Below are positions 1 through 63,854 of a stretch of DNA of 63,854 bases, in pieces. The DNA comes from Streptomonospora alba (GTDB lineage Bacteria > Actinomycetota > Actinomycetes > Streptosporangiales > Streptosporangiaceae): NCBI RefSeq assembly GCF_000826685.1, contig NZ_JROO01000043.1, forward strand, positions 1 to 63,854, given 5' to 3'. How positions within the stretch are numbered: the stretch's first letter is position 1; the number at the start of each line of letters is the position of its first letter. Both the position numbers and the translations under genes were made by a program. The notes under the pieces were generated by a model. It searched no databases. It saw nothing but the letters and a program-made list of their open reading frames with translations, and had not been told where the DNA came from.

Positions 1-189
1 CGGCGAGGCCACACCCCCCGGCAGCCGGCAGCCGATCCCCACGATCGCGATCGGCTCCGCGGCGGCGCCGGTGAGCCGGCGGTTGTCCTCCTTGAGTCGC
101 TCGTTGTCCTTCAGCGCCGAGCGCAACGCGGCGACGAGGCGTTCGGTGGCCTGCGGCTGCGACCGGTCGTGGGTGTTGGACGCGTTCAT
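1..189 (-). CDS. Type I polyketide synthase, N-terminal fragment (runs off left edge)
   Basis: Reading leftward from the ATG at 189, the first 63 residues are visible. A charged helical stretch ([20 protein letters not shown], about residues 15-34) has the look of an N-terminal docking coiled coil. It is followed at about residue 46 by [15 protein letters not shown], the usual start of a ketosynthase domain. This would be the protein that takes the chain from the upstream PKS gene, which ends 102 bases away on the same strand and carries a C-terminal docking region. AGGAAGG-like purines precede the ATG. The modules beyond the KS start lie outside the window. Confidence 0.93.
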
Positions 190-291
190 CGCGGACCTTC
201 CTTGTCGTACGAGCGTGAGGGGCGGCGTCTGTCGACGGGGCAGGCCGCCGGCAATGGAGGGTGCTTTTCGGCCGCAGCGGCGCTACGGGCG

Positions 292-9945
<9,654 letters not shown>

Positions 9946-10534
9946 CAGATCCCCCTGCTCGTTCGCCCGTCCCTCAGCGCGCTGCGCACGGGAATGCGCA
10001 CACGCTGCTGAATCGGCTTCCACCTGCACATGCGCTGCGCATCGGAGTTTTCCGCGTTCGCCGAAACGATCTCGGCGTCAGACGTTCTGCGCCACCCGCC
10101 GGCGGCGCGCGGCACCAAAAGGGAAGCGGAGGCTTACCACGAAGACACACCCCGGAAACGGGGCGGCGATTCTTCCTGGACAGGCGCGGTAAAGGGGTGG
10201 GGAAGGTTCGGCGTGCCCTGTGCCATGGCTGTGCCTCGCGGTCGACGGGAAAACGGTACGCAAGAAGACCAGACCAAATGCCGCATACGGCCTCAGATGA
10301 CCACATGCGCCACTTAGACGACGCAACAGAGTGATCGTAGCCGGACCCCATTTCTTCGGCAATAGCAGCAATGTTTCGGACGCAAACGCCGATTCACCGA
10401 CAAGATCACAAAAATGGCCATGGCTATAAAAGATGCTGGTGTGACACAAGAGACGTTCGGCCCGGATCCTCCGCGGGGAGGCCTCCGGGCCGAACGGCCG
10501 ATGGTGCTCTTTCCGGTTGTGTCCGGGCGGCGGT
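9946..10534. other. Intergenic, 589 bp, upstream of the PKS
   Basis: No convincing gene is seen. It is relatively AT-rich near 10330-10440, which suits the promoter region for the leftward PKS operon. The right end holds a strong hairpin (10455-10495) beyond the monooxygenase stop codon. Confidence 0.5.
10455..10495. terminator. Strong GC-rich hairpin after the StyA-like gene
   Basis: A perfect 12-bp stem, GTTCGGCCCGGA at 10455-10466 paired with TCCGGGCCGAAC at 10484-10495, with a 17-base loop. It lies 39 bases past the stop of the leftward gene at 10535. There is no U-tract on the minus strand, as is common in actinomycete terminators. Confidence 0.6.
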
Positions 10535-11797
10535 TTACTGCCGACCGTCGTGCGCTGCTGCGACCTCCGCCAGGTACGCGCGTGCGAGCTCGGGGTCGTA
10601 GAGCCAGTCCTCGTAGTCGGGCGGGTAGTCCCAGCCCTGGATCCAGCGGTCACCGATTTCCGGGTAGCTCGCGGCGGCGCCGAGGAGTTCCTGGAAGTGC
10701 GCCGGAAGCTCCTGGTCCCAGAACGTGGACTGGAGCTCGGCGAACCGCTGCACCGGCAGCCCGTACTGCCAGAACCGCTCGAAGGCCCCGGAGAGGAACG
10801 CCTCGTCGAACGGGCGATCGCCGTGCTCCACGATGCTCTTCAGGTAGCTGCGCGCGCACCGGGTGGAGTGGTTCCATCCCTGACCGACGAAGGGGTCCAT
10901 GGTGATCACCACGTCGGCGATGCCCAGCACGAGACCGCCCGAGGGCAGCACGCCCACGGGATTGCGCACCTGCGGCGTGAAGTACTCCACCAGCGTGCTG
11001 TTGCCGTCGACCAGCGCGGCGTTGCGCACCCGCTCGTAGTACTCCGGAGCGTACTTGCGCAGCAGGTCCTGCATCCGCCGCCACTGCTCCTCGGGCTGGG
11101 GCCGGTCGGGCCAGGCGTCCATCGGGCCGCCGCGCTTGTCGCCGAGGAAGAGCGAGTGGCAGGGGCCGTCGGTGGTCAGGAACGGCACGAAGATCATGTT
11201 TCCGGCGTCCGCGGTGGACGCCGCCCAGCCGATGTTCTCGCTCTCGCCGGGGTCGGGCAGCACGTCGTAGATGTTGGCCTGGGCCACCACCCGCGGACGC
11301 GCCCCGCTGAACCGGCTCGTGTCGGCGTCGAACAGCGCACCCAGTTCACCGGAGCCCACCGCGACCACGATCAGGTCGAACATCCGCGAGAAGTAGTCGA
11401 GGTCGGTGAGCGTCACGCCGTGGATGACGACCTTGCCGCCGGAGTCCTCGAAGTACTCCAGCCAGTCGGCCATCTTGATCCGCCGGTCGATGGAGACCGT
11501 GTACCGGTCCCCCTTGCCCGTCCTGCCCTTCAGCGCGACCGGGTCCGCGCCCGGCGGATAGAGGTGGATCTTGAAGTCCGTCATCCGCGGGGCCTGGCCG
11601 GTCCAGAAGTCCAGGTGCAGCTCGCGTTCGTAGTCCAGGGCGGTCGGGAAGGTCACCTGGGTCACGGAGGGCCTGCCGGTACGGATCTCCTTCGAGCTCT
11701 GCCCGGTGATCACCGTGACGTCGTAGCCGTGGTTGAGCAGGCCGTGGGCCAGATGGAGACCCGAGTGCCCGGCTCCGACGATGAGGATCTTGCGCAT
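10535..11797 (-). CDS. StyA-like FAD-dependent monooxygenase (styrene/indole monooxygenase family), conservon-associated
   Basis: A 420-residue flavoprotein monooxygenase. The N-terminus has the FAD-binding GAGHSGLHLAHGL motif (about 8-20). The C-terminal half contains GIADVVITMDPFVGQGWN (about 293-310), matching the conserved DP..GQG segment of styrene monooxygenase oxygenase subunits. Enzymes of this family take reduced FAD from a separate reductase and epoxidise or hydroxylate aromatic vinyl or indole substrates. No reductase gene is visible nearby. The ATG at 11797 follows AAAAGGACC. The gene starts 61 bases after the stop of the conservon GTPase gene on the same strand, so co-transcription is likely. 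The substrate cannot be predicted. Confidence 0.82.
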   Translation of the reverse strand: MRKILIVGAGHSGLHLAHGLLNHGYDVTVITGQSSKEIRTGRPSVTQVTFPTALDYERELHLDFWTGQAPRMTDFKIHLYPPGADPVALKGRTGKGDRYTVSIDRRIKMADWLEYFEDSGGKVVIHGVTLTDLDYFSRMFDLIVVAVGSGELGALFDADTSRFSGARPRVVAQANIYDVLPDPGESENIGWAASTADAGNMIFVPFLTTDGPCHSLFLGDKRGGPMDAWPDRPQPEEQWRRMQDLLRKYAPEYYERVRNAALVDGNSTLVEYFTPQVRNPVGVLPSGGLVLGIADVVITMDPFVGQGWNHSTRCARSYLKSIVEHGDRPFDEAFLSGAFERFWQYGLPVQRFAELQSTFWDQELPAHFQELLGAAASYPEIGDRWIQGWDYPPDYEDWLYDPELARAYLAEVAAAHDGRQ

Positions 11798-11858
11798 CTA
11801 AGTGGTCCTTTTGGCGAAGTCTGCGGTATGCGCCGACCGGGAGGAGGCGGCGCTGCGG

Positions 11859-12455
11859 TCACCCGACCGGCGCAGCGGCGGCGTTGTTCGACAGCGCGTA
11901 CCGGAGCAGCGTCTTGAGCACCGACCCGCTGGAGGAGCGGTCGCGGGCGTCGAAGTCGAGGATGGGAACGTCGCTGCTCACCTCGAGCGCCTCGCGGATC
12001 TGCTCGGTCGTGTATTCGAGCGCGCCGTCGAACTTGTTGAGCGCCACGACGTAGGGGATGCGCCGGTTCGTCTCGAAGTAGTCGACGGCCTCGAAGCTGT
12101 CGGCCAGCCGACGGCAGTCGACGACCACCACCGCGCCCACGGCCCCGCGCACGAGGTCGTCCCACATGAACCAGAACCGCGCCTGGCCCGGCGTGCCGAA
12201 CATGTAGAGGATCAACTGCTGGTCGACGGTGATGCGGCCGAAATCCATTGCCACGGTGGTCGTGACCTTCTGCGGCGTGGCCGAGGTGTCGTCGTGCGGG
12301 ACGCTCGCCTCGGTCATCACGGCTTCGGTTGTCACCGCCGGGATCTCCGAGACCGAGCCGACGAGTGTCGTCTTCCCCGCTCCGAAACCGCCGGCGATGA
12401 CGATCTTGGTCGACATCTTGGTCTGGATGTCACTGGAAAAGTCGTTCGAGACCAC
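11859..12455 (-). CDS. cvnD: Conservon small GTPase CvnD
   Basis: A 198-residue MglA/Ras-like GTPase, the fourth gene of an actinobacterial conservon. Visible motifs are the Walker A GGFGAGKTTL (about 22-31), the switch II FGTPGQARFWFMWD and the G4 motif NKFD. The reading frame is open further upstream, but GTG at 12455 (VVSNDFSS) follows a GAGAGGG element and gives the usual 26-base overlap with cvnC. CvnD proteins are thought to act with CvnA-C as a membrane-associated signalling complex analogous to eukaryotic G-protein systems. Confidence 0.9.
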   Translation of the reverse strand: MVSNDFSSDIQTKMSTKIVIAGGFGAGKTTLVGSVSEIPAVTTEAVMTEASVPHDDTSATPQKVTTTVAMDFGRITVDQQLILYMFGTPGQARFWFMWDDLVRGAVGAVVVVDCRRLADSFEAVDYFETNRRIPYVVALNKFDGALEYTTEQIREALEVSSDVPILDFDARDRSSSGSVLKTLLRYALSNNAAAAPVG

Positions 12456-12789
12456 GAAGCGCCCTCTCGAGAACCTGGTTTTCGGACGGGCTGTCGCCCG
12501 TGATTGTGGGATGGATGTATACGACCCCCAGTTCGGCGAGATCACTCAGCAGCACCTGCGTCACGCCGAGCGGGATCTTCAGCTCCGCCGACACCTCGGC
12601 GACCGAGCGCGTCTCCCGGCACAGCAGGTAGATCCGCTGCGACTCGGGCATGAGGTTCGCGGGAGCGTCGTTGCTCGGATCGGCGGTGGAGACGAGCGTC
12701 TGCACCATGAGGGGGTGGCGTGATCGGGTCCGCCCGCCCGTGAACGTGTAGGGGCGGATGCGCGAGCCCCTTCGCTTGCGGTAGCTCAT
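12430..12789 (-). CDS. cvnC: Conservon DUF742 protein CvnC
   Basis: A 119-residue DUF742 protein. The N-terminus is basic with RIRPYTFTGGRT, followed by the winged-helix-like core (SQRIYLLCRETRSVAEVSAE ... VLLSDLAELG) typical of CvnC. It lies between cvnB and cvnD and overlaps cvnD by 26 bases, which suggests translational coupling. Confidence 0.9.
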   Translation of the reverse strand: MSYRKRRGSRIRPYTFTGGRTRSRHPLMVQTLVSTADPSNDAPANLMPESQRIYLLCRETRSVAEVSAELKIPLGVTQVLLSDLAELGVVYIHPTITGDSPSENQVLERALRGLERLFQ

Positions 12790-12837
12790 GACTGTGGCAA
12801 CCTCTTCATTCGCTCCCGGCCTGCCCGGCCGCCGGCT

Positions 12838-13263
12838 CTAGTTCCCGATCACTTCCCGCAGCTGGGACCGCAGCTGCGGGGTGAGGGCGTGGCCGACGTT
12901 CTCCACCAGCCGGGTCATCTGGTAGGCGACGATCTTCATGTCCGCCGACGGCGTGGTGAGGACCGCCAGGCAGGAGCCGTCGCTGATCGACATGACGAAC
13001 AGGTGGCCGCGCTGCATGCGCACGATCAGCTGCTCGCACTCGCCTTTGGCGAACAGCTTCGCGCCGCCCACCGCCAGGCTGTGCATTCCGCTGGCGATGG
13101 CCGCGAGCTGCTCGGCGTGCTCCTCGGGAAAATCCTGAGAGGAGGTCAGCACCAGGCCGTCGGAGGAGACGACGACCGCATGGTCGACTCCGGGGACGTC
13201 GGCGACGAAGTTGTTGATCAGCCACGCGAAGTTCTCTGCGGTCACGGCTATCTGGTTGTCCAT
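12838..13263 (-). CDS. cvnB: Conservon roadblock/LC7 protein CvnB
   Basis: A 141-residue Roadblock/LC7 (MglB-like) protein. NFAWLINNFVADVPGVDHAV at the N-terminus and DGLVLTSSQDFP are standard for the CvnB family. These proteins are predicted regulators of the partner GTPase. I chose the ATG at 13263 (MDNQIAVT); the frame is open upstream, but that part is low-complexity Pro/Arg sequence. Confidence 0.9.
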   Translation of the reverse strand: MDNQIAVTAENFAWLINNFVADVPGVDHAVVVSSDGLVLTSSQDFPEEHAEQLAAIASGMHSLAVGGAKLFAKGECEQLIVRMQRGHLFVMSISDGSCLAVLTTPSADMKIVAYQMTRLVENVGHALTPQLRSQLREVIGN

Positions 13264-13344
13264 CGCTATGTTCCAGCTCTCTCGCTCGGCGTGCGGGGGT
13301 CGGGGACCGGAGGCGCGGGGCGCCGGCGGGCGCACCGCGGCGCG

Positions 13345-14778
13345 TCACGGCCCGTCCGCGCGGCCGTCCTCGCGGGCGGCGGCGCGCTCGCCCTCCATGA
13401 ATCCGTCCAGCTCGTCGCGGATCCGCTCGGCTCTCTCGGTGGCGTCTTCGGCGGGCGGGGGACCGGGCGGCTCCTCGGCGGGCATCATCCGCAGCGGCGA
13501 CGTGTGGGCTGTTCGGCGCGGCAACCCTGCGGAGGTGACCGCTGACGTGGCTTCGCTCTGGCGCGGGCCGCTCGGGGCGGCCGAGGCGCCGGTGTCGCCG
13601 GCGGTCTCCTGGGGTGCGGGATCGGCGCGGTGGGCACCGGGCTGGGCCGCGCCCGCGGAGGGCTGCGGAGCGGCGCCCGCCATCGCGGGCACCGCCTGCT
13701 GCGGCACCGCCGGCGCGGGGGTGGGTCCGGTGGCGCTCAGCAGCGCGGCGGGGACGACCGTGTAGGCGTTGACGCCGCGGAAGGCGCGGGCCTCCAGCTG
13801 CACCCGCAGGCCGTGGCGGTGGGCGATGCGGCTGGCGACGTAGAGCCCCATGTGCCGCATCACGCGCTTGTCCAGTACCGGGGTGCCCGCCAGGCGTGTG
13901 TTGATGTCGGCCAGCTGGTCCTCGGGGATGCCGATCCCCTCGTCCTCGACCACCACCAGCAGCGCGCCGTCGGGCATCATCTGACCGCTGATGACGACCT
14001 GGGCGTGGTCGGGTGAGTGGGTGGTGGCGTTGTCGAGCAGCTCGGCCAGCAGGTGGCTCAGGTCGTCGGCGGCCTCTCCGAGGACGAAACGGTCGGGCAG
14101 GCGGCCGAGCTGCACGCGGCCGTAATCCTTGATCTCGGACGTGGCGGCGCGGGCGACGTCGAGCAGCGCCACCGGCTCGATGCCGGAGTCGTCGCTCTCC
14201 TGGTCGGCGAGCACCAGCAGGTTCTCGCCGTTGCGCCGCATACGGGTGGCCAGGTTGTCGATCTCGAACAGCTTCGCCAGCAGGTCGGGGTCTTCGGTGG
14301 AGTCCTCCAGGCTGCCGACGATGTCCAGCAGCGACTCCACCATGGTCAGGTCGCGCATCGCCAGACCGGCGAGCGCCTCGGTGAGCAGGCCGGGGTCGGG
14401 TGGGGGCTCGGGCACGTGGACGGGCTGCGCCCAGGCGTTGTACCGGTGCGTGGCGCCGGGGGCGCCGTGCGCGGAGCCGTTGTAGGCAGGGCCGCTCCAC
14501 TGGCCCGGTCCGACCGGGTGAGGGGCGGCCCGGTGGGTAGCGGGAGCCTCCGGTCGCCAGGGGGCGGGCCCGCCGGCGGCGGGTCCCGGTGCGGGTGCCG
14601 CGGCCTGGGCCGGGGTGCCCGGCTGGAGCCGCACCGGCTGCGACTCCACCTCCCGACGGCCCATTCCCAGTCGGCGAAGCAGCCGCCGGAAGCGCCCTCC
14701 GCGGGCGGGTGAGTCGTCGTATGCGGTCATACGCGTCGGCCGGTCGTCGCGGCCGGGCGGTGAGGGCGGCTGCGCCAC
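13345..14778 (-). CDS. cvnA: Conservon sensor-kinase-like protein CvnA, short form with His-to-Asn change
   Basis: A 477-residue ATPase-domain protein. The N-terminal 130 residues are Pro/Ala-rich and no transmembrane segment or sensor domain is seen, unlike long CvnA proteins. The dimerisation helix reads FEIDNLATRMRRN (about 171-183). In CvnA relatives known to me this is DHLATR with the presumed phospho-acceptor His; here the codon is AAC, Asn175. The HATPase N-box (ELLDNATTHSPD) and G1 box (DEGIGIPE) are intact. The C-terminus is disordered. GTG 14778 is preceded by GAGGAGG. It is likely the first gene of the cvnABCD-monooxygenase operon. Confidence 0.88.
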   Translation of the reverse strand: MAQPPSPPGRDDRPTRMTAYDDSPARGGRFRRLLRRLGMGRREVESQPVRLQPGTPAQAAAPAPGPAAGGPAPWRPEAPATHRAAPHPVGPGQWSGPAYNGSAHGAPGATHRYNAWAQPVHVPEPPPDPGLLTEALAGLAMRDLTMVESLLDIVGSLEDSTEDPDLLAKLFEIDNLATRMRRNGENLLVLADQESDDSGIEPVALLDVARAATSEIKDYGRVQLGRLPDRFVLGEAADDLSHLLAELLDNATTHSPDHAQVVISGQMMPDGALLVVVEDEGIGIPEDQLADINTRLAGTPVLDKRVMRHMGLYVASRIAHRHGLRVQLEARAFRGVNAYTVVPAALLSATGPTPAPAVPQQAVPAMAGAAPQPSAGAAQPGAHRADPAPQETAGDTGASAAPSGPRQSEATSAVTSAGLPRRTAHTSPLRMMPAEEPPGPPPAEDATERAERIRDELDGFMEGERAAAREDGRADGP

Positions 14779-15383
14779 AACACGCCTCCTCGAATCGTCT
14801 CGGTGACCGGGGGATTCCGGCCCTGAAACGGCACCGGAAACACGTCGGCGGCCTGGGACCGCCGATCGCCTCGGTGCCTTGGTCGCGCGCCGCCGCACAC
14901 AGAGAACGCTCCTGCCGGGCAATTCGGTTCGGCGCTCGCACCGGCGGGGGCGGCCGCTGCGACACCTCACCCCTGAACAGGAGGTTCGTCGAGTGGATCG
15001 GAAAATCCGCGCGAAACCAGGTCATGTGCAGGTCTCACTTTTCGTCGGGATCGTCAAGTCCCTCCGAATCAACGGCGAGCCTAGCAAAGGGCAACGACGA
15101 AAACAGTGAATCCTGGAAAACGCCGCGAAGATACTTCGGGCGCACTGCCTGCGTTGAATAATCCGGCGCATGCGCAATGCCCGCTTCATGTTTGCATCGC
15201 CCGAATAGGTGCGGTTACCGAAAAGCGCGGTTCACCTCGTTCGGTGAACCGGCGTCCTGTTAGGGACTTTCGGCACTACGGCCCCGCGCACGCCGCCCGC
15301 GTCCCGCGATCAGCGAGAACGAGAGAAATGAAAGCAGGGACGGCGCCGGGCGGACACCCCGCCACGGCCGCCGGGCGCGGCGG
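14779..15383. other. Intergenic, 605 bp, between conservon and LacI gene
   Basis: No supported gene. The middle (about 15000-15200) is less GC-rich than the surroundings and probably contains the leftward cvn promoter. A hairpin is present at 15229-15250. Confidence 0.5.
15229..15250. terminator. Perfect 8-bp hairpin, candidate lacI terminator or operator
   Basis: GGTTCACC (15229-15236) and GGTGAACC (15243-15250) flank a six-base loop. It lies 134 bases beyond the LacI stop and about 450 bases upstream of cvnA, so it could be a terminator or a protein-binding palindrome. Confidence 0.35.
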
Positions 15384-16472
15384 CTACGGCCGGTAGGCCG
15401 CCGTGGATCCGCGCACGACCAGCTCCGGGGCGAACCGCAGGCGCTCGTGGCGGTGGTCGGGATCGCCGAGCTCCGACAGCAGCAGCTGCATGGCCGCCCG
15501 ACCCAGCTCGTACTTGGGCTGGCCGACGGTGGTCAGCCCCGGGTGCACCAGCGCGGCGAGGTCGACGTCGTCGTAGCCCACCACCGACAGGTCGCCCGGT
15601 GCGCTCAGTCCGCGCCCCCCCAGCCCTTTGAGGACACCCACGGCCAGCTGGTCGTTGGTGCAGAAAACCGCCTGCGGGCGGCGCTTGGGCCCGCCCGCCA
15701 GGACCTCCTCCACGGCCTTCTCGCCCGATTCGGCGTTGAGCTGGGCGGTGCGGATGACGCGCACCGCCTCGTCGGGATCGGATCCCGCCTCGGCGACGGC
15801 GGCGCACAGGCCCTCCAGCCGTGTGCGGCACTGCTCGAGGTCGGCGGGGCCGCCGAGGTAGGTGATGCGTTCGTGGCCGAGGTTGATCAGGTGGCGCCCG
15901 GCCGCCAGGCCGCCGGCGTGGTTGTCGACCGAGACGCTGCAGGCGGTCTCGCCGGGCACGTCGCCGATGTCCAACAGCACGCCGGGCACCCCCTGCTTGC
16001 GCAGCCACAGCAGGTCCTCGGTGTCGTTGTCGACGGGCATGATGACCGCGCCGGCGGCACGCTGCTCGGCCAGCAGCCGCATGGAGCGGCGCTGGCGGGC
16101 CGCCTGCTCAGCGGAGTTGAGCAGCACCACGGCCAGCCCTTCCTCGCCGGCGGTGTCCTCGACGCCGCGGGCGACCTCGGCGAAGAACGGGTTCGTGACG
16201 TCCAGAACGAGCAGGCCGACGGAGTCGCTGCGCCCCGAACGCAGATTGCGCCCGGAGGAGTTGCGGACGTAGTCGAGCTCCTGGACCGCGCGCTCGACGC
16301 GGCGCCGGGTGGACTCGGCGACACGCTCGGGGCGGTTGAGGACGTTGGAGACGGTGCCGGGGGACACACCGGCGCGCGCCGCCACGTCGTTGATGCCGAC
16401 TGGCCGGTTGGTGCCTTCGGTCGAGGACAACGCTGCTCTCCGCGGTACTCGGGCGGCTCGTAGGCCGCTCAT
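15384..16472 (-). CDS. LacI-family regulator of the L-rhamnose locus
   Basis: A 362-residue LacI-type repressor. The N-terminal HTH is INDVAARAGVSPGTVSNVLN, followed by the hinge helix (VQELDYVRNSSGRNLRSG) and a periplasmic-binding-protein-like sensor domain ending with SVVGYDDVD and PGLTTVGQP. It is divergent from the rhamnose ABC-importer operon. Palindromes of the LacI type lie at its own start (16486-16499), in front of the importer (16646-16661) and in front of rhaI (22031-22044), so autoregulation and rhamnose-responsive repression are inferred. The ATG at 16472 is used; GTG 16478 and TTG 16499 are alternatives. Confidence 0.88.
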   Translation of the reverse strand: MSGLRAARVPRRAALSSTEGTNRPVGINDVAARAGVSPGTVSNVLNRPERVAESTRRRVERAVQELDYVRNSSGRNLRSGRSDSVGLLVLDVTNPFFAEVARGVEDTAGEEGLAVVLLNSAEQAARQRRSMRLLAEQRAAGAVIMPVDNDTEDLLWLRKQGVPGVLLDIGDVPGETACSVSVDNHAGGLAAGRHLINLGHERITYLGGPADLEQCRTRLEGLCAAVAEAGSDPDEAVRVIRTAQLNAESGEKAVEEVLAGGPKRRPQAVFCTNDQLAVGVLKGLGGRGLSAPGDLSVVGYDDVDLAALVHPGLTTVGQPKYELGRAAMQLLLSELGDPDHRHERLRFAPELVVRGSTAAYRP

Positions 16473-16485
16473 GCTCACAGGTTTA

Positions 16486-16499
16486 TTAAAACGTGTCAA
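16486..16499. promoter_or_regulatory. LacI-type operator at the repressor gene start
   Basis: TTAAAACGTGTCAA differs at two positions from the symmetric form TTGAAACGTTTCAA. It overlaps the likely transcription/translation start of the leftward LacI gene and suggests autorepression. Confidence 0.55.
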
Positions 16500-16606
16500 C
16501 GTTCCGTCTCAGACTACTCTCCTGAGTCCGCCGGGGTACAGAATAACCACATCCGGCACGTCACCACACAAACACGGAGCGACGGCGACATTTCCCTGCA
16601 ACCCTC

Positions 16607-16636
16607 TTGACACACGACCTGTGACCCACCTAACGT
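16607..16636 (+). promoter_or_regulatory. Probable promoter of the rhamnose importer operon
   Basis: TTGACA (16607-16612) and TAACGT (16631-16636) are separated by 18 bases, and an operator palindrome begins 10 bases further on. This is a standard layout for a repressed housekeeping-sigma promoter. Confidence 0.55.
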
Positions 16637-16645
16637 CCCACTTCA

Positions 16646-16661
16646 TTGAAACGTTTTTCAA
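16646..16661. promoter_or_regulatory. LacI-type operator upstream of the rhamnose importer
   Basis: TTGAAACGTTTTTCAA has matching outer arms TTGAAA/TTTCAA and the central CG typical of LacI-family sites, with two extra T bases relative to the 14-mer sites at 16486 and 22031. Confidence 0.6.
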
Positions 16662-16706
16662 CGCGCGCCGCCCCCTCGCGGCGCTCGATCGTCGAAGGAG
16701 GACGCC

Positions 16707-18227
16707 GTGGACCGTCACCCACCACCGGCTCCTCCGCTCCTGTCGCTGGCGGGGGTGTCCAAGTCCTTCGGGACGGTCCACGCCCTCCAGGACGTCTCCC
16801 TTGAGCTGCGTGCGGGCGAGATCCACGCGCTCTGCGGCGAGAACGGGGCGGGAAAGTCGACCCTGGTGAAGGTCATCGCCGGGGTGCACCGTCCGGACAC
16901 CGGGCACGTCGAGGTCGGGGGCCGACCGACGGCGTTCGGCGCCCCCGCCGACGCCCAGCGGGCCGGCGTCGCGGTCATCTACCAGGAACCGACCCTGTTC
17001 CCCGACCTGTCGGTCGCGGAGAACATCTTCATGGGACGCCAGCCGCTGAGGCGCGGGCGCCGCATCGACAGGCGCGCCATGCGCGAGGCCGCCGAGGGCC
17101 TGTTCGCGCGCCTGGGCGTGCACATCGACCCGGACCGGCCCGCCCGCGGGCTCTCCATCGCCGACCAGCAGCTCGTCGAGATCGCCAAGGCGATGTCCTT
17201 CGACGCGCACGTGCTGGTGATGGACGAGCCGACCGCGGCGCTGTCGGGCGTGGAGGTCGAGCGGCTGTTCGCCGTGGCGCGCTCGCTGCGCGACGGCGGC
17301 GCCGCGGTGCTGTTCATCTCCCACCGCTTCGACGAGGTCTTCCAGCTGTGCGACCGCGTCACCGTGATGCGCGACGGCGGCTACGTCTCGACCGACCCCG
17401 TGGCCGAGCTGACCGTCGACGACCTTGTACACCGCATGGTGGGCCGGGAGGTCTCCGCGCTGTTCCCCAAGCAGGAGGTCGCCCCCGGCGAGACGGTCCT
17501 GGAGGTCGAAGGACTGGGCCGCGCCGGGGTCTTCGCCGACGTGGGATTCTCGGTGCGCGCCGGTGAGATCGTCGCGCTCGCGGGGCTGGTCGGCGCCGGG
17601 CGCAGCGAGGTCGTGCGGGCCGTCTTCGGCGTCGACCGCCACGAGTCCGGCACCGTGCGCGTGGCCGGCACCACGCTGCCCAACGGCCGTCCCGCCGCCG
17701 CCATGGCCGCCGGTGTCGCCCTGGTGCCCGAGGACCGCCGCCAGCAGGGCCTGGTGATGGAGATGTCCATCGAACGCAACGCCACACTGACCCGCCGCTG
17801 GTCGCTGAGCCGGCTGGGCCTGCTGCGCCGGCGCGACGAGCAGCGGGCGGCGGCCGCATGGGCCGAGCGGCTGCAGCTCAAGGCCGGGCGGCTCTCCGAC
17901 GCGGTCACCACGCTCTCCGGCGGCAATCAGCAGAAGGTGGTGCTGGCCAAGTGGCTGGCCACCGAACCGCAGCTGCTCATCGTCGACGAACCCACCCGCG
18001 GCATCGACGTCGGGACCAAGGCGGAGGTGCACCGGCTGCTGTCCGAACTGGCCGGCCGGGGCATCGCCGTGCTGATGGTCTCCAGCGAGCTTCCGGAGGT
18101 GCTCGGCATGGCCGACCGCGTGCTGGTCATGCACGAGGGCCGCATCACCGCCGAACTCGCCCGCGGCGAAGCCACCGAGGAGTCGGTGATGTACGCGGCG
18201 ACAGGACAGGAAGGCAGGGCGGCGTGA
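16707..18227 (+). CDS. rhaT: Rhamnose ABC importer, double ATPase subunit
   Basis: A 506-residue sugar importer ATPase with two fused ABC domains. The first has Walker [10 protein letters not shown] (about 46-54), signature-like LSIADQQ and Walker [10 protein letters not shown]. The second has the degenerate [10 protein letters not shown] typical of this family, signature LSGGNQQKV and [10 protein letters not shown]. It would energise uptake through the two permeases that follow. GTG 16707 is preceded by GAAGGAGGA. It overlaps the next gene by 4 bases (GTGA). Confidence 0.9.
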
Positions 18228-19333
18228 GCGGAACCGAGGAGACCGGCGCACCCGCGGCGGGCACCGCGGCGCGGACCGGCCCGCCGGGCGCCGCCGCGGG
18301 CGAGGCCGCGCCGCAGCCGCCCAAGGAGCACGGCGCCGGCGACGGGCGCGCCGGCCGGCGCATCCGCCAGGTACGCGAGCTGGGCATCCTGCTCGCTCTG
18401 GCGCTGCTGGTGGCCGTGACCACGCTGGCCAATCCGGGGTTCCTCTCCGGGCAGAGCGTGCGCGACCTGCTGCTGGGCGCGACCCTGCTGACGATCCTGG
18501 CCGTGGGCCAGTCGATGGTGCTGATCACCCGCAACGTCGACCTGTCGGTGGGCTCGGTGATGGGCCTGTCGGCCTTCGCCGTGGGCGTCACGTTCGTGTC
18601 CTTGCCCGGACTGCCCACCCCGATCGTGATGGCGATCGGTGTGCTGGTGGGCACGCTCTGCGGCGTGGTCAACGGCGTGCTCGTGGCCGCCGCGCGCGTC
18701 CCCGCGCTGGTGGTGACCCTGGGCACGCTCTACATGTTCCGCGGGATCGACTACTGGTGGGCCGGGGGGCGGCAGATCAACGCCGCCGACATGCCCGACG
18801 GGTTCCTGGGGCTGGCCCGTATCACCCTGTTCGGTATCCCGCTGCCCGCGGTGGTCGCCCTGGCGGTGGTGCTCGCGGCCGGCTGGTACCTGCGCAACTA
18901 CCGCAGCGGACGCGAACTGTACGCCGTGGGCTCGGAGCCTGCCGCGGCGCGCCTGGTCGGCATCCCGGTGGACCGCCGGGTGTTCGCGCCGTTCGTGATC
19001 AACGGGTCGCTGGCGGGCCTGGCCGGCGTCCTCTACGCGGCGCGGTTCGGCACCCTGGACGCGACGGTGGGCACCGGCCTGGAGCTGGAGGTCGTGGCGG
19101 CCGCCGTGGTCGGCGGTGTGGCGATCTTCGGCGGCAGCGGCACCGTCTACGGCGCGGCGCTGGGCGCACTGCTGCTGTCGACCATCGACGCCGCGCTGCC
19201 GATGCTGCAGGTCGGCTCGTTCTGGCAGCAGGCCGTGGTCGGCCTGCTGATCCTCGTCTCGATCGGACTGGACCGGCTGCTGGCGGTGCGCGCCGCCCGC
19301 CGCCTGAGAGGAGGTGGTTCCCGTGGGGCCTGA
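18224..19333 (+). CDS. rhaP: Rhamnose ABC importer permease 1
   Basis: A 369-residue membrane permease of the ribose/rhamnose (BPD_transp_2) type. The first 50 residues are a low-complexity Ala/Gly/Pro tail, then about ten hydrophobic segments. The family motif [13 protein letters not shown] (about 106-118) and the GxxxxxGxxxA-rich C-terminal segments ([20 protein letters not shown]) are present. The GTG start overlaps the ATPase stop; it is co-transcribed with its partner permease, overlapping it by 11 bases. Confidence 0.88.
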
Positions 19334-20396
19334 GGTCGACGACCCGACCACGAGCGCCGCTGCGGCTCCGCCGGAGCGGCCCGCGCCCACGGCCCGAGTC
19401 GGCGCCGTAGGCTCCGCCGGCTCGGCGCTGCGATCGCTGCTGCGTACACGAGAGGCGTCGATCGTCGGCGTCCTGGTGGCGTCGGTGCTGGGCGCCTCGC
19501 TGATGGTCGACGGGTTCGCCACCGGCCGCAACGCCGGGTTCCTGATCCTGGACGTCACCGCCATCGCGCTGATCGCGCTGCCGATGACCCTGGTCATCAT
19601 CACCGGCGAGATCGACCTGAGCGTGGCGAGCACACTCGGGCTGACCAGCGCGGTCATGGGCCAGCTGTGGGTCGCGGGCCTGCCGCTGGAAGCGATCGTG
19701 CCGCTGTGCGTGCTGCTGGGATCCGCGTTGGGCGCGCTCAACGGGCTGCTGGTGACCGTGGCCGGGCTGCCGTCGCTCGCGGTGACGATCGGGTCCATGG
19801 CGATGTACCGGGGACTGGCCTATGTGGTGCTGGGCGACCGTGCCGTCGCCGACTTCCCCTTCTCCTGGACCGGCGGTGCCACCGCGCGGCTGCCCGGAAC
19901 CGACGTCCCCTGGATCGCGCTGCTGATCGCGGTACTGGCGGTGGTCTTCGGGATCCTGCTGCACGCCACCCCGGTCGGCCGATCGCTGTATGCCATCGGC
20001 AGCAACGACGAGGCGACCCGGTTCTCCGGTATCTCGGTGCGCTGGACCAAGCTGTGGCTGTTCGTGGTCTCGGGCACGGTCGCGGCGGGTGCCGGCGTGT
20101 TCTGGACCCTGCAGTACGGCAGCGCACGCGCCGACAACGCGTTCGGGCTGGAGCTGTCGGTGGTGGCCGCGGTGCTGCTGGGCGGTGTGTCGATCTTCGG
20201 CGGCCGGGGCGCGCTGGTCGGCGTGCTGGCCGGCGTGCTGCTGCTGGGCACCATCCGCAACGCCCTCATGCTGGCCGACGTCTCCTCCGACGTGCTCGAC
20301 ATCGTCACCGGCCTGCTGCTGGTGGTCTCGGTGGTGCTGCCCACCACCCTGGCCCGCGTGCGCGAGCGCCGCCCCCGGCCGGCGCCGCCCTCCTAG
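19323..20396 (+). CDS. rhaQ: Rhamnose ABC importer permease 2
   Basis: A 357-residue BPD_transp_2-type permease, about ten transmembrane segments, with GEIDLSVASTLGLTSAVM as the family motif and AVLLGGVSIFGGRGALVG near the C-terminus. It pairs with the preceding permease to form the heterodimeric channel. GTG 19323 follows a strong AGGAGGT site located inside the preceding coding sequence. Confidence 0.88.
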   Translation: MGPEVDDPTTSAAAAPPERPAPTARVGAVGSAGSALRSLLRTREASIVGVLVASVLGASLMVDGFATGRNAGFLILDVTAIALIALPMTLVIITGEIDLSVASTLGLTSAVMGQLWVAGLPLEAIVPLCVLLGSALGALNGLLVTVAGLPSLAVTIGSMAMYRGLAYVVLGDRAVADFPFSWTGGATARLPGTDVPWIALLIAVLAVVFGILLHATPVGRSLYAIGSNDEATRFSGISVRWTKLWLFVVSGTVAAGAGVFWTLQYGSARADNAFGLELSVVAAVLLGGVSIFGGRGALVGVLAGVLLLGTIRNALMLADVSSDVLDIVTGLLLVVSVVLPTTLARVRERRPRPAPPS

Positions 20397-20457
20397 GGGC
20401 CGTCCCCAACGGCCCCGGCCCATCCGCTCCCCCGCGCAGAAGGAAAGTGAACCCATC

Positions 20458-21531
20458 ATGAGACAGCGCATCCGCTACGGCGTCACCGCCGCGGCCCTGG
20501 CCGGCGTCATGCTGGCGGCCTCGGCCTGCGGCGGCACCACCCGCGGCGAGGACGACGGCTCCGGAGGCGGCTCGGGCGGCTCCGGCGAAGCCGACCCCGA
20601 CGCCGAGATCCCCGAGGACCTGGCGATCAGCTTCCTGCCCAAGCAGCTGAACAACCCCTACTTCACCGTCGCCGACAACGGCGGCAAGGAGGCCGTCGAT
20701 GAGCTGGGCGGGGAGTTCAAGGAGGTCGGCCCCTCCGAGGCGAACGCCTCTTCCCAGGTCAGCTACATCAACACGCTAAGCCAACAGGGCAGCGACGTCA
20801 TCGCGACGGCCGCCAACGACCCCAACGCGGTCTGCGGCGCGCTGAACCAGGCCCGCCAGGCGGGCAGCGTCGTGGTCACCTTCGACTCCGACGCCGATCC
20901 GAAGTGCCGCGACCTGTTCATCAACCAGGCGACGTCGGAGGACCTCGCCACGGTCCAGGTCGAGATGATCGCCGAGCAGATCGGCGGCGAGGGCGAGATC
21001 GCCTTCCTCTCGGCCACGCCCAACGCCACCAACCAGAACGCGTGGCTGAAGCTGATGGAGGAGGAACTGGCCACGGACGAGTACTCCGACATCGAGGTCG
21101 TCGACACCGTCTACGGCAACGACGACGACCAGAAGTCCTTCAACGAGATGCAGGGCCTGCTGCAGACCCACCCCGACCTGGCGGGCGTCGTCTCCCCCAC
21201 CACCGTGGGTCTGGCCGCGGCCGCGCGGTACCTGGGCTCCTCCGACTACAAGGGCGAGGTGGCGCTGACCGGCCTGGGCACGCCCAACCAGATGCGGGAG
21301 TACGTCAAGAACGACACCGTCGAGGAGTTCGCGCTGTGGGACCCGGCCGACCTGGGCTACCTCGCCGCCTACGCCGGCGCCTCGCAGGCGGCGGGCCGCA
21401 TCACCGGTGAGAAGGGCCAGACCTTCGAGGCCGGGCGGCTCGGCGAGTACGAAATCGGCGCCGACGGCGAGATCGTGCTCGGCCCGCCCACGGTGTTCAA
21501 CAAGGACAACATCGACGACTACGACTTCTGA
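20458..21531 (+). CDS. rhaS: Rhamnose-binding lipoprotein of the ABC importer
   Basis: A 357-residue extracellular sugar-binding protein. It has a lipoprotein signal peptide with lipobox LAASAC (Cys at about 23), a Gly/Ser/acidic linker, then a periplasmic-binding-protein fold (ISFLPKQLNNPYF at about 59; VVVTFDSDAD; SPTTVGLAAAARYL). It delivers sugar to the upstream permeases. The ATG is preceded by AAGGAAAG. Substrate assignment rests on the operon, which encodes all rhamnose catabolic steps. Confidence 0.9.
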   Translation: MRQRIRYGVTAAALAGVMLAASACGGTTRGEDDGSGGGSGGSGEADPDAEIPEDLAISFLPKQLNNPYFTVADNGGKEAVDELGGEFKEVGPSEANASSQVSYINTLSQQGSDVIATAANDPNAVCGALNQARQAGSVVVTFDSDADPKCRDLFINQATSEDLATVQVEMIAEQIGGEGEIAFLSATPNATNQNAWLKLMEEELATDEYSDIEVVDTVYGNDDDQKSFNEMQGLLQTHPDLAGVVSPTTVGLAAAARYLGSSDYKGEVALTGLGTPNQMREYVKNDTVEEFALWDPADLGYLAAYAGASQAAGRITGEKGQTFEAGRLGEYEIGADGEIVLGPPTVFNKDNIDDYDF

Positions 21532-21619
21532 CCGGCCCGGAGCCGGGGCCGTGCGCGGGGGCGCCGCCTTCTGCCGTGCGCGGCTCCGGCCGGGGCCCGC
21601 GATCCGAGGGAGGACGGCG

Positions 21620-21937
21620 ATGCAGCGGGTCTGCTTCCTGCTCAAGGTCAAGCCCGACCGCCTCGAGGAGTACCGGCGGCGCCACGCCGAGGTGTGGCCG
21701 GAGATGAAGGCCGCGCTCAGCGAGGCGGGCTGGCACAACTACTCGATCTTCTGCCGCGACGACGGGCTGCTCGTGGGCTACGTGGAGACCGAGGACTTCG
21801 CGGCCGCCCAGCAGGCGATGGCCGCCACCGAGGTCAACGCACGCTGGCAGGCGGAGATGGCCCCGTTCTTCGAAGGCCTCGACGGCCGCCCGGACGAGGG
21901 GATGGTGCCGTTGACGGAGGTGTTCCACCTGGACTGA
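21620..21937 (+). CDS. rhaM: L-rhamnose mutarotase
   Basis: A 105-residue RhaM-family protein that interconverts alpha and beta anomers of L-rhamnose so that the isomerase receives its preferred form. The family core VKPDRLEEYRRRHAEVWPEM contains the catalytic His; YSIFCRDDGLLVGYVE and the C-terminal PLTEVFHLD also match. AGGGAGGA precedes ATG 21620. It sits between the binding protein and the isomerase gene. Confidence 0.95.
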   Translation: MQRVCFLLKVKPDRLEEYRRRHAEVWPEMKAALSEAGWHNYSIFCRDDGLLVGYVETEDFAAAQQAMAATEVNARWQAEMAPFFEGLDGRPDEGMVPLTEVFHLD

Positions 21938-22030
21938 CCGACGCCGCTCCGCCCCCGCATCCTCCCTGGCGCCGCCGGACGTTCCCGCTCATCGCCTGCT
22001 CTTCGGGACAGCGGAACGATCGACCGGAAC

Positions 22031-22044
22031 TTGAATCGTTACAA
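22031..22044. promoter_or_regulatory. LacI-type operator in front of rhaI
   Basis: TTGAATCGTTACAA is a near-perfect palindrome that differs from TTGAAACGTTTCAA at two positions. It is 20 bases upstream of the rhaI ATG, so it could repress a separate rhaI promoter from the same LacI regulator. Confidence 0.55.
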
Positions 22045-22064
22045 CCCCCAAGGAGCCCTCCGAC

Positions 22065-23231
22065 ATGACCGACAACAGCGTCGTCAAGGCCGCGCTGCGC
22101 AAGCAGGCCATCGAGCTTCCGTCCTGGGCGTTCGCCAACAGCGGCACCCGCTTCAAGGTCTTCGGCCAGCCCGGTGTTCCGCGCACGCCCCACGAGAAGA
22201 TCGCCGACGCCGCGCAGGTGCACCGCTACACCGGCGTCGCCCCCAGCGTGGCCCTGCACATCCCCTGGGACACCGTCGACGACTACGGCGAGCTGGCCGC
22301 CTACGCCCGCGAGCAGGGCGTGCGCATCGGCACCATCAACTCCAACGTCTTCCAGGACGACGACTTCAAGCTGGGCAGCGTCGCCAACCCCGATCCGGCG
22401 ATCCGCGCCAAGGCCTTGGATCACCTGCTGGCCTGCGTCGACGTCATGGACGCCACAGGCTCGGCCGACCTGAAGCTGTGGTTCGCCGACGGCACCAACT
22501 ACCCGGGCCAGGACGACGTGCGGGTCCGCCAGGACCGGCTGGCCGAGGCGCTTGAGGCCGTGCGCGACCGGCTGAGCCCCGACCAGCGGATGCTGCTGGA
22601 GTACAAGCTCTTCGAACCGGCCTTCTACACCACCGACGTGCCCGACTGGGGCACCGCCTACGCCCACTGCCTCAAGCTCGGCGACCGGGCCCAGGTCGTG
22701 GTGGACACCGGCCACCACGCGCCCAGCACCAACATCGAGTTCATCGTCGCCTTCCTGCTGCGCGAGCACAAGCTCGGCGGCTTCGACTTCAACTCCCGCT
22801 TCTACGCCGACGACGACCTGATGGTGGGCGCGGCCGATCCCTTCCAGCTGTTCCGCATCATGTACGAGGTGGTGCGCGGGGGCGGGTTCGAGCCGGAGGA
22901 AGGCATCGCCTTCATGCTCGACCAGTGCCACAACATCGAGCCCAAGATCCCCGGCCAGATCCGCTCGGTGCTCAACGTCCAGGAGGCCACCGCCAAGGCG
23001 CTGCTGGTCGACGCCGAGGCGCTGTCCGCCGCACAGCGCGCGGGCGACGTGCTTGGCGCCAACGCGGTGCTGATGGACGCCTACAACACCGACGTGCGCC
23101 CCCTGCTGGCCGAACTGCGCGCCGAGGAAGGGCTGGACCCCGACCCCATGGCCGCGTTCGCCCGCTCGGGCTACATGGAGGCGATCGCCGCCGAGCGCGT
23201 CGGCGGCCAGCAGGCCGGATGGGGGGCCTGA
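22065..23231 (+). CDS. rhaI: L-rhamnose isomerase
   Basis: A 388-residue TIM-barrel aldose-ketose isomerase converting L-rhamnose to L-rhamnulose. Metal-site segments are visible: LLEYKLFEPAFY (about 180), VVDTGHHAP and FDFNSRFYADDDL. It resembles the RhaI type of Pseudomonas and actinomycetes rather than the enteric RhaA. CAAGGAG precedes the ATG. The next gene begins two bases after its stop, implying coupled translation. Confidence 0.93.
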   Translation: MTDNSVVKAALRKQAIELPSWAFANSGTRFKVFGQPGVPRTPHEKIADAAQVHRYTGVAPSVALHIPWDTVDDYGELAAYAREQGVRIGTINSNVFQDDDFKLGSVANPDPAIRAKALDHLLACVDVMDATGSADLKLWFADGTNYPGQDDVRVRQDRLAEALEAVRDRLSPDQRMLLEYKLFEPAFYTTDVPDWGTAYAHCLKLGDRAQVVVDTGHHAPSTNIEFIVAFLLREHKLGGFDFNSRFYADDDLMVGAADPFQLFRIMYEVVRGGGFEPEEGIAFMLDQCHNIEPKIPGQIRSVLNVQEATAKALLVDAEALSAAQRAGDVLGANAVLMDAYNTDVRPLLAELRAEEGLDPDPMAAFARSGYMEAIAAERVGGQQAGWGA

Positions 23232-23233
23232 GC

Positions 23234-24688
23234 ATGGCGATCGCAGTGAGCACCGCCCGCCGCCGGCTGGCCGCGGCCGGCCTGGCCGCGCTCGTCCCCC
23301 TCACCGCCGTCGGTGCCGCCACCGCGCCCGCCGCCGCCGACACCGGGGCTTCCGGCGCCCCCGGCGCCGAACTGGTGCGCGACAGCGTGCTCGACGAGCA
23401 GGGCCTGTACTTCGTCTCCTACGACGGAATCGTCAACAACAACTCCTTCCAGCAGGAGGGCATCCTCACCCACGACCGCTACCAGTACGCCGCCTGGTAC
23501 ACCGCCGACCGCACCGCGGTGGTCGCCCGCCGCCCGGCCGGGACCCCCGCCGCCTGGCAGACGGTCGAGCTGCCGCACAAGCTCAGCGTCGACGACTCCC
23601 ACAACGTCATCGCGATGGGCGTCTCGGCCGAGGACGGACGGCTGCACATCGCGATGGACACGCACAACTCGACCGTGTACTACCTGCGCTCGCAGGCCGG
23701 TCTGGCCGACGGGCGCGGCGCCTGGAAGGCCGAGGCCTTCGGCGAGGTCCAGCGCAGCCTGGAGGGGATGGATCCGGGCGGCGTCACCTACCCCCGGTTC
23801 GTGCCCACCCCCGACGGCGGGCTGCAGCTGACCTACCGCACCGGCGGGTCGGGCGACGGCGTGCTGGAGCTGGCCGAGTACACCGGCACGGACTGGCGAA
23901 GTGTGGGCGCGTGGTCCTCGGCCGAGGGCGACTACAGCGCCAACGGCGCCACGAGCACCACCCGGAACATGTACCTGCACGGGATCGGCTACGACGCCGA
24001 CGGACGGCTGCACGCCTCCTTCACCTGGCGCGAGACCGCCGCCGGCGGCGACCTCCTGTGCGACCCGGGCGGCCTGGCCAACCACGACACCGGCTACGTC
24101 TACAGCGACGACCGGGGCCGCACCTGGCGCACCGACGACGGCGGTCTCGCCGCCGAAACCGGCACCGGCAACCGCGTCTCGGTCGACACCCCCGGCCACG
24201 TCGTCGACCCCCTGGACGTCGACCACGCGCTGATGAACCAGGAGTCCCAGGCCGTGGACTCGGCGGGCGACCCCCACGTCATGGTCAGCTACGTGCCCGG
24301 GCGCTTCACCCAGTGCGTCACCGACTTCATCGGCCAGCGCGAGCAGTGGGCGCGCCCGTTCCACATCTTCCGCGACGATTCCGGCGCATGGCACAAGACC
24401 GAGCTGCCCGAGCGGGTGGGCGCCTTCGGCCGCTCCCGCCTGGTGCTGGGGGCCGACGACGACGCCTACGTCGTGATGCCCGGCGGCAAGATCCTGGCCG
24501 CCACGGCCGCCTCCGACTACAGCGACTGGCGCACCGTCTACGACGGCTCCGCGATCGACGCCTTCGGAGAGGTCCTGGTCGACGACTCGCGCCTGGTCTC
24601 CGACGGCCGGCTGTCGGTCTTCTACCAGGAGCCGAGCACCGGCGAGGCGCCCTCGCCCGTCCACGTGGCCGACTTCGCGATCAACTGA
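23234..24688 (+). CDS. Secreted BNR-4 beta-propeller protein, likely rhamnose-releasing glycosidase or lyase
   Basis: A 484-residue exported protein. A signal peptide runs to about residue 35 (AAPAAA followed by D). The mature part has the repeat pattern of a BNR_4 seven-bladed propeller: FVSYDGIVNNNSFQQEGIL, SVDDSHNVIAMGVSAEDGRL, TYPRFVPTPDGGLQL, YSDDRGRTWRTDDGG and a catalytic-looking HNSTVYYLRS. Propellers of this type include enzymes that cleave rhamnose linked to glucuronic acid (GH145 and PL42 families). Its position between rhaI and rhaEW supports release of L-rhamnose outside the cell from plant or microbial polysaccharide. Whether it hydrolyses or eliminates cannot be told from sequence. 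Confidence 0.75.
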   Translation: MAIAVSTARRRLAAAGLAALVPLTAVGAATAPAAADTGASGAPGAELVRDSVLDEQGLYFVSYDGIVNNNSFQQEGILTHDRYQYAAWYTADRTAVVARRPAGTPAAWQTVELPHKLSVDDSHNVIAMGVSAEDGRLHIAMDTHNSTVYYLRSQAGLADGRGAWKAEAFGEVQRSLEGMDPGGVTYPRFVPTPDGGLQLTYRTGGSGDGVLELAEYTGTDWRSVGAWSSAEGDYSANGATSTTRNMYLHGIGYDADGRLHASFTWRETAAGGDLLCDPGGLANHDTGYVYSDDRGRTWRTDDGGLAAETGTGNRVSVDTPGHVVDPLDVDHALMNQESQAVDSAGDPHVMVSYVPGRFTQCVTDFIGQREQWARPFHIFRDDSGAWHKTELPERVGAFGRSRLVLGADDDAYVVMPGGKILAATAASDYSDWRTVYDGSAIDAFGEVLVDDSRLVSDGRLSVFYQEPSTGEAPSPVHVADFAIN

Positions 24689-24725
24689 GCCGAGCCGAGC
24701 ACATCAGCGAACTTCAGGGGACGAC

Positions 24726-26780
24726 ATGACTGAGCAGACGACCCACGCACAGGTCGCGGCGCTGCTGGAGCGCTCGCACCGGCTGGGCTCCGATCCGCGC
24801 AACACCAACTACGCCGGCGGCAACGCCTCCGCCAAGGGCACCGCCACCGATCCGGTCACCGGCGAGGGCACCGAGCTGATGTGGGTCAAAGGCTCCGGCG
24901 GCGACCTGGGCACGCTCACCGAGGCGGGACTGTCGGTGCTGCGGCTGGACCGGCTGCGCGCCCTGCCCGGGGTCTATCCGGGCGTCGAGCGCGAGGACGA
25001 GATGGTCGCCGCGTTCGACTACTGCGCCCACGGCAAGGGCGGTGCAGCGCCCTCCATCGACACCGCCATGCACGGCCTGGTCGAGGCCGCCCACGTCGAC
25101 CACCTGCACCCCGACTCCGGTATCGCGCTGGCCTGCGCGGCCGACGGCCCGAAGCTGACCGCCGAGTGCTTCGGCGAGAAGGTGGCGTGGGTGCCCTGGC
25201 GGCGCCCCGGTTTCCAGCTGGGCCTGGACATCGCGGCGATCAAGCGCGACAACCCGCAGGCCATCGGGGTGGTCCTGGGCGGGCACGGCATCACCGCCTG
25301 GGGCGAGACCTCCGAGGAGTGCGAGGCCAACTCGCTGGAGATCATCCGCACCGCCGAGCGCTTCATCGCCGAGCGCGGCGCGGACCGCCCCCACCCCTTC
25401 GGATCCGTGGTCCAGGGCCGCGAGCCCCTGCCGGAGGCCCAGCGCCGTGAACGCGCCGCGGCGTTGCTGCCGGCGGTGCGCGGGCTGGCCTCCACCGACC
25501 GGCCGCAGGTGGGCCACTACACCGACAGCGATGCGGTGCTGGACTTCGTCTCCCGCTCCGAGCTGGAGCGGCTGGCGGGGCTGGGCACCTCGTGCCCGGA
25601 CCACTTCCTGCGCACCAAGGTGCGGCCGCTGGTGCTCGACGTCGCCGCCGACGCGCCGATCGAGGAAGCGCTGGAGCGGCTGCACGAGCTGCACGCCGCC
25701 TACCGGGAGGAGTACCGGGCCTACTACGAGCGCCACGCCGGGGCGGACTCCCCGCCCATGCGCGGCGCCGACCCCGCGATCGTGCTGGTACCGGGCGTGG
25801 GCATGTTCTCCTTCGGCGCCGACAAGCAGACGGCGCGGGTGGCCGGCGAGTTCTACGTCAACGCCATCAACGTGATGCGCGGAGCGGAGACCGTCTCCGC
25901 CTACTCCCCCATCCCCGAGTCGGAGAAGTTCCGCATCGAGTACTGGGAGCTGGAGGAGGCCAAACTGCGCCGCAAGCCGGCGCCCAAGCCGCTGGCGACC
26001 CGGATCGCACTGGTGACCGGCGGCGGTTCGGGCATCGGCCGGGCCACGGCCCGCCGCCTGGCCGCCGAGGGCGCCTGCGTGGTGGTCGCCGACCGCGACT
26101 CCGACGCCGTGGCGGAGGTGGCCGACGAACTGGGCGGCGCCGACACCGCGGTACCGGTGACCGTCGACGTCACCGATCCCGAGCAGATCGCGGCGGCGCT
26201 GCGGGAGGGCGTGCTCGCCTTCGGCGGGGTGGACCTGGTGGTCAACAACGCGGGGCTGTCGATCTCCAAGCCGCTGCTGGAGACCACCGAGGAGGACTGG
26301 GACCTCCAGCACCGGGTGATGGCGCGCGGGTCCTTCCTGGTGGCGCGGGAGGCCGCGCGGGTGCTCACCCGCCAGGCCATGGGCGGCGACATCGTCTACA
26401 TCTGCAGCAAGAACGGGGTGTTCGCGGGCCCCAACAACGTCGCCTACGGGGCGGCCAAGGCAGACCAGGCCCACCAGGTGCGGCTGCTGGCCGCCGAACT
26501 GGGCGGGGAGGGCATCCGCGTCAACGGCGTCAACCCCGACGGGGTGGTGCGCGGCTCGGGCATCTTCGCCGGGGGCTGGGGCGCCCAGCGTGCCGCCGTC
26601 TACGGCGTGCCCGAGGAGGAGCTGGGCGCCTTCTACGCCCAGCGCACCCTGCTCAAGCGGGAGGTGCTGCCCGAGAACGTGGCCAACGCGGTCTACGCGC
26701 TGACCTGCGGGGAGCTCAGCCACACCACGGGCCTGCACGTCCCCGTCGACGCAGGCGTGGCCGCGGCCTTCCTGCGCTGA
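24726..26780 (+). CDS. rhaEW: Bifunctional rhamnulose-1-phosphate aldolase / lactaldehyde dehydrogenase
   Basis: A 684-residue fusion. The N-terminal class II aldolase domain (about 1-400) carries HVDHLHPDSG and GGHGITAWG with the zinc histidines. The C-terminal short-chain dehydrogenase domain (about 425-684) has the TGGGSGIGRATA NAD motif, VVNNAGLS and YGAAKADQ. The family splits L-rhamnulose-1-phosphate to dihydroxyacetone phosphate and L-lactaldehyde and oxidises the lactaldehyde. AACTTCAGGGG precedes the ATG. It is followed by a strong hairpin, so rhaB may be partly separated. Confidence 0.93.
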   Translation: MTEQTTHAQVAALLERSHRLGSDPRNTNYAGGNASAKGTATDPVTGEGTELMWVKGSGGDLGTLTEAGLSVLRLDRLRALPGVYPGVEREDEMVAAFDYCAHGKGGAAPSIDTAMHGLVEAAHVDHLHPDSGIALACAADGPKLTAECFGEKVAWVPWRRPGFQLGLDIAAIKRDNPQAIGVVLGGHGITAWGETSEECEANSLEIIRTAERFIAERGADRPHPFGSVVQGREPLPEAQRRERAAALLPAVRGLASTDRPQVGHYTDSDAVLDFVSRSELERLAGLGTSCPDHFLRTKVRPLVLDVAADAPIEEALERLHELHAAYREEYRAYYERHAGADSPPMRGADPAIVLVPGVGMFSFGADKQTARVAGEFYVNAINVMRGAETVSAYSPIPESEKFRIEYWELEEAKLRRKPAPKPLATRIALVTGGGSGIGRATARRLAAEGACVVVADRDSDAVAEVADELGGADTAVPVTVDVTDPEQIAAALREGVLAFGGVDLVVNNAGLSISKPLLETTEEDWDLQHRVMARGSFLVAREAARVLTRQAMGGDIVYICSKNGVFAGPNNVAYGAAKADQAHQVRLLAAELGGEGIRVNGVNPDGVVRGSGIFAGGWGAQRAAVYGVPEEELGAFYAQRTLLKREVLPENVANAVYALTCGELSHTTGLHVPVDAGVAAAFLR

Positions 26781-26816
26781 GGCGCGCGGGCGGGGCGGGC
26801 TCACCGGGACCGCGGT

Positions 26817-26845
26817 CCGGCCGCCGCGCCGACCGCGGCGGCCGG
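26817..26845. terminator. GC-rich hairpin between rhaEW and rhaB
   Basis: CCGGCCGCCGCG (26817-26828) pairs with CGCGGCGGCCGG (26834-26845) across a five-base loop. It is a strong terminator or attenuator 36 bases past the rhaEW stop. The remaining 230 bases before rhaB show no further LacI-type operator. Confidence 0.6.
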
Positions 26846-27078
26846 AGTCCGGGCGCGCCGAGCGCCCGCTCCGCAGACGCCGCGGGGCGGGTGAGGTTCG
26901 CGGGGAACCCCCTGATTCCCGTCAACCCTGCGCGCGACCGCCCCGGCCACCCCGGTCGCCGGTCTGTGGACCACGCCCGCCCCTCCCGCTCTCCACCGGC
27001 CGAATCCCGCCCTCGTCTGTACCGCCCGTCACCGACCGCCCCGCGGCCCGCCGGCCGCTCCACCCGGAAAGGCCTGCC

Positions 27079-28536
27079 GTGTCCCCCTCCGACGTCTTCG
27101 CCGCCGTCGACCTCGGCGCTTCCAGCGGGCGCGTCGTCGTCGGCCGCATCGGCCCCGACGAGCTCGCGCTGACCGAAGTGCACCGCTTCCCCAACCGGCC
27201 GCTGCGCCTGCCCAGTGGGCTGCACTGGGACATCGGCGGCCTCTACCACGGGATGCTCGACGGGCTGCGCGCCGCCGCACCCCATGCGCCGCGCTCGGTC
27301 GGCATCGACTCCTGGGCCGTGGACTACGGCCTGCTCGACGATGGCGGCGCTCTGCTGGGGCTGCCCCACCACTACCGCGACTCCCGCACCGACAGTGTCG
27401 CGCCCGCGATGGTCGAGCGCCTGGGCGCCGCGCAGCTCTATGCCCGCAACGGGCTGCAGTTCCTGCCGTTCAACACGATCTTCCAGCTCGCCGCGGCCCA
27501 GGGGGCGTCCCAGCTGCGCTGCGCGGCCTCGCTGCTGCTCGTCCCCGACCTGCTGGCCTACTGGCTGACCGGCGAGCGCGGGGCCGAGGTCACCAACGCC
27601 TCCACCACCGGCCTGCTCGACGTCGCCACGCGGCGCTGGTCGCCCGAGCTGGCCGAGGCCGCAGGTATCGACGCCTCGCTCCTGGGCGTCCTGCGCTCCC
27701 CCGGCGAGCGCATCGGCACCCTGCTGCCCGGGCCCGCCGAGCACACCGGACTGGACGCGGGCACCGCTGTGGCCGCCGTCGCCTCGCACGACACCGCCTC
27801 GGCGGTGGCGGCGGTCCCCGCGCGCACCGAGCGGTTCGGCTACGTCTCCTGCGGCACCTGGTCGCTCGCGGGGCTGGAGCTGGACGCACCGGTGACCACC
27901 GAGGAGGCGCGCGGCGCCAACTTCACCAACGAGCTCGGCGTCGACGGCACCACCCGGTTCCTGCGCAACATCATGGGGCTGTGGCTGGTGCAGGAATGCC
28001 TGCGCGAGTGGGGCCTGGACGACTCCGCGCTGCCCGGGCTGCTGCAGGAGGCCGCCGCCGCGCCGGCGTTCGCCGGCCTCATCGACGCCGGCGACCCGCG
28101 CTATCTGCCGCCGGGCAACATGCCCGCGCGCATCGCCGCCCACCTGCGCGAGACCGGCCAGGCGGAGCCGGCTGACCGCGGCGCGCTGCTGCGCTGCGTC
28201 CTGGAGAGCCTGGCGCTGGCCCACCGCGACACCTTGCGGCGGGCGTGCGCGCTGTCCGGCCGCGACATCGAGGTGGTGCACCTGGTGGGCGGGGGCGCGC
28301 GCAACGAGCTGCTGTGCCAGTGGACCGCCGACGCGCTGGGCCTGCCGGTGGAGTCCGGCCCGGTGGAGGCCACGGCCATCGGCAACCTCGCGGTCCAGGC
28401 GCGCGCCGCCGTCCCGGGCGCCTCCCAGTCCGACCTGCGGCACCTGATCCACGCCACCCAGCGGCCCCGCCGCTACGAACCGGCCCCCGACACCGCCGCG
28501 TGGGACGCCGCGGCAGCACGCCTGGGCCTGGAGTAG
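27079..28536 (+). CDS. rhaB: L-rhamnulokinase
   Basis: A 485-residue FGGY-family carbohydrate kinase phosphorylating L-rhamnulose. The N-terminal phosphate loop is AVDLGASSGRVVVG, with SVGIDSWAVDYGLLD and a C-terminal ATP site VHLVGGGARNELLCQWTADA. It completes the pathway mutarotase, isomerase, kinase, aldolase. The start is GTG 27079 with GGAAAGG upstream. The 298-base gap from rhaEW contains a hairpin and no recognised operator. Confidence 0.93.
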   Translation: MSPSDVFAAVDLGASSGRVVVGRIGPDELALTEVHRFPNRPLRLPSGLHWDIGGLYHGMLDGLRAAAPHAPRSVGIDSWAVDYGLLDDGGALLGLPHHYRDSRTDSVAPAMVERLGAAQLYARNGLQFLPFNTIFQLAAAQGASQLRCAASLLLVPDLLAYWLTGERGAEVTNASTTGLLDVATRRWSPELAEAAGIDASLLGVLRSPGERIGTLLPGPAEHTGLDAGTAVAAVASHDTASAVAAVPARTERFGYVSCGTWSLAGLELDAPVTTEEARGANFTNELGVDGTTRFLRNIMGLWLVQECLREWGLDDSALPGLLQEAAAAPAFAGLIDAGDPRYLPPGNMPARIAAHLRETGQAEPADRGALLRCVLESLALAHRDTLRRACALSGRDIEVVHLVGGGARNELLCQWTADALGLPVESGPVEATAIGNLAVQARAAVPGASQSDLRHLIHATQRPRRYEPAPDTAAWDAAAARLGLE

Positions 28537-28559
28537 CTGCCTGCGCCCGCCGAAATCCC

Positions 28560-28620
28560 GTTGATCTTGTACTCACGGTGAGCGACAGCGATTTCCAGTG
28601 ACGGTAGGTACAAGATCAAC
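28560..28620. repeat. 61-bp imperfect palindrome between convergent genes
   Basis: GTTGATCTTGTAC (28560-28572) and GTACAAGATCAAC (28608-28620) are perfect 13-bp inverted arms around a partly self-complementary interior. The right arm covers the stop codon of the TetR gene. It may be a bidirectional terminator or a copy of a mobile or REP-like repeat; the unusually AT-rich arms argue for the latter. Confidence 0.55.
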
Positions 28621-29248
28621 GCGGGTTGAGGCCGGCGAAGGTCTGGTCGAGGCCGTCGAGGAACGCCGACAGCGCCAGCTCGAAGCTGTCGTTGTCGATC
28701 TCGGCGGCGTGCTCGGAGAGCCGGTGGGCCTGGGAGAGGTTGGGGTAGCGGTCGCGGTAGACCTGCACGTCGGCGTCGAAGCCGCGGGCGAATGAGTTCA
28801 TGGCCGCTCCCACGACCAGGTACTTGGTCGAGGCTCCGATCATGGTGGCGTGGCGGGCGGGCCAGCCGGCCGCGACCAGGCCGCCGTGCACGGCGTCGGC
28901 GCGGCGCAGCGCTGCCTCGCGGCGGCCCGGTCCGGCTGCGATGACCGGCACGAGGTTGGGGTGGGCCGCCAGCGCGGCGCGGTAGGAGCGCGCCCAGACC
29001 GTCAGACCGCGGCGCCAGTCGCCGGTGTCGAAGCCCGAGACGTCGACCTCGGCCATGGTCTCGTTGGCGATGTCGGCGAGCAGGTCCTCCTTGGTGCGGT
29101 AGTGGCTGTAGAGCGACGCCGCCTGGACGTCGAGCTCCTGGGCCAGCCTGCGCATCGAGAGGCCTTCCAGGCCGTCGCGGTCGACGAGCGCGAGCGCGGC
29201 CGTGCGGATGCCGCTCACACTCAGCATCGGCGTCCTGGGTCGGGCCAC
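28616..29248 (-). CDS. TetR-family regulator
   Basis: A 210-residue TetR-type repressor with an N-terminal HTH (LSMRRLAQELDVQAASLYSHYRTKEDLL, written in part) and a C-terminal domain of the tetracycline-repressor type (SYRAALAAHPNLVPVIA). It is divergent from the acyl-CoA dehydrogenase gene 206 bases away and may control it. The ATG at 29248 starts MARPRTPML. The ligand is unknown. Confidence 0.85.
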   Translation of the reverse strand: MARPRTPMLSVSGIRTAALALVDRDGLEGLSMRRLAQELDVQAASLYSHYRTKEDLLADIANETMAEVDVSGFDTGDWRRGLTVWARSYRAALAAHPNLVPVIAAGPGRREAALRRADAVHGGLVAAGWPARHATMIGASTKYLVVGAAMNSFARGFDADVQVYRDRYPNLSQAHRLSEHAAEIDNDSFELALSAFLDGLDQTFAGLNPR

Positions 29249-29454
29249 GCTGTCCTCCCGTCGTCGGCTGCCGCCGCTCGGGGCGCGGCGGCCCTGTCTG
29301 GAGCGATCCTGCCACGTCCCGCCGATGCGCGCAGGCCCAGCGTCGATGGCGGCAGGCCCGGCGGCGCTGTGGTTCGGACCGCTTGCGCCGGGGTGCGGGC
29401 AGCGCTTACGCTCAAAAACCGAACACCGTTAGGTAAACGTAGGAGCGGGGACAC

Positions 29455-30630
29455 ATGGTCGACTTCGGACTGAGCGAGGAGCAGCGGGAGATCCGGGCGT
29501 GGGTGCGCACCTTCGTCGAGCGCGAGATCATGCCGCGCGAGAACGAGGTGCTGCGCCGCGAGCGCGAGGGCGGCGCACCGGGCCTCAACGCCGACGAGGT
29601 GCGCGAGCTGCGCGAGCTGGCCCGCAAGTCCGACTTCTGGGGCGTACAGACCCCCGTCGAGTACGGAGGCATGGGCCTGGACGCGGTCTCCGCCGCCATC
29701 ATCGAGACCGAGCTCGGCCGCACCTTCTTGACCTTCAAGTTCGGCGGCGAGGCCGACAACATCCTCTTCCACTGCGACGAGGAGCAGAAGCAGCGCTACC
29801 TGCTGCCCACCATCGCCGGCGAGCGCCGCTCCTGCTTCGCCATCACCGAGCCCGGCGCCGGATCCGACGCCAAGGCGATCCGCGCGCGTGCCGTCAAGGA
29901 CGGCTCGGACTGGGTGATCAACGGGGAGAAGACCTTCATCACCGGCGGCTGCGAGGCCGACTTCGCGCTGGTCTTCGCCGTCACCGACCCCGAGCTTGGC
30001 GCCGACGGCGGCGTCACCTGCTTCCTGGTCGACCGCGAGGCGGGCTGGACCTCCGAGCCCATCGACACCATGGGCGAGCGCCGGCCGGCCGCGCTGTTCT
30101 TCGACGACGTCCGGGTGTCCGAGGCCAACGTGCTCGGCGAGGTGGGCAAGGGCTTCGAGCTCGCCATGCAGTGGATCGGCAAGGGCCGCTACCTGCTGCC
30201 GGCCCGCGCGCTGGGCGGCTGCGAGCGGATGATGGACATGAGCATCGACTACGCCAAGACGCGCTCGACCTTCGGCGCTCCCATCGCCGAGCGCCAGGCC
30301 ATCCAGTGGATGATCGCCGACTCCCAGACCGAGATCGAGGCGCTGCGGCTGCTGGTGCTCAACGCCGCCTGGCAGGTCGACCAGAACCGCGACTCGCGCC
30401 ACGCCCAGTCGATCGCCAAGCTCTTCGGCGGCGTCAAGGCCAACGAGATCGTCGACCGGATGATGCAGATCCACGGGGGCATGGGCTACACCCGCGAGCT
30501 TCCCCTCGAGCGCTGGTACCGCGACCTGCGACTGCTGCGCATCTTCGAGGGCACCGACGAGATCCAGCGCCGCACCATCGCACGCGACCTGATCAAGGGC
30601 CGCGTCAAGGTCGGAGAGACGCTGCGCTGA
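29455..30630 (+). CDS. Acyl-CoA dehydrogenase
   Basis: A 391-residue FAD-dependent acyl-CoA dehydrogenase. It has an N-terminal helical domain (FGLSEEQREIRAWVRTFVE), the FAD/substrate segment CFAITEPGAGSDAKAI (about 124-139), INGEKTFITGG and the C-terminal signature QIHGGMGYTRELPLERWYRD followed by FEGTDEIQRRTIARDL. It oxidises acyl-CoA thioesters at the alpha-beta position. A GTAGGAGCGGGG element precedes the ATG. No other beta-oxidation gene is adjacent, so the chain-length specificity is open. Confidence 0.9.
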   Translation: MVDFGLSEEQREIRAWVRTFVEREIMPRENEVLRREREGGAPGLNADEVRELRELARKSDFWGVQTPVEYGGMGLDAVSAAIIETELGRTFLTFKFGGEADNILFHCDEEQKQRYLLPTIAGERRSCFAITEPGAGSDAKAIRARAVKDGSDWVINGEKTFITGGCEADFALVFAVTDPELGADGGVTCFLVDREAGWTSEPIDTMGERRPAALFFDDVRVSEANVLGEVGKGFELAMQWIGKGRYLLPARALGGCERMMDMSIDYAKTRSTFGAPIAERQAIQWMIADSQTEIEALRLLVLNAAWQVDQNRDSRHAQSIAKLFGGVKANEIVDRMMQIHGGMGYTRELPLERWYRDLRLLRIFEGTDEIQRRTIARDLIKGRVKVGETLR

Positions 30631-30660
30631 CCCCCGCCCTCCTCCGGCGGTCCCCCGGGG

Positions 30661-30690
30661 CCCCGCCGGCCGCCGCGGCGGCCGGCGGGG
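30661..30690. terminator. Perfect 30-bp GC palindrome, bidirectional terminator
   Basis: The two 14-base arms CCCCGCCGGCCGCC (30661-30674) and GGCGGCCGGCGGGG (30677-30690) pair perfectly around GC. It sits between the converging acyl-CoA dehydrogenase and FKBP genes and touches the FKBP stop codon. Confidence 0.7.
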
Positions 30691-30691
30691 C

Positions 30692-31066
30692 TCAGCTCAC
30701 GCCGACCAGGTCGACGACGAAGACCAGGGTCTCGCCCGGCTTGATGACCCCGCCGGCGCCGCGGTCGCCGTAGGCCAGGTGCGGCGGGATGACCAGCCGG
30801 CGGCGGCCGCCCACGCGCATGCCCAGCACGCCCTGCTCCCAGCCCTCGATGACCTGGCGCCCTCCCAGCACGAAACTCAGCGGCTCGCCGCGGTTCCAGG
30901 AGGCGTCGAACTCGCGCCCGGTGGACTGGGAGACGCCGACATAGTGCACGTCGACGGTGGATCCGTGACCGGCCTGCGTGCCCTCCCCGACAGCCAGGTC
31001 GGCGGCCTCCAGGTCGGCCGGCGGCGGGCCGGGGCCGACATCGACTCGGGGGCGTTCGAGCGTCAT
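30692..31066 (-). CDS. FKBP-type peptidyl-prolyl cis-trans isomerase
   Basis: A 124-residue cytosolic FKBP. It contains VDVHYVGVSQSTGREFDASW, the binding-pocket segment QVIEGWEQGVLGMRVGGRRRL and the terminal IPPHLAYGDRGAGG...LVFVVDLVGV. It catalyses prolyl isomerisation in protein folding. ATG 31066 is preceded by GAGGAG. No signal peptide is seen. Confidence 0.93.
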   Translation of the reverse strand: MTLERPRVDVGPGPPPADLEAADLAVGEGTQAGHGSTVDVHYVGVSQSTGREFDASWNRGEPLSFVLGGRQVIEGWEQGVLGMRVGGRRRLVIPPHLAYGDRGAGGVIKPGETLVFVVDLVGVS

Positions 31067-31159
31067 AAAGCCACTCCTCGGCGTACGTGTGACGGACGTC
31101 TCAGCGTACCGGGAGGGCCTGCACGGGCGCATCGGGGCCACCCCCCGCCGCCGACACGC

Positions 31160-32347
<1,188 letters not shown>

Positions 32348-32546
32348 CCGCCCCGCTCTTTTCGTTCTCCTCCACCGGCCGCACCGTCGGTGACAGTCTG
32401 GTCGACCGGGCGCCGCCGCGTCAGTCCGGCCTGCCCCTCGACCGGGGTGGTGCCCGCACCACCCGCACGCCGCGCCGCGCGAATCCAACGTATCGAATCG
32501 CCCGGTGTCGTACTTGACGTCCCCGGCAGGGCGGGCGAACGTACCC

Positions 32547-32555
32547 AGCGACAGA
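32547..32555. repeat. Left target-site duplication of the IS
   Basis: AGCGACAGA directly abuts the left inverted repeat and is repeated exactly at 33860-33868, directly abutting the right inverted repeat. Confidence 0.85.
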
Positions 32556-33859
32556 CAGGGCGATTGCATAGTCGGGGGCGGGGCGTGACCGGGCTGGTCA
32601 CAGCCGCGTGACGATCCGGAAGAAGCTCCCCCACACAACAACGGAGCCCCGATAGAAGAGCAGGGACTTCCACATCTCCGGCTCAACAAGAGGACTCCGT
32701 TGCCCCTGCAGTCTGCCACGCGCGCATCCGCCCTGTCGGCTCCTACCGCTACCACCGCGCACAGGGCGAGGACCAGGACCCCCGCGATCGGCGAGGACGT
32801 CGCCACCCGCTCGGATGCATCCTGCTCACCGCCCTATGCGCGGTGGTAGCCGGAGCCCGGTGCCTGGAGGCGATCGGCCAGTGAGCGACCAGCGCACCCC
32901 AGCACACCCTGGCCCGGCTGGGCGCCCGCACCACCAGCCCGGCCCTGGACCTGCGCCAAGCACCCAGCCCCGCCACGATCCGCCGCGTCGTCACCGCGCT
33001 GGATCCGGCCGTGCTCATCGGACCCAGCGCCGTCGAGGACGCCGCCGTGCTGATCGTAGGCGGCACGAGCCTGCGCGGCTCGGCCACCGCCGACAGCCCG
33101 CCCGCCCACCTGTTGGCGGCGATGACCGCCGGCGGCCACACCGCCGCCCAGGTGTGGATGGGCGACAAGACCAGCGAGATCGCCGCCGTGGGCGCCCTCC
33201 TCGCCGGGCTCGATGTGGCCGGACGGGTGATCAGCGCCGATGCGCTGCACACCCAGACCTCCACCGCCCGGCACCCGGTCGGGCGCGGCGCCGACTACCT
33301 GCTGACCGTCAAGGCCAACCAGCCCACACTGTTCACCCGGGTCAAGGCGCTTCCGTGGGCGCAGGCGCCGGTGTTGGAGGCCACTCGCGAGCGCGCGCAC
33401 GGCAGAACGGAGGTGCGCACGGCCAAGGTGCTCACCGCGCCGCGGATCGCGTTCCCGCACGCTGCTCAGGTGGTGCGGGTGCACCGGTGGGTGCGCACCG
33501 CCTCCACGGGCCGGGTGAGACGCAGCTATGCCTACCTGGTCACGAGTCTGCCGGCCGAGTGCGTCACGGCCGGGGAGTTGGCGCACCTGGTGCGCGGCCA
33601 CTGGCGTATCGAGGCCCGCCACCACGTCCGCGACGTGAGCTTCGGTGAGGACGCTTCGCGGGTGCGCACGGGCAACGCACCGCAGAACATGGCGCTGCTG
33701 CGCGATACCGCGATCGGGCTGCTGAGCGGGCTGGGGTTCGCGAGCGTCCCCGCGGCCTACCGGTGGGTGGGCTACGACTGCTTCACCCGCCCGCTCGATC
33801 TCCTCGGGATCGCGTGACCAGCACCTGCGCCAGCCGGTTCAGAGAATGAAATCGCCCTG
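32556..33859 (+). mobile_element. ISAs1-family insertion sequence, 1304 bp
   Basis: The ends are imperfect inverted repeats beginning CAGGGCGATT (32556-32565) and ending AATCGCCCTG (33850-33859); similarity continues inward with CAT and TC matches. Both ends are flanked by the same 9 bases, AGCGACAGA, so this is a clean insertion. It carries one transposase gene with an internal stop. It lies at the junction between the chromosomal manA region and an AT-richer block. Confidence 0.85.
32700..33817 (+). pseudogene. ISAs1-family transposase interrupted by a TGA codon
   Basis: The reading frame ending at 33817 encodes a DDE transposase of the H-repeat/ISAs1 type: ADALHTQTSTARH, DYLLTVKANQPTL, RGHWRIEARHHVRDVSFGEDASRVRTGNAPQNMALLRD (in parts). 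Upstream in the same frame are RRGRRHPLGCILLTALCAVV, then AIGQ and a TGA at 32882-32884 where relatives have a Trp codon (AIGEWA). An internal GTG at 33008 could restart, but would lose the N-terminal DNA-binding part. The exact original start is unclear. The element is therefore probably immobile unless supplied with transposase in trans. Confidence 0.8.
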
Positions 33860-33868
33860 AGCGACAGA
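33860..33868. repeat. Right target-site duplication of the IS
   Basis: AGCGACAGA, identical to 32547-32555. Confidence 0.85.
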
Positions 33869-33933
33869 GAGGTGCGTCGAACCCAGCGAATAGCAGATGA
33901 GCGCCGCAGGCGCCAGCCTGCGCCGGAGGACCG

Positions 33934-35078
33934 TCAGCTTCGACGAAGAAGACGCGTTATCTGCTGGGAAAACAAACCAGAGACAACGCCTGGGCTGTAA
34001 AGACTCCTCATTTCTTTCATTGCTGCCAAACCGACACGACTTCCGGCTTGCGGATTCTCGAATAAGTACCTCATAATGCTACGCAAATGCTCAATAGAGG
34101 GCTCTGCCCATTTCTGGCCCGCAAAGGCCTCCCACTCCTTGGCTGCATCGTCATGGACATCAATTATTTTGCAGTCCACCAAGAACGAGTTCCCGTCTCT
34201 CATGTACTCAGTATTTCCACTCCAGTTTGTGGCGACAACAGGCAAGCCCATCGCCATTGCATCAGAAATCGGTCGACCCCACCCCTCTCCGCGCGTCGGA
34301 AGCACGAATGAATCAGATACCGCATATAAGCGGAAGAGATCCAAACGATTCAATCGGGTCTCCAACAAAACCACCTTGGGAAGTCTCCTCCTTCGGCGAT
34401 CAGAGAATTCCTCCATAGTCCTCCTTAGAGACGACCTCTTTTTCTTGTCCAGCACATCGCATCGCAAGATAAGAACAACGTCTTCATGGAAAGAGAACTC
34501 GTCAAAATATGCCCCAAGCAAGATGTCCCACCCTTTCCTCCATTGCCAGTTGAATATAGACAGAAACTTATATCCATTTACAGGAATGCACTCCATCGGG
34601 CGACTTGGGCCCCCGAAAAGTCAATAAAGTCGACCGGTTCCGGAATCACGACTATTTTCTCACTCGGAATCCCTGCAGCCGCATAGGTCTGGGCATTGAA
34701 CAGACTTGGCACCCATACCTCGTCGACACTGTAAGACCGTTCGACCCAGACAGAAGGCAGCTTAGCGGTTTCGAACATCGAACGCCATATGGCTGGCCCG
34801 CGGAAACTATCCGGCCAGGGAGAAGTCCACGGCAAATGAAAAATATTGAGGAAATCCGTGACCAGGGAAGGGTCAAATGAGGGCTCTAAATCCTTCCTGT
34901 AATACTCTGGAACCCTGCCCGCGTTTCCTGAGTTGGACAGCGGCTCAATGCAAGTTCCGAAGCCCAGACTGCGCAGTCCACGCAATACTATACGGGCCTC
35001 ATTTGCGTACCCACTTTCGTCTGCCAACGGACCCCACCAGCGCACGCCCGGAGCATCGAAGCCTTCCTCCCGGGTCAC
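33934..35078 (-). pseudogene. Family 1/4 glycosyltransferase split by a frameshift
   Basis: The N-terminal half (from GTG 35078) has WWGPLADESGYANEARIVLR and VWVPSLFNAQTYAAAGIP plus IVVIPEPVDF. The C-terminal half in another frame has FLSIFNWQWRKGWDILLGAY, then the nucleotide-sugar site LPTRGEGWGRPISDAMAMGLPVVATNWSGNTEYM. Together they make one GT-B glycosyltransferase of about 380 residues. The break is at the run of five G (plus strand C, 34610-34614); one more G would join the frames as SGGPSRPMECIP. Codon use is much less GC-biased than in neighbouring chromosomal genes, which suggests transfer. It is the last gene of a leftward operon and starts 10 bases after the preceding stop. Confidence 0.78.
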
Positions 35079-35088
35079 GATCGATCCT

Positions 35089-35904
35089 TCATCCGTCTAT
35101 TTCCTCGATCGATCTCAGTCTCCGTGCTTCCTCTCGAAAATCTTGTGAATATTCGCAATCTCCGACCGCATCCATGAAGCGCGCTTTCTGCTCTAATATG
35201 TTTATGGACAAGTACTGAGAATCCAGTCTCGCCCCAAAAGCAGCAGCAGATACAATCTGTTCCCATGCCGAGTCAAGTTCACCGGTCGCAGTCAGCAGGT
35301 TCCCGTAGTAAATTAGCCTGAGTGCACGGTTATGGTCGGGACGGACTGCAGTCACCCTCAGGAAATCTGAATTATACATGAACCGAATTGCCTCGTGCGG
35401 CCCTGATCTCCATGAAACTATCTCGATGGCACGATGCAAACTTTCCATGAGGGCGTCGTCGGGATCGGTTTGGTGCCGGAGCTCCGAGTAGGCCTGCCGT
35501 TGATTGTTAAATGCTCTGTCCGTCAGCCGACGGGATGCACCGTTCTTTTCGTTCCTGAATTGGATGAGAGTGAGGTGGTTCAGCCCTTCGCAGAGACGCG
35601 CTGCGGCAACTGAACTGTCGTGAGAGGAGCGAACCAATTCAGAATATATTTTTACCGCCTGATGAACCCAAACAGCAGCTTCACTTCTACACCTCAGGCG
35701 CATAATCCGGCCGAGCAGCAAGGATGCCTCTGCCATGAGTTCAAGGTTTTGGGGAACCGGGTCCACACAAGCCCTTTGGATTCCATCGATTGCCCGCAGG
35801 ACGCTTTTCTCGGCTTCGTGAATACGACTCCCCATATTCGCTAACTCGCGGGCCTCCATCAGGTCTCCCGAGAGTCGACGCCGCAGAATTCTATCTCGTA
35901 TCAT
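35089..35904 (-). CDS. Hypothetical helical-repeat protein in the AT-rich block
   Basis: A 271-residue protein I do not recognise. It is almost entirely predicted helix with a TPR-like rhythm (ELMAEASLLLGRIMRLRCRS, AARLCEGLNHLTLIQF, HNRALRLIYYGNLLTATGEL, QYLSINILEQKARFMDAVGD). There is no signal peptide or membrane segment. Its ATG overlaps the stop of the upstream membrane-protein gene by four bases, and a glycosyltransferase gene follows 10 bases downstream. Base composition is foreign to the surrounding genome. A scaffold role alongside the glycosyltransferase is only a guess. Confidence 0.6.
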   Translation of the reverse strand: MIRDRILRRRLSGDLMEARELANMGSRIHEAEKSVLRAIDGIQRACVDPVPQNLELMAEASLLLGRIMRLRCRSEAAVWVHQAVKIYSELVRSSHDSSVAAARLCEGLNHLTLIQFRNEKNGASRRLTDRAFNNQRQAYSELRHQTDPDDALMESLHRAIEIVSWRSGPHEAIRFMYNSDFLRVTAVRPDHNRALRLIYYGNLLTATGELDSAWEQIVSAAAFGARLDSQYLSINILEQKARFMDAVGDCEYSQDFREEARRLRSIEEIDG

Positions 35905-36326
35905 CCTGTACTCCCTATTCCACTTATCTGAGACGCCAGCAGCGCTACCTCCGTAGTGAACTCAGTCCGATTTATGTTCTCGTGGACGATCGCTCCATCA
36001 ATTTTTGAGACAGGATGATGATGAAGGATCTGTGCATCGATAACTACCACGAATTCACCCTGCCCCAGACTTGGAAGATGCCTTCGTACTTCAACAGGAC
36101 TCCCTACAAGGGAATAAACTCTAAGTTTGCACCAAACATTCAACATAGCACCTGACCCGAAGTTCCTCAGAACGATCCCTTGCATTCTCGGGTCAGCATA
36201 GATCGCCGGTGCCGCATACAGATAGGAGCGCGCCTGCTCCTTGGTATATCGGAGGGCGATCCAAGATATAGTAAGCGCCACTAGAGATACGCCGGTGCTC
36301 ACATAAGCGGCAATTTCAGGGGCCAC
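35901..36326 (-). CDS. Small single-span membrane protein, unknown function
   Basis: 141 residues. One transmembrane segment near the N-terminus (VSTGVSLVALTISWIALRYT, about 9-28) is followed by a soluble domain of alternating strands (IVLRNFGSGAMLNVWCKLRV, GEFVVVIDAQILHHHP). This resembles small membrane-anchored beta-domain proteins but no family could be assigned. It is coupled by ATGA overlap to the helical-repeat gene. Confidence 0.6.
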   Translation of the reverse strand: MAPEIAAYVSTGVSLVALTISWIALRYTKEQARSYLYAAPAIYADPRMQGIVLRNFGSGAMLNVWCKLRVYSLVGSPVEVRRHLPSLGQGEFVVVIDAQILHHHPVSKIDGAIVHENINRTEFTTEVALLASQISGIGSTG

Positions 36327-36375
36327 GAAACTTCCAGAGATCGCAGAGGAGAGCGAGGAGGGCGGCGCGGTGCGC

Positions 36376-36606
36376 TCAACTGTCTTTCAGCCTGCCCCCT
36401 CGGACAAGATCGGAACAACTTCGGGTCTCCCCCACCGAGGTAGGAGCGGTGCTGTAGGGACTTGTAAAGTCTACGATAAGAGCTGTTCTCACCACCATGG
36501 ATTCCATCGCAGAAACCGTCGCATGGACGAACCCCATTCGCCTCGCTGAATAACTCTGTTCACCGTGGGCATAATTCTCCACGAGCTTCTCATGACTTGT
36601 TTGCAT
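36376..36606 (-). CDS. Possible small hypothetical gene
   Basis: A 76-codon frame (MQTSHEKLVENYAHGEQSYS...) on the same strand and with the same AT-richer composition as the three genes that follow 49 bases later. No family, no clear ribosome-binding site, so it may be spurious or the remains of a longer gene. Confidence 0.3.
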   Translation of the reverse strand: MQTSHEKLVENYAHGEQSYSARRMGFVHATVSAMESMVVRTALIVDFTSPYSTAPTSVGETRSCSDLVRGGRLKDS

Positions 36607-36684
36607 GGACGGGTAGGTTTTTGAGCCGGTCGGAGGAGGAGTTGGACGGCGCCCGACGTACCCACCCTGACTTGTTGCGGACGG

Positions 36685-36882
36685 GGCAGCCTGGTGTGCC
36701 GCGTCGCCGAGGGCGGGCCGACACGCGGTCGTGCCAGCGGACGGAAGCTGGAGGAGCCGCTGAAGGTCTCCGGCGGGCGGGTGGCGTTTCGCCTGCGGCC
36801 GTTCCAGATCCTCACCCTGCGCCTGGCGCGCGGCCAGGCACCGCCGCGATCCGTGGGACACACCCGCGCCGGATCCGGGTAG
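36685..36882 (+). pseudogene. Remnant of a GH38-type alpha-mannosidase C-terminus
   Basis: The frame contains VCRVAEGGPTRGRAS and then EEPLKVSGGRVAFRLRPFQI followed by LTLRLARG. The last part matches the usual end of actinobacterial family 38 alpha-mannosidases (LRPFxIxTLRL). Nothing upstream continues the gene, and the composition returns to high GC here. It looks like a leftover where the AT-rich block replaced the rest of the gene. Confidence 0.55.
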
Positions 36883-36999
36883 CGGGCCGAGGGCGCCGGA
36901 CCGGACCGCGGTTCGGCGCCTTCGGCGAGGCCGCCGCTCAGGGTCCCGCAGCGCACGCGCATAACAATTCCGAACGGGGAGGATCACACAGGCTCACAA

Positions 37000-37012
37000 A
37001 TGGTATTACCAT
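37000..37012. promoter_or_regulatory. GntR/FCD-type operator upstream of gntP
   Basis: ATGGTATTACCAT is a perfect palindrome about a central T and fits the TNGTNNNACNA pattern of FadR/GntR regulators. It lies 64 bases before the gluconate permease start, and a related site lies upstream of gntK. Confidence 0.6.
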
Positions 37013-37075
37013 TGCCGCCAGTCTCCGGCGCACGTCACACCGCGCGCCGCCCCGTCCCCATTCCCGGAGGAACCC

Positions 37076-38572
37076 GTGGAAGCGATAGACCCCGCCTACG
37101 GCACCGTGCCGCTGCTGCTCATCGCAGCGGGCGCGATCGCCGCGCTGCTGATACTCGTGATCTGGGTGCGGCTGCACGCCTTCGTCGCGCTCACCCTGGT
37201 CAGCCTCGGCGTCGCGCTGGCGACCCGCATCCCGCTGGACCAGATCGTGCCCACCATGCTCGACGGATTCGGCGGCACCCTCGCGAGCGTCGGACTACTG
37301 GTCGGCCTGGGCGTGATGATCGGCCGGCTCCTGGAGATCACCGGCGGAGCCGGGGTGCTCGCCCAGGCGCTGATCAGCGCCTTCGGAGAGCGACGCGCGC
37401 CCCTCGCATTGGGCGTGGCCTCCCTGATCTTCGGCTTCCCGATCTTCTTCGACGCCGGACTGATCGTCATGCTGCCGATCGTCTTCAGCGTCGCCCGCCG
37501 CCTCGGCGGCTCCGTGCTGCTCTACGCGCTGCCCACAGCGGGCGCCTTCGCCGTGATGCACGCCTTCGTGCCGCCCCACCCCGGCCCCGTGGCCGCCGCC
37601 GACCAGATCGCCGCCGACATGGGCGTCACGCTGATCGTCGGCCTGGTCCTGGCCGTGCCCACCTGGTACATCGCCAGCTACCTCTACTCCCTCTACGCCG
37701 GCAAGCGCATCTACCTGCCGGCACCCGCCGAGTTCGGCAACGCCGACCCCGCCGACCCCGCCGAGGCGGATTCGGGTTCGGGCTCCTCGGCCTCCTCCGG
37801 CTCCTCCGGGCTCCCTGCCGAGGGCACCGCCACCACGGCGACCGCGAGCACGACGCGCACCAGCGCGGAGCGGGTCCCCGACGACGCGCCGCGCCTGGCC
37901 ACGGTGCTGGGCATCCTGCTGCTGCCCATGCTGCTGATCTTCGCCAACACCGGCATGACCACCCTGACCACCACCGGTGCCCTGCCCGAGGACGCCACCT
38001 GGGTGCAGGCGCTGATCCTCATCGGCCAGACCCCCGTCGCACTGCTGATCACCACCCTGGTGGCCATGCCTGTGCTGGGCCGGGGCCGGTTCACCCGCCG
38101 GCGCGTCGAGCAGATCGTCAACGGCGCGCTGGGGCCGGTCTGCGCGATCATCCTCATCACCGGCGCCGGCGGCATGTTCGGCGGCGTCCTGCAGGCCAGC
38201 GGCATCGGCGAGGCGCTGGCCTCCAGCCTGGAGTCCACCGGCATGCCGGTGATCCTGGCCGCGTTCGTCATCGCGACGTGCCTGCGCGTCGCCCAGGGCT
38301 CGGCGACGGTCGCGCTGACCACCACGGCGGCGCTGGTGGCACCGCTCATCGCCGCCTCGCCGGACCTGAGCACCATCGACCTGTCGCTGATCGTCGTGGC
38401 GATCGCCTGCGGCTCCACGGTGCTGTCCCACGTCAACGACTCCGGGTTCTGGCTGGTCGGCCGCTTCCTGGGCATGGACGTCAAGACCACGCTGCGCACC
38501 TGGACGGTGATGGAGACGCTGATCGGCACGGTCGGATTCGTGCTGGCGGCGCTGCTGAGCCTGGTGCTGTAG
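37076..38572 (+). CDS. gntP: Gluconate:H+ symporter, GntP family
   Basis: A 498-residue membrane transporter with about 12-14 hydrophobic segments. Family features include the N-terminal LVSLGVALATRIPL, FGFPIFFDAGLIVMLPI, HAFVPPHPGPVAAAD and the C-terminal STVLSHVNDSGFWLVGRFLG. A Ser/Gly/Ala-rich cytoplasmic loop (about 223-260) is longer than usual. It takes up gluconate or a related aldonate. GTG 37076 is preceded by GGAGGA. The kinase and repressor for the same pathway lie just downstream. Confidence 0.92.
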   Translation: MEAIDPAYGTVPLLLIAAGAIAALLILVIWVRLHAFVALTLVSLGVALATRIPLDQIVPTMLDGFGGTLASVGLLVGLGVMIGRLLEITGGAGVLAQALISAFGERRAPLALGVASLIFGFPIFFDAGLIVMLPIVFSVARRLGGSVLLYALPTAGAFAVMHAFVPPHPGPVAAADQIAADMGVTLIVGLVLAVPTWYIASYLYSLYAGKRIYLPAPAEFGNADPADPAEADSGSGSSASSGSSGLPAEGTATTATASTTRTSAERVPDDAPRLATVLGILLLPMLLIFANTGMTTLTTTGALPEDATWVQALILIGQTPVALLITTLVAMPVLGRGRFTRRRVEQIVNGALGPVCAIILITGAGGMFGGVLQASGIGEALASSLESTGMPVILAAFVIATCLRVAQGSATVALTTTAALVAPLIAASPDLSTIDLSLIVVAIACGSTVLSHVNDSGFWLVGRFLGMDVKTTLRTWTVMETLIGTVGFVLAALLSLVL

Positions 38573-38604
38573 GGACGCCGGCGCCCTGGAGGACGCGGTC
38601 GCGC

Positions 38605-39324
38605 TCAGCCGCCGCCGGCGGTCTCCTCGTCCTCCAGGGCGGCCACCACCTCGTCGACGATCGCGCGCATGGCGGCCCGGGCCACATCGGCCAGGCCGCC
38701 GCTGATCGCCTCGGCGACGTGGGTGTGCAGGTTCAGGGCCTCGGGGCGGGGCTGCCTGGGCATCAGGTGGTATTCGGTGCGTCCGGTGAGGACCTCCGAG
38801 ACCACGCCCGTCAATCCCGCGAACATCTCGTTGCCCGACATCTGCAGGATGCGCCGGTGGAACTCGACGTCCAGGCGCAGGAAGGCCTCCAGGTCGCCGC
38901 TGCGCCCGGTGGCGACCATGCGCCCGTTGAGCTCGGTCAGGCTCGACCGCTCCTCCGGCGAGCCGCGGCGGGCGGCGAAAGCGGCCGCGGGGGGCTCGAC
39001 GGCGGCGCGCAACTCGGTCAGCGAGCGCAGCTGGTCGATGCGCCGCGGTCCGGCCAGCCGCCACCGGATCAACTGGGGGTCGTAGACGCTCCACTCCTCG
39101 GGCGGGCGCACCGTCACGCCCGTGCGCGGACGGCTGACCACCAGGCGCATGGACTCCAACACGCGCACGGCTTCGCGGGCCACCGTCCGCGACACCCCGA
39201 AGCGGTTGGCCAGCCGGTCCAGGGTAAGAACGGATCCGGGCTCGTACTCGCCCGCGGCGATCGCGGGCCCCACCTCCGCGAGGACGCGGTTGTGCAGGGT
39301 CCGGTGATCGGGGGCGGCGCTCAT
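38605..39324 (-). CDS. gntR: GntR-family (FadR subfamily) gluconate regulator
   Basis: A 239-residue FCD-type regulator. The winged HTH (LTLDRLANRFGVSRTVAREAVRVLE, shown in part) is followed by the all-helical metal-binding effector domain (RAAVEPPAAAFAA, FLRLDVEFHRRILQMSGN). It is divergent from gntK and convergent with gntP. TNGTNNNACNA-type sites lie in front of both target genes (37000-37012 and 39383-39393), consistent with a local repressor released by gluconate or its phosphate. ATG 39324 is preceded by AAGGAGA. Confidence 0.9.
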   Translation of the reverse strand: MSAAPDHRTLHNRVLAEVGPAIAAGEYEPGSVLTLDRLANRFGVSRTVAREAVRVLESMRLVVSRPRTGVTVRPPEEWSVYDPQLIRWRLAGPRRIDQLRSLTELRAAVEPPAAAFAARRGSPEERSSLTELNGRMVATGRSGDLEAFLRLDVEFHRRILQMSGNEMFAGLTGVVSEVLTGRTEYHLMPRQPRPEALNLHTHVAEAISGGLADVARAAMRAIVDEVVAALEDEETAGGG

Positions 39325-39382
39325 CTGTCTCCTTCGACCTGCCCGGCGGCGGGCCCCGGCCCGACGCACAGCGAAGCTTCAT

Positions 39383-39393
39383 TGGTAACACTA
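39383..39393. promoter_or_regulatory. GntR-type operator between gntR and gntK
   Basis: TGGTAACACTA fits TNGTNNNACNA and is 50 bases before the gntK ATG and 58 bases before the gntR ATG, able to control both. Confidence 0.5.
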
Positions 39394-39442
39394 TTAGGGC
39401 GCGCACTGGGCGCGTTCACAGATCCGAACACGGGAGCAAGGA

Positions 39443-39979
39443 ATGGCACACGGCACGCACTTCGTCGTCATGGGCGTCTCCGGCACGGGCAAGAGCACCG
39501 TGGCCGAGCCCGTGGCCGAGCGCCTGGGACTGGCCTTCGCCGAAGCCGACGACTTCCACCCGGAGTCCAACGTCGCCAAGATGTCGGCCGGTACCGCGCT
39601 CACCGACGAGGACCGCCGGCCGTGGCTGGAGGCGCTCGCGGCGTGGATCACCGAGTACGACCGGCGCGGCGAGTCGACGATCATGGCCTGCTCGGCGCTG
39701 AAGCGGGCCTACCGCGACACCCTGCGCGCCGCGGCACCCGACGTCCGCTTCCTGCACCTGGACACGACCATCGAGGTCATCGCGGCGCGGCTGCGCGAAC
39801 GCAAGGGCCACTTCATGCCCGAGACGCTGCTGCGCTCCCAGAAGGCCACCCTGGAGCCCTTGGCCGACGACGAACCGGGCGCCACGCTCGACATCACCCC
39901 TCCCGCGGAGGAGGTCATCGAGCGCGCCGCCCGGATCGTGGCCGCCGCTGTGGGCTCCGAACCCGGTTCGCGAGACTGA
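39443..39979 (+). CDS. gntK: Gluconokinase
   Basis: A 178-residue P-loop kinase converting gluconate to 6-phosphogluconate. The Walker A motif is GVSGTGKST (about 11-19); EADDFHPESNVAKMSAGTAL and CSALKRAYRDTLR are typical GntK segments, as are GHFMPETLLRSQ and the terminal LEPL. A GGAGCAAGG element precedes the ATG. It supplies 6-phosphogluconate to the pentose phosphate pathway. Confidence 0.95.
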   Translation: MAHGTHFVVMGVSGTGKSTVAEPVAERLGLAFAEADDFHPESNVAKMSAGTALTDEDRRPWLEALAAWITEYDRRGESTIMACSALKRAYRDTLRAAAPDVRFLHLDTTIEVIAARLRERKGHFMPETLLRSQKATLEPLADDEPGATLDITPPAEEVIERAARIVAAAVGSEPGSRD

Positions 39980-40005
39980 GTCGGCGGCGCGGGACGTGAT
40001 CGGTG

Positions 40006-40884
40006 TCAGCTGCCGGCGGTTTCCATGTGGCCCATGCGGATCGAGACCTCCATGGCGGCCTTGCAGACCGCCTCGCCGATGGCGGGAAGCTTGTCCTGCT
40101 CCATCCGGTAGGAGGGGCCGGAGGCGCTGAGGGCTGCGATGACCTCACCGGTGAGCCCGCGGATCGGCGCGGCGACCGCGTTGAGGCCCACCTCCAGCTC
40201 CTCCAGGGCCGTGGCGAAACCCCGTTCCCGGATCTCGTCGATCTCGACCTGAAGGCTGTCGGCGTCGGTGATGGTGTGCGGTGTGAGCTGCTCCAGGTGC
40301 CCACGCAGCACCCGACGCTGGTCGGGCAGCCGCATGTGGGCCAGCAGTGCTTTGCCGGTGGAGGTCGTATGCAGGGGGTTCTGCCTGCCGACCCAGTTCT
40401 GGCTCACGATCGCCGATGCCCCGCGGACCTGGTCGATGTTGACGACCATGTCCCCGCTGGGTATGGCGATGTTCACCGTCTCTCCGAGATCGGCGGCCAG
40501 GTCCTCGCAGACGCGTCGGCTCTGCTGGGTCAGATCCAGCCCGGCCGCCATGGTCCCGGCGAGCCGGATTATGCCGAACCCGAGCTGGTACTTGCCCCGC
40601 AGCCCGGGCTGCTCCACGAGTCCGCGCCGCTCCAGGGCTCCGACGAGCCGGAACGCCGTGGACTTGTGCACGCCCAGCTCGGCCGCGATCTCGGTTACCC
40701 CGGCCTCACCGTGCTGAGCGAGTATCTCCAGAACAGTGATCGCCCTGTCGACCGACTGGACGGGCGCGCCGTTGCTACCCGATCCCGACTTGGTCGACTC
40801 CGCTTCACCGCCCGACCCCCGCTCGACCCGGTCCGGGCCAAGGGTGCTTTGACTCTTTCCTGCGCGGTGGTCGTTGGAAGCCAT
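40006..40884 (-). CDS. IclR-family regulator
   Basis: A 292-residue IclR-type protein. A disordered acidic/serine-rich N-terminus (about 1-40) precedes the winged HTH (VTEIAAELGVHKSTAFRLVG) and the IclR effector domain (STGKALLAHM, GFATALEELEVGLNAVAAPI, SGPSYRM). A perfect palindrome covers its start region, suggesting autoregulation. The neighbouring gluconate genes have their own GntR, so the target is unknown. The ATG at 40884 lacks an evident ribosome-binding site; the mRNA may be nearly leaderless. Confidence 0.88.
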   Translation of the reverse strand: MASNDHRAGKSQSTLGPDRVERGSGGEAESTKSGSGSNGAPVQSVDRAITVLEILAQHGEAGVTEIAAELGVHKSTAFRLVGALERRGLVEQPGLRGKYQLGFGIIRLAGTMAAGLDLTQQSRRVCEDLAADLGETVNIAIPSGDMVVNIDQVRGASAIVSQNWVGRQNPLHTTSTGKALLAHMRLPDQRRVLRGHLEQLTPHTITDADSLQVEIDEIRERGFATALEELEVGLNAVAAPIRGLTGEVIAALSASGPSYRMEQDKLPAIGEAVCKAAMEVSIRMGHMETAGS

Positions 40885-41373
40885 GGAGACCACGATAGTG
40901 GTCAAACCTGGACAGACCCTGGACACGCCCGACCGACCGGATGTTTTTGCAGGTCAGGACTCTACTCACGGGTCAACTGAGAACCCGGGCGTAGCGGCTG
41001 ACCCGCCCAGCGCGCCGAGGTGCACCGACCGCTTCGGCCACGCCCGCCGCTCCCGGCCCGCGGGGTCGCGGGCGCCCGGTCCCCGCGTCGCACGGGTGTG
41101 TTCGACGGGTCCCTCCGCAGCGATCGGCACCCGCCCCCGACCCGGCGGCGTGACGCGCGACGGGCTTCTCGGCGCGGGGCGCTGCGGTAGGGACGCCTTT
41201 ACTCCTACTCCCCTACTCCCCTCCTCGGCGGCTTCGCCGGTATCGCCCGGCGCCAGCGGCTTCGCCATAGTGCCTGGCGAAGCCTCCGGAGGACGTCGCG
41301 AGGGTGAGCCCGCCCGTCACCCGCCACCGCCCTCAGCGGCCGCGCAGCAGCCCAGCGGCCGATCGAACGCGCC
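40885..41373. other. Intergenic, 489 bp
   Basis: Apart from the palindrome at 40888-40903, no gene or signal is recognised. A short C-rich run of tactcc-like repeats occurs near 41202-41222. Confidence 0.5.
40888..40903. promoter_or_regulatory. Palindrome at the IclR gene start
   Basis: GACCAC-GATA-GTGGTC, perfect 6-bp arms, three bases upstream of the IclR ATG. This is a probable autoregulatory operator. Confidence 0.5.
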
Positions 41374-41955
41374 TTACGCCCAGGCACCCTCGGAGCCGTC
41401 GCCGGCTCCGCCCGAGGACCTGGCCGCGTCGGCCCGGGCAGTGAGTCGGTCCAGAACCCGCTCCAGCAGGCGCGGGTCGGGCTGGGGCAGCCCGGCGATC
41501 GCCGAGAGGTACAGGCCGTCGCCGACCAGGCGGATGGTCTCGGCCAGCACCGGATCGCCCAGCTCCTCGTGCAGCAGCCGGGACCACTGCTCGAACATCC
41601 GCCCGATCAGTTCCGCGGCCTCCGGAGGGACTCCTTCTTTGCTGCGCAGCGCGGCGATGACGGACCAGTAGAGCTCGGCCTCCGCCACCGTCCCGGGCAC
41701 GGAGGTGCGCAGGAAGAACCGCGCGACCCCCTCCGGGCTGTCGCGCGCTGCGGCGAACTCCTGCTCGGCGCGCTCCGCCAGCCGCCGAACCAGCCCGGTC
41801 ATCATGGCGCCCTTGCTCGGGAAGTGGTAAAGCAGCCCGCCCTTGGACACCCCCGCCGCGGCGGCCACCGACTCCAGCGTCACCGCCGAAGGGCCCCGCT
41901 CGATCAGGACGCCTTCGAGCGCGTCGAGGATGCGGTCCCGCGTCGTCGAACTCAC
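41374..41955 (-). CDS. TetR-family repressor of the adjacent exporter
   Basis: A 193-residue TetR protein with HTH VTLESVAAAAGVSKGGLLYH and a C-terminal domain of the QacR/TetR_C_37-like kind (RLAERAEQEFAAARDSPEGV). It is divergent from a 14-helix MFS exporter, with a long perfect palindrome in the 95-base shared region, the classical layout for a drug-responsive repressor. Confidence 0.88.
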   Translation of the reverse strand: MSSTTRDRILDALEGVLIERGPSAVTLESVAAAAGVSKGGLLYHFPSKGAMMTGLVRRLAERAEQEFAAARDSPEGVARFFLRTSVPGTVAEAELYWSVIAALRSKEGVPPEAAELIGRMFEQWSRLLHEELGDPVLAETIRLVGDGLYLSAIAGLPQPDPRLLERVLDRLTARADAARSSGGAGDGSEGAWA

Positions 41956-41980
41956 ACCCCGACTGTACTGCGGGCGCGGT

Positions 41981-42004
41981 ACTGTACCGTCTGGACGGTA
42001 CAGT
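41981..42004. promoter_or_regulatory. TetR operator, 24-bp palindrome
   Basis: Perfect 11-bp arms ACTGTACCGTC (41981-41991) and GACGGTACAGT (41994-42004) around TG. It is centred between the divergent TetR and MFS genes and would block both promoters when bound. Confidence 0.75.
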
Positions 42005-42050
42005 CGATGGGTGCGGCGACGGCAGGCGACCGCGGAAAGCCGAGGAAGTC

Positions 42051-43616
42051 ATGGCAACCGCCGACCGGACCGACCCGGTATGCGGCGCCCCCGCCGACAG
42101 CGGGCGGCCGCGCGACTGGGCCGCCCTGGCCGTACTGGTCCTGCCCGTGCTGCTCATATCGGTGGACATGACGGTGCTCGGCTTCGCCGTCCCCTACCTC
42201 AGCGCCGACCTCTCCCCCGGCTCCGCACAGCTGCTGTGGATCGTCGACGTCTACTCGTTCGTGCTGGCCGGACTGCTGGTCACCATGGGTTCCCTGGGCG
42301 ATCGCATCGGCCGCCGGCGGCTCCTGCTGGCCGGCTCCGCCGGATTCGGCGCCGCCTCGCTCCTGGCCGCCTACGCCCCCACCGCCGAAGTGCTCATCGC
42401 CGCACGCGCCCTGCTGGGCGTGGCCGGCGCCACGCTGATGCCCTCCACGCTGTCGCTCCTGCGCAGCATCTTCACCGACGAGCGCCGCCGCCTGCTCGCC
42501 GTCGCCGTATGGGCCTCGGGCTTCTCCGCGGGATCGGCGCTCGGTCCGATCGTGGGCGGATGGCTGCTGGAGCGCTTTCACTGGGGTGCGATCTTCCTGA
42601 TCAACCTGCCGGTGACGGGGCTGATCGTGCTCGCCGCCCCGCTGCTGGTCCCCGAATCGCGCAACCCCGGTGCGGCGCGCCTGGACGTGCCCAGTGCGCT
42701 GCTGTCGCTGGGCACCGTGCTGCCCGCCGTCTACGGGATCAAGGACCTAGCGGAGCACGGCTGGTCCGCCCCGGCCGGGCTCGCGATCGCCGCGGGGCCG
42801 GTGCTCGGCGCCGTTTTCGTTCGCCGCCAGCTGCACCTGCCCGATCCGATGATCGACGTGCGGCTTTTCGCGGTACGCCGGTTCAGCGCGGCGGTGGGCA
42901 CCAACCTGATGCTCGTCTTCGCCATCGCCTCCTCCCTCTTCGCGCTGACCCAGTACCTGCAGCTCGTCGAAGGCCTCAGCCCGATCCGTGCGGGCCTGGC
43001 GCTGGTTCCCGGGCTTGTGCTCTCGGTGGCGGCGAGCTTCGCCGCTGTGTCGCTCTCGCGGCGGCGGAGCCCGGCGACGGTGGTGGTCTGCGGACTCGCC
43101 TTGATCGCCGCCGGGTTCGTCCTGACGGCCATGGTGCCCGGCCGCGACGGCGCGCTCCTGGTGGCGGTGGCGTTCGCCCTGCTCGGCACCGGGATGGGGC
43201 TCGCCGAGACGCTGACCAACAGCGTGGTGCTCACCGCTGCCCCGCCGCAGCGGGCGGGTGCCGCATCGGCGATCTCCGAAACCGCCTACGAGCTGGGCGG
43301 CGCGCTGGGCGTGGCTCTGCTGGGCAGCGTACTCACCGCCATCTACCGGCATCGGCTGGGCGAGGTGGCCGGTGTCCCCGAGGGGGCGATGGCCGAAGCC
43401 GCCGAGACGCTGGGCGCAGCGGCGGCCGCCGCCGAAGGGCTCGGCCCCGGCGCCGCCCAGGCACTGATGGGGGCCGCCCGCGAGGCGTTCACCGACGGCG
43501 TGCGGCTGACCGGCGCGCTCGCGGCCGCCGTGGTCGTCGCGGCGGCGGTGTTCGCCGGCTCGCTGCTGCGCGAGCGCGGCTCGGCGTCCGCAGAGCGCGC
43601 GCCGCGAAACCGCTGA
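42051..43616 (+). CDS. MFS drug exporter, DHA2 (14-TM) family
   Basis: A 521-residue proton-coupled efflux protein with about 14 hydrophobic spans. Motif A is GSLGDRIGRRRLLL (about 82-95), the motif-D1-like LLISVDMTVLGFAVPYLSAD lies at the first helix, and motif C is GPIVGGWLLERF. It likely expels amphipathic drugs or a natural product and is controlled by the divergent TetR through the palindrome at 41981-42004. Confidence 0.9.
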   Translation: MATADRTDPVCGAPADSGRPRDWAALAVLVLPVLLISVDMTVLGFAVPYLSADLSPGSAQLLWIVDVYSFVLAGLLVTMGSLGDRIGRRRLLLAGSAGFGAASLLAAYAPTAEVLIAARALLGVAGATLMPSTLSLLRSIFTDERRRLLAVAVWASGFSAGSALGPIVGGWLLERFHWGAIFLINLPVTGLIVLAAPLLVPESRNPGAARLDVPSALLSLGTVLPAVYGIKDLAEHGWSAPAGLAIAAGPVLGAVFVRRQLHLPDPMIDVRLFAVRRFSAAVGTNLMLVFAIASSLFALTQYLQLVEGLSPIRAGLALVPGLVLSVAASFAAVSLSRRRSPATVVVCGLALIAAGFVLTAMVPGRDGALLVAVAFALLGTGMGLAETLTNSVVLTAAPPQRAGAASAISETAYELGGALGVALLGSVLTAIYRHRLGEVAGVPEGAMAEAAETLGAAAAAAEGLGPGAAQALMGAAREAFTDGVRLTGALAAAVVVAAAVFAGSLLRERGSASAERAPRNR

Positions 43617-43716
43617 GCGCCCGGACCGTCGGTGAGAGCCGGACGAGCGGCAGGGCGACCGAGTCCGATCCGGGCGCATCGCGGCGGGCGCGCGCGGACC
43701 GCGACACCGGGTGGAG

Positions 43717-44685
43717 TCAGCCGCGACTGGAGGCCCGCGGCTCAGGCACCAGGCCTCCGGTGCGGCTCATGCCGGGCAGCGCCGCGTCCAGCTCCCGCTG
43801 CAGCGGGACGGTGCGGGCGAAGGCCGACAGCTCGGCGGCCAGCACGGGCTCGGGGCGCCGCTCGGCGATCGCCAGCTCCACCCCGGTGGGCTCGGCGGGT
43901 TCGGCAAGCGGCACCGCCCGCAGCCCTTCGCCCATCCCGCCGGAGGCGAGCCATGAATGGGTGAGCACCGCGCAACCGCCACCGCGGCCGATGTGCTCGA
44001 ACAGGGCCGGCAGCGAGTCGACCTCCACCCGCACCGCCGGCTCCTCGCCGGTGGCCGCGGCCACCGTGTCGGCCACCCGCGGCCACAGCGGGTCGGGCAG
44101 CAGCCGGCACAGCGGCACGTAGGCGAGCTCGCTCCACTCCACGGCCACTCCGTCGGCGAACCGGCCACTGTCGGCGGTCAGCAGAACGGGCCGCTCCCGG
44201 TAGAGGACCGCGCGGCCGCGCGAGCGCGCCGGGTCCAGCTGCGTACGCACCGTGCCGCAGTCGAGACCGCCGCCGTCGGCCAGCCCGCGCTGGATCTCCG
44301 CAGCGGACATGCTGCGCACGCTCAGGGCCACCCGCGGGTGGCGAGCGCCGAAGCCCGCCGCCGCCTGGCCGAACACGGCGGCCGCTTCGGGCAGCACTCC
44401 CACCCGCAGCGTTCCGATATGTCCGTCGCGCACGGTTTCGACGTCGGCGGCCAGGTGATCGCGCTCGTCCAGGATCCGCATCGCCCAGCGCAGCACGCGC
44501 TCCCCTTCGGGCGTGAAGCCCTCGAAGCGGTGGCCGCGCCGCACGATCGGGACGCCCAGCTCGGACTCCAGCTTGCGGATGCCGGCGGAGAGCGCCGGCT
44601 GGGAGACGTGGCAGGCGAAGGCGGCCCGCGCGAAATGCCGCTCGCGCGCCAGGGCGACGAGGTACTCGAACTGCCGAATCAGCAT
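43717..44685 (-). CDS. LysR-family regulator
   Basis: A 322-residue LysR-type regulator. The HTH (FARAAFACHVSQPALSAGIR) is near the N-terminus, followed by RKLESELGVPIVRRG and a substrate-binding domain (LRVGVLPEAAAVFGQAA). No target gene is divergent within 450 bases, so its regulon cannot be inferred. GGGGAACGGGG precedes the ATG. Confidence 0.87.
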   Translation of the reverse strand: MLIRQFEYLVALARERHFARAAFACHVSQPALSAGIRKLESELGVPIVRRGHRFEGFTPEGERVLRWAMRILDERDHLAADVETVRDGHIGTLRVGVLPEAAAVFGQAAAGFGARHPRVALSVRSMSAAEIQRGLADGGGLDCGTVRTQLDPARSRGRAVLYRERPVLLTADSGRFADGVAVEWSELAYVPLCRLLPDPLWPRVADTVAAATGEEPAVRVEVDSLPALFEHIGRGGGCAVLTHSWLASGGMGEGLRAVPLAEPAEPTGVELAIAERRPEPVLAAELSAFARTVPLQRELDAALPGMSRTGGLVPEPRASSRG

Positions 44686-45135
44686 CCCCGTTCCCCATTC
44701 GCATGCGATGTCGACCGGGACCGGACCCAGGGGTTGTCCGGCCCCGGCGGCGGCGAGGGCACCGGGCGTCGACCGACCCCGGCGCCATACGCGCCATCGC
44801 TACCCCTCCAGCGGGAGAGGTCGAACATACATTGTGGTGCCTGGGACCACATCCGCGCCAGGGATGGGGAGAAATCACCCGACTCCGGCGGTGCGGCCAC
44901 CGGCTCGGCGGTCGGCCTGGAGCCCGCCGGCGCCCGATTCCGGCCCGGGCCGCGCACAAGCACGCCTGCGGCCCTGCGGCGAGCGCATGGCAGCACACGC
45001 CTGCGACGTGGGCAAACCGCAGCACGGCGGCGCTACGCCGCCTCCAACGGGCCCGGCCACCCGGCCGCCACGGCCGCCCCGGCCCGGCCCGGCTCGGTCA
45101 GCGGCGCATCGGGACGCAGCCCATGGCCCGAGGGC
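44686..45135. other. Intergenic, 450 bp
   Basis: No supported gene. It must contain the leftward LysR promoter near 44700-44850; nothing else is recognised. Confidence 0.5.
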
Positions 45136-45897
45136 TCACATCCCCGCGGCCCGGCCCGCGGTGCCGGTCGCCTCGCCCTCGCCGACCGCTTCCTCACCGA
45201 CCGCGTCCTCGTCAGCGCCCTCGGCGACCTGGTGGTGGTAGGCGACGCGGGTGGTCTCGGTGTGCTCGCGCATCAGGGCGGCGGCGCGCTCCTGGTCGCC
45301 GGCCTCGATCGCCGCGATGATGGCCTCGTGCTCCTCCCAGGACTCGCGGCCGCGCCGCTGCACCACGAGCCCGTGGTACCAGCGCACCCGCCGCTCCACC
45401 TGGGCGGCCAGTCCTTCAAGGACCCCGTTGCCCGCGAGCTCCACGATGCGGTGGTGCAGCGCGGCGTTGCTGTCGACCATCGCGTCGGTGTCGCCGCGCT
45501 CCAGGCCTTGGACGCCCTCGCGCCACAACTCCCACAGCCGCTGGGTGCCCTCGGAAGTCGCGGAGCCGGCGGCGAGCCGGGCGGCCTCGGTCTCCAGCAA
45601 CGAGCGCACGGCCAGCAGCTGGTCGGCCTCGCTCTCACTGGGCTGGTGCACGAACGCGCCGTAGCCCGGACGCAGATCGACCCAGCCCTCGTTGCTGAGC
45701 CGCTGCAGCGCCTCACGGACCGGCTGGCGGGAGACCCCCAGCTGCTCGGCGAGCTCGTTCTCGACGAGGTGGCGTCCGGGTGGCAGCCGCCGCCGCGTGA
45801 TCAGCTCCAACAGCGTCTCGTAGACGCTGTCGCGCAGCGGGGCGGGGCGCTGCACCGGGTTGGCCAGCACACCTTTGTCGAGATGGGACGAGGTCAT
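45136..45897 (-). CDS. GntR-family (FCD) regulator
   Basis: A 253-residue GntR protein with winged HTH (HLVENELAEQLGVSRQPVRE) and a helical FCD effector domain (DSNAALHHRIVELAGNGVLE). The last 25 residues are Gly/Glu/Ala-rich and probably disordered. The target is unknown; no metabolic gene is adjacent. Confidence 0.87.
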   Translation of the reverse strand: MTSSHLDKGVLANPVQRPAPLRDSVYETLLELITRRRLPPGRHLVENELAEQLGVSRQPVREALQRLSNEGWVDLRPGYGAFVHQPSESEADQLLAVRSLLETEAARLAAGSATSEGTQRLWELWREGVQGLERGDTDAMVDSNAALHHRIVELAGNGVLEGLAAQVERRVRWYHGLVVQRRGRESWEEHEAIIAAIEAGDQERAAALMREHTETTRVAYHHQVAEGADEDAVGEEAVGEGEATGTAGRAAGM

Positions 45898-46296
45898 GGG
45901 TCCGCGGCTTTCGTCGACTACAAGCCCTTGCGAGTAACGGGTTCTGCGGACCCGAGTCTAGGCCAGGAGCGGGTACCCGAAGCCCCGCCGAGACCCCCCG
46001 TGCTCCGGCCGCCGGGAACTCGGAGGCGGTCGCGGCACGGTGCCGTCCGGCCCGCCCCCGGTCACCGAGCCGTAGGCGGTTCCCGTTGCCCCTGCCAGCC
46101 ACAGAGCCGCTGGCGGCTTCCGCGGCGCGGCCGGACCTCCTCGAACGGCCGGACATTCCTGAGCCGACGAACCGCGGGGCGTTCGGTCCGCCGTGGACCC
46201 GCGGGGCCGGACGGTCGGCGAACCCGTCGGCCCGCGGGCGGCCACACCGGCCGGTCGACAGGCGCGCCGGCCGCACCTTCCTCGGCCGACCGCCCC
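45898..46296. other. Intergenic, 399 bp
   Basis: GC-rich sequence without a convincing gene or regulatory motif. Confidence 0.45.
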
Positions 46297-47541
46297 TCAG
46301 CGCGGCAACCAGAGCAGGCCGGCGTAGGGCCCGCTCCAGCCGGGCGGGATGACGGCGTAGGCGTCGGCGAGCGCGGCGCCGCGCAGGCTGCCGGGACGGT
46401 CGTAGCCCACGGGCTCGGCCTGGCCGCCGGAGACGCGTACGGCCACGAGCCGGGTGTCGTGGGCATGCGGTTCGACCGCGCCCTTGACCCGCATCGAGGG
46501 CGGCAGCACGCCGTCGGTGTCGGGGGCGCCTGCCATGGCGCGCAGCGCGGGCAGCAGCAGGGTCGTGGCGGCGGCGAGGGCTGCGTTGGGGTTTCCCGGA
46601 AGGCCGACCACGACCGTCCCTGCCTCGCCGAGGTCGCCGGGAGCGCCGGTCCCGCCGAGGGAGGCGAGCAGCTGCGGGTGTCCGGGGCGGCAGGCGACGC
46701 CGTCGACCACGATCGTCGCGCCGACCTCGGCCAGCGCTGCCCTGAGGTGGTCCGCCGGGCCCTTGGACGAGGCGCCGCAGACCACGACGACGTCCGTGCC
46801 CTCGCCTCGGGCCGCCCGGAGCGCGGCCGCCATCGATTCCAGCGCATCCGGTAGGAATCTCGGCTCACCCGCCGGTTCGGCGCCGACCGAGGAGACGATA
46901 CCGGGCAGCATCGGACCGATGGCGTCGCGCACCTGCCCGCGCCCCGGACGCCCCGACGCGGCGATCTCGTCTCCGGTGACCAGCACGGTCACCCGAGGGC
47001 GACACACGAGCAAGGTGTCGTGGCCCAGCGAGGCGGCCAGACCGATCAGCGCGGGAGTGACCGTGGTCCCGCTCGGAACCACGGTGTCGCCGACGAGGGT
47101 GTCCTCGCCAGCGCGGCGCACGTGCTTGCCGGCGGCGATCTCGCCCCGCACCCGGCTTCCGGCGCCGCTTCCGTCACCGGCGCAGGTGGTCGCGTGCTCG
47201 TATGGCAGCACCGCGTCCGCGCCCTCGGGGACCTGGGCTCCGGTGGCGATCTCCACGGCCTGCCCGGGGCTCAGCCGCCCGACCGCGTCGGCGGCACCCG
47301 CCAATATCCGGCCCGCCACGGACCACTCGGGCCCGGGCCCGGCCACCGCGTAGCCGTCCATGGCGGCGGCGTCATAAGGCGGAACGCCCACAAGCGCCGT
47401 CAGTTCATGGGCGAGGACCGCGCCCAAGGCGTCACCGAGCGCGACGGCCCGCCCGCCGGAGCACCCGCTCCGCGCCCCGAGCCGGCGCGCCTCCTCGCGC
47501 GCCTGTGCCCACGGCATCACAGCGTTCCCGCAGCGGACCAT
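46297..47541 (-). CDS. moeA: Molybdopterin molybdenumtransferase MoeA
   Basis: A 414-residue MoeA protein inserting molybdate into molybdopterin. Visible segments: VPPYDAAAMDGYAVAG, AVEIATGAQVPEGADAV, VTVLVTGDEIAASG, the MPT-binding CGASSKGPADHL region and VVVGLPGNPNAALA. The usual GGxSxG motif reads GASSKG. A molybdoenzyme is not encoded in the window. The gene is just upstream of the tRNA cluster on the opposite strand. Confidence 0.87.
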   Translation of the reverse strand: MVRCGNAVMPWAQAREEARRLGARSGCSGGRAVALGDALGAVLAHELTALVGVPPYDAAAMDGYAVAGPGPEWSVAGRILAGAADAVGRLSPGQAVEIATGAQVPEGADAVLPYEHATTCAGDGSGAGSRVRGEIAAGKHVRRAGEDTLVGDTVVPSGTTVTPALIGLAASLGHDTLLVCRPRVTVLVTGDEIAASGRPGRGQVRDAIGPMLPGIVSSVGAEPAGEPRFLPDALESMAAALRAARGEGTDVVVVCGASSKGPADHLRAALAEVGATIVVDGVACRPGHPQLLASLGGTGAPGDLGEAGTVVVGLPGNPNAALAAATTLLLPALRAMAGAPDTDGVLPPSMRVKGAVEPHAHDTRLVAVRVSGGQAEPVGYDRPGSLRGAALADAYAVIPPGWSGPYAGLLWLPR

Positions 47542-47718
47542 CGCACTCCTCCGGCTAGTGCCGACATATCACCCCTGACACGCCCCCTGTATATCTGCAG
47601 TCCCCGGACGGCCGGCTGTCAACCCGGCCGCTGGTTTGCCGTGTGCCGACTTTCCGCTAAAGTTCTAACTGCACGACGGCGCAGGCCGCCCCCACCGGGG
47701 ACCGGCGCCGGATCGTAC

Positions 47719-47790
47719 GCGGACGTGGCTCAGTGGTAGAGCATCACCTTGCCAAGGTGAGGGTCGCGGGTTCGAATCCCGTCGTCCGCT
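47719..47790 (+). tRNA. tRNA-Gly (GCC)
   Basis: A cloverleaf with acceptor GCGGACG/CGTCCGC, D-arm GGCTCAGTGGTAGAGC, anticodon loop TTGCCAA giving GCC, and the GGTTCGAATCC T-arm. CCA is not encoded. Confidence 0.95.
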
Positions 47791-47831
47791 CGGAGACACC
47801 CTGGGGGTTGCCTTCACCCCTGCATGAGTCC

Positions 47832-47902
47832 GGTGGAGTGGCCGAGAGGCGAGGCAACGGCCTGCAAAGCCGTCTACACGGGTTCAAATCCCGTCTCCAC
47901 CT
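47832..47902 (+). tRNA. tRNA-Cys (GCA)
   Basis: Acceptor GGTGGAG/CTCCACC, anticodon loop CTGCAAA giving GCA, and T-loop GGGTTCAAATCCC. CCA is not encoded. It is the second gene of the Gly-Cys-Val set. Confidence 0.95.
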
Positions 47903-47916
47903 CTGGTACCACCCTG

Positions 47917-47993
47917 GGGCGGTTAGCTCAGTTGGTTAGAGCGCTACCTTGACACGGTAGAGGTCACAGGTTCGAATCCTGTATCGCCCACCA
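47917..47993 (+). tRNA. tRNA-Val (GAC), possible integration site
   Basis: Acceptor GGGCGGT/ATCGCCC, anticodon loop CTTGACA giving GAC, T-arm AGGTTCGAATCCT and an encoded CCA end. An integrase remnant lies just downstream and accessory genes follow to the right, so the 3' end of this gene is a plausible attachment site. No second copy of the tRNA 3' end is seen in the window. Confidence 0.95.
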
Positions 47994-48040
47994 GCATCAC
48001 TGGAGGTCAGAGGCCGTTCATCGGTCTTTTTCAGTTATCG

Positions 48041-48101
48041 CGGGCTTCGGCGATGGAGCCGATCTGGAGACGATCTTGCTCCGGCTCCGTCACGAAGCCC
48101 G
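48041..48101. terminator. Long nested hairpin after the tRNA cluster
   Basis: Outer arms CGGGCTTCG (48041-48049) and CGAAGCCCG (48093-48101); inner arms GGAGCCG (48055-48061) and CGGCTCC (48082-48088). It covers the integrase stop codon and could terminate both the tRNA transcript and the opposing integrase gene. Confidence 0.5.
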
Positions 48102-48554
48102 TTTCTCATCGGGTGCACGGTAGTACTCACCCAGCCGTGGAGCCGTCTCCACGATCCACTCGCACTCGGCCGGTTTCACCGCCTGCACGCTCCGCTGCCA
48201 GCGCTCCTCCAGCACCGTGCGCACCTGCTCCTTCATCGCCGGCGTCACGTGCTCATACACGTCGCCCATCCCCCGCATGCGATGCCCGAGGCGGGCGGCC
48301 CGTACGACTTCGGGCACCCCGTCCTCGGCCAACCATGTGCGGTGGGTGTGGCGGCCTTCGTTGAAGGTGAAGCCCGGCAGGAGCGGTGCCCGCAGCCACG
48401 CTTCCTCACTCTCCGGATTCCCGTCCCAAGCCGGGCGCCAGAACCGGGTGCGGAAGTTGCCGCGGCGCAGTTGCCCGCCCCGGGATCCGGTGAAGACCGC
48501 CCCGCCCGGCTCCGCCTCCTCCAGCAGGTCGGTGTAGAGGGCGTCGAGGAAGTT
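48090..48554 (-). pseudogene. Tyrosine-recombinase (integrase) C-terminal remnant
   Basis: The frame reads FLDALYTDLLEEAEPGGAVF, later FTFNEGRHTHRTWLAEDGVP, then ARLGHRMRGMGDVYEHVTPA. The second segment carries the catalytic region, and the last contains LGH and the DVYEHVTP catalytic tyrosine of actinobacterial phage-type integrases. The N-terminal two-thirds, including the first catalytic Arg, is missing; the sequence switches at about 48554 to an unrelated fragment. The position next to tRNA-Val suits a former integrative element. Confidence 0.75.
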
Positions 48555-48712
48555 CGCAGCGCAGCCTCCACCGCGGTCGGCATTGCGCGCCCAAGCTGTT
48601 CATGCCGGGCGGCGATGCCCTCCACCATGCTGCTTCGCAGCGCCTCAGGAGCCCGGTTCGATTCAGCCGTCGCGTCCTCGAAACCAGGTGAATTAGTTCG
48701 GTGCGTAGTCAC
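48555..48712 (-). pseudogene. N-terminal fragment of an FxLD-type methyltransferase-like gene
   Basis: From GTG 48712 (GGGAGGG upstream) the frame gives TTHRTNSPGFEDATAESNRA then PEALRSSMVEGIAARHEQLG and AMPTAVEAALR. This matches the beginning of protein-L-isoaspartate methyltransferase-like enzymes from FxLD lanthipeptide loci (PxALRxxMVExIxxxH). Only about 50 residues remain; integrase sequence follows. Identification is from memory of the family and is tentative. Confidence 0.45.
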
Positions 48713-48865
48713 ACGGTGACCCTCCCATGGGTTTTCGGGGTGCAGCAGGGCACGCTGCGGGGCATCGCAGGGCAATCTGGAGCGGCTCGTCGCCGGTCCT
48801 ACACCCGACTCCCTAGGGTTATAGCCGCTGCCTTCGACGGCGGTGGTGCGGGAAGGAGCCGAGAG

Positions 48866-49765
48866 ATGGCCGATGGCGCCGAGGGGCCACTGACGCAAGA
48901 GGCGGCACTGGATGTCGCTTCACAGGCAGGCGCGGAACTGGGACTCGTCGCCGCCGAGCGCCGCGTACTCGGGCCGGTCGGGGCGAACGCTTCGGTACTG
49001 CTGCCGAACGAAGCGCTCGTACTGCGCATTACCGCCAAGGCCAACGCCGAGCGCATGCGCCAGGAGCTGGATGTGGCGGCGTGGCTGAACGACTCCGGTG
49101 TCCCCGCCGTACGTCCGGCACGACCTGTGCCCATGGGCGTTGCGGGCCGACTGGTTTCGGTATGGCACGAGGTCCCCGACCCGCGCATGGCCGACAGCGC
49201 CGAACTGGGTCGTGCGCTGCGCCGCCTGCACTCCGTTCACAGCCCGGATGAGGTGCATCTTCCGATTCTGGAGCCGCTGCGCGGAGCCGAGCACTACCTC
49301 GAGGCGGCCACCGGCATCAGCGCCGAGTCACGCGCATACCTGCACTCTCGCCTCGAACAGCTGCGCCAGGCCTTCCGAAGCGTGGAACCGGCGTTGCCCC
49401 TCGGTCCGGTCCACGGCGATGCCCACCGCAAGAACTTCGCGTCCACCCCCGGTGGCGAAGTCGTCGCCATGGACCTCGAGCGGGTGTCCACAGGCCCGCG
49501 TGAATGGGATCTGGTCGTCGCTGCGGTGTACAACGAGCTGGGTTGGTACACCGACAGCGAGTACACCGCCTTTGCCTGTGCCTACGGCTATGACGTGCGC
49601 GACTGGGAGGGCTATGACACCCTCGCCGACATCCGGAGGCTCCGCATGACCGCCTGGCTCAGCTCCCGCACCGGCCGCGAACCGCGGCTCGTTCCCGAGG
49701 CCGAACACCGCATCGCCACCCTGCGTTCGCGCCCCCACCGCTTCGACTGGACGCCCGGCGTGTGA
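48866..49765 (+). CDS. APH-family phosphotransferase 1
   Basis: A 299-residue aminoglycoside-phosphotransferase/choline-kinase-fold protein. The catalytic segment is GPVHGDAHRKNF (about 183-194) with the metal-binding MDLERVSTGPREWDL. ATG 48866 is preceded by AAGGAG. It is paralogous to the product of 51340-52230 and, like it, adjoins an HTH-TPR regulator gene (convergent, one base apart). Its substrate is unknown; resistance is not implied. Confidence 0.82.
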   Translation: MADGAEGPLTQEAALDVASQAGAELGLVAAERRVLGPVGANASVLLPNEALVLRITAKANAERMRQELDVAAWLNDSGVPAVRPARPVPMGVAGRLVSVWHEVPDPRMADSAELGRALRRLHSVHSPDEVHLPILEPLRGAEHYLEAATGISAESRAYLHSRLEQLRQAFRSVEPALPLGPVHGDAHRKNFASTPGGEVVAMDLERVSTGPREWDLVVAAVYNELGWYTDSEYTAFACAYGYDVRDWEGYDTLADIRRLRMTAWLSSRTGREPRLVPEAEHRIATLRSRPHRFDWTPGV

Positions 49766-49766
49766 C

Positions 49767-51212
49767 CTACTGAGCCCCCGCCGGAGAGTCGCGGGTCCGC
49801 TTGCGGAACATGCGCACTGCGGATGCGTCGGCATAGGGCTGCAGACTGTCGTCGAACCGGCGGACATAGCTCTTGACCCGTGCCGACCGCATCGGAGCTG
49901 CATCAGCCACGACTTCGCCGGCGATAGCGCAGGCAGCGTCGACATCGCCGGCTCCACCCATCGCGTAGGAGCCGGCGAGGATCAGGCCCGCGAAGGTGCG
50001 GCTACGTCGATATTCCCTCCGTGCGCCGCTCCGGCTGGCTCGGGCGTGGCGACGCGCCGCTTGCGCATGTCCCAGGTCGTGGAAGCAATGCGCGAACTCG
50101 TCGTTGACCTCGGCCTCGTCGAAATATCCCAACCACTCGGGTTCCTCAGCGGCGTCACTGGAGGCAAACAAGTGCTCCATCCTGCCCAAGGCCTGGGTAC
50201 ATGCCCGCTCCTCCCCCAGCGACGCCAGCGCACGGGCCTCCATGGCCGCGAACATCGCCTCGCCCCCCGGGGTCACCCCGCCATTGGCCCCCACCTGCGC
50301 GCTGCGTGCCAGGTCCAACGCATGGCGGAACTGCCCTCGGAAGTTCGCTTGGTGGCTCAATAGAACCAGCGTCTTTCCCGCGAGAGCCGGATCTCCGGCC
50401 CATCGGGCGAAGTTCAGCGCCTGCACGAAGTAGCGGCGTGCCAGCGTGTAGTGCCCGGCGTCGTAGGCCATGGCCCCCGTCTTGTAGGTGAAGCGCGCCG
50501 CCGCAGAAAAGAGCGCTCCGCCCACTGCGGCGGTGTAGCTCCCCTTCAGGAGCGGTGCTACCTCGCTGTGTAGGTACTGTACGGCGGCGACGCGGGCGTG
50601 TCCGCCTCCGAACTCGTGATCGAGCGCTTCGAACAGATCACACGCACGATTGACGGCCGCGACGTCATCCTCACCGACCCGTGCTGTTCCTTCGTGCCTC
50701 TGGGGCGGCTCCGTATTCGACGTTGTCAGCCACCGTAGAGCCACCGTGCTCACGTCGGGCTCCGGCGGACCTTCTCCTGATCCCTCGGTTTCGAACTCGA
50801 GATCTGCTGCCCACAACGTTCGCGCCGCCTCAGCCGAGGCGTCCGAGGACTCACCGATCTCCGCCGACGACCGGTGACGGTCTCGCTCCTGGCCACCTGT
50901 CGAGGCCGGCGCACCGCTCGATCCTGGACTCACCGTCCGACCACGGGGTACCGGATGAAACCCGAGGTCTCCGTCGCTGTCGGCCCCGAGCACGGCTTTG
51001 AGCCCGGAGCGGTAGGCGGCGCTGGGCCAGCGGACTTTGCCGCGCTCGTAACGGGCGATGGCGTGGGCGTCCAATGCATAGCGCTTGCCGGTGGCATTCC
51101 ACAGGTAGTCGTTGACTGCCTCGGCCAGTTCGCTTCGGCTCATCGCTTCCCCTGGCGCCGAAGGTGAAGGACACCCCTCACGCGCCCTCCGAAGCCGGTG
51201 ATTGAGTTCCAC
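49767..51212 (-). CDS. HTH-TPR transcriptional regulator 1
   Basis: A 481-residue regulator. An XRE-like HTH domain (about 20-80: SRSELAEAVNDYLWNATGKR, then YALDAHAIARYERGKVRWPS) is followed by a linker and C-terminal helical repeats resembling TPR (ARRYFVQALNFARWAGDPAL, FAHCFHDLGHAQAARRHARA). This architecture is common in actinomycetes for regulators of local accessory genes. GTG 51212 follows GGAGC. Its DNA-binding domain is close to that of 52243-53696, so the two arose by duplication. Confidence 0.82.
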   Translation of the reverse strand: MELNHRLRRAREGCPSPSAPGEAMSRSELAEAVNDYLWNATGKRYALDAHAIARYERGKVRWPSAAYRSGLKAVLGADSDGDLGFHPVPRGRTVSPGSSGAPASTGGQERDRHRSSAEIGESSDASAEAARTLWAADLEFETEGSGEGPPEPDVSTVALRWLTTSNTEPPQRHEGTARVGEDDVAAVNRACDLFEALDHEFGGGHARVAAVQYLHSEVAPLLKGSYTAAVGGALFSAAARFTYKTGAMAYDAGHYTLARRYFVQALNFARWAGDPALAGKTLVLLSHQANFRGQFRHALDLARSAQVGANGGVTPGGEAMFAAMEARALASLGEERACTQALGRMEHLFASSDAAEEPEWLGYFDEAEVNDEFAHCFHDLGHAQAARRHARASRSGARREYRRSRTFAGLILAGSYAMGGAGDVDAACAIAGEVVADAAPMRSARVKSYVRRFDDSLQPYADASAVRMFRKRTRDSPAGAQ

Positions 51213-51339
51213 AATCAGCTCCTCGTGCCCGTCGGCTTTCAGGGTAACGAGACGCCCTGACCTCAGGCCCGATCTTCGACCATGCTCGGTGGCTTCCCAC
51301 GCCGAAGGCAGCAGATGGCTGCTGCCACTTCCGTCCGCT

Positions 51340-52230
51340 TCAAAAGGCGTTCCAGGTCCATGGACGGGGGACGTGGCCGCGCAGGCAGCGGATGCGGTGC
51401 CGGGCCTCCTCCGCGGCGCCGGGACGGGATTCGGCCTTGCTGAGGGTGAAGCAGACCCAGCGCAATTCTTGGATCTCCGCGAGGGTCCGGAACCCCGGCG
51501 CGGTGGTCACGTCATAGCCGCCGTAGGCGGTGACGAAGGCGTTGTAGTCCTCGTCGGCGATCCGGGCGAAGTCGGTATAGTCCACGGCCAGGGAGACCAG
51601 ATCGGCGTCCCGCGGGCCGAGGGCGACCTTCTCAAGGTCCATCACGATGGGCGTCCCGTTGTCGGGCACGGCCACGTTGCCTTGCCAAGCATCACCGTGA
51701 ATCACACTGCAGCTTCCCACAGCGCCAAGCCCCTGGTACTGCTCACGAAGATCGGCAAGGCGCCGAGTCAGCCATGCTCGATCTTGGGGATCCAACGCCT
51801 GGGCGGTACTGATGTGGTCGGGATCGATGCCGGCGAACGGATCGAACCGAGGCAGCCGCAGCTCTTCGGGTATCGGCAGGCTGTGAATGGTGCCTAATAC
51901 AGCACCGAGCTCGCCCGGTGTGGCGGGCCGGTGCGGTGGCAGCAAACGCCACCAGGTGACCGGGCGACCACCGATGACAACCGGCTGGGGAACGCCGGCA
52001 AGAGCGTGAACGACCGGCACCGCGCAGCCTTCCAGCCAACGGGAAACGTCCACTTCGCGCTCGGCGACAACGCAGATCCCGGGCCGCCCGACGCGGGCGA
52101 CGACGCGATCGGGCAGCCGGTACAGGACGTTGGCGCCGTCGCGGATCAGTTCAGCGCCGTCGGCGTTGATACCCGCAGCGCGTGCCGCAGCGGTAAGGAC
52201 GGCACTGGCATCGAGGGCGTGGAAGCTCAC
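51340..52230 (-). CDS. APH-family phosphotransferase 2
   Basis: A 296-residue APH-fold protein with catalytic VIHGDAWQGNV (about 191-201) and MDLEKVALGPRDADL. It begins 12 bases after the HTH-TPR regulator 2 stop on the same strand, so the two are co-transcribed. It shares the ending PRPWTW/HRFDWT-like and overall layout with phosphotransferase 1. Confidence 0.82.
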   Translation of the reverse strand: MSFHALDASAVLTAAARAAGINADGAELIRDGANVLYRLPDRVVARVGRPGICVVAEREVDVSRWLEGCAVPVVHALAGVPQPVVIGGRPVTWWRLLPPHRPATPGELGAVLGTIHSLPIPEELRLPRFDPFAGIDPDHISTAQALDPQDRAWLTRRLADLREQYQGLGAVGSCSVIHGDAWQGNVAVPDNGTPIVMDLEKVALGPRDADLVSLAVDYTDFARIADEDYNAFVTAYGGYDVTTAPGFRTLAEIQELRWVCFTLSKAESRPGAAEEARHRIRCLRGHVPRPWTWNAF

Positions 52231-52242
52231 GCGCAGATCGTC

Positions 52243-53696
52243 TCAGGTGTTCTCGGTCGCCACGGCAGCGACGTCGCGGACCAGGTCGGCGACGTCGCCG
52301 TCGCGCGTATGCGGTCGGGCGGCCCGTTGCAGGCCGTGCAGCTCGTTGGTGATCCGTGTGGACCGCAGCGCTTCGGCGTCGGCCACGGCTTGCCGTCCAA
52401 TCGGTACCGCCTCGTGCGGGTCGCCCACCTCCATCAACAGCGAAGCAAGGCGCACGCGGGAGAACACGCGCGAGCGGGGGTAATGGGATTCGTGCAGGGA
52501 GATGGCACTACGAATGCGGTGTGCGGCCAGTTCGGGGCGGCGGGTCTGCAGTGCGAGGGGGATCAGGGCTTTGCCGGTGCTTCCCTGGTGCTCGGCTTCG
52601 TCGTAATAGCACAGCCAGGGGGGATCGTGCTCCGGTGCGCGATCGGCGAAGCAGGCATCCGCCCGGTCGATGTCGGCGCGGATGTCGCGGGCGGCAGCGG
52701 TCAGCGCGAGCACGCGTGCTCGTAGGGTCCATAGCATTGCCCGGGCGGTTGCGGAGAGGCGGTCATCGCGGACCTGGGCCAGCTCGATGAGTGTGAGGGC
52801 GTCATCGAGCTCGCCGAGATAAGCCGCCTTGCGTGCCATCTCAGCAAGGGTGTTGGCGCGCAGTGCCCAGGAACCGGCTTGCTCGGCGCACCACAGCGCG
52901 AAGCGGAAATACCGGTCCGCCGCGGCGAAGTTGGCGATGTCGAAGGCGGAGTAGGCCACTACACTGCTCAGGTTTCCCACCGCCTCATACATCGCCGTGC
53001 GGACGTCATTAGCGGCGCGCGCCTCCAACAGGGCGCCCACCCAGCGCAGCTGGGAGGACGCGGCCTCGCAGCACAGGCCCCGCCGAAGACGTTCTCCGAC
53101 ATGGCGATGGCTCGGGTGGCGCCACGCACATACTCGACATCCGTCCAACCCACCCGGGCGGGAACCGGTGTTTCCACTGCTGTGTCCGCCAGGAATGCAG
53201 CCGGGGACTGTCCGAGGTCGAGATGCCCCCCGATGCCGACCGAGGTTGAATGCAAGGGGGCGGCTCCAGAGGAACCCGGGCGGTCCGGCGTAGGTTCATC
53301 TCCCGATTCTTCAGAGGCCCCGTGCCCGGTGACCAGCGACCGCCTGCCAGCGGCCGGCGATCCGAATCTCCCGCTCTCGTTCGCTCCAGGCTGGGGAGGC
53401 GACGCGGTGCTGCTGCCTCTTCGGGCGGGATGAAAACCCAGATCCGCATCGCGGTCCACAGCAAGGACGGCTTTGAGACCTGCGCGGTAGACGGCGCTGG
53501 GCCAATGCACCTTACCGCGCTCGTAACGAGCGATGGTGTGTGCGTCCAGCGCATAGCGCTTGCCGGTGGTGCGCCACAGGTACTCGTTGGCCGCCTCAGC
53601 CAGCTCCGAACGAGTCATTGCCTCTCCCGGCGCCGAAGGCGACGGGCATGCTTCCCGCGCCGCACGAAGTCGGGAGTTCGGTTGATCAGCGGTCAT
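52243..53696 (-). pseudogene. HTH-TPR transcriptional regulator 2, frameshifted
   Basis: From ATG 53696 (GAGGGA upstream) the first frame gives an HTH domain nearly identical in layout to regulator 1 (SRLRAAREACPSPSAPGEAM; YALDAHTIARYERGKVHWPS). It runs to IAMSENVFGG near 53085. The next frame continues with LCCEAASSQLRWVGALLEAR and TPR-like helices (FAAADRYFRFALWCAEQAGS, YPRSRVFSRVRLASLLMEVG). One extra G in the run at 53078-53081 (C on plus) would restore a product of about 483 residues, matching regulator 1. It may be a sequence error. Confidence 0.75.
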
Positions 53697-53975
53697 TGCG
53701 TTCCCTCATAGCCGCGTGGTCGCTTCCGGCAAATTGCCCTTGGATGCCCTTTTGTCTGCCCTGCCGAATTCGGTGCGTTGGATCGACGCTTGGCGTCTAT
53801 GACACCACAGGACGGCGGCCCCACGACGGACGGAGGTCGCGCAAGTTCAGCCCTCGGAACGCCGGCGGCGCTCGCGCTGCCAAGCGCTTTTCATTCATCG
53901 CAGTACTGTTCCCCTTTTCCTCCTCCCTGGCCAGGACGGCGCCGCCCTCGGCTGGCCAGGAACGGGGTGGCGGTA

Positions 53976-55400
53976 ATGGAGGACCGCATTCCCCGCGCCG
54001 AGCCGTCCGAGCGTTCAGTGCCGGTGTCCGACCTGCACACCGCAGGCACTCCCATCTACGCCGACGCGCTCGACGAGGACCTGCCCGCGGTCCTCGAGAA
54101 GCTCCGCCAGAGGTACGGGGCCCTCGCTCCCGTGCAGGTCGCCCCGGGCGTGGGCGCGTGGGTGACCCTGTCCTATGACGTCAGCCTCGACGTCTTGCGC
54201 GACCGGGTGCGCTTTCCGCGTGATCCCCGCCGCTGGCGCGAGGCGCGCGAGGGCCGCGCCACCCCCGAGACCGTGCCGGGGCCCTTCTGGTACTTCCGCA
54301 ACGCCTTGGCCTCCGACGAGCCGGACCACTCCCGCTACCGCAGCGTCATCGTCGACGCGCTGACCCGGATCACCCGGGACGGCACCCGGCTGGCCATCGC
54401 CGACATCGCCGCGGACCTGCTCGCCGCACCGGGTGCAGCCGGGCGCATCGACGTGGTCGCCGACTACGCCTTCCGCCTGCCGCTGCTCTTGCTCAACCGC
54501 TACTTCGGCTTGGACGACGCCCACGGGCGGGAACTGACCGAACTCATGCGCCGCGTGTGGGACGGCGGCGCCGACGCAGAGCAGGCGCGCATGGACCTGT
54601 TCGGCTACGCCCAGGCCGTCACCGCCGCGCGGCGAGCCCAGCCCGGCGCCGACGTCGTCTCGCGCATGATCGCCCACCCCCACGGGTTGGATGAGGAGGA
54701 GGTGGCCCACCAGCTCATCCTCGTCATCTCCGCCGCCCACGACCCGCTGATGAACCTCATCGCCCATACCGTCCACGTGCTGCTGACCGATCGCGAGATA
54801 CGTGCGGACGTGGCCGGGGCGCGCACCCGCATCGACGAGGCGATCGACACGGTGCTGTGGCGCTCGCCGCCGATCACGCTGCTGCCGGGCCGCTACGCGG
54901 CCCGCGACATGGAGGTGGCCGGCGCCCGGGTGCGCGAGGGCGACTGCCTGATCATCGGCTACGGCCCCGCCCACGCCGACCCGCAGGTCGCCCCGGGCAT
55001 CGACACCGCCGCGCTGTCGGGCTCGCGCGCGCACCTGGCGTTCGGCGCCGGGGCCCACCAGTGCCCGGCTCACAACCTGGCGCGCCAGATCGGCATCGAC
55101 GCCGTGGCCGCCCTGCTGCACCACATGCCCGACCTGCGCCTGGCCGTGGCTGCTGAGGATCTGGTGCGGCGCCGCTCGCCGTTTGCCCACGGCCTGCACG
55201 CGCTGCCCGCCGCGTGCACGCCCACCCAACGCGATGCCGACTCCTCCCCGTTGTTCTCCTCTGCTGGAGGTGCCCCGTGCCCGCACGCCCCGAGCCCATC
55301 GTCCTGGTCCCCGGACAGGCCCACGCCCAGGCACGCGAGCTCCACGCGGCCGGCCCGCTGGCGCGCGTGGTGGTGGCGGATCTTCAGGTTTGGGCGCTGA
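53976..55400 (+). CDS. CYP157-like cytochrome P450 lacking the ExxR motif (pair 1)
   Basis: A 474-residue P450-like protein. The haem loop is intact, LAFGAGAHQCPAHNLAR (about 355-371). The I-helix reads VISAAHDPLMNLI instead of AGxET. The K-helix reads AIDTVLWRSPP: ExxR is absent and DTVLW resembles the EQSLW of CYP157C1, a P450 family known to lack ExxR. The last 60 residues are an out-of-phase extension overlapping the next gene by 124 bases; they are Ser/Pro-rich and probably not part of the fold. The ATG at 53976 follows GGGGTGG. Substrate and redox partner are unknown. Confidence 0.85.
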   Translation: MEDRIPRAEPSERSVPVSDLHTAGTPIYADALDEDLPAVLEKLRQRYGALAPVQVAPGVGAWVTLSYDVSLDVLRDRVRFPRDPRRWREAREGRATPETVPGPFWYFRNALASDEPDHSRYRSVIVDALTRITRDGTRLAIADIAADLLAAPGAAGRIDVVADYAFRLPLLLLNRYFGLDDAHGRELTELMRRVWDGGADAEQARMDLFGYAQAVTAARRAQPGADVVSRMIAHPHGLDEEEVAHQLILVISAAHDPLMNLIAHTVHVLLTDREIRADVAGARTRIDEAIDTVLWRSPPITLLPGRYAARDMEVAGARVREGDCLIIGYGPAHADPQVAPGIDTAALSGSRAHLAFGAGAHQCPAHNLARQIGIDAVAALLHHMPDLRLAVAAEDLVRRRSPFAHGLHALPAACTPTQRDADSSPLFSSAGGAPCPHAPSPSSWSPDRPTPRHASSTRPARWRAWWWRIFRFGR

Positions 55401-56478
55401 CCCACGACGCGCAGCTGCGTGCCGCCCTGGTGGATGGGCGTTTCCGCCGCAACTGGCGCGCCTGGTCGGCCTTAGCCCAAGGCGCGGTGCCCGCGGATCA
55501 CCCGGTGGCGGCCATGGTGGGGCTGGACAACATGCTCACCGCCGACGGCGCCGACCACCGGCGCCTGCGCGGACTGATCTCCCAAGCCTTCACGCCCGGC
55601 CGGATCGCGGCTTTGCGTCCCGCGATCTGGGGGCGGGCCGAGAAGCTGGTGGAGGAGCTCGCCCTCGCCGCAGGGCCGGTGGATGTGAAGGCCGCCTTCG
55701 CCTACCCGCTGTCCCAGCAGGTCTTCGGGGACCTGTTCGGCATCGGCGACACCGACCACGGCCGCATCCGCGCGATGGTCGACACCGCCTTCTCCACCGC
55801 GCCCCCGGACGAGGTGCGGGCGATGCGGGCCGAGGTCGACGCCTACCTCGACGAGGTGATCGCCGCCAAACAGGACGCGCCCGGTTCCGACGTGGTCTCG
55901 GCGCTCGTCGGGGCCCGTGAGGGCGGCGAGGGGCTGACACCCGCGAGCTGCGCGACACCCTGTGGCTGCTGCTCACCGCCGGCTATGAGACCACCGCCTC
56001 CGCGCTGGCCAACGGCATCGAAACCCTGCTGGGTTCCCCTGATCAACTCGCGCGGTCGTGTGCGGGCGAGGCGGCCTGGCTGGCGGCCGTGGAGGAGATC
56101 CTGCGCGCCGCGACCAGCGTCGCCACGCTGCCGTTCCTCTTCGCGTCCGAGGACGTCACCGTCGCCGGCCACACCATCGCCGCGGGTGAGGCGGTGCTGC
56201 TGTGCTACCTGGCCGCCAACCGCGACCCCGCCCGTTACGGCGAGGCCGAGGCCCTGGATCTGGGAGCGATGCGGCCTCGCCACCTCGGCCTGGGCCACGG
56301 GCCCCACGTGTGCCTGGGGGCCGCGCTGGCGCGCGCTGAGCTGGAGATCGGCCTGTCCACTCTGTTCGCCCGGTTCCCTCGGGCCCGCCGGGTCGAGCCC
56401 GCCCCGCCGCGGCTGGGGTCGGTGTTCATCAACTCCCCCGCCGCGCTGCCGGTGCATCTGGAGCCCGCCGCCGCATGA
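55277..56478 (+). pseudogene. Canonical (CYP154-like) cytochrome P450 with a frameshift (pair 1)
   Basis: GTG 55277 follows GGAGGTG. Frame 1 encodes the N-terminal half (IVLVPGQAHAQARELHAAGP, LDNMLTADGADHRRLRGLIS) to GGEGLTP near 55940. The frame then shifts to LRDTLWLLLTAGYETTASAL, a normal AGxET I-helix, then VEEILRAATS with a normal ExxR, and the haem loop LGHGPHVCLGAALARAE. Adding one C near 55941-55945 gives PAELRDTL and a product of about 400 residues. Closely related to the P450 at 58524-59765. The defect could be an error or real decay. Confidence 0.8.
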
Positions 56479-56502
56479 CCCCCTCGACGCAAGGAGCACG
56501 CA

Positions 56503-56637
56503 ATGGTCTACCCCGCACGAACCGTCCCCGGTTCCGCCTCCTCGACGCGGACCCCAACGGCCGCCGCCGCGGACCAGGAGCCCATGGTGCTGCCGGTCGC
56601 GATCGGTAGCGGCGCAGGGCTGGCGGGTGCCCAGTGA
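56503..56637 (+). CDS. 44-residue peptide gene between the P450 pairs
   Basis: ATG 56503 is preceded by a strong AAGGAG at a six-base spacing. The 44-codon product starts MVYPARTVPG, is rich in Ser, Thr and Ala, and ends MVLPVAIGSGAGLAGAQ. Its stop overlaps the GTG start of the next gene (GTGA), so it is translated as part of the operon. There are no Cys residues and one Tyr (residue 3). It may be a leader or coupling peptide, or a substrate for the flanking P450s; no family is recognised. Confidence 0.5.
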   Translation: MVYPARTVPGSASSTRTPTAAAADQEPMVLPVAIGSGAGLAGAQ

Positions 56638-57209
56638 ACGACATCGACATCGCCGGCGTCGTGGCGCGTCTGCGTCGTGATTACCCGCAGTGGACCGTCA
56701 CCCACCACGCCACCGCGGCCGCCCCGGGTGGGATCTTCCTCGCCCGCCGCCCGGTGCCCACCGACGACGGCACCGAGGCCTTCGCCGCGGCAGCCTCTGA
56801 CGAGCAGGAGATGCGTCGGCGCCTGGACATCCAGGAGAGCCTCATCCAACGCTTGATCAGCCTCAGCCGCGGCGGCTCCCTCGCCCTGGACCACGATGCC
56901 GAGGTCGCCGCGGTGATCGCCGACCTGGAGGACGCTCACCCGCGCTGGCGCCTCAGCTACGAGATCGGCTCCCTAGGCGCAACGTTCACGGCCCGGCGAA
57001 CTCTTCCCCCGCACCATGCCGACCTGGGGCTGTTGGAGACCGTGACCGCCCCGAGCGCGCAGGAGCTGAGCTGGCGTCTGGCCTCCCAAGACGCGCAAAT
57101 CGCCGCCGTGTCCATGGCTGAGGGGCCCGAGGCGGATCCCGCCGGGAGCCTCACCGACACCGTGGCCGGCTTCGAGGACCTGCTCCGCCGCGCCGCCGGC
57201 GAAACCTGA
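56634..57209 (+). CDS. Hypothetical protein with two tandem copies of a ~65-residue domain
   Basis: 191 residues. Copy 1 (about 5-75) reads DIAGVVARLRRDYPQWTVTH, then FLARRPVP and EQEMRRRLDIQESLIQRL. Copy 2 (about 88-160) reads EVAAVIADLEDAHPRWRLSY, then FTARRTLP and AQELSWRLASQDAQIAAV. The copies share the pattern (D/H)P-x-W and a final helix with RL..Q. No catalytic motif is visible. The position inside a P450 operon suggests an accessory or binding role. The GTG start overlaps the 44-codon gene by four bases. Confidence 0.7.
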   Translation: MNDIDIAGVVARLRRDYPQWTVTHHATAAAPGGIFLARRPVPTDDGTEAFAAAASDEQEMRRRLDIQESLIQRLISLSRGGSLALDHDAEVAAVIADLEDAHPRWRLSYEIGSLGATFTARRTLPPHHADLGLLETVTAPSAQELSWRLASQDAQIAAVSMAEGPEADPAGSLTDTVAGFEDLLRRAAGET

Positions 57210-57252
57210 CCCGAGCCCTCGACACCCGTCCGGCCCTCCCCCTGACCAACTG

Positions 57253-58638
57253 GTGCCCCTGATGACGATCGAACCCTTCCCGCTCTACGCCCACACCGGC
57301 CCACCCGCCGAGCTCTGGCCCAGCCTGCGCGCCCGCTACCCCTCCGGTATCGCCCCGGTCATGCTCGACCCCTACACCCGGGCCTGGCTGCTACTCAGCT
57401 GGGAGACCAACAAGCAGGTGTTCCGCGATCCGCTGGAGGTCTACTCGGTCGACCCACGGTGGTGGCGCGAAGGCACCGACGGCACCGTGCCCGAAACCTC
57501 GGGGCTGAAGGCCATCTACCGCCCCCGCGACAACGCCCGCCACCACGACGGAGCCCGCCACCGCCACTACCGCCAGGCGCTGGAGAACGCGTTGGGCGCG
57601 GTCGACCAACGCCGACTGATCGCCGAGGTGGACGAAGCGGCCGACCTACTCGTCGCGCGCTTCGCTGCCCGCGGGTGGGCCGATCTCATCGAGGACTACG
57701 CCGCACAGCTGTCGGCGATGGCCCTGACCCGTTTGCTCGGCCTCGACGACGAGACCGGTGCCCGGGCGTGTACGGCCATGCGCCAACTGTGGGACGGCGG
57801 CGGAGGCGGCGACGCCCTGGCCGGTTGGTACGACCTCTATGCCGTGCTGGCGGAGTCAGCCAAGCACCAGCGGGACGTGCCGGGCGACGGGGTGATCGCC
57901 GGCCTGATCGACGCAGGACACACCGACGAAGAAGTCGCCGACCAGGCATCCCTGGTCGTCTCGGTCACCCACGATCCCGGCGCGCACCTGATCGGCAACA
58001 CCCTGCGGGCGCTGCTGACCGACCGGACGCTGCGGGGCGAGGTATTGGGGGCACGTACCCGCACCGCCGATGCGCTGGATCTGACGCTCGTGCGCGATAC
58101 CCCGATGCGCACCCTCATCGGGCGCTGGCCCCGCGTCGACCACCGCATCGGCGACTACACCGTCCACCAAGGCGACATGGTCGTCTTCGGCCTGGAGTCG
58201 GCCAACCAAGACCTCATCGACAAAAGCGGGATCACCCATCCGCAGGGGGCGCCGGCCTACATCGCCTGCGACACCCACGCCCTGGGCGCCGGCACCCGTG
58301 CACACCTGGCCTGGGGAGTGGGCGCCCACCAGTGCCCGCACAGCAGCCGCGATATCGCCACCACCATCGCCGAACACGCCATCGACCGGCTGCTGGCCCA
58401 GCTGCCGGACATGGCGCTGGCCGTCGACTCCACGGCGCTGGTGCGGCGGATGTCGTTGACCATCAACGGCCTTGAACGCCTCCCGGTCCAGTTCCAACCC
58501 ACCACGATCACCAAGGGACAGACATGGCAGAGCCCCGCCCGCCCCTCGTCCTCGACCCCGGCACCAGCCACGCCGACCTCGCACCGCACCTCCTCGCCCA
58601 TGGCCCGCTTGCTCAAGTGGATCTTCCCGGAGGGATAA
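57253..58638 (+). CDS. CYP157-like cytochrome P450 lacking ExxR (pair 2)
   Basis: A 461-residue paralogue of the P450 at 53976. Haem loop LAWGVGAHQCPHSSRD (the usual Phe is Trp), I-helix VSVTHDPGAHLIGNTL without AGxET, K-helix ALDLTLVRDTPM with neither Glu nor Arg of ExxR. The product runs 115 bases into the next gene, the extension being Ser/Pro/Thr-rich as in pair 1. Starts are GTG 57253 or ATG 57262; neither has a strong ribosome-binding site. Confidence 0.85.
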   Translation: MPLMTIEPFPLYAHTGPPAELWPSLRARYPSGIAPVMLDPYTRAWLLLSWETNKQVFRDPLEVYSVDPRWWREGTDGTVPETSGLKAIYRPRDNARHHDGARHRHYRQALENALGAVDQRRLIAEVDEAADLLVARFAARGWADLIEDYAAQLSAMALTRLLGLDDETGARACTAMRQLWDGGGGGDALAGWYDLYAVLAESAKHQRDVPGDGVIAGLIDAGHTDEEVADQASLVVSVTHDPGAHLIGNTLRALLTDRTLRGEVLGARTRTADALDLTLVRDTPMRTLIGRWPRVDHRIGDYTVHQGDMVVFGLESANQDLIDKSGITHPQGAPAYIACDTHALGAGTRAHLAWGVGAHQCPHSSRDIATTIAEHAIDRLLAQLPDMALAVDSTALVRRMSLTINGLERLPVQFQPTTITKGQTWQSPARPSSSTPAPATPTSHRTSSPMARLLKWIFPEG

Positions 58639-59765
58639 GGGTGTGGGCCATCACCCACTACGACGCGCTGAAAGAGGCACTGCGCAACGAGCCCGAGGCC
58701 TTCGTGCGCAACATGACCAACTGGCGCGCCCTAGCCGAGGGGGAACTCAACCGGGCCAACCCCATGGTCGCGATGCTGGATGGCATGGACTCCATGCTGC
58801 AGTCCAACGACCCCGACCACGCCCGGGTGCGCCGCCTGGTGCAGAAGACCTTCACCCACCGGCGGATCCAACACCTGCGCCCGCAAGTGGAGGCGGTGGT
58901 GGACCAACTGCTGGACGGGGTGGAGGCCGCCGGGCGCGAGCGCACCGTGGACCTCAAGTCCGAGTTCGCGGTACCGCTGCCCATCCGGGTGATCTCGGAC
59001 CTGCTGAGCATCCCGGAAGAGGACTCGGCCACGATCCAGGACCTGACCACCCGCGCCCTGTCAGGGCTGCACCCGGGGGTGATGGAGGAGTTCTGGGCCT
59101 TCATCGACGACACGATCGAGCGCAAACGCGCCCGTCCCGACGAGGGTCTGATCAGTGCGCTGATCGCGGTGCGCGACGAGGATGAGGCCCGGCTCAGCCC
59201 CAAGGAGCTGCGCGACAACATCCTGCTGTTCTACGTCGCCGGCTATGAGACGACCATGGGGGTGCTGACCAGCGGGGTGCAGGCGCTGCTGGAGCACCCC
59301 GACCAGCTCGAACTGATCCGCACCGGGCAGGTCGCGTGGTCCCAGGCCATCGAGGAGATCCTGCGCTGGCAACCCTCGGCGGCCACCCTGCCGATGATGT
59401 TCACCGCCCGCGACGGGGTCCGGATCGGTGACGTCGTGCTGGACAAAGGTGAGCCTCTGCTACTGGCCTACCTGGCCGCCAACCGCGACCCGGCCGTGTG
59501 GGAACACGCGGACACGTTCGACATCACCCGCGAGGCAGGGGCGCACCTGGCCTTCGGTCACGGACCGCACCACTGCCTGGGCGCACCGCTGGCCCGGATG
59601 GAGCTGGGGATCGCCCTCCCCGCCGTCTTCGAACGGTTGCCCGACCTGCACCTGTGGGGCGAGCGCCCCGGCCCGGCTCCCAGCCTGCTCATGCACCACC
59701 CCGCCTCCCTGCGGGTGATCCTGGCCCGCCATGTCGGCCGCGGCGCCTCCATGGTCGCCGCCTGA
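58524..59765 (+). CDS. CYP154-like cytochrome P450 (pair 2), intact
   Basis: A 413-residue canonical bacterial P450. I-helix LLFYVAGYETTMGVLTSGV, K-helix ExxR in AIEEILRWQPS, PxRxD-like region and haem loop LAFGHGPHHCLGAPLARMELG. AAGGGA precedes ATG 58524, inside the preceding P450 gene. It is closely related to the frameshifted P450 of pair 1 and is the only undamaged conventional P450 of the set. Electron-transfer partners are not encoded nearby. Confidence 0.9.
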   Translation: MAEPRPPLVLDPGTSHADLAPHLLAHGPLAQVDLPGGIRVWAITHYDALKEALRNEPEAFVRNMTNWRALAEGELNRANPMVAMLDGMDSMLQSNDPDHARVRRLVQKTFTHRRIQHLRPQVEAVVDQLLDGVEAAGRERTVDLKSEFAVPLPIRVISDLLSIPEEDSATIQDLTTRALSGLHPGVMEEFWAFIDDTIERKRARPDEGLISALIAVRDEDEARLSPKELRDNILLFYVAGYETTMGVLTSGVQALLEHPDQLELIRTGQVAWSQAIEEILRWQPSAATLPMMFTARDGVRIGDVVLDKGEPLLLAYLAANRDPAVWEHADTFDITREAGAHLAFGHGPHHCLGAPLARMELGIALPAVFERLPDLHLWGERPGPAPSLLMHHPASLRVILARHVGRGASMVAA

Positions 59766-60000
59766 CCACGGCCACCGCTGAGACGACCGGGCCATGCGCT
59801 CCGCGCCAGCCGCGCCGATACACCCGCCGATCCGTATCGGCGCCGGCCCCAGGGGAGACAGCGCGTCGAGCCGGGCCTGGTCACCGGTGGAGCGCGTGCT
59901 GAGGCGCGCCCCACCGGGACCACCCTCCCTGAACGAGACGGATCCCTTGATGCACATCAACGCCGGCCCCCGGCCAACTCCCACCCCTTGGAACACGCCA

Positions 60001-60855
60001 ATGACATCCGATGACGAAGGCGTCCCGCCGAGCCCCGCCTTCACTACCGACAAAGCCACCCCGGCCCGCGTCTACGACGCGCTGCTCGGCGGCAAGGACA
60101 ACTACGCCGCCGACCGCGCAGCCGCCGCACGGATCAAAGCGCGCGAACCCAACGCCGAACTGGTCGTCCACGCCAACCGCGCGTTCCTGCGCCGGGCAGT
60201 GACCTACCTGGTCGCCAACGCCGGTATCCGCCAGATCATCGACCTAGGCTCCGGGCTGCCCGAGCAAGACAACGTCCACCAGGTCGCCCAGACCATCGCC
60301 CCGGAAACCCGCGTGGTCTATGTCGACAACGACCCGATCGTGGCCACCCACGGCCACGCCCGCCTGGCCGACAACCCCAACACCGCCGTGATCACCGCCG
60401 ACCTGCGCGACACCACAACCGTCATGGACGCCCCCGAAACCCGACACCTGATCGATCCCACCCAGCCGTGGGCGCTGCTGGCCGTGGCGGTGTTCCACTT
60501 CATCCCCGAGGACCCCGCCGAGATCGTGGCCGCCTACCGAGCCCACATGCCCCCAGGCTCGCACCTGGCGCTGAGCCACCTGTCCCAGGACGCCACCACC
60601 CCCGAGGTCGCCGAGGAAATCACCCGCACCTACGCCGAACAGGCCACCGCCCCCATGGTGCTGCGCAGCCGCGAGGAGATCACCCGGATCTTCGCCCGCA
60701 TGGCGCTGGTGCCGCCCGGACTGGCGCTCATCATGAACTGGCGCCCACCCGTCGCCCCCGTGGCGCCTGACCGGGTGTGGTTGTTCGGCGGCGTCGGCCG
60801 CCTGCCTGCGCCCCCTGACACCCGGAGCGCGACCTCAGGAAAGCACGCCCCATGA
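60001..60855 (+). CDS. SAM-dependent methyltransferase (PF04672 type)
   Basis: A 284-residue S-adenosyl methyltransferase family protein. The N-terminal signature PARVYDALLGGKDNYAADR (about 19-37) is followed by the SAM-binding IIDLGSGLPEQDNVHQVAQ, VVYVDNDPIVATHG and the DLRD segment; the C-terminus has MNWRPP and WLFGGVGR. This actinobacterial family is often near HTH regulators and P450s; its acceptor is unknown. The start could also be ATG 59950. The stop overlaps the next small ORF (ATGA). Confidence 0.88.
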   Translation: MTSDDEGVPPSPAFTTDKATPARVYDALLGGKDNYAADRAAAARIKAREPNAELVVHANRAFLRRAVTYLVANAGIRQIIDLGSGLPEQDNVHQVAQTIAPETRVVYVDNDPIVATHGHARLADNPNTAVITADLRDTTTVMDAPETRHLIDPTQPWALLAVAVFHFIPEDPAEIVAAYRAHMPPGSHLALSHLSQDATTPEVAEEITRTYAEQATAPMVLRSREEITRIFARMALVPPGLALIMNWRPPVAPVAPDRVWLFGGVGRLPAPPDTRSATSGKHAP

Positions 60856-60971
60856 CGAGCCTTCCTCAGACGGGCCGCCGTGGCGTCACCCGCCCCGATC
60901 TGCGCGCCACCCTGGCACTCTTCGTCGGCAGCTCCTCTGGTCGCCGCCACGCGCGAGAAAGGTGCTCATGA
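60852..60971 (+). CDS. 39-residue ORF, ATGA-coupled on both sides
   Basis: Starts in the stop codon of the methyltransferase gene and ends in the start codon of the next ORF, both through ATGA overlaps. The product is basic (MTSLPQTGRRGVTRPDLRAT, then LALFVGSSSGRRHARERCS) with no known family. The tight coupling argues that it is translated, whether or not the peptide itself has a function. Confidence 0.45.
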   Translation: MTSLPQTGRRGVTRPDLRATLALFVGSSSGRRHARERCS

Positions 60972-61147
60972 GCCTTCCCACCACCGTGGTCGTCGTTGTG
61001 GCGGGCGAGGTGGTCCTCATCGGCGCATTCGCCGGCCGGGCCCGCCGTGACGGCGCAGACAAGGCTGCCTATCACGTGCTGTTTCCCGCCACCGCCGTCG
61101 TGCTGGGCGTCATCCTCGCGCTGGCGCACCTGGCCGGCTGGTGGTGA
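60968..61147 (+). CDS. 59-residue membrane peptide
   Basis: Two hydrophobic segments (VVVVVAGEVVLIGAFAG at about 7-23 and VLFPATAVVLGVILALAHLA at about 37-56) joined by a basic loop (RARRDGADKA). GAAAGG precedes the ATG. It is the third member of an overlapping gene series and lies upstream of a membrane-protease-like gene. Function unknown. Confidence 0.55.
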   Translation: MSLPTTVVVVVAGEVVLIGAFAGRARRDGADKAAYHVLFPATAVVLGVILALAHLAGWW

Positions 61148-61249
61148 GCACCATCCCACCGATCCGCGCCCCGCCCGCGGGAGAACCAGCACCCCACTCC
61201 CCAGCGACTCCGAGCCCTTCTTCCACCATTGCCGAGACAGAGACCGATC

Positions 61250-62131
61250 GTGACGACACCCCCCTCAACCACCGCCACCGCCCCCACAGCAACCTCCGAC
61301 CCGCCGGTGCGCGGGTGGCGGCGCCTGCTGCCCCAACCCACACCCGCCTCGGCCCTGCCCGCGCCCAAGCCGATGCCGGCCTGGCTCGCCTACACCGCCT
61401 TGGTCCTCGCCTACACCGTGACGTTCGGCTACTCGCTGACCGGCATCGTGGCGGCCTACCTCTCCGGCGGCACCGCACCGGTCACCCACCCGCCCACAGC
61501 CCAGAACTTCTGGTCACAGGCCCTGCCCGGCTGGATCCAGCACGCCGTCCTCCTCCTGGTGGTCACCGCGGTGGTGCTGCTGGTGGCCTGGCGGCGCCGC
61601 ATCCGCGTGCACGATCTGTTCGCCCCCGCACCGCCCTCGGCCCCCACCGCCGAGAGCAAGCAGCGAGCGCGCCGCCAGGCCCGGACCGTGTTCCTTTGGG
61701 CACTGGCCGGGATGGCGGCCTGGATGGTGGCCTCCTCCGTCATCGGCCAACTGGTGCCCGCAGGCCTGGCCGGCGGGTTCGCCATCGAGAACCGCAGCGA
61801 TGCCATGTGGATCGTCGGGCTGCTGGGACCGACCCAGTTCACCACCGCCCTGATCGAGGAACCCGTCGTCGTGGCGGTGCTGGTGATCCTGCTCAGTGCG
61901 GCCTACCGACCGGCCGCCGAAATCTACACGGTCGGGGCGATCGCCAAGGTGGCCTACCACGCCTACTACGGGCCCGTGGTGCTGCTGCTGATCCCCGAGG
62001 CGCTGCTGGTGCTGTGGCTGTATCGGCGCACCGGGCGGCTATGGGCCGTCATCTGCGCCCACGCCGCCTACAACGGCGCCTACTCCCTCCTGGTGATCGC
62101 CTGGCCGCCCGTCGCCGCCTACATGGGCTGA
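61250..62131 (+). CDS. CPBP-family intramembrane protease-like protein
   Basis: A 293-residue polytopic membrane protein with about eight hydrophobic segments. The CPBP (CAAX protease/bacteriocin-processing) signature is visible: TALIEEPVVVAVLVI with the Glu-Glu pair (about 200), VAYHAYYGPVVLLLIP with a His and HAAYNGAYSLL with the second His. Such proteins are glutamic peptidases or membrane partners that process prenylated or peptide substrates. GTG 61250 is preferred to the upstream TTG 61229. Confidence 0.78.
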   Translation: MTTPPSTTATAPTATSDPPVRGWRRLLPQPTPASALPAPKPMPAWLAYTALVLAYTVTFGYSLTGIVAAYLSGGTAPVTHPPTAQNFWSQALPGWIQHAVLLLVVTAVVLLVAWRRRIRVHDLFAPAPPSAPTAESKQRARRQARTVFLWALAGMAAWMVASSVIGQLVPAGLAGGFAIENRSDAMWIVGLLGPTQFTTALIEEPVVVAVLVILLSAAYRPAAEIYTVGAIAKVAYHAYYGPVVLLLIPEALLVLWLYRRTGRLWAVICAHAAYNGAYSLLVIAWPPVAAYMG

Positions 62132-62235
62132 GCACCCACGCCGCGGTCCCCGCACGAATCCCCCTCGCGCGGGGACCCTCCGCACCCCAGCCGTCATCGA
62201 CTTCGCTGCCGAACTTCCCAGCACAGGAAGCATCC

Positions 62236-63048
62236 ATGACACCGCCCTCGAAACAGATCCGCATCGCGTCGCAGAACCTGAAACACGGCGGCATCCAGAC
62301 CGGCGACGGCCGCCCCGACGACCGGTGGCCCACCATCGCCGCCGATCTCCGCACGGTGCAGCCCGACATCGTGTGCCTGCAGGAGTGCCACGGCTGGAGC
62401 GACCACCTCCGCGCCCAGGTCTACCGCGCCGAACAGGACCTCGGCATGCGCCTGGCCGGGCTCGTGCGCGGCCGCGCGGTCGGGGGCAACGCCGTCTTCT
62501 ACCGACCCGAGGCCATGGCGCAGTGCGGGTGGGCCGACGCCTACGCCCAGGAGACCTACACCGGCCTGGGAGTCGCGCTCTTCGACGTCGCCGGCTGGTC
62601 CCAGCGGCTGGCCGTGGCCAGCACCCACCTGACCACCACCAGCGCCGAAGCGGCGATCGACGAGGCGATGCGGGTGGCCGACCGCATCACGCGCTACAGC
62701 GCATACGGGGTGATGATCGGCGACATCAACACCCACCCCGTGCGCGACGGCGGTAGAGCCCCCGACGCGGCGACCGCAAAGCCGCTGGACCGGGCGGCGC
62801 GCTGGGACAGCGACGACCAGCCCGATCGGCGCGTGGCCCACCGCCTGCACCGCGCCGGGCTGGTGGACGCAGCCGACCACCTCGCCCAAAAATCCGGCGA
62901 CACCCGTCTATACGCACCGACGGGCCACGGCGGCATCCGGGTTGATCAGGCACTGGTGACAGCACCGCTGACCGCGAAGCTCACCACCTACGAACGGGTG
63001 GAGACGGCCAGCGACCACACCGGGATCGTGATCGGAATCGACCTGTAA
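62236..63048 (+). CDS. Endonuclease/exonuclease/phosphatase-family protein
   Basis: A 270-residue EEP-fold metal-dependent phosphodiesterase. The N-terminal IRIASQNLKHGG, the metal Glu in DIVCLQECHGW, the VASTHL segment, IGDINTHP and the terminal ETASDHTGIVI are the expected catalytic elements. It is cytosolic with no signal peptide. ATG 62236 is preceded by AGGAAG. The substrate (nucleic acid, inositol phosphate or other phosphodiester) cannot be told. Confidence 0.85.
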   Translation: MTPPSKQIRIASQNLKHGGIQTGDGRPDDRWPTIAADLRTVQPDIVCLQECHGWSDHLRAQVYRAEQDLGMRLAGLVRGRAVGGNAVFYRPEAMAQCGWADAYAQETYTGLGVALFDVAGWSQRLAVASTHLTTTSAEAAIDEAMRVADRITRYSAYGVMIGDINTHPVRDGGRAPDAATAKPLDRAARWDSDDQPDRRVAHRLHRAGLVDAADHLAQKSGDTRLYAPTGHGGIRVDQALVTAPLTAKLTTYERVETASDHTGIVIGIDL

Positions 63049-63195
63049 TCCACGCGCGCCGGTTGAGTACCGGCCACCGCTTCCCATGCAGTCCAGCCTT
63101 CGCCCGTCACCACAACAGGTGGACGCGGTCGCCGTCGAGGTAGCGGCGGGCGGCGATGGACATCCGCAGGCCCCCGGGACTGACCCGTGAGGACC

Positions 63196-63414
63196 AGCCC
63201 ACCCCCACATCCGTGGAGCTCGGCGGCCCTTCAGCAGACGGTGCACATCGACGGCCGGTTCCTCCCCACGTCCCCACGTCCGTGGGGCTCGGGCATGCCT
63301 AGAATGCGGCATGCTCTCGATAGCCGGTCCATCCCCACGCGTGCGGGCAGCACTCCCCGGTATGCCCGTTTCAATAGCTGCCGAGAGGACCATCCCCGCG
63401 CGTGCGGGCAGCAC
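63196..63414 (-). CRISPR. Short type I-E-like CRISPR array with four repeats, decaying at the left
   Basis: Repeats are at 63196-63223, 63257-63292, 63326-63353 and 63387-63414, separated by three spacers of exactly 33 bases. The two right repeats are 28 bases and nearly identical (end GCGTGCGGGCAGCAC). The two left ones share the distinct ending TCCGTGG(A/G)GCTCGG. The second repeat is 36 bases because TCCCCACG is duplicated inside it. On the minus strand the repeat begins GTGCTGCCCGC and ends GGGGATGG(A/T)CC, the usual type I-E form in actinomycetes. Degeneration at the left indicates a leader on the right (after 63414), where the sequence is AT-richer. No cas genes are in the window. Confidence 0.85.
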
Positions 63415-63530
63415 ACTGAATGACCTGCGCCTTCGCCGACCCTATAAGCCGATTTCATTCACTTCACAAGAAACCGACAAAAGCCCCACGCTTCCGCGGA
63501 CTCACAGCTGTCTTAAGGCCGGAATCAGTC
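63415..63530 (-). promoter_or_regulatory. Probable CRISPR leader
   Basis: AT-richer sequence directly flanking the best-conserved repeat (contains CTATAAGCCG and ACTTCACAAGAAACC). No gene is seen in it. The assignment as leader follows from repeat conservation rather than a known leader motif. Confidence 0.4.
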
Positions 63531-63532
63531 TC

Positions 63533-63742
63533 TACAGCGCGAGGGAAGGAACCCTCGCCTGATCGAAGCGCCCCTGCTGTCCCCACTGTTTGACCAGACG
63601 CCCCAACGTTCCTTGTGGCCGAAGTGGGACGCGATCTCGCGGCCGGTGGGCAACGAGCCGCCCTCACCACGGTTGTCCAGGGCCCAGTGCCAGGCCTCGG
63701 TCTGGCACCGCGGTACCGACTCAGACGGGGCGGCAGATTCCG
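63533..63742 (-). pseudogene. DUF2637-like protein C-terminal remnant, broken in frame
   Basis: Read leftward, after a stop at 63743 the frame gives SVPRCQTEAWHWALDNRGEG, then GSLPTGREIASHFGHKERWG. A shift at the C run 63601-63604 continues it as RLVKQWGQQGRFDQA. This matches the C-terminal winged-helix tail of actinobacterial DUF2637 proteins (LPSGREIAxxFGxxxRWGRLVKQ). Both a stop codon and a frameshift are present, so it is a genuine remnant. The DUF2637 domain proper is missing or lies beyond the edge. Confidence 0.5.
63539..63558. terminator. Hairpin at the end of the DUF2637-like remnant
   Basis: GCGAGGG (63539-63545) and CCCTCGC (63552-63558) around AAGGAA. It would terminate leftward transcription before the CRISPR leader. 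Confidence 0.5.
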
Positions 63743-63854
63743 CCTACGCCGGACTCGGATACACCTTTGGCTTCTCGCCGCCCAGTCGATTGCGGCTCAG
63801 CGGACGGGACAACGCCTGGTGTGGGCGAGGCCTGCTCATCATCGGTGTACGCAG

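Follow-up and report, generated by a model that had tools for sequence, protein, structure and literature searches.

The two cytochrome P450 pairs found towards the end of contig NZ_JROO01000043.1 of Streptomonospora alba (the window, 63,854 nt) are each written as two genes that overlap out of frame. The first gene of a pair codes for a P450-like protein that lacks the ExxR motif (A1 and A2) and the second for a CYP154-like P450 (B1 and B2), and the tail of A is encoded, in another frame, where its partner begins (in the initial 109-142 nt), in both these pairs as in most of the related ones. The overlap argues for joint action of A and B as a single unit. We tentatively explain it as a two-gene unit made of a non-oxidising, tethered A and a CYP154 monooxygenase B, a reading that we regard as plausible, somewhat short of probable.

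Two kinds of P450 in each pair

A1 (53976-55400, forward strand; 474 aa with its tail) and A2 (57262-58638, forward strand) had been described from the letters as P450s with an intact haem cysteine and neither ExxR nor the I-helix threonine, and the P450-domain alignment bears this out: both keep the cysteine (GAHQCP), have DTVLW (A1) or DLTLV (A2) at the place of ExxR, and HDP at that of the threonine. No ExxR turned up at the K-helix position of the alignment in either protein. The E..R strings that A1 does contain begin well away from the K-helix, at residues 41, 189 and 202, and the A2 sequence has none outside it. A complete ExxR is absent from all 127 A-type proteins aligned and present in all 47 B partners (a count from which rows L070 4620, L072, L084, L160 1277 and those shorter than 331 residues, both halves of B1 among them, were dropped). 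The I-helix column holds threonine in 47/47 B, and threonine or serine in just 16/127 A; it has been lost in the other 111, with proline as the main replacement (101/127). The haem-ligating cysteine of the FxxGxHxC loop is found in A1, A2 and every one of the 127, and all four haem-site residues (H, R, H and C) are retained in 103 of them. The K-helix tryptophan, seen in A1 and not in A2, is present in 118.

The AlphaFold2 model of A1 has the P450 fold (pTM 0.72), with CYP154C2, Vdh and CYP154C1 as best PDB matches (TM about 0.66-0.82); the assignment of A2 to the P450s comes from its sequence match to P450 chains. The Pfam p450 model at E 0.001 found B2 but neither A1 nor A2, nor the first half of B1; the second half of B1 matched it in a six-frame search (E 3.6e-10). 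P450-derived glycosyltransferase activators are P450-fold proteins that assist a partner enzyme, and TIGR04515 (NCBIfam) is the model for them (EryCII/DesVIII type). A1 matches this model weakly, but A1 and A2 differ from these activators in keeping the haem cysteine and in scoring 97 and 50.7 bits, below the curated cut-off of 343. Across 12 comparisons, A shows dN/dS values of 0.12-0.36, which indicates purifying selection. Taken together, the clade-wide loss of ExxR, in most cases along with the I-helix threonine, and the purifying selection favour the earlier suggestion that A is a pseudo-enzyme. A has lost ExxR and the threonine, a residue that serves in oxygen activation, and has kept the haem-thiolate pocket, so its likeliest property is to hold haem and a ligand that it does not oxidise.

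The second members had been taken as conventional. This is so for B2 (58524-59765, forward strand), a CYP154-family P450 with AGYETT, EILR and HHCLG, which shares 49% identity with T. fusca CYP154E1 (PDB 8rtv) in an alignment of 378 aa, above the 40% used for CYP154. B1 (55277-56478, forward strand) does have the motifs (EILR, AGYETT and HVCLG), but a one-base frameshift at about 55935-55945 (near 55.94 kb) interrupts its frame: GC3 switches at about 55.9 kb, and the gene is one base short against its counterparts in loci L044 and L069. In this it departs from CYP154E1. Its halves are 39.9% and 47.7% identical to that protein, but with a broken frame B1 falls short of a CYP154 defined by 40% identity in an intact gene. 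The break may be a true lesion or an error of the draft assembly (110 contigs). As assembled, B1 is not translatable as one protein, which leaves A2-B2 as the complete one of the two pairs in this strain.

The pairs had also been regarded as duplicates of each other. A local or tandem duplication was ruled out by the tree and the identities: A1 and A2 are 38% identical and fall in separate clades (FastTree only, with A2 on a long branch), and A1 is nearer to its orthologues in other genera (58-70% identity). Among five genomes of the same genus searched, the best match of A1 is about 35-41% identical and A2 has none at E 1e-70.

The first members had also been called CYP157-like. One account (PMC3599690), as far as its available sections go, presents the CYP157 members as P450s without ExxR and with EVLW/EQSLW motifs. 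A1 and A2 resemble them in lacking the ExxR arginine and keeping the cysteine, and CYP157 proteins have been described as conservon-linked; in the tree, the ExxR-less class shares a clade with the EQSLW-bearing, conservon-linked proteins of another family, and the six out-of-family A proteins that show EQSLW also end in a linker and a WWRGY tail. On the other hand, A1 and A2 are 28-32% identical to these six, have no adjacent conservon and carry a tail written over the partner gene. Identities to the 27 out-of-family A proteins (two truncated rows, L183 and L184, left out) do not exceed 38% for A1 and 34% for A2, against the 40% that would mark a CYP157 member, in a comparison set that lacks named CYP157 sequences. 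What stands is the CYP154 identity of B2 and the shared clade of A; formal CYP157 status does not follow.

The out-of-frame overlap and the tail of A

A1 and B1 overlap by 124 nt (55277-55400, forward strand), where a Pro/Ser linker and a RARWRAWWWRIFRFGR-type tail lie over the start of B1, and A2 and B2 by 115 nt (58524-58638, forward strand), with an SSSTP-rich linker and MARLLKWIFPEG over the start of B2. An overlap of 109-142 nt was found in 40 of 49 A-B pairs (39/48 without L084, a repeat of L046), and no pair falls between 2 and 108 nt. These lengths depend on B start codons set by a rule that weighs distance and any Shine-Dalgarno-like match and prefers ATG, and for one pair, L154 at -338, the start is probably mis-set. 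CYP154E1 itself belongs to such a pair (locus L146, 142 nt), and the N terminus that the overlap gives to its B is present in PDB 8rtv, to which 394/394 aligned residues of L146 B are identical. None of the 27 out-of-family A genes (B placed beside 7) overlaps by more than 60 nt, and in the six cvn-A-B units of the family sample A and B share only 1 nt. Few bacterial gene overlaps longer than 100 nt are known to be conserved with selection measurable in each of the two frames.

With the tail of A written over the first codons of B, the genes are inseparable without cutting the tail, and with the ribosome site of B inside A, the translation of B is probably coupled to that of A. The identity matrices of A and B correlate (r = 0.88 over 46 pairs). 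The conserved overlap and this matching divergence, both sequence evidence, support a link between A and B.

The C terminus of A consists of a Pro-rich linker followed by a short Trp/Arg amphipathic helix. In the A1 model, residues 421-474 are of low confidence (block pLDDT 37 and 32), with a helix predicted at 462-471. Against a synonymous-recoding null (17 clusters), the last 16 residues hold 0.90 prolines versus 2.62 (sd 0.27), and the hydrophobic moment is 0.589 versus 0.418 (sd 0.032), each with 0/2000 recodings as extreme. Three further nulls gave the same outcome for both measures; the pooled ones take codons from other clusters, and they agree with the own-gene codon null, which for B1, as does its third-base row, contains out-of-frame codons past the frameshift. 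Prolines are below the null in 17/17 clusters and the moment above it in just 13/17, and the signal sits at the end of the overlap. Among control genes without overlap, the proline depletion was absent in 8/9 and present in 1/9. These patterns indicate that selection favours a proline-poor amphipathic helix in the overlap-encoded tail. Plain third-base conservation was dropped as a test of the overlap: it is raised there in two clades but reduced in another clade as well as in the pooled data.

A similar tail is found in lone A proteins that have no overlap. Tryptophan occurs within the last 18 residues in 58/60 of them and in 29/39 of the overlap-encoded tails, and the moment of the lone tails exceeds that of shuffled sequences (1/1000). 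Of 100 family A genes (not counting L084, which repeats L046, nor L071 12158-13420, which is not of the A type), 52 had no B found adjacent, and 46 of these keep a tail by length. A further 80 family regions were hand-picked from a capped list of matches, not all of which were taken, so that the frequencies are not unbiased.

Short, cationic, amphipathic C-terminal helices that follow a flexible linker target FtsA and MinD to the membrane. The A tail resembles them as a short cationic amphipathic helix after a flexible linker and, by the amphipathicity of its sequence, is a candidate membrane-targeting helix.

Possible roles of the pair

In the reading that we prefer, B would be an ordinary CYP154-family monooxygenase, and A a P450-fold protein with the haem-thiolate pocket kept, which most likely carries haem and takes up a ligand that it leaves unoxidised. 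The tail of A would most likely anchor it, either at the membrane or in a signalling complex. The first codons of B also encode, in another frame, the final 35-46 codons of A, and B, its ribosome site lying within A, is probably translated in a coupled manner. A would then act as a receptor or sensor for a ligand that B makes or consumes. The sequences themselves show the motif loss, the overlap, the tail and the selection on it, the co-divergence and the CYP154 identity of B2; from these we infer haem binding, lack of catalysis, coupled translation, tethering and the receptor or sensor role.

Several observations count against this explanation: the low model confidence of the tail helix, the mixed third-base conservation, a moment above the null in just 13/17 clusters and the one control gene with proline depletion. 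The tail exists without the overlap, and about half of the family A genes (52/100) had no B found adjacent. CYP154E1 works without its A: the available sections of PMC4077532 describe activity of the enzyme purified from E. coli when it was supplied with redox partners of P. putida. The idea that B needs A for catalysis is unsupported for the same reason, CYP154E1 being the B of a T. fusca pair.

A possible, though unlikely, alternative is that A is an accessory of the CvnE type, which would dock, through either its core or its tail, on a CvnA histidine kinase that has no sensor, within an actinobacterial G-protein system, and report haem or ligand state, the free pairs acting in trans on conservons at other places in the genome. 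A belongs to the same clade as conservon-linked P450s, and at least two conservon genes lie upstream of 19/100 family and 22/27 out-of-family A genes (for the latter loci, upstream sequence extends only about 1.5 kb). Conservon-type genes also come directly after B1 in two relatives (Roadblock and CvnC-like in L044, DUF742 in L069). The pairs had been said to lie apart from a conservon; none is beside A1 or A2, but a complete one occupies 11859-14730 (11.9-14.7 kb, reverse strand) of the same contig, with CvnA at 13345-14730, CvnB at 12838-13263, CvnC at 12430-12708 and CvnD at 11859-12455. No P450 is adjacent to it, HATPase_c is the only Pfam domain of its CvnA, and one may speculate that it is a partner of the pairs in trans. 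CvnE and CvnF were proposed as modulators of a CvnA without sensory domain in a 2026 paper (PMC13343842), whose available sections state that conservon accessory proteins of either kind had never been biochemically assessed earlier, test a CvnF and give CvnE as a predicted model only. Against such a role, fewer than two conservon genes lie upstream of A in 81/100 family cases, and outside the family the tail does not track conservon linkage. A1 and A2 themselves are free-standing and tailed, not a fifth gene after cvnABCD. Tail and conservon tended to exclude each other in the family sample, where 14/19 conservon-linked A are tail-less (all six cvn-A-B units with the 1-nt overlap among these), but this failed outside the family, where 13/22 conservon-linked A have a tail by length.

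That A is a true, unusual catalyst (a peroxygenase, or one with substrate-assisted chemistry) for which ExxR and the I-helix threonine are dispensable seems to us rather improbable. The universal cysteine, the haem-site residues kept in most A proteins, the purifying selection and the ExxR-less P450s described as CYP157 in PMC3599690 are all consistent with it; the loss of ExxR throughout and of Thr/Ser in most, generally to proline, argues against it.

We give still less weight to a hand-over subunit, in which A would pass a substrate or intermediate to B within a stable heterodimer, the tail contacting B or a carrier protein. The adjacency, the overlap, the co-divergence and the P450 fold retained in the model of A1 fit this well, but CYP154E1 purified from E. 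coli was active with foreign redox partners (PMC4077532, available sections), and nearly all of the A genes with no adjacent B found are tailed nevertheless. Decay of the region, with B1 as a pseudogene and the pairs as remnants of a cluster that was mobile or has been rearranged, is also quite improbable. B1 is frame-broken, as is an NsdA-like gene 3 kb upstream (52243-53696), which is split between frames, and the poor matches in the five genomes of the genus point the same way; yet A1, A2 and B2 are intact with a clear codon signal, and in a draft assembly the frame breaks may be errors. Finally, an overlap arising as a GC-rich by-product, the stop of A being lost and the frame running on to the next stop within B, would agree with a frame left open in about 0.79 of the synonymous recodings (mean) and with the many A stops that fall on a Leu/Val-Thr pair of B, but it is hardly credible given the proline depletion in every cluster, amphipathicity beyond four nulls, a signal placed at the overlap end, the similar tail of lone A genes and a chance of staying open, as the product over 17 clusters, of about 0.004.

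Returning to the tethered, non-oxidising A, a bolder extension, which we consider doubtful, would have ExxR-less P450s as widespread non-catalytic haem receptors tethered by amphipathic tails; one actinomycete family would overprint the tail on a co-translated CYP154, making the enzyme and the receptor of its substrate or product inseparable and feeding membrane or conservon G-protein signalling. For the role of ExxR-less P450s of the CYP157/CvnE type, the conserved tail, with the overlap that preserves it, offers a concrete handle: it can be removed from A, or disrupted through changes that are silent in B, and CYP154E1, a partner in such an overlapping pair, is a studied biocatalyst. Among the CYP157, CYP154, conservon-P450 and CvnE papers listed, neither tail nor overlap is announced in a title or abstract opening. 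The available sections of PMC13343842 contain none of the words CYP157, amphipathic or C-terminal tail, those of one CYP154E1 paper neither operon nor CYP157, and literature searches that combined P450s, overlapping genes, an amphipathic helix and actinomycetes, as well as those on EQSLW and on 8RTV, gave no match.

Surrounding genes

Between the pairs lies the tiny ORF of the preliminary description (56503-56637, forward strand; 44 aa). It is there, but it scores weakly as coding sequence and has no relative in any locus fetched for comparison; it is probably not a conserved part, and we have discarded it as a precursor peptide. The gene that follows (sm2, 56634-57209, forward strand) codes for 191 aa with no Pfam match, and a homologue (38%) precedes another A gene of the same genome, in L071. 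Downstream of B2, all on the forward strand, there are a Methyltransf_19 SAM methyltransferase (60001-60855), also found beside the A-B pairs of L044, L069 and L071, a CPBP/Rce1-like membrane protease (61250-62131), a homologue of which also terminates the A1-B1 cluster of L044, and an endonuclease/exonuclease/phosphatase-family protein (62236-63048) that has a 70% homologue after the A-B pair of L071.

P450 genes of the window and the origin of the two pairs

The first members of the two P450 pairs, A1 (53976-55400, +) and A2 (57262-58638, +), have DTVLW and DLTLV, respectively, at the K-helix, HDP in the I-helix and the Cys within GAHQCP. Alignment with relatives bears out the preliminary description: both keep the haem Cys and HDP and lack ExxR at the K-helix position. 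The adjoining partners, B1 (55277-56478, +) and B2 (58524-59765, +), had been considered conventional. This holds for B2 (AGYETT, EILR, HHCLG; 49% identity to CYP154E1) and for the motifs of B1, but not for the reading frame of B1, which switches near 55.94 kb (seen as GC3 changing frame); in alignment B1 is one base short compared with L044 (Murinocardiopsis) and L069. Since the genome is a 110-contig draft, this is possibly a sequencing or assembly error. A second NsdA-like regulator gene (52243-53696, -), 3 kb upstream of the break, is likewise divided between two frames (an intact comparison gene lies at 49767-51212), and the two breaks may reflect either local decay or assembly errors.

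The AlphaFold2 model of A1 (A1 and 11 other rows) has the P450 fold (mean pLDDT 71, pTM 0.72), with CYP154C2, Vdh and CYP154C1 as the closest solved structures. Confidence is low from residue 421, and a predicted helix (462-471) falls inside that stretch.

The pairs had also been described as duplicated, a view that must be abandoned: A1 and A2 are only 38% identical and appear in separate clades of a quick FastTree phylogeny (127 A and 8 B rows). The A1 clade (13 rows, support 100) includes Thermobifida, Nocardiopsis and Murinocardiopsis, while that of A2 (8 rows, support 99; A2 branch long) includes L070 and L071, two more A genes from this genome, and L146 of T. fusca. The gene order at L071 (sm2-A-B-Methyltransf_19-EEP, 5126-10076) matches that of the window (sm2-A2-B2-Methyltransf_19-(CPBP)-EEP, 56634-63048; EEP, endonuclease/exonuclease/phosphatase-family protein; CPBP, Rce1-like membrane protease). 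Given the separate clades and this match, the window unites two different pair lineages. This genome carries the module so described at two loci. The sm2 protein encoded in the window (191 aa, 56634-57209) has no Pfam match.

Motif loss across the A-type clade

The comparison took in 100 different A-type proteins from the family, their loci picked from a similarity list, and 27 from outside it. Orthologues of A1 (58-70% identity) were present, among the matches listed, in Thermobifida, Nocardiopsis, Murinocardiopsis and further family members. A complete ExxR was found in 0/127 A versus 47/47 B proteins, so its absence characterises the clade as a whole and is not peculiar to the window. The Arg column is occupied by Trp in 118 of the 127 and by Arg in one. 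Purifying selection acts on A, with dN/dS at 0.12-0.36 (12 close comparisons). Six out-of-family proteins (L175, L177, L178, L181, L187, L189) have EQSLW, the motif that PMC3599690 gives for CYP157C, a likeness in motif to that family.

The overlapping frame and the A-type tail

The A frame extends into B by 124 nt (A1/B1) and 115 nt (A2/B2), with B start codons set by rule, and a ribosome-site-like sequence precedes each window B start, within A. Among 49 located A-B pairs (counting L084, a repeat of L046) the overlap is 109-142 nt in 40, 1 nt in six and absent in three, and none of 2 to 108 nt was found. In addition, seven A-B pairs were seen outside the family. All six 1-nt pairs are conservon-linked, as are three of the 40 (L100, L116, L141). 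The B of L146 (2745-3950, -) overlaps its A by 142 nt and is identical to PDB 8rtv (CYP154E1) over 394/394 aligned residues from residue 6 on, which supports the B start. CYP154E1, the crystallised biocatalyst of Thermobifida fusca, is hence the B of such a pair, with an A tail over its first 142 nt.

The overlap encodes a Pro/Ser/Thr-rich linker and then a short Trp/Arg-rich end. Lone A proteins, with no B found alongside, share this design, many with LLxRLLRWWRG-like ends, and all six EQSLW proteins terminate in WWRGY. The number of residues after the Cys is bimodal: it is 52-71 for 27 proteins and at least 85 for 99, with one protein left unmeasured. Trp lies within the last 18 residues in 58/60 lone and 29/39 overlap-encoded tails. 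In one group of lone A proteins the long tails contain GARYQAP-like motifs, frequently as repeats, ahead of the end (L087, L101, L104, L115, L130, L135, L136, L139, L147-L151). Mutual exclusion of conservon and tail was rejected, a tail (by length) being present in 5/19 conservon-linked A of the family and 13/22 outside it.

As a null, each B 5' end was synonymously recoded and the resulting A tail scored (40 pairs in 17 clusters at 70% B identity; 2000 draws). The last 16 residues held fewer prolines than expected (0.90 versus 2.62, sd 0.27; 0/2000 draws as low), the hydrophobic moment was raised (0.589 versus 0.418, sd 0.032; 0/2000 as high), helix propensity exceeded every draw (0/2000) and net charge was +3.5 versus +2.6 (9/2000). 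Three further nulls, drawing on pooled codons, on pooled 5' codons or on within-gene codons, agreed. Prolines were fewer than the null in 17/17 clusters, barely so for A2/B2 and L124, and the moment was higher in 13/17. Along B the signal has its maximum at the overlap end, is reversed across the linker and becomes faint or disappears at the eleven later positions for which values were obtained; among control B genes without overlap, proline depletion was absent in 8/9 and present in one. The A frame is open in 40/40 pairs (open probabilities multiplied over clusters, ~0.004), and the moment of lone tails exceeds their own shuffles (1/1000). Third-base conservation was mixed, higher in the overlap than in the rest in two clades (0.615 versus 0.518; 0.696 versus 0.634) and lower in a third (0.456 versus 0.550) as well as in the pooled set (0.513 versus 0.549), which we read as selection for helix properties of the tail rather than for exact letters.

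Possible roles of the A-type proteins

Motif loss, overlap, tail, selection and A-B co-divergence (r = 0.88 over 46 pairs, 0/1000 permutations, to which shared ancestry of the genomes contributes too) are established at the sequence level. Our preferred reading, held at slightly less than even confidence, makes A a pseudo-enzyme tethered through its tail, and B an active monooxygenase that would be translated together with it. A would bind haem or a ligand without catalysis, its tail would fix it to the membrane or to a signalling complex, and it may have a part in signalling.

A rather unlikely role for A, though the best-surviving rival, is that of a CvnE-type regulator working in trans. In PMC13343842, CvnE/CvnF are reported to accompany CvnA proteins without sensory domain and are proposed as inputs or modulators, with a predicted complex only for a CvnE. 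The full conservon at the left end of the window (292-14730, -; cvnA-D, then a flavoprotein resembling styrene monooxygenases and a PKS-like ORF of 3245 aa) has a CvnA (13345-14730, -) with HATPase_c alone in Pfam and, in contrast to those published with such partners, no adjoining P450. At L044, A1-B1 is followed by Roadblock, CvnC-like, flavoprotein (styrene-monooxygenase-like), methyltransferase, KS-AT polyketide synthase and Methyltransf_19 genes, uniting the pair with a flavoprotein of the same kind as in the window conservon region. Its CvnC-like protein has no Pfam match and resembles the DUF742 protein of L069, which keeps this order; no Roadblock gene was found in the L069 run.

That A is an unusual catalyst appears unlikely: although the Cys is kept in 127/127 A and the C-helix His and Arg with the loop His and Cys jointly in 103/127, the I-helix Thr column has T or S in only 16/127 A versus T in 47/47 B. 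Still less probable is a subunit handing over to B: CYP154E1 produced in E. coli and purified showed activity when supplied with putidaredoxin and reductase from P. putida (PMC4077532), so in vitro A is dispensable for B-type enzymes. Local decay of the region, which the frame breaks might suggest, is the least probable of these four rivals. NsdA-family regulators stand beside kinase-like proteins (judged by eye) near P450 pairs both in the window (48866-53148) and at L044 (3076-6174).
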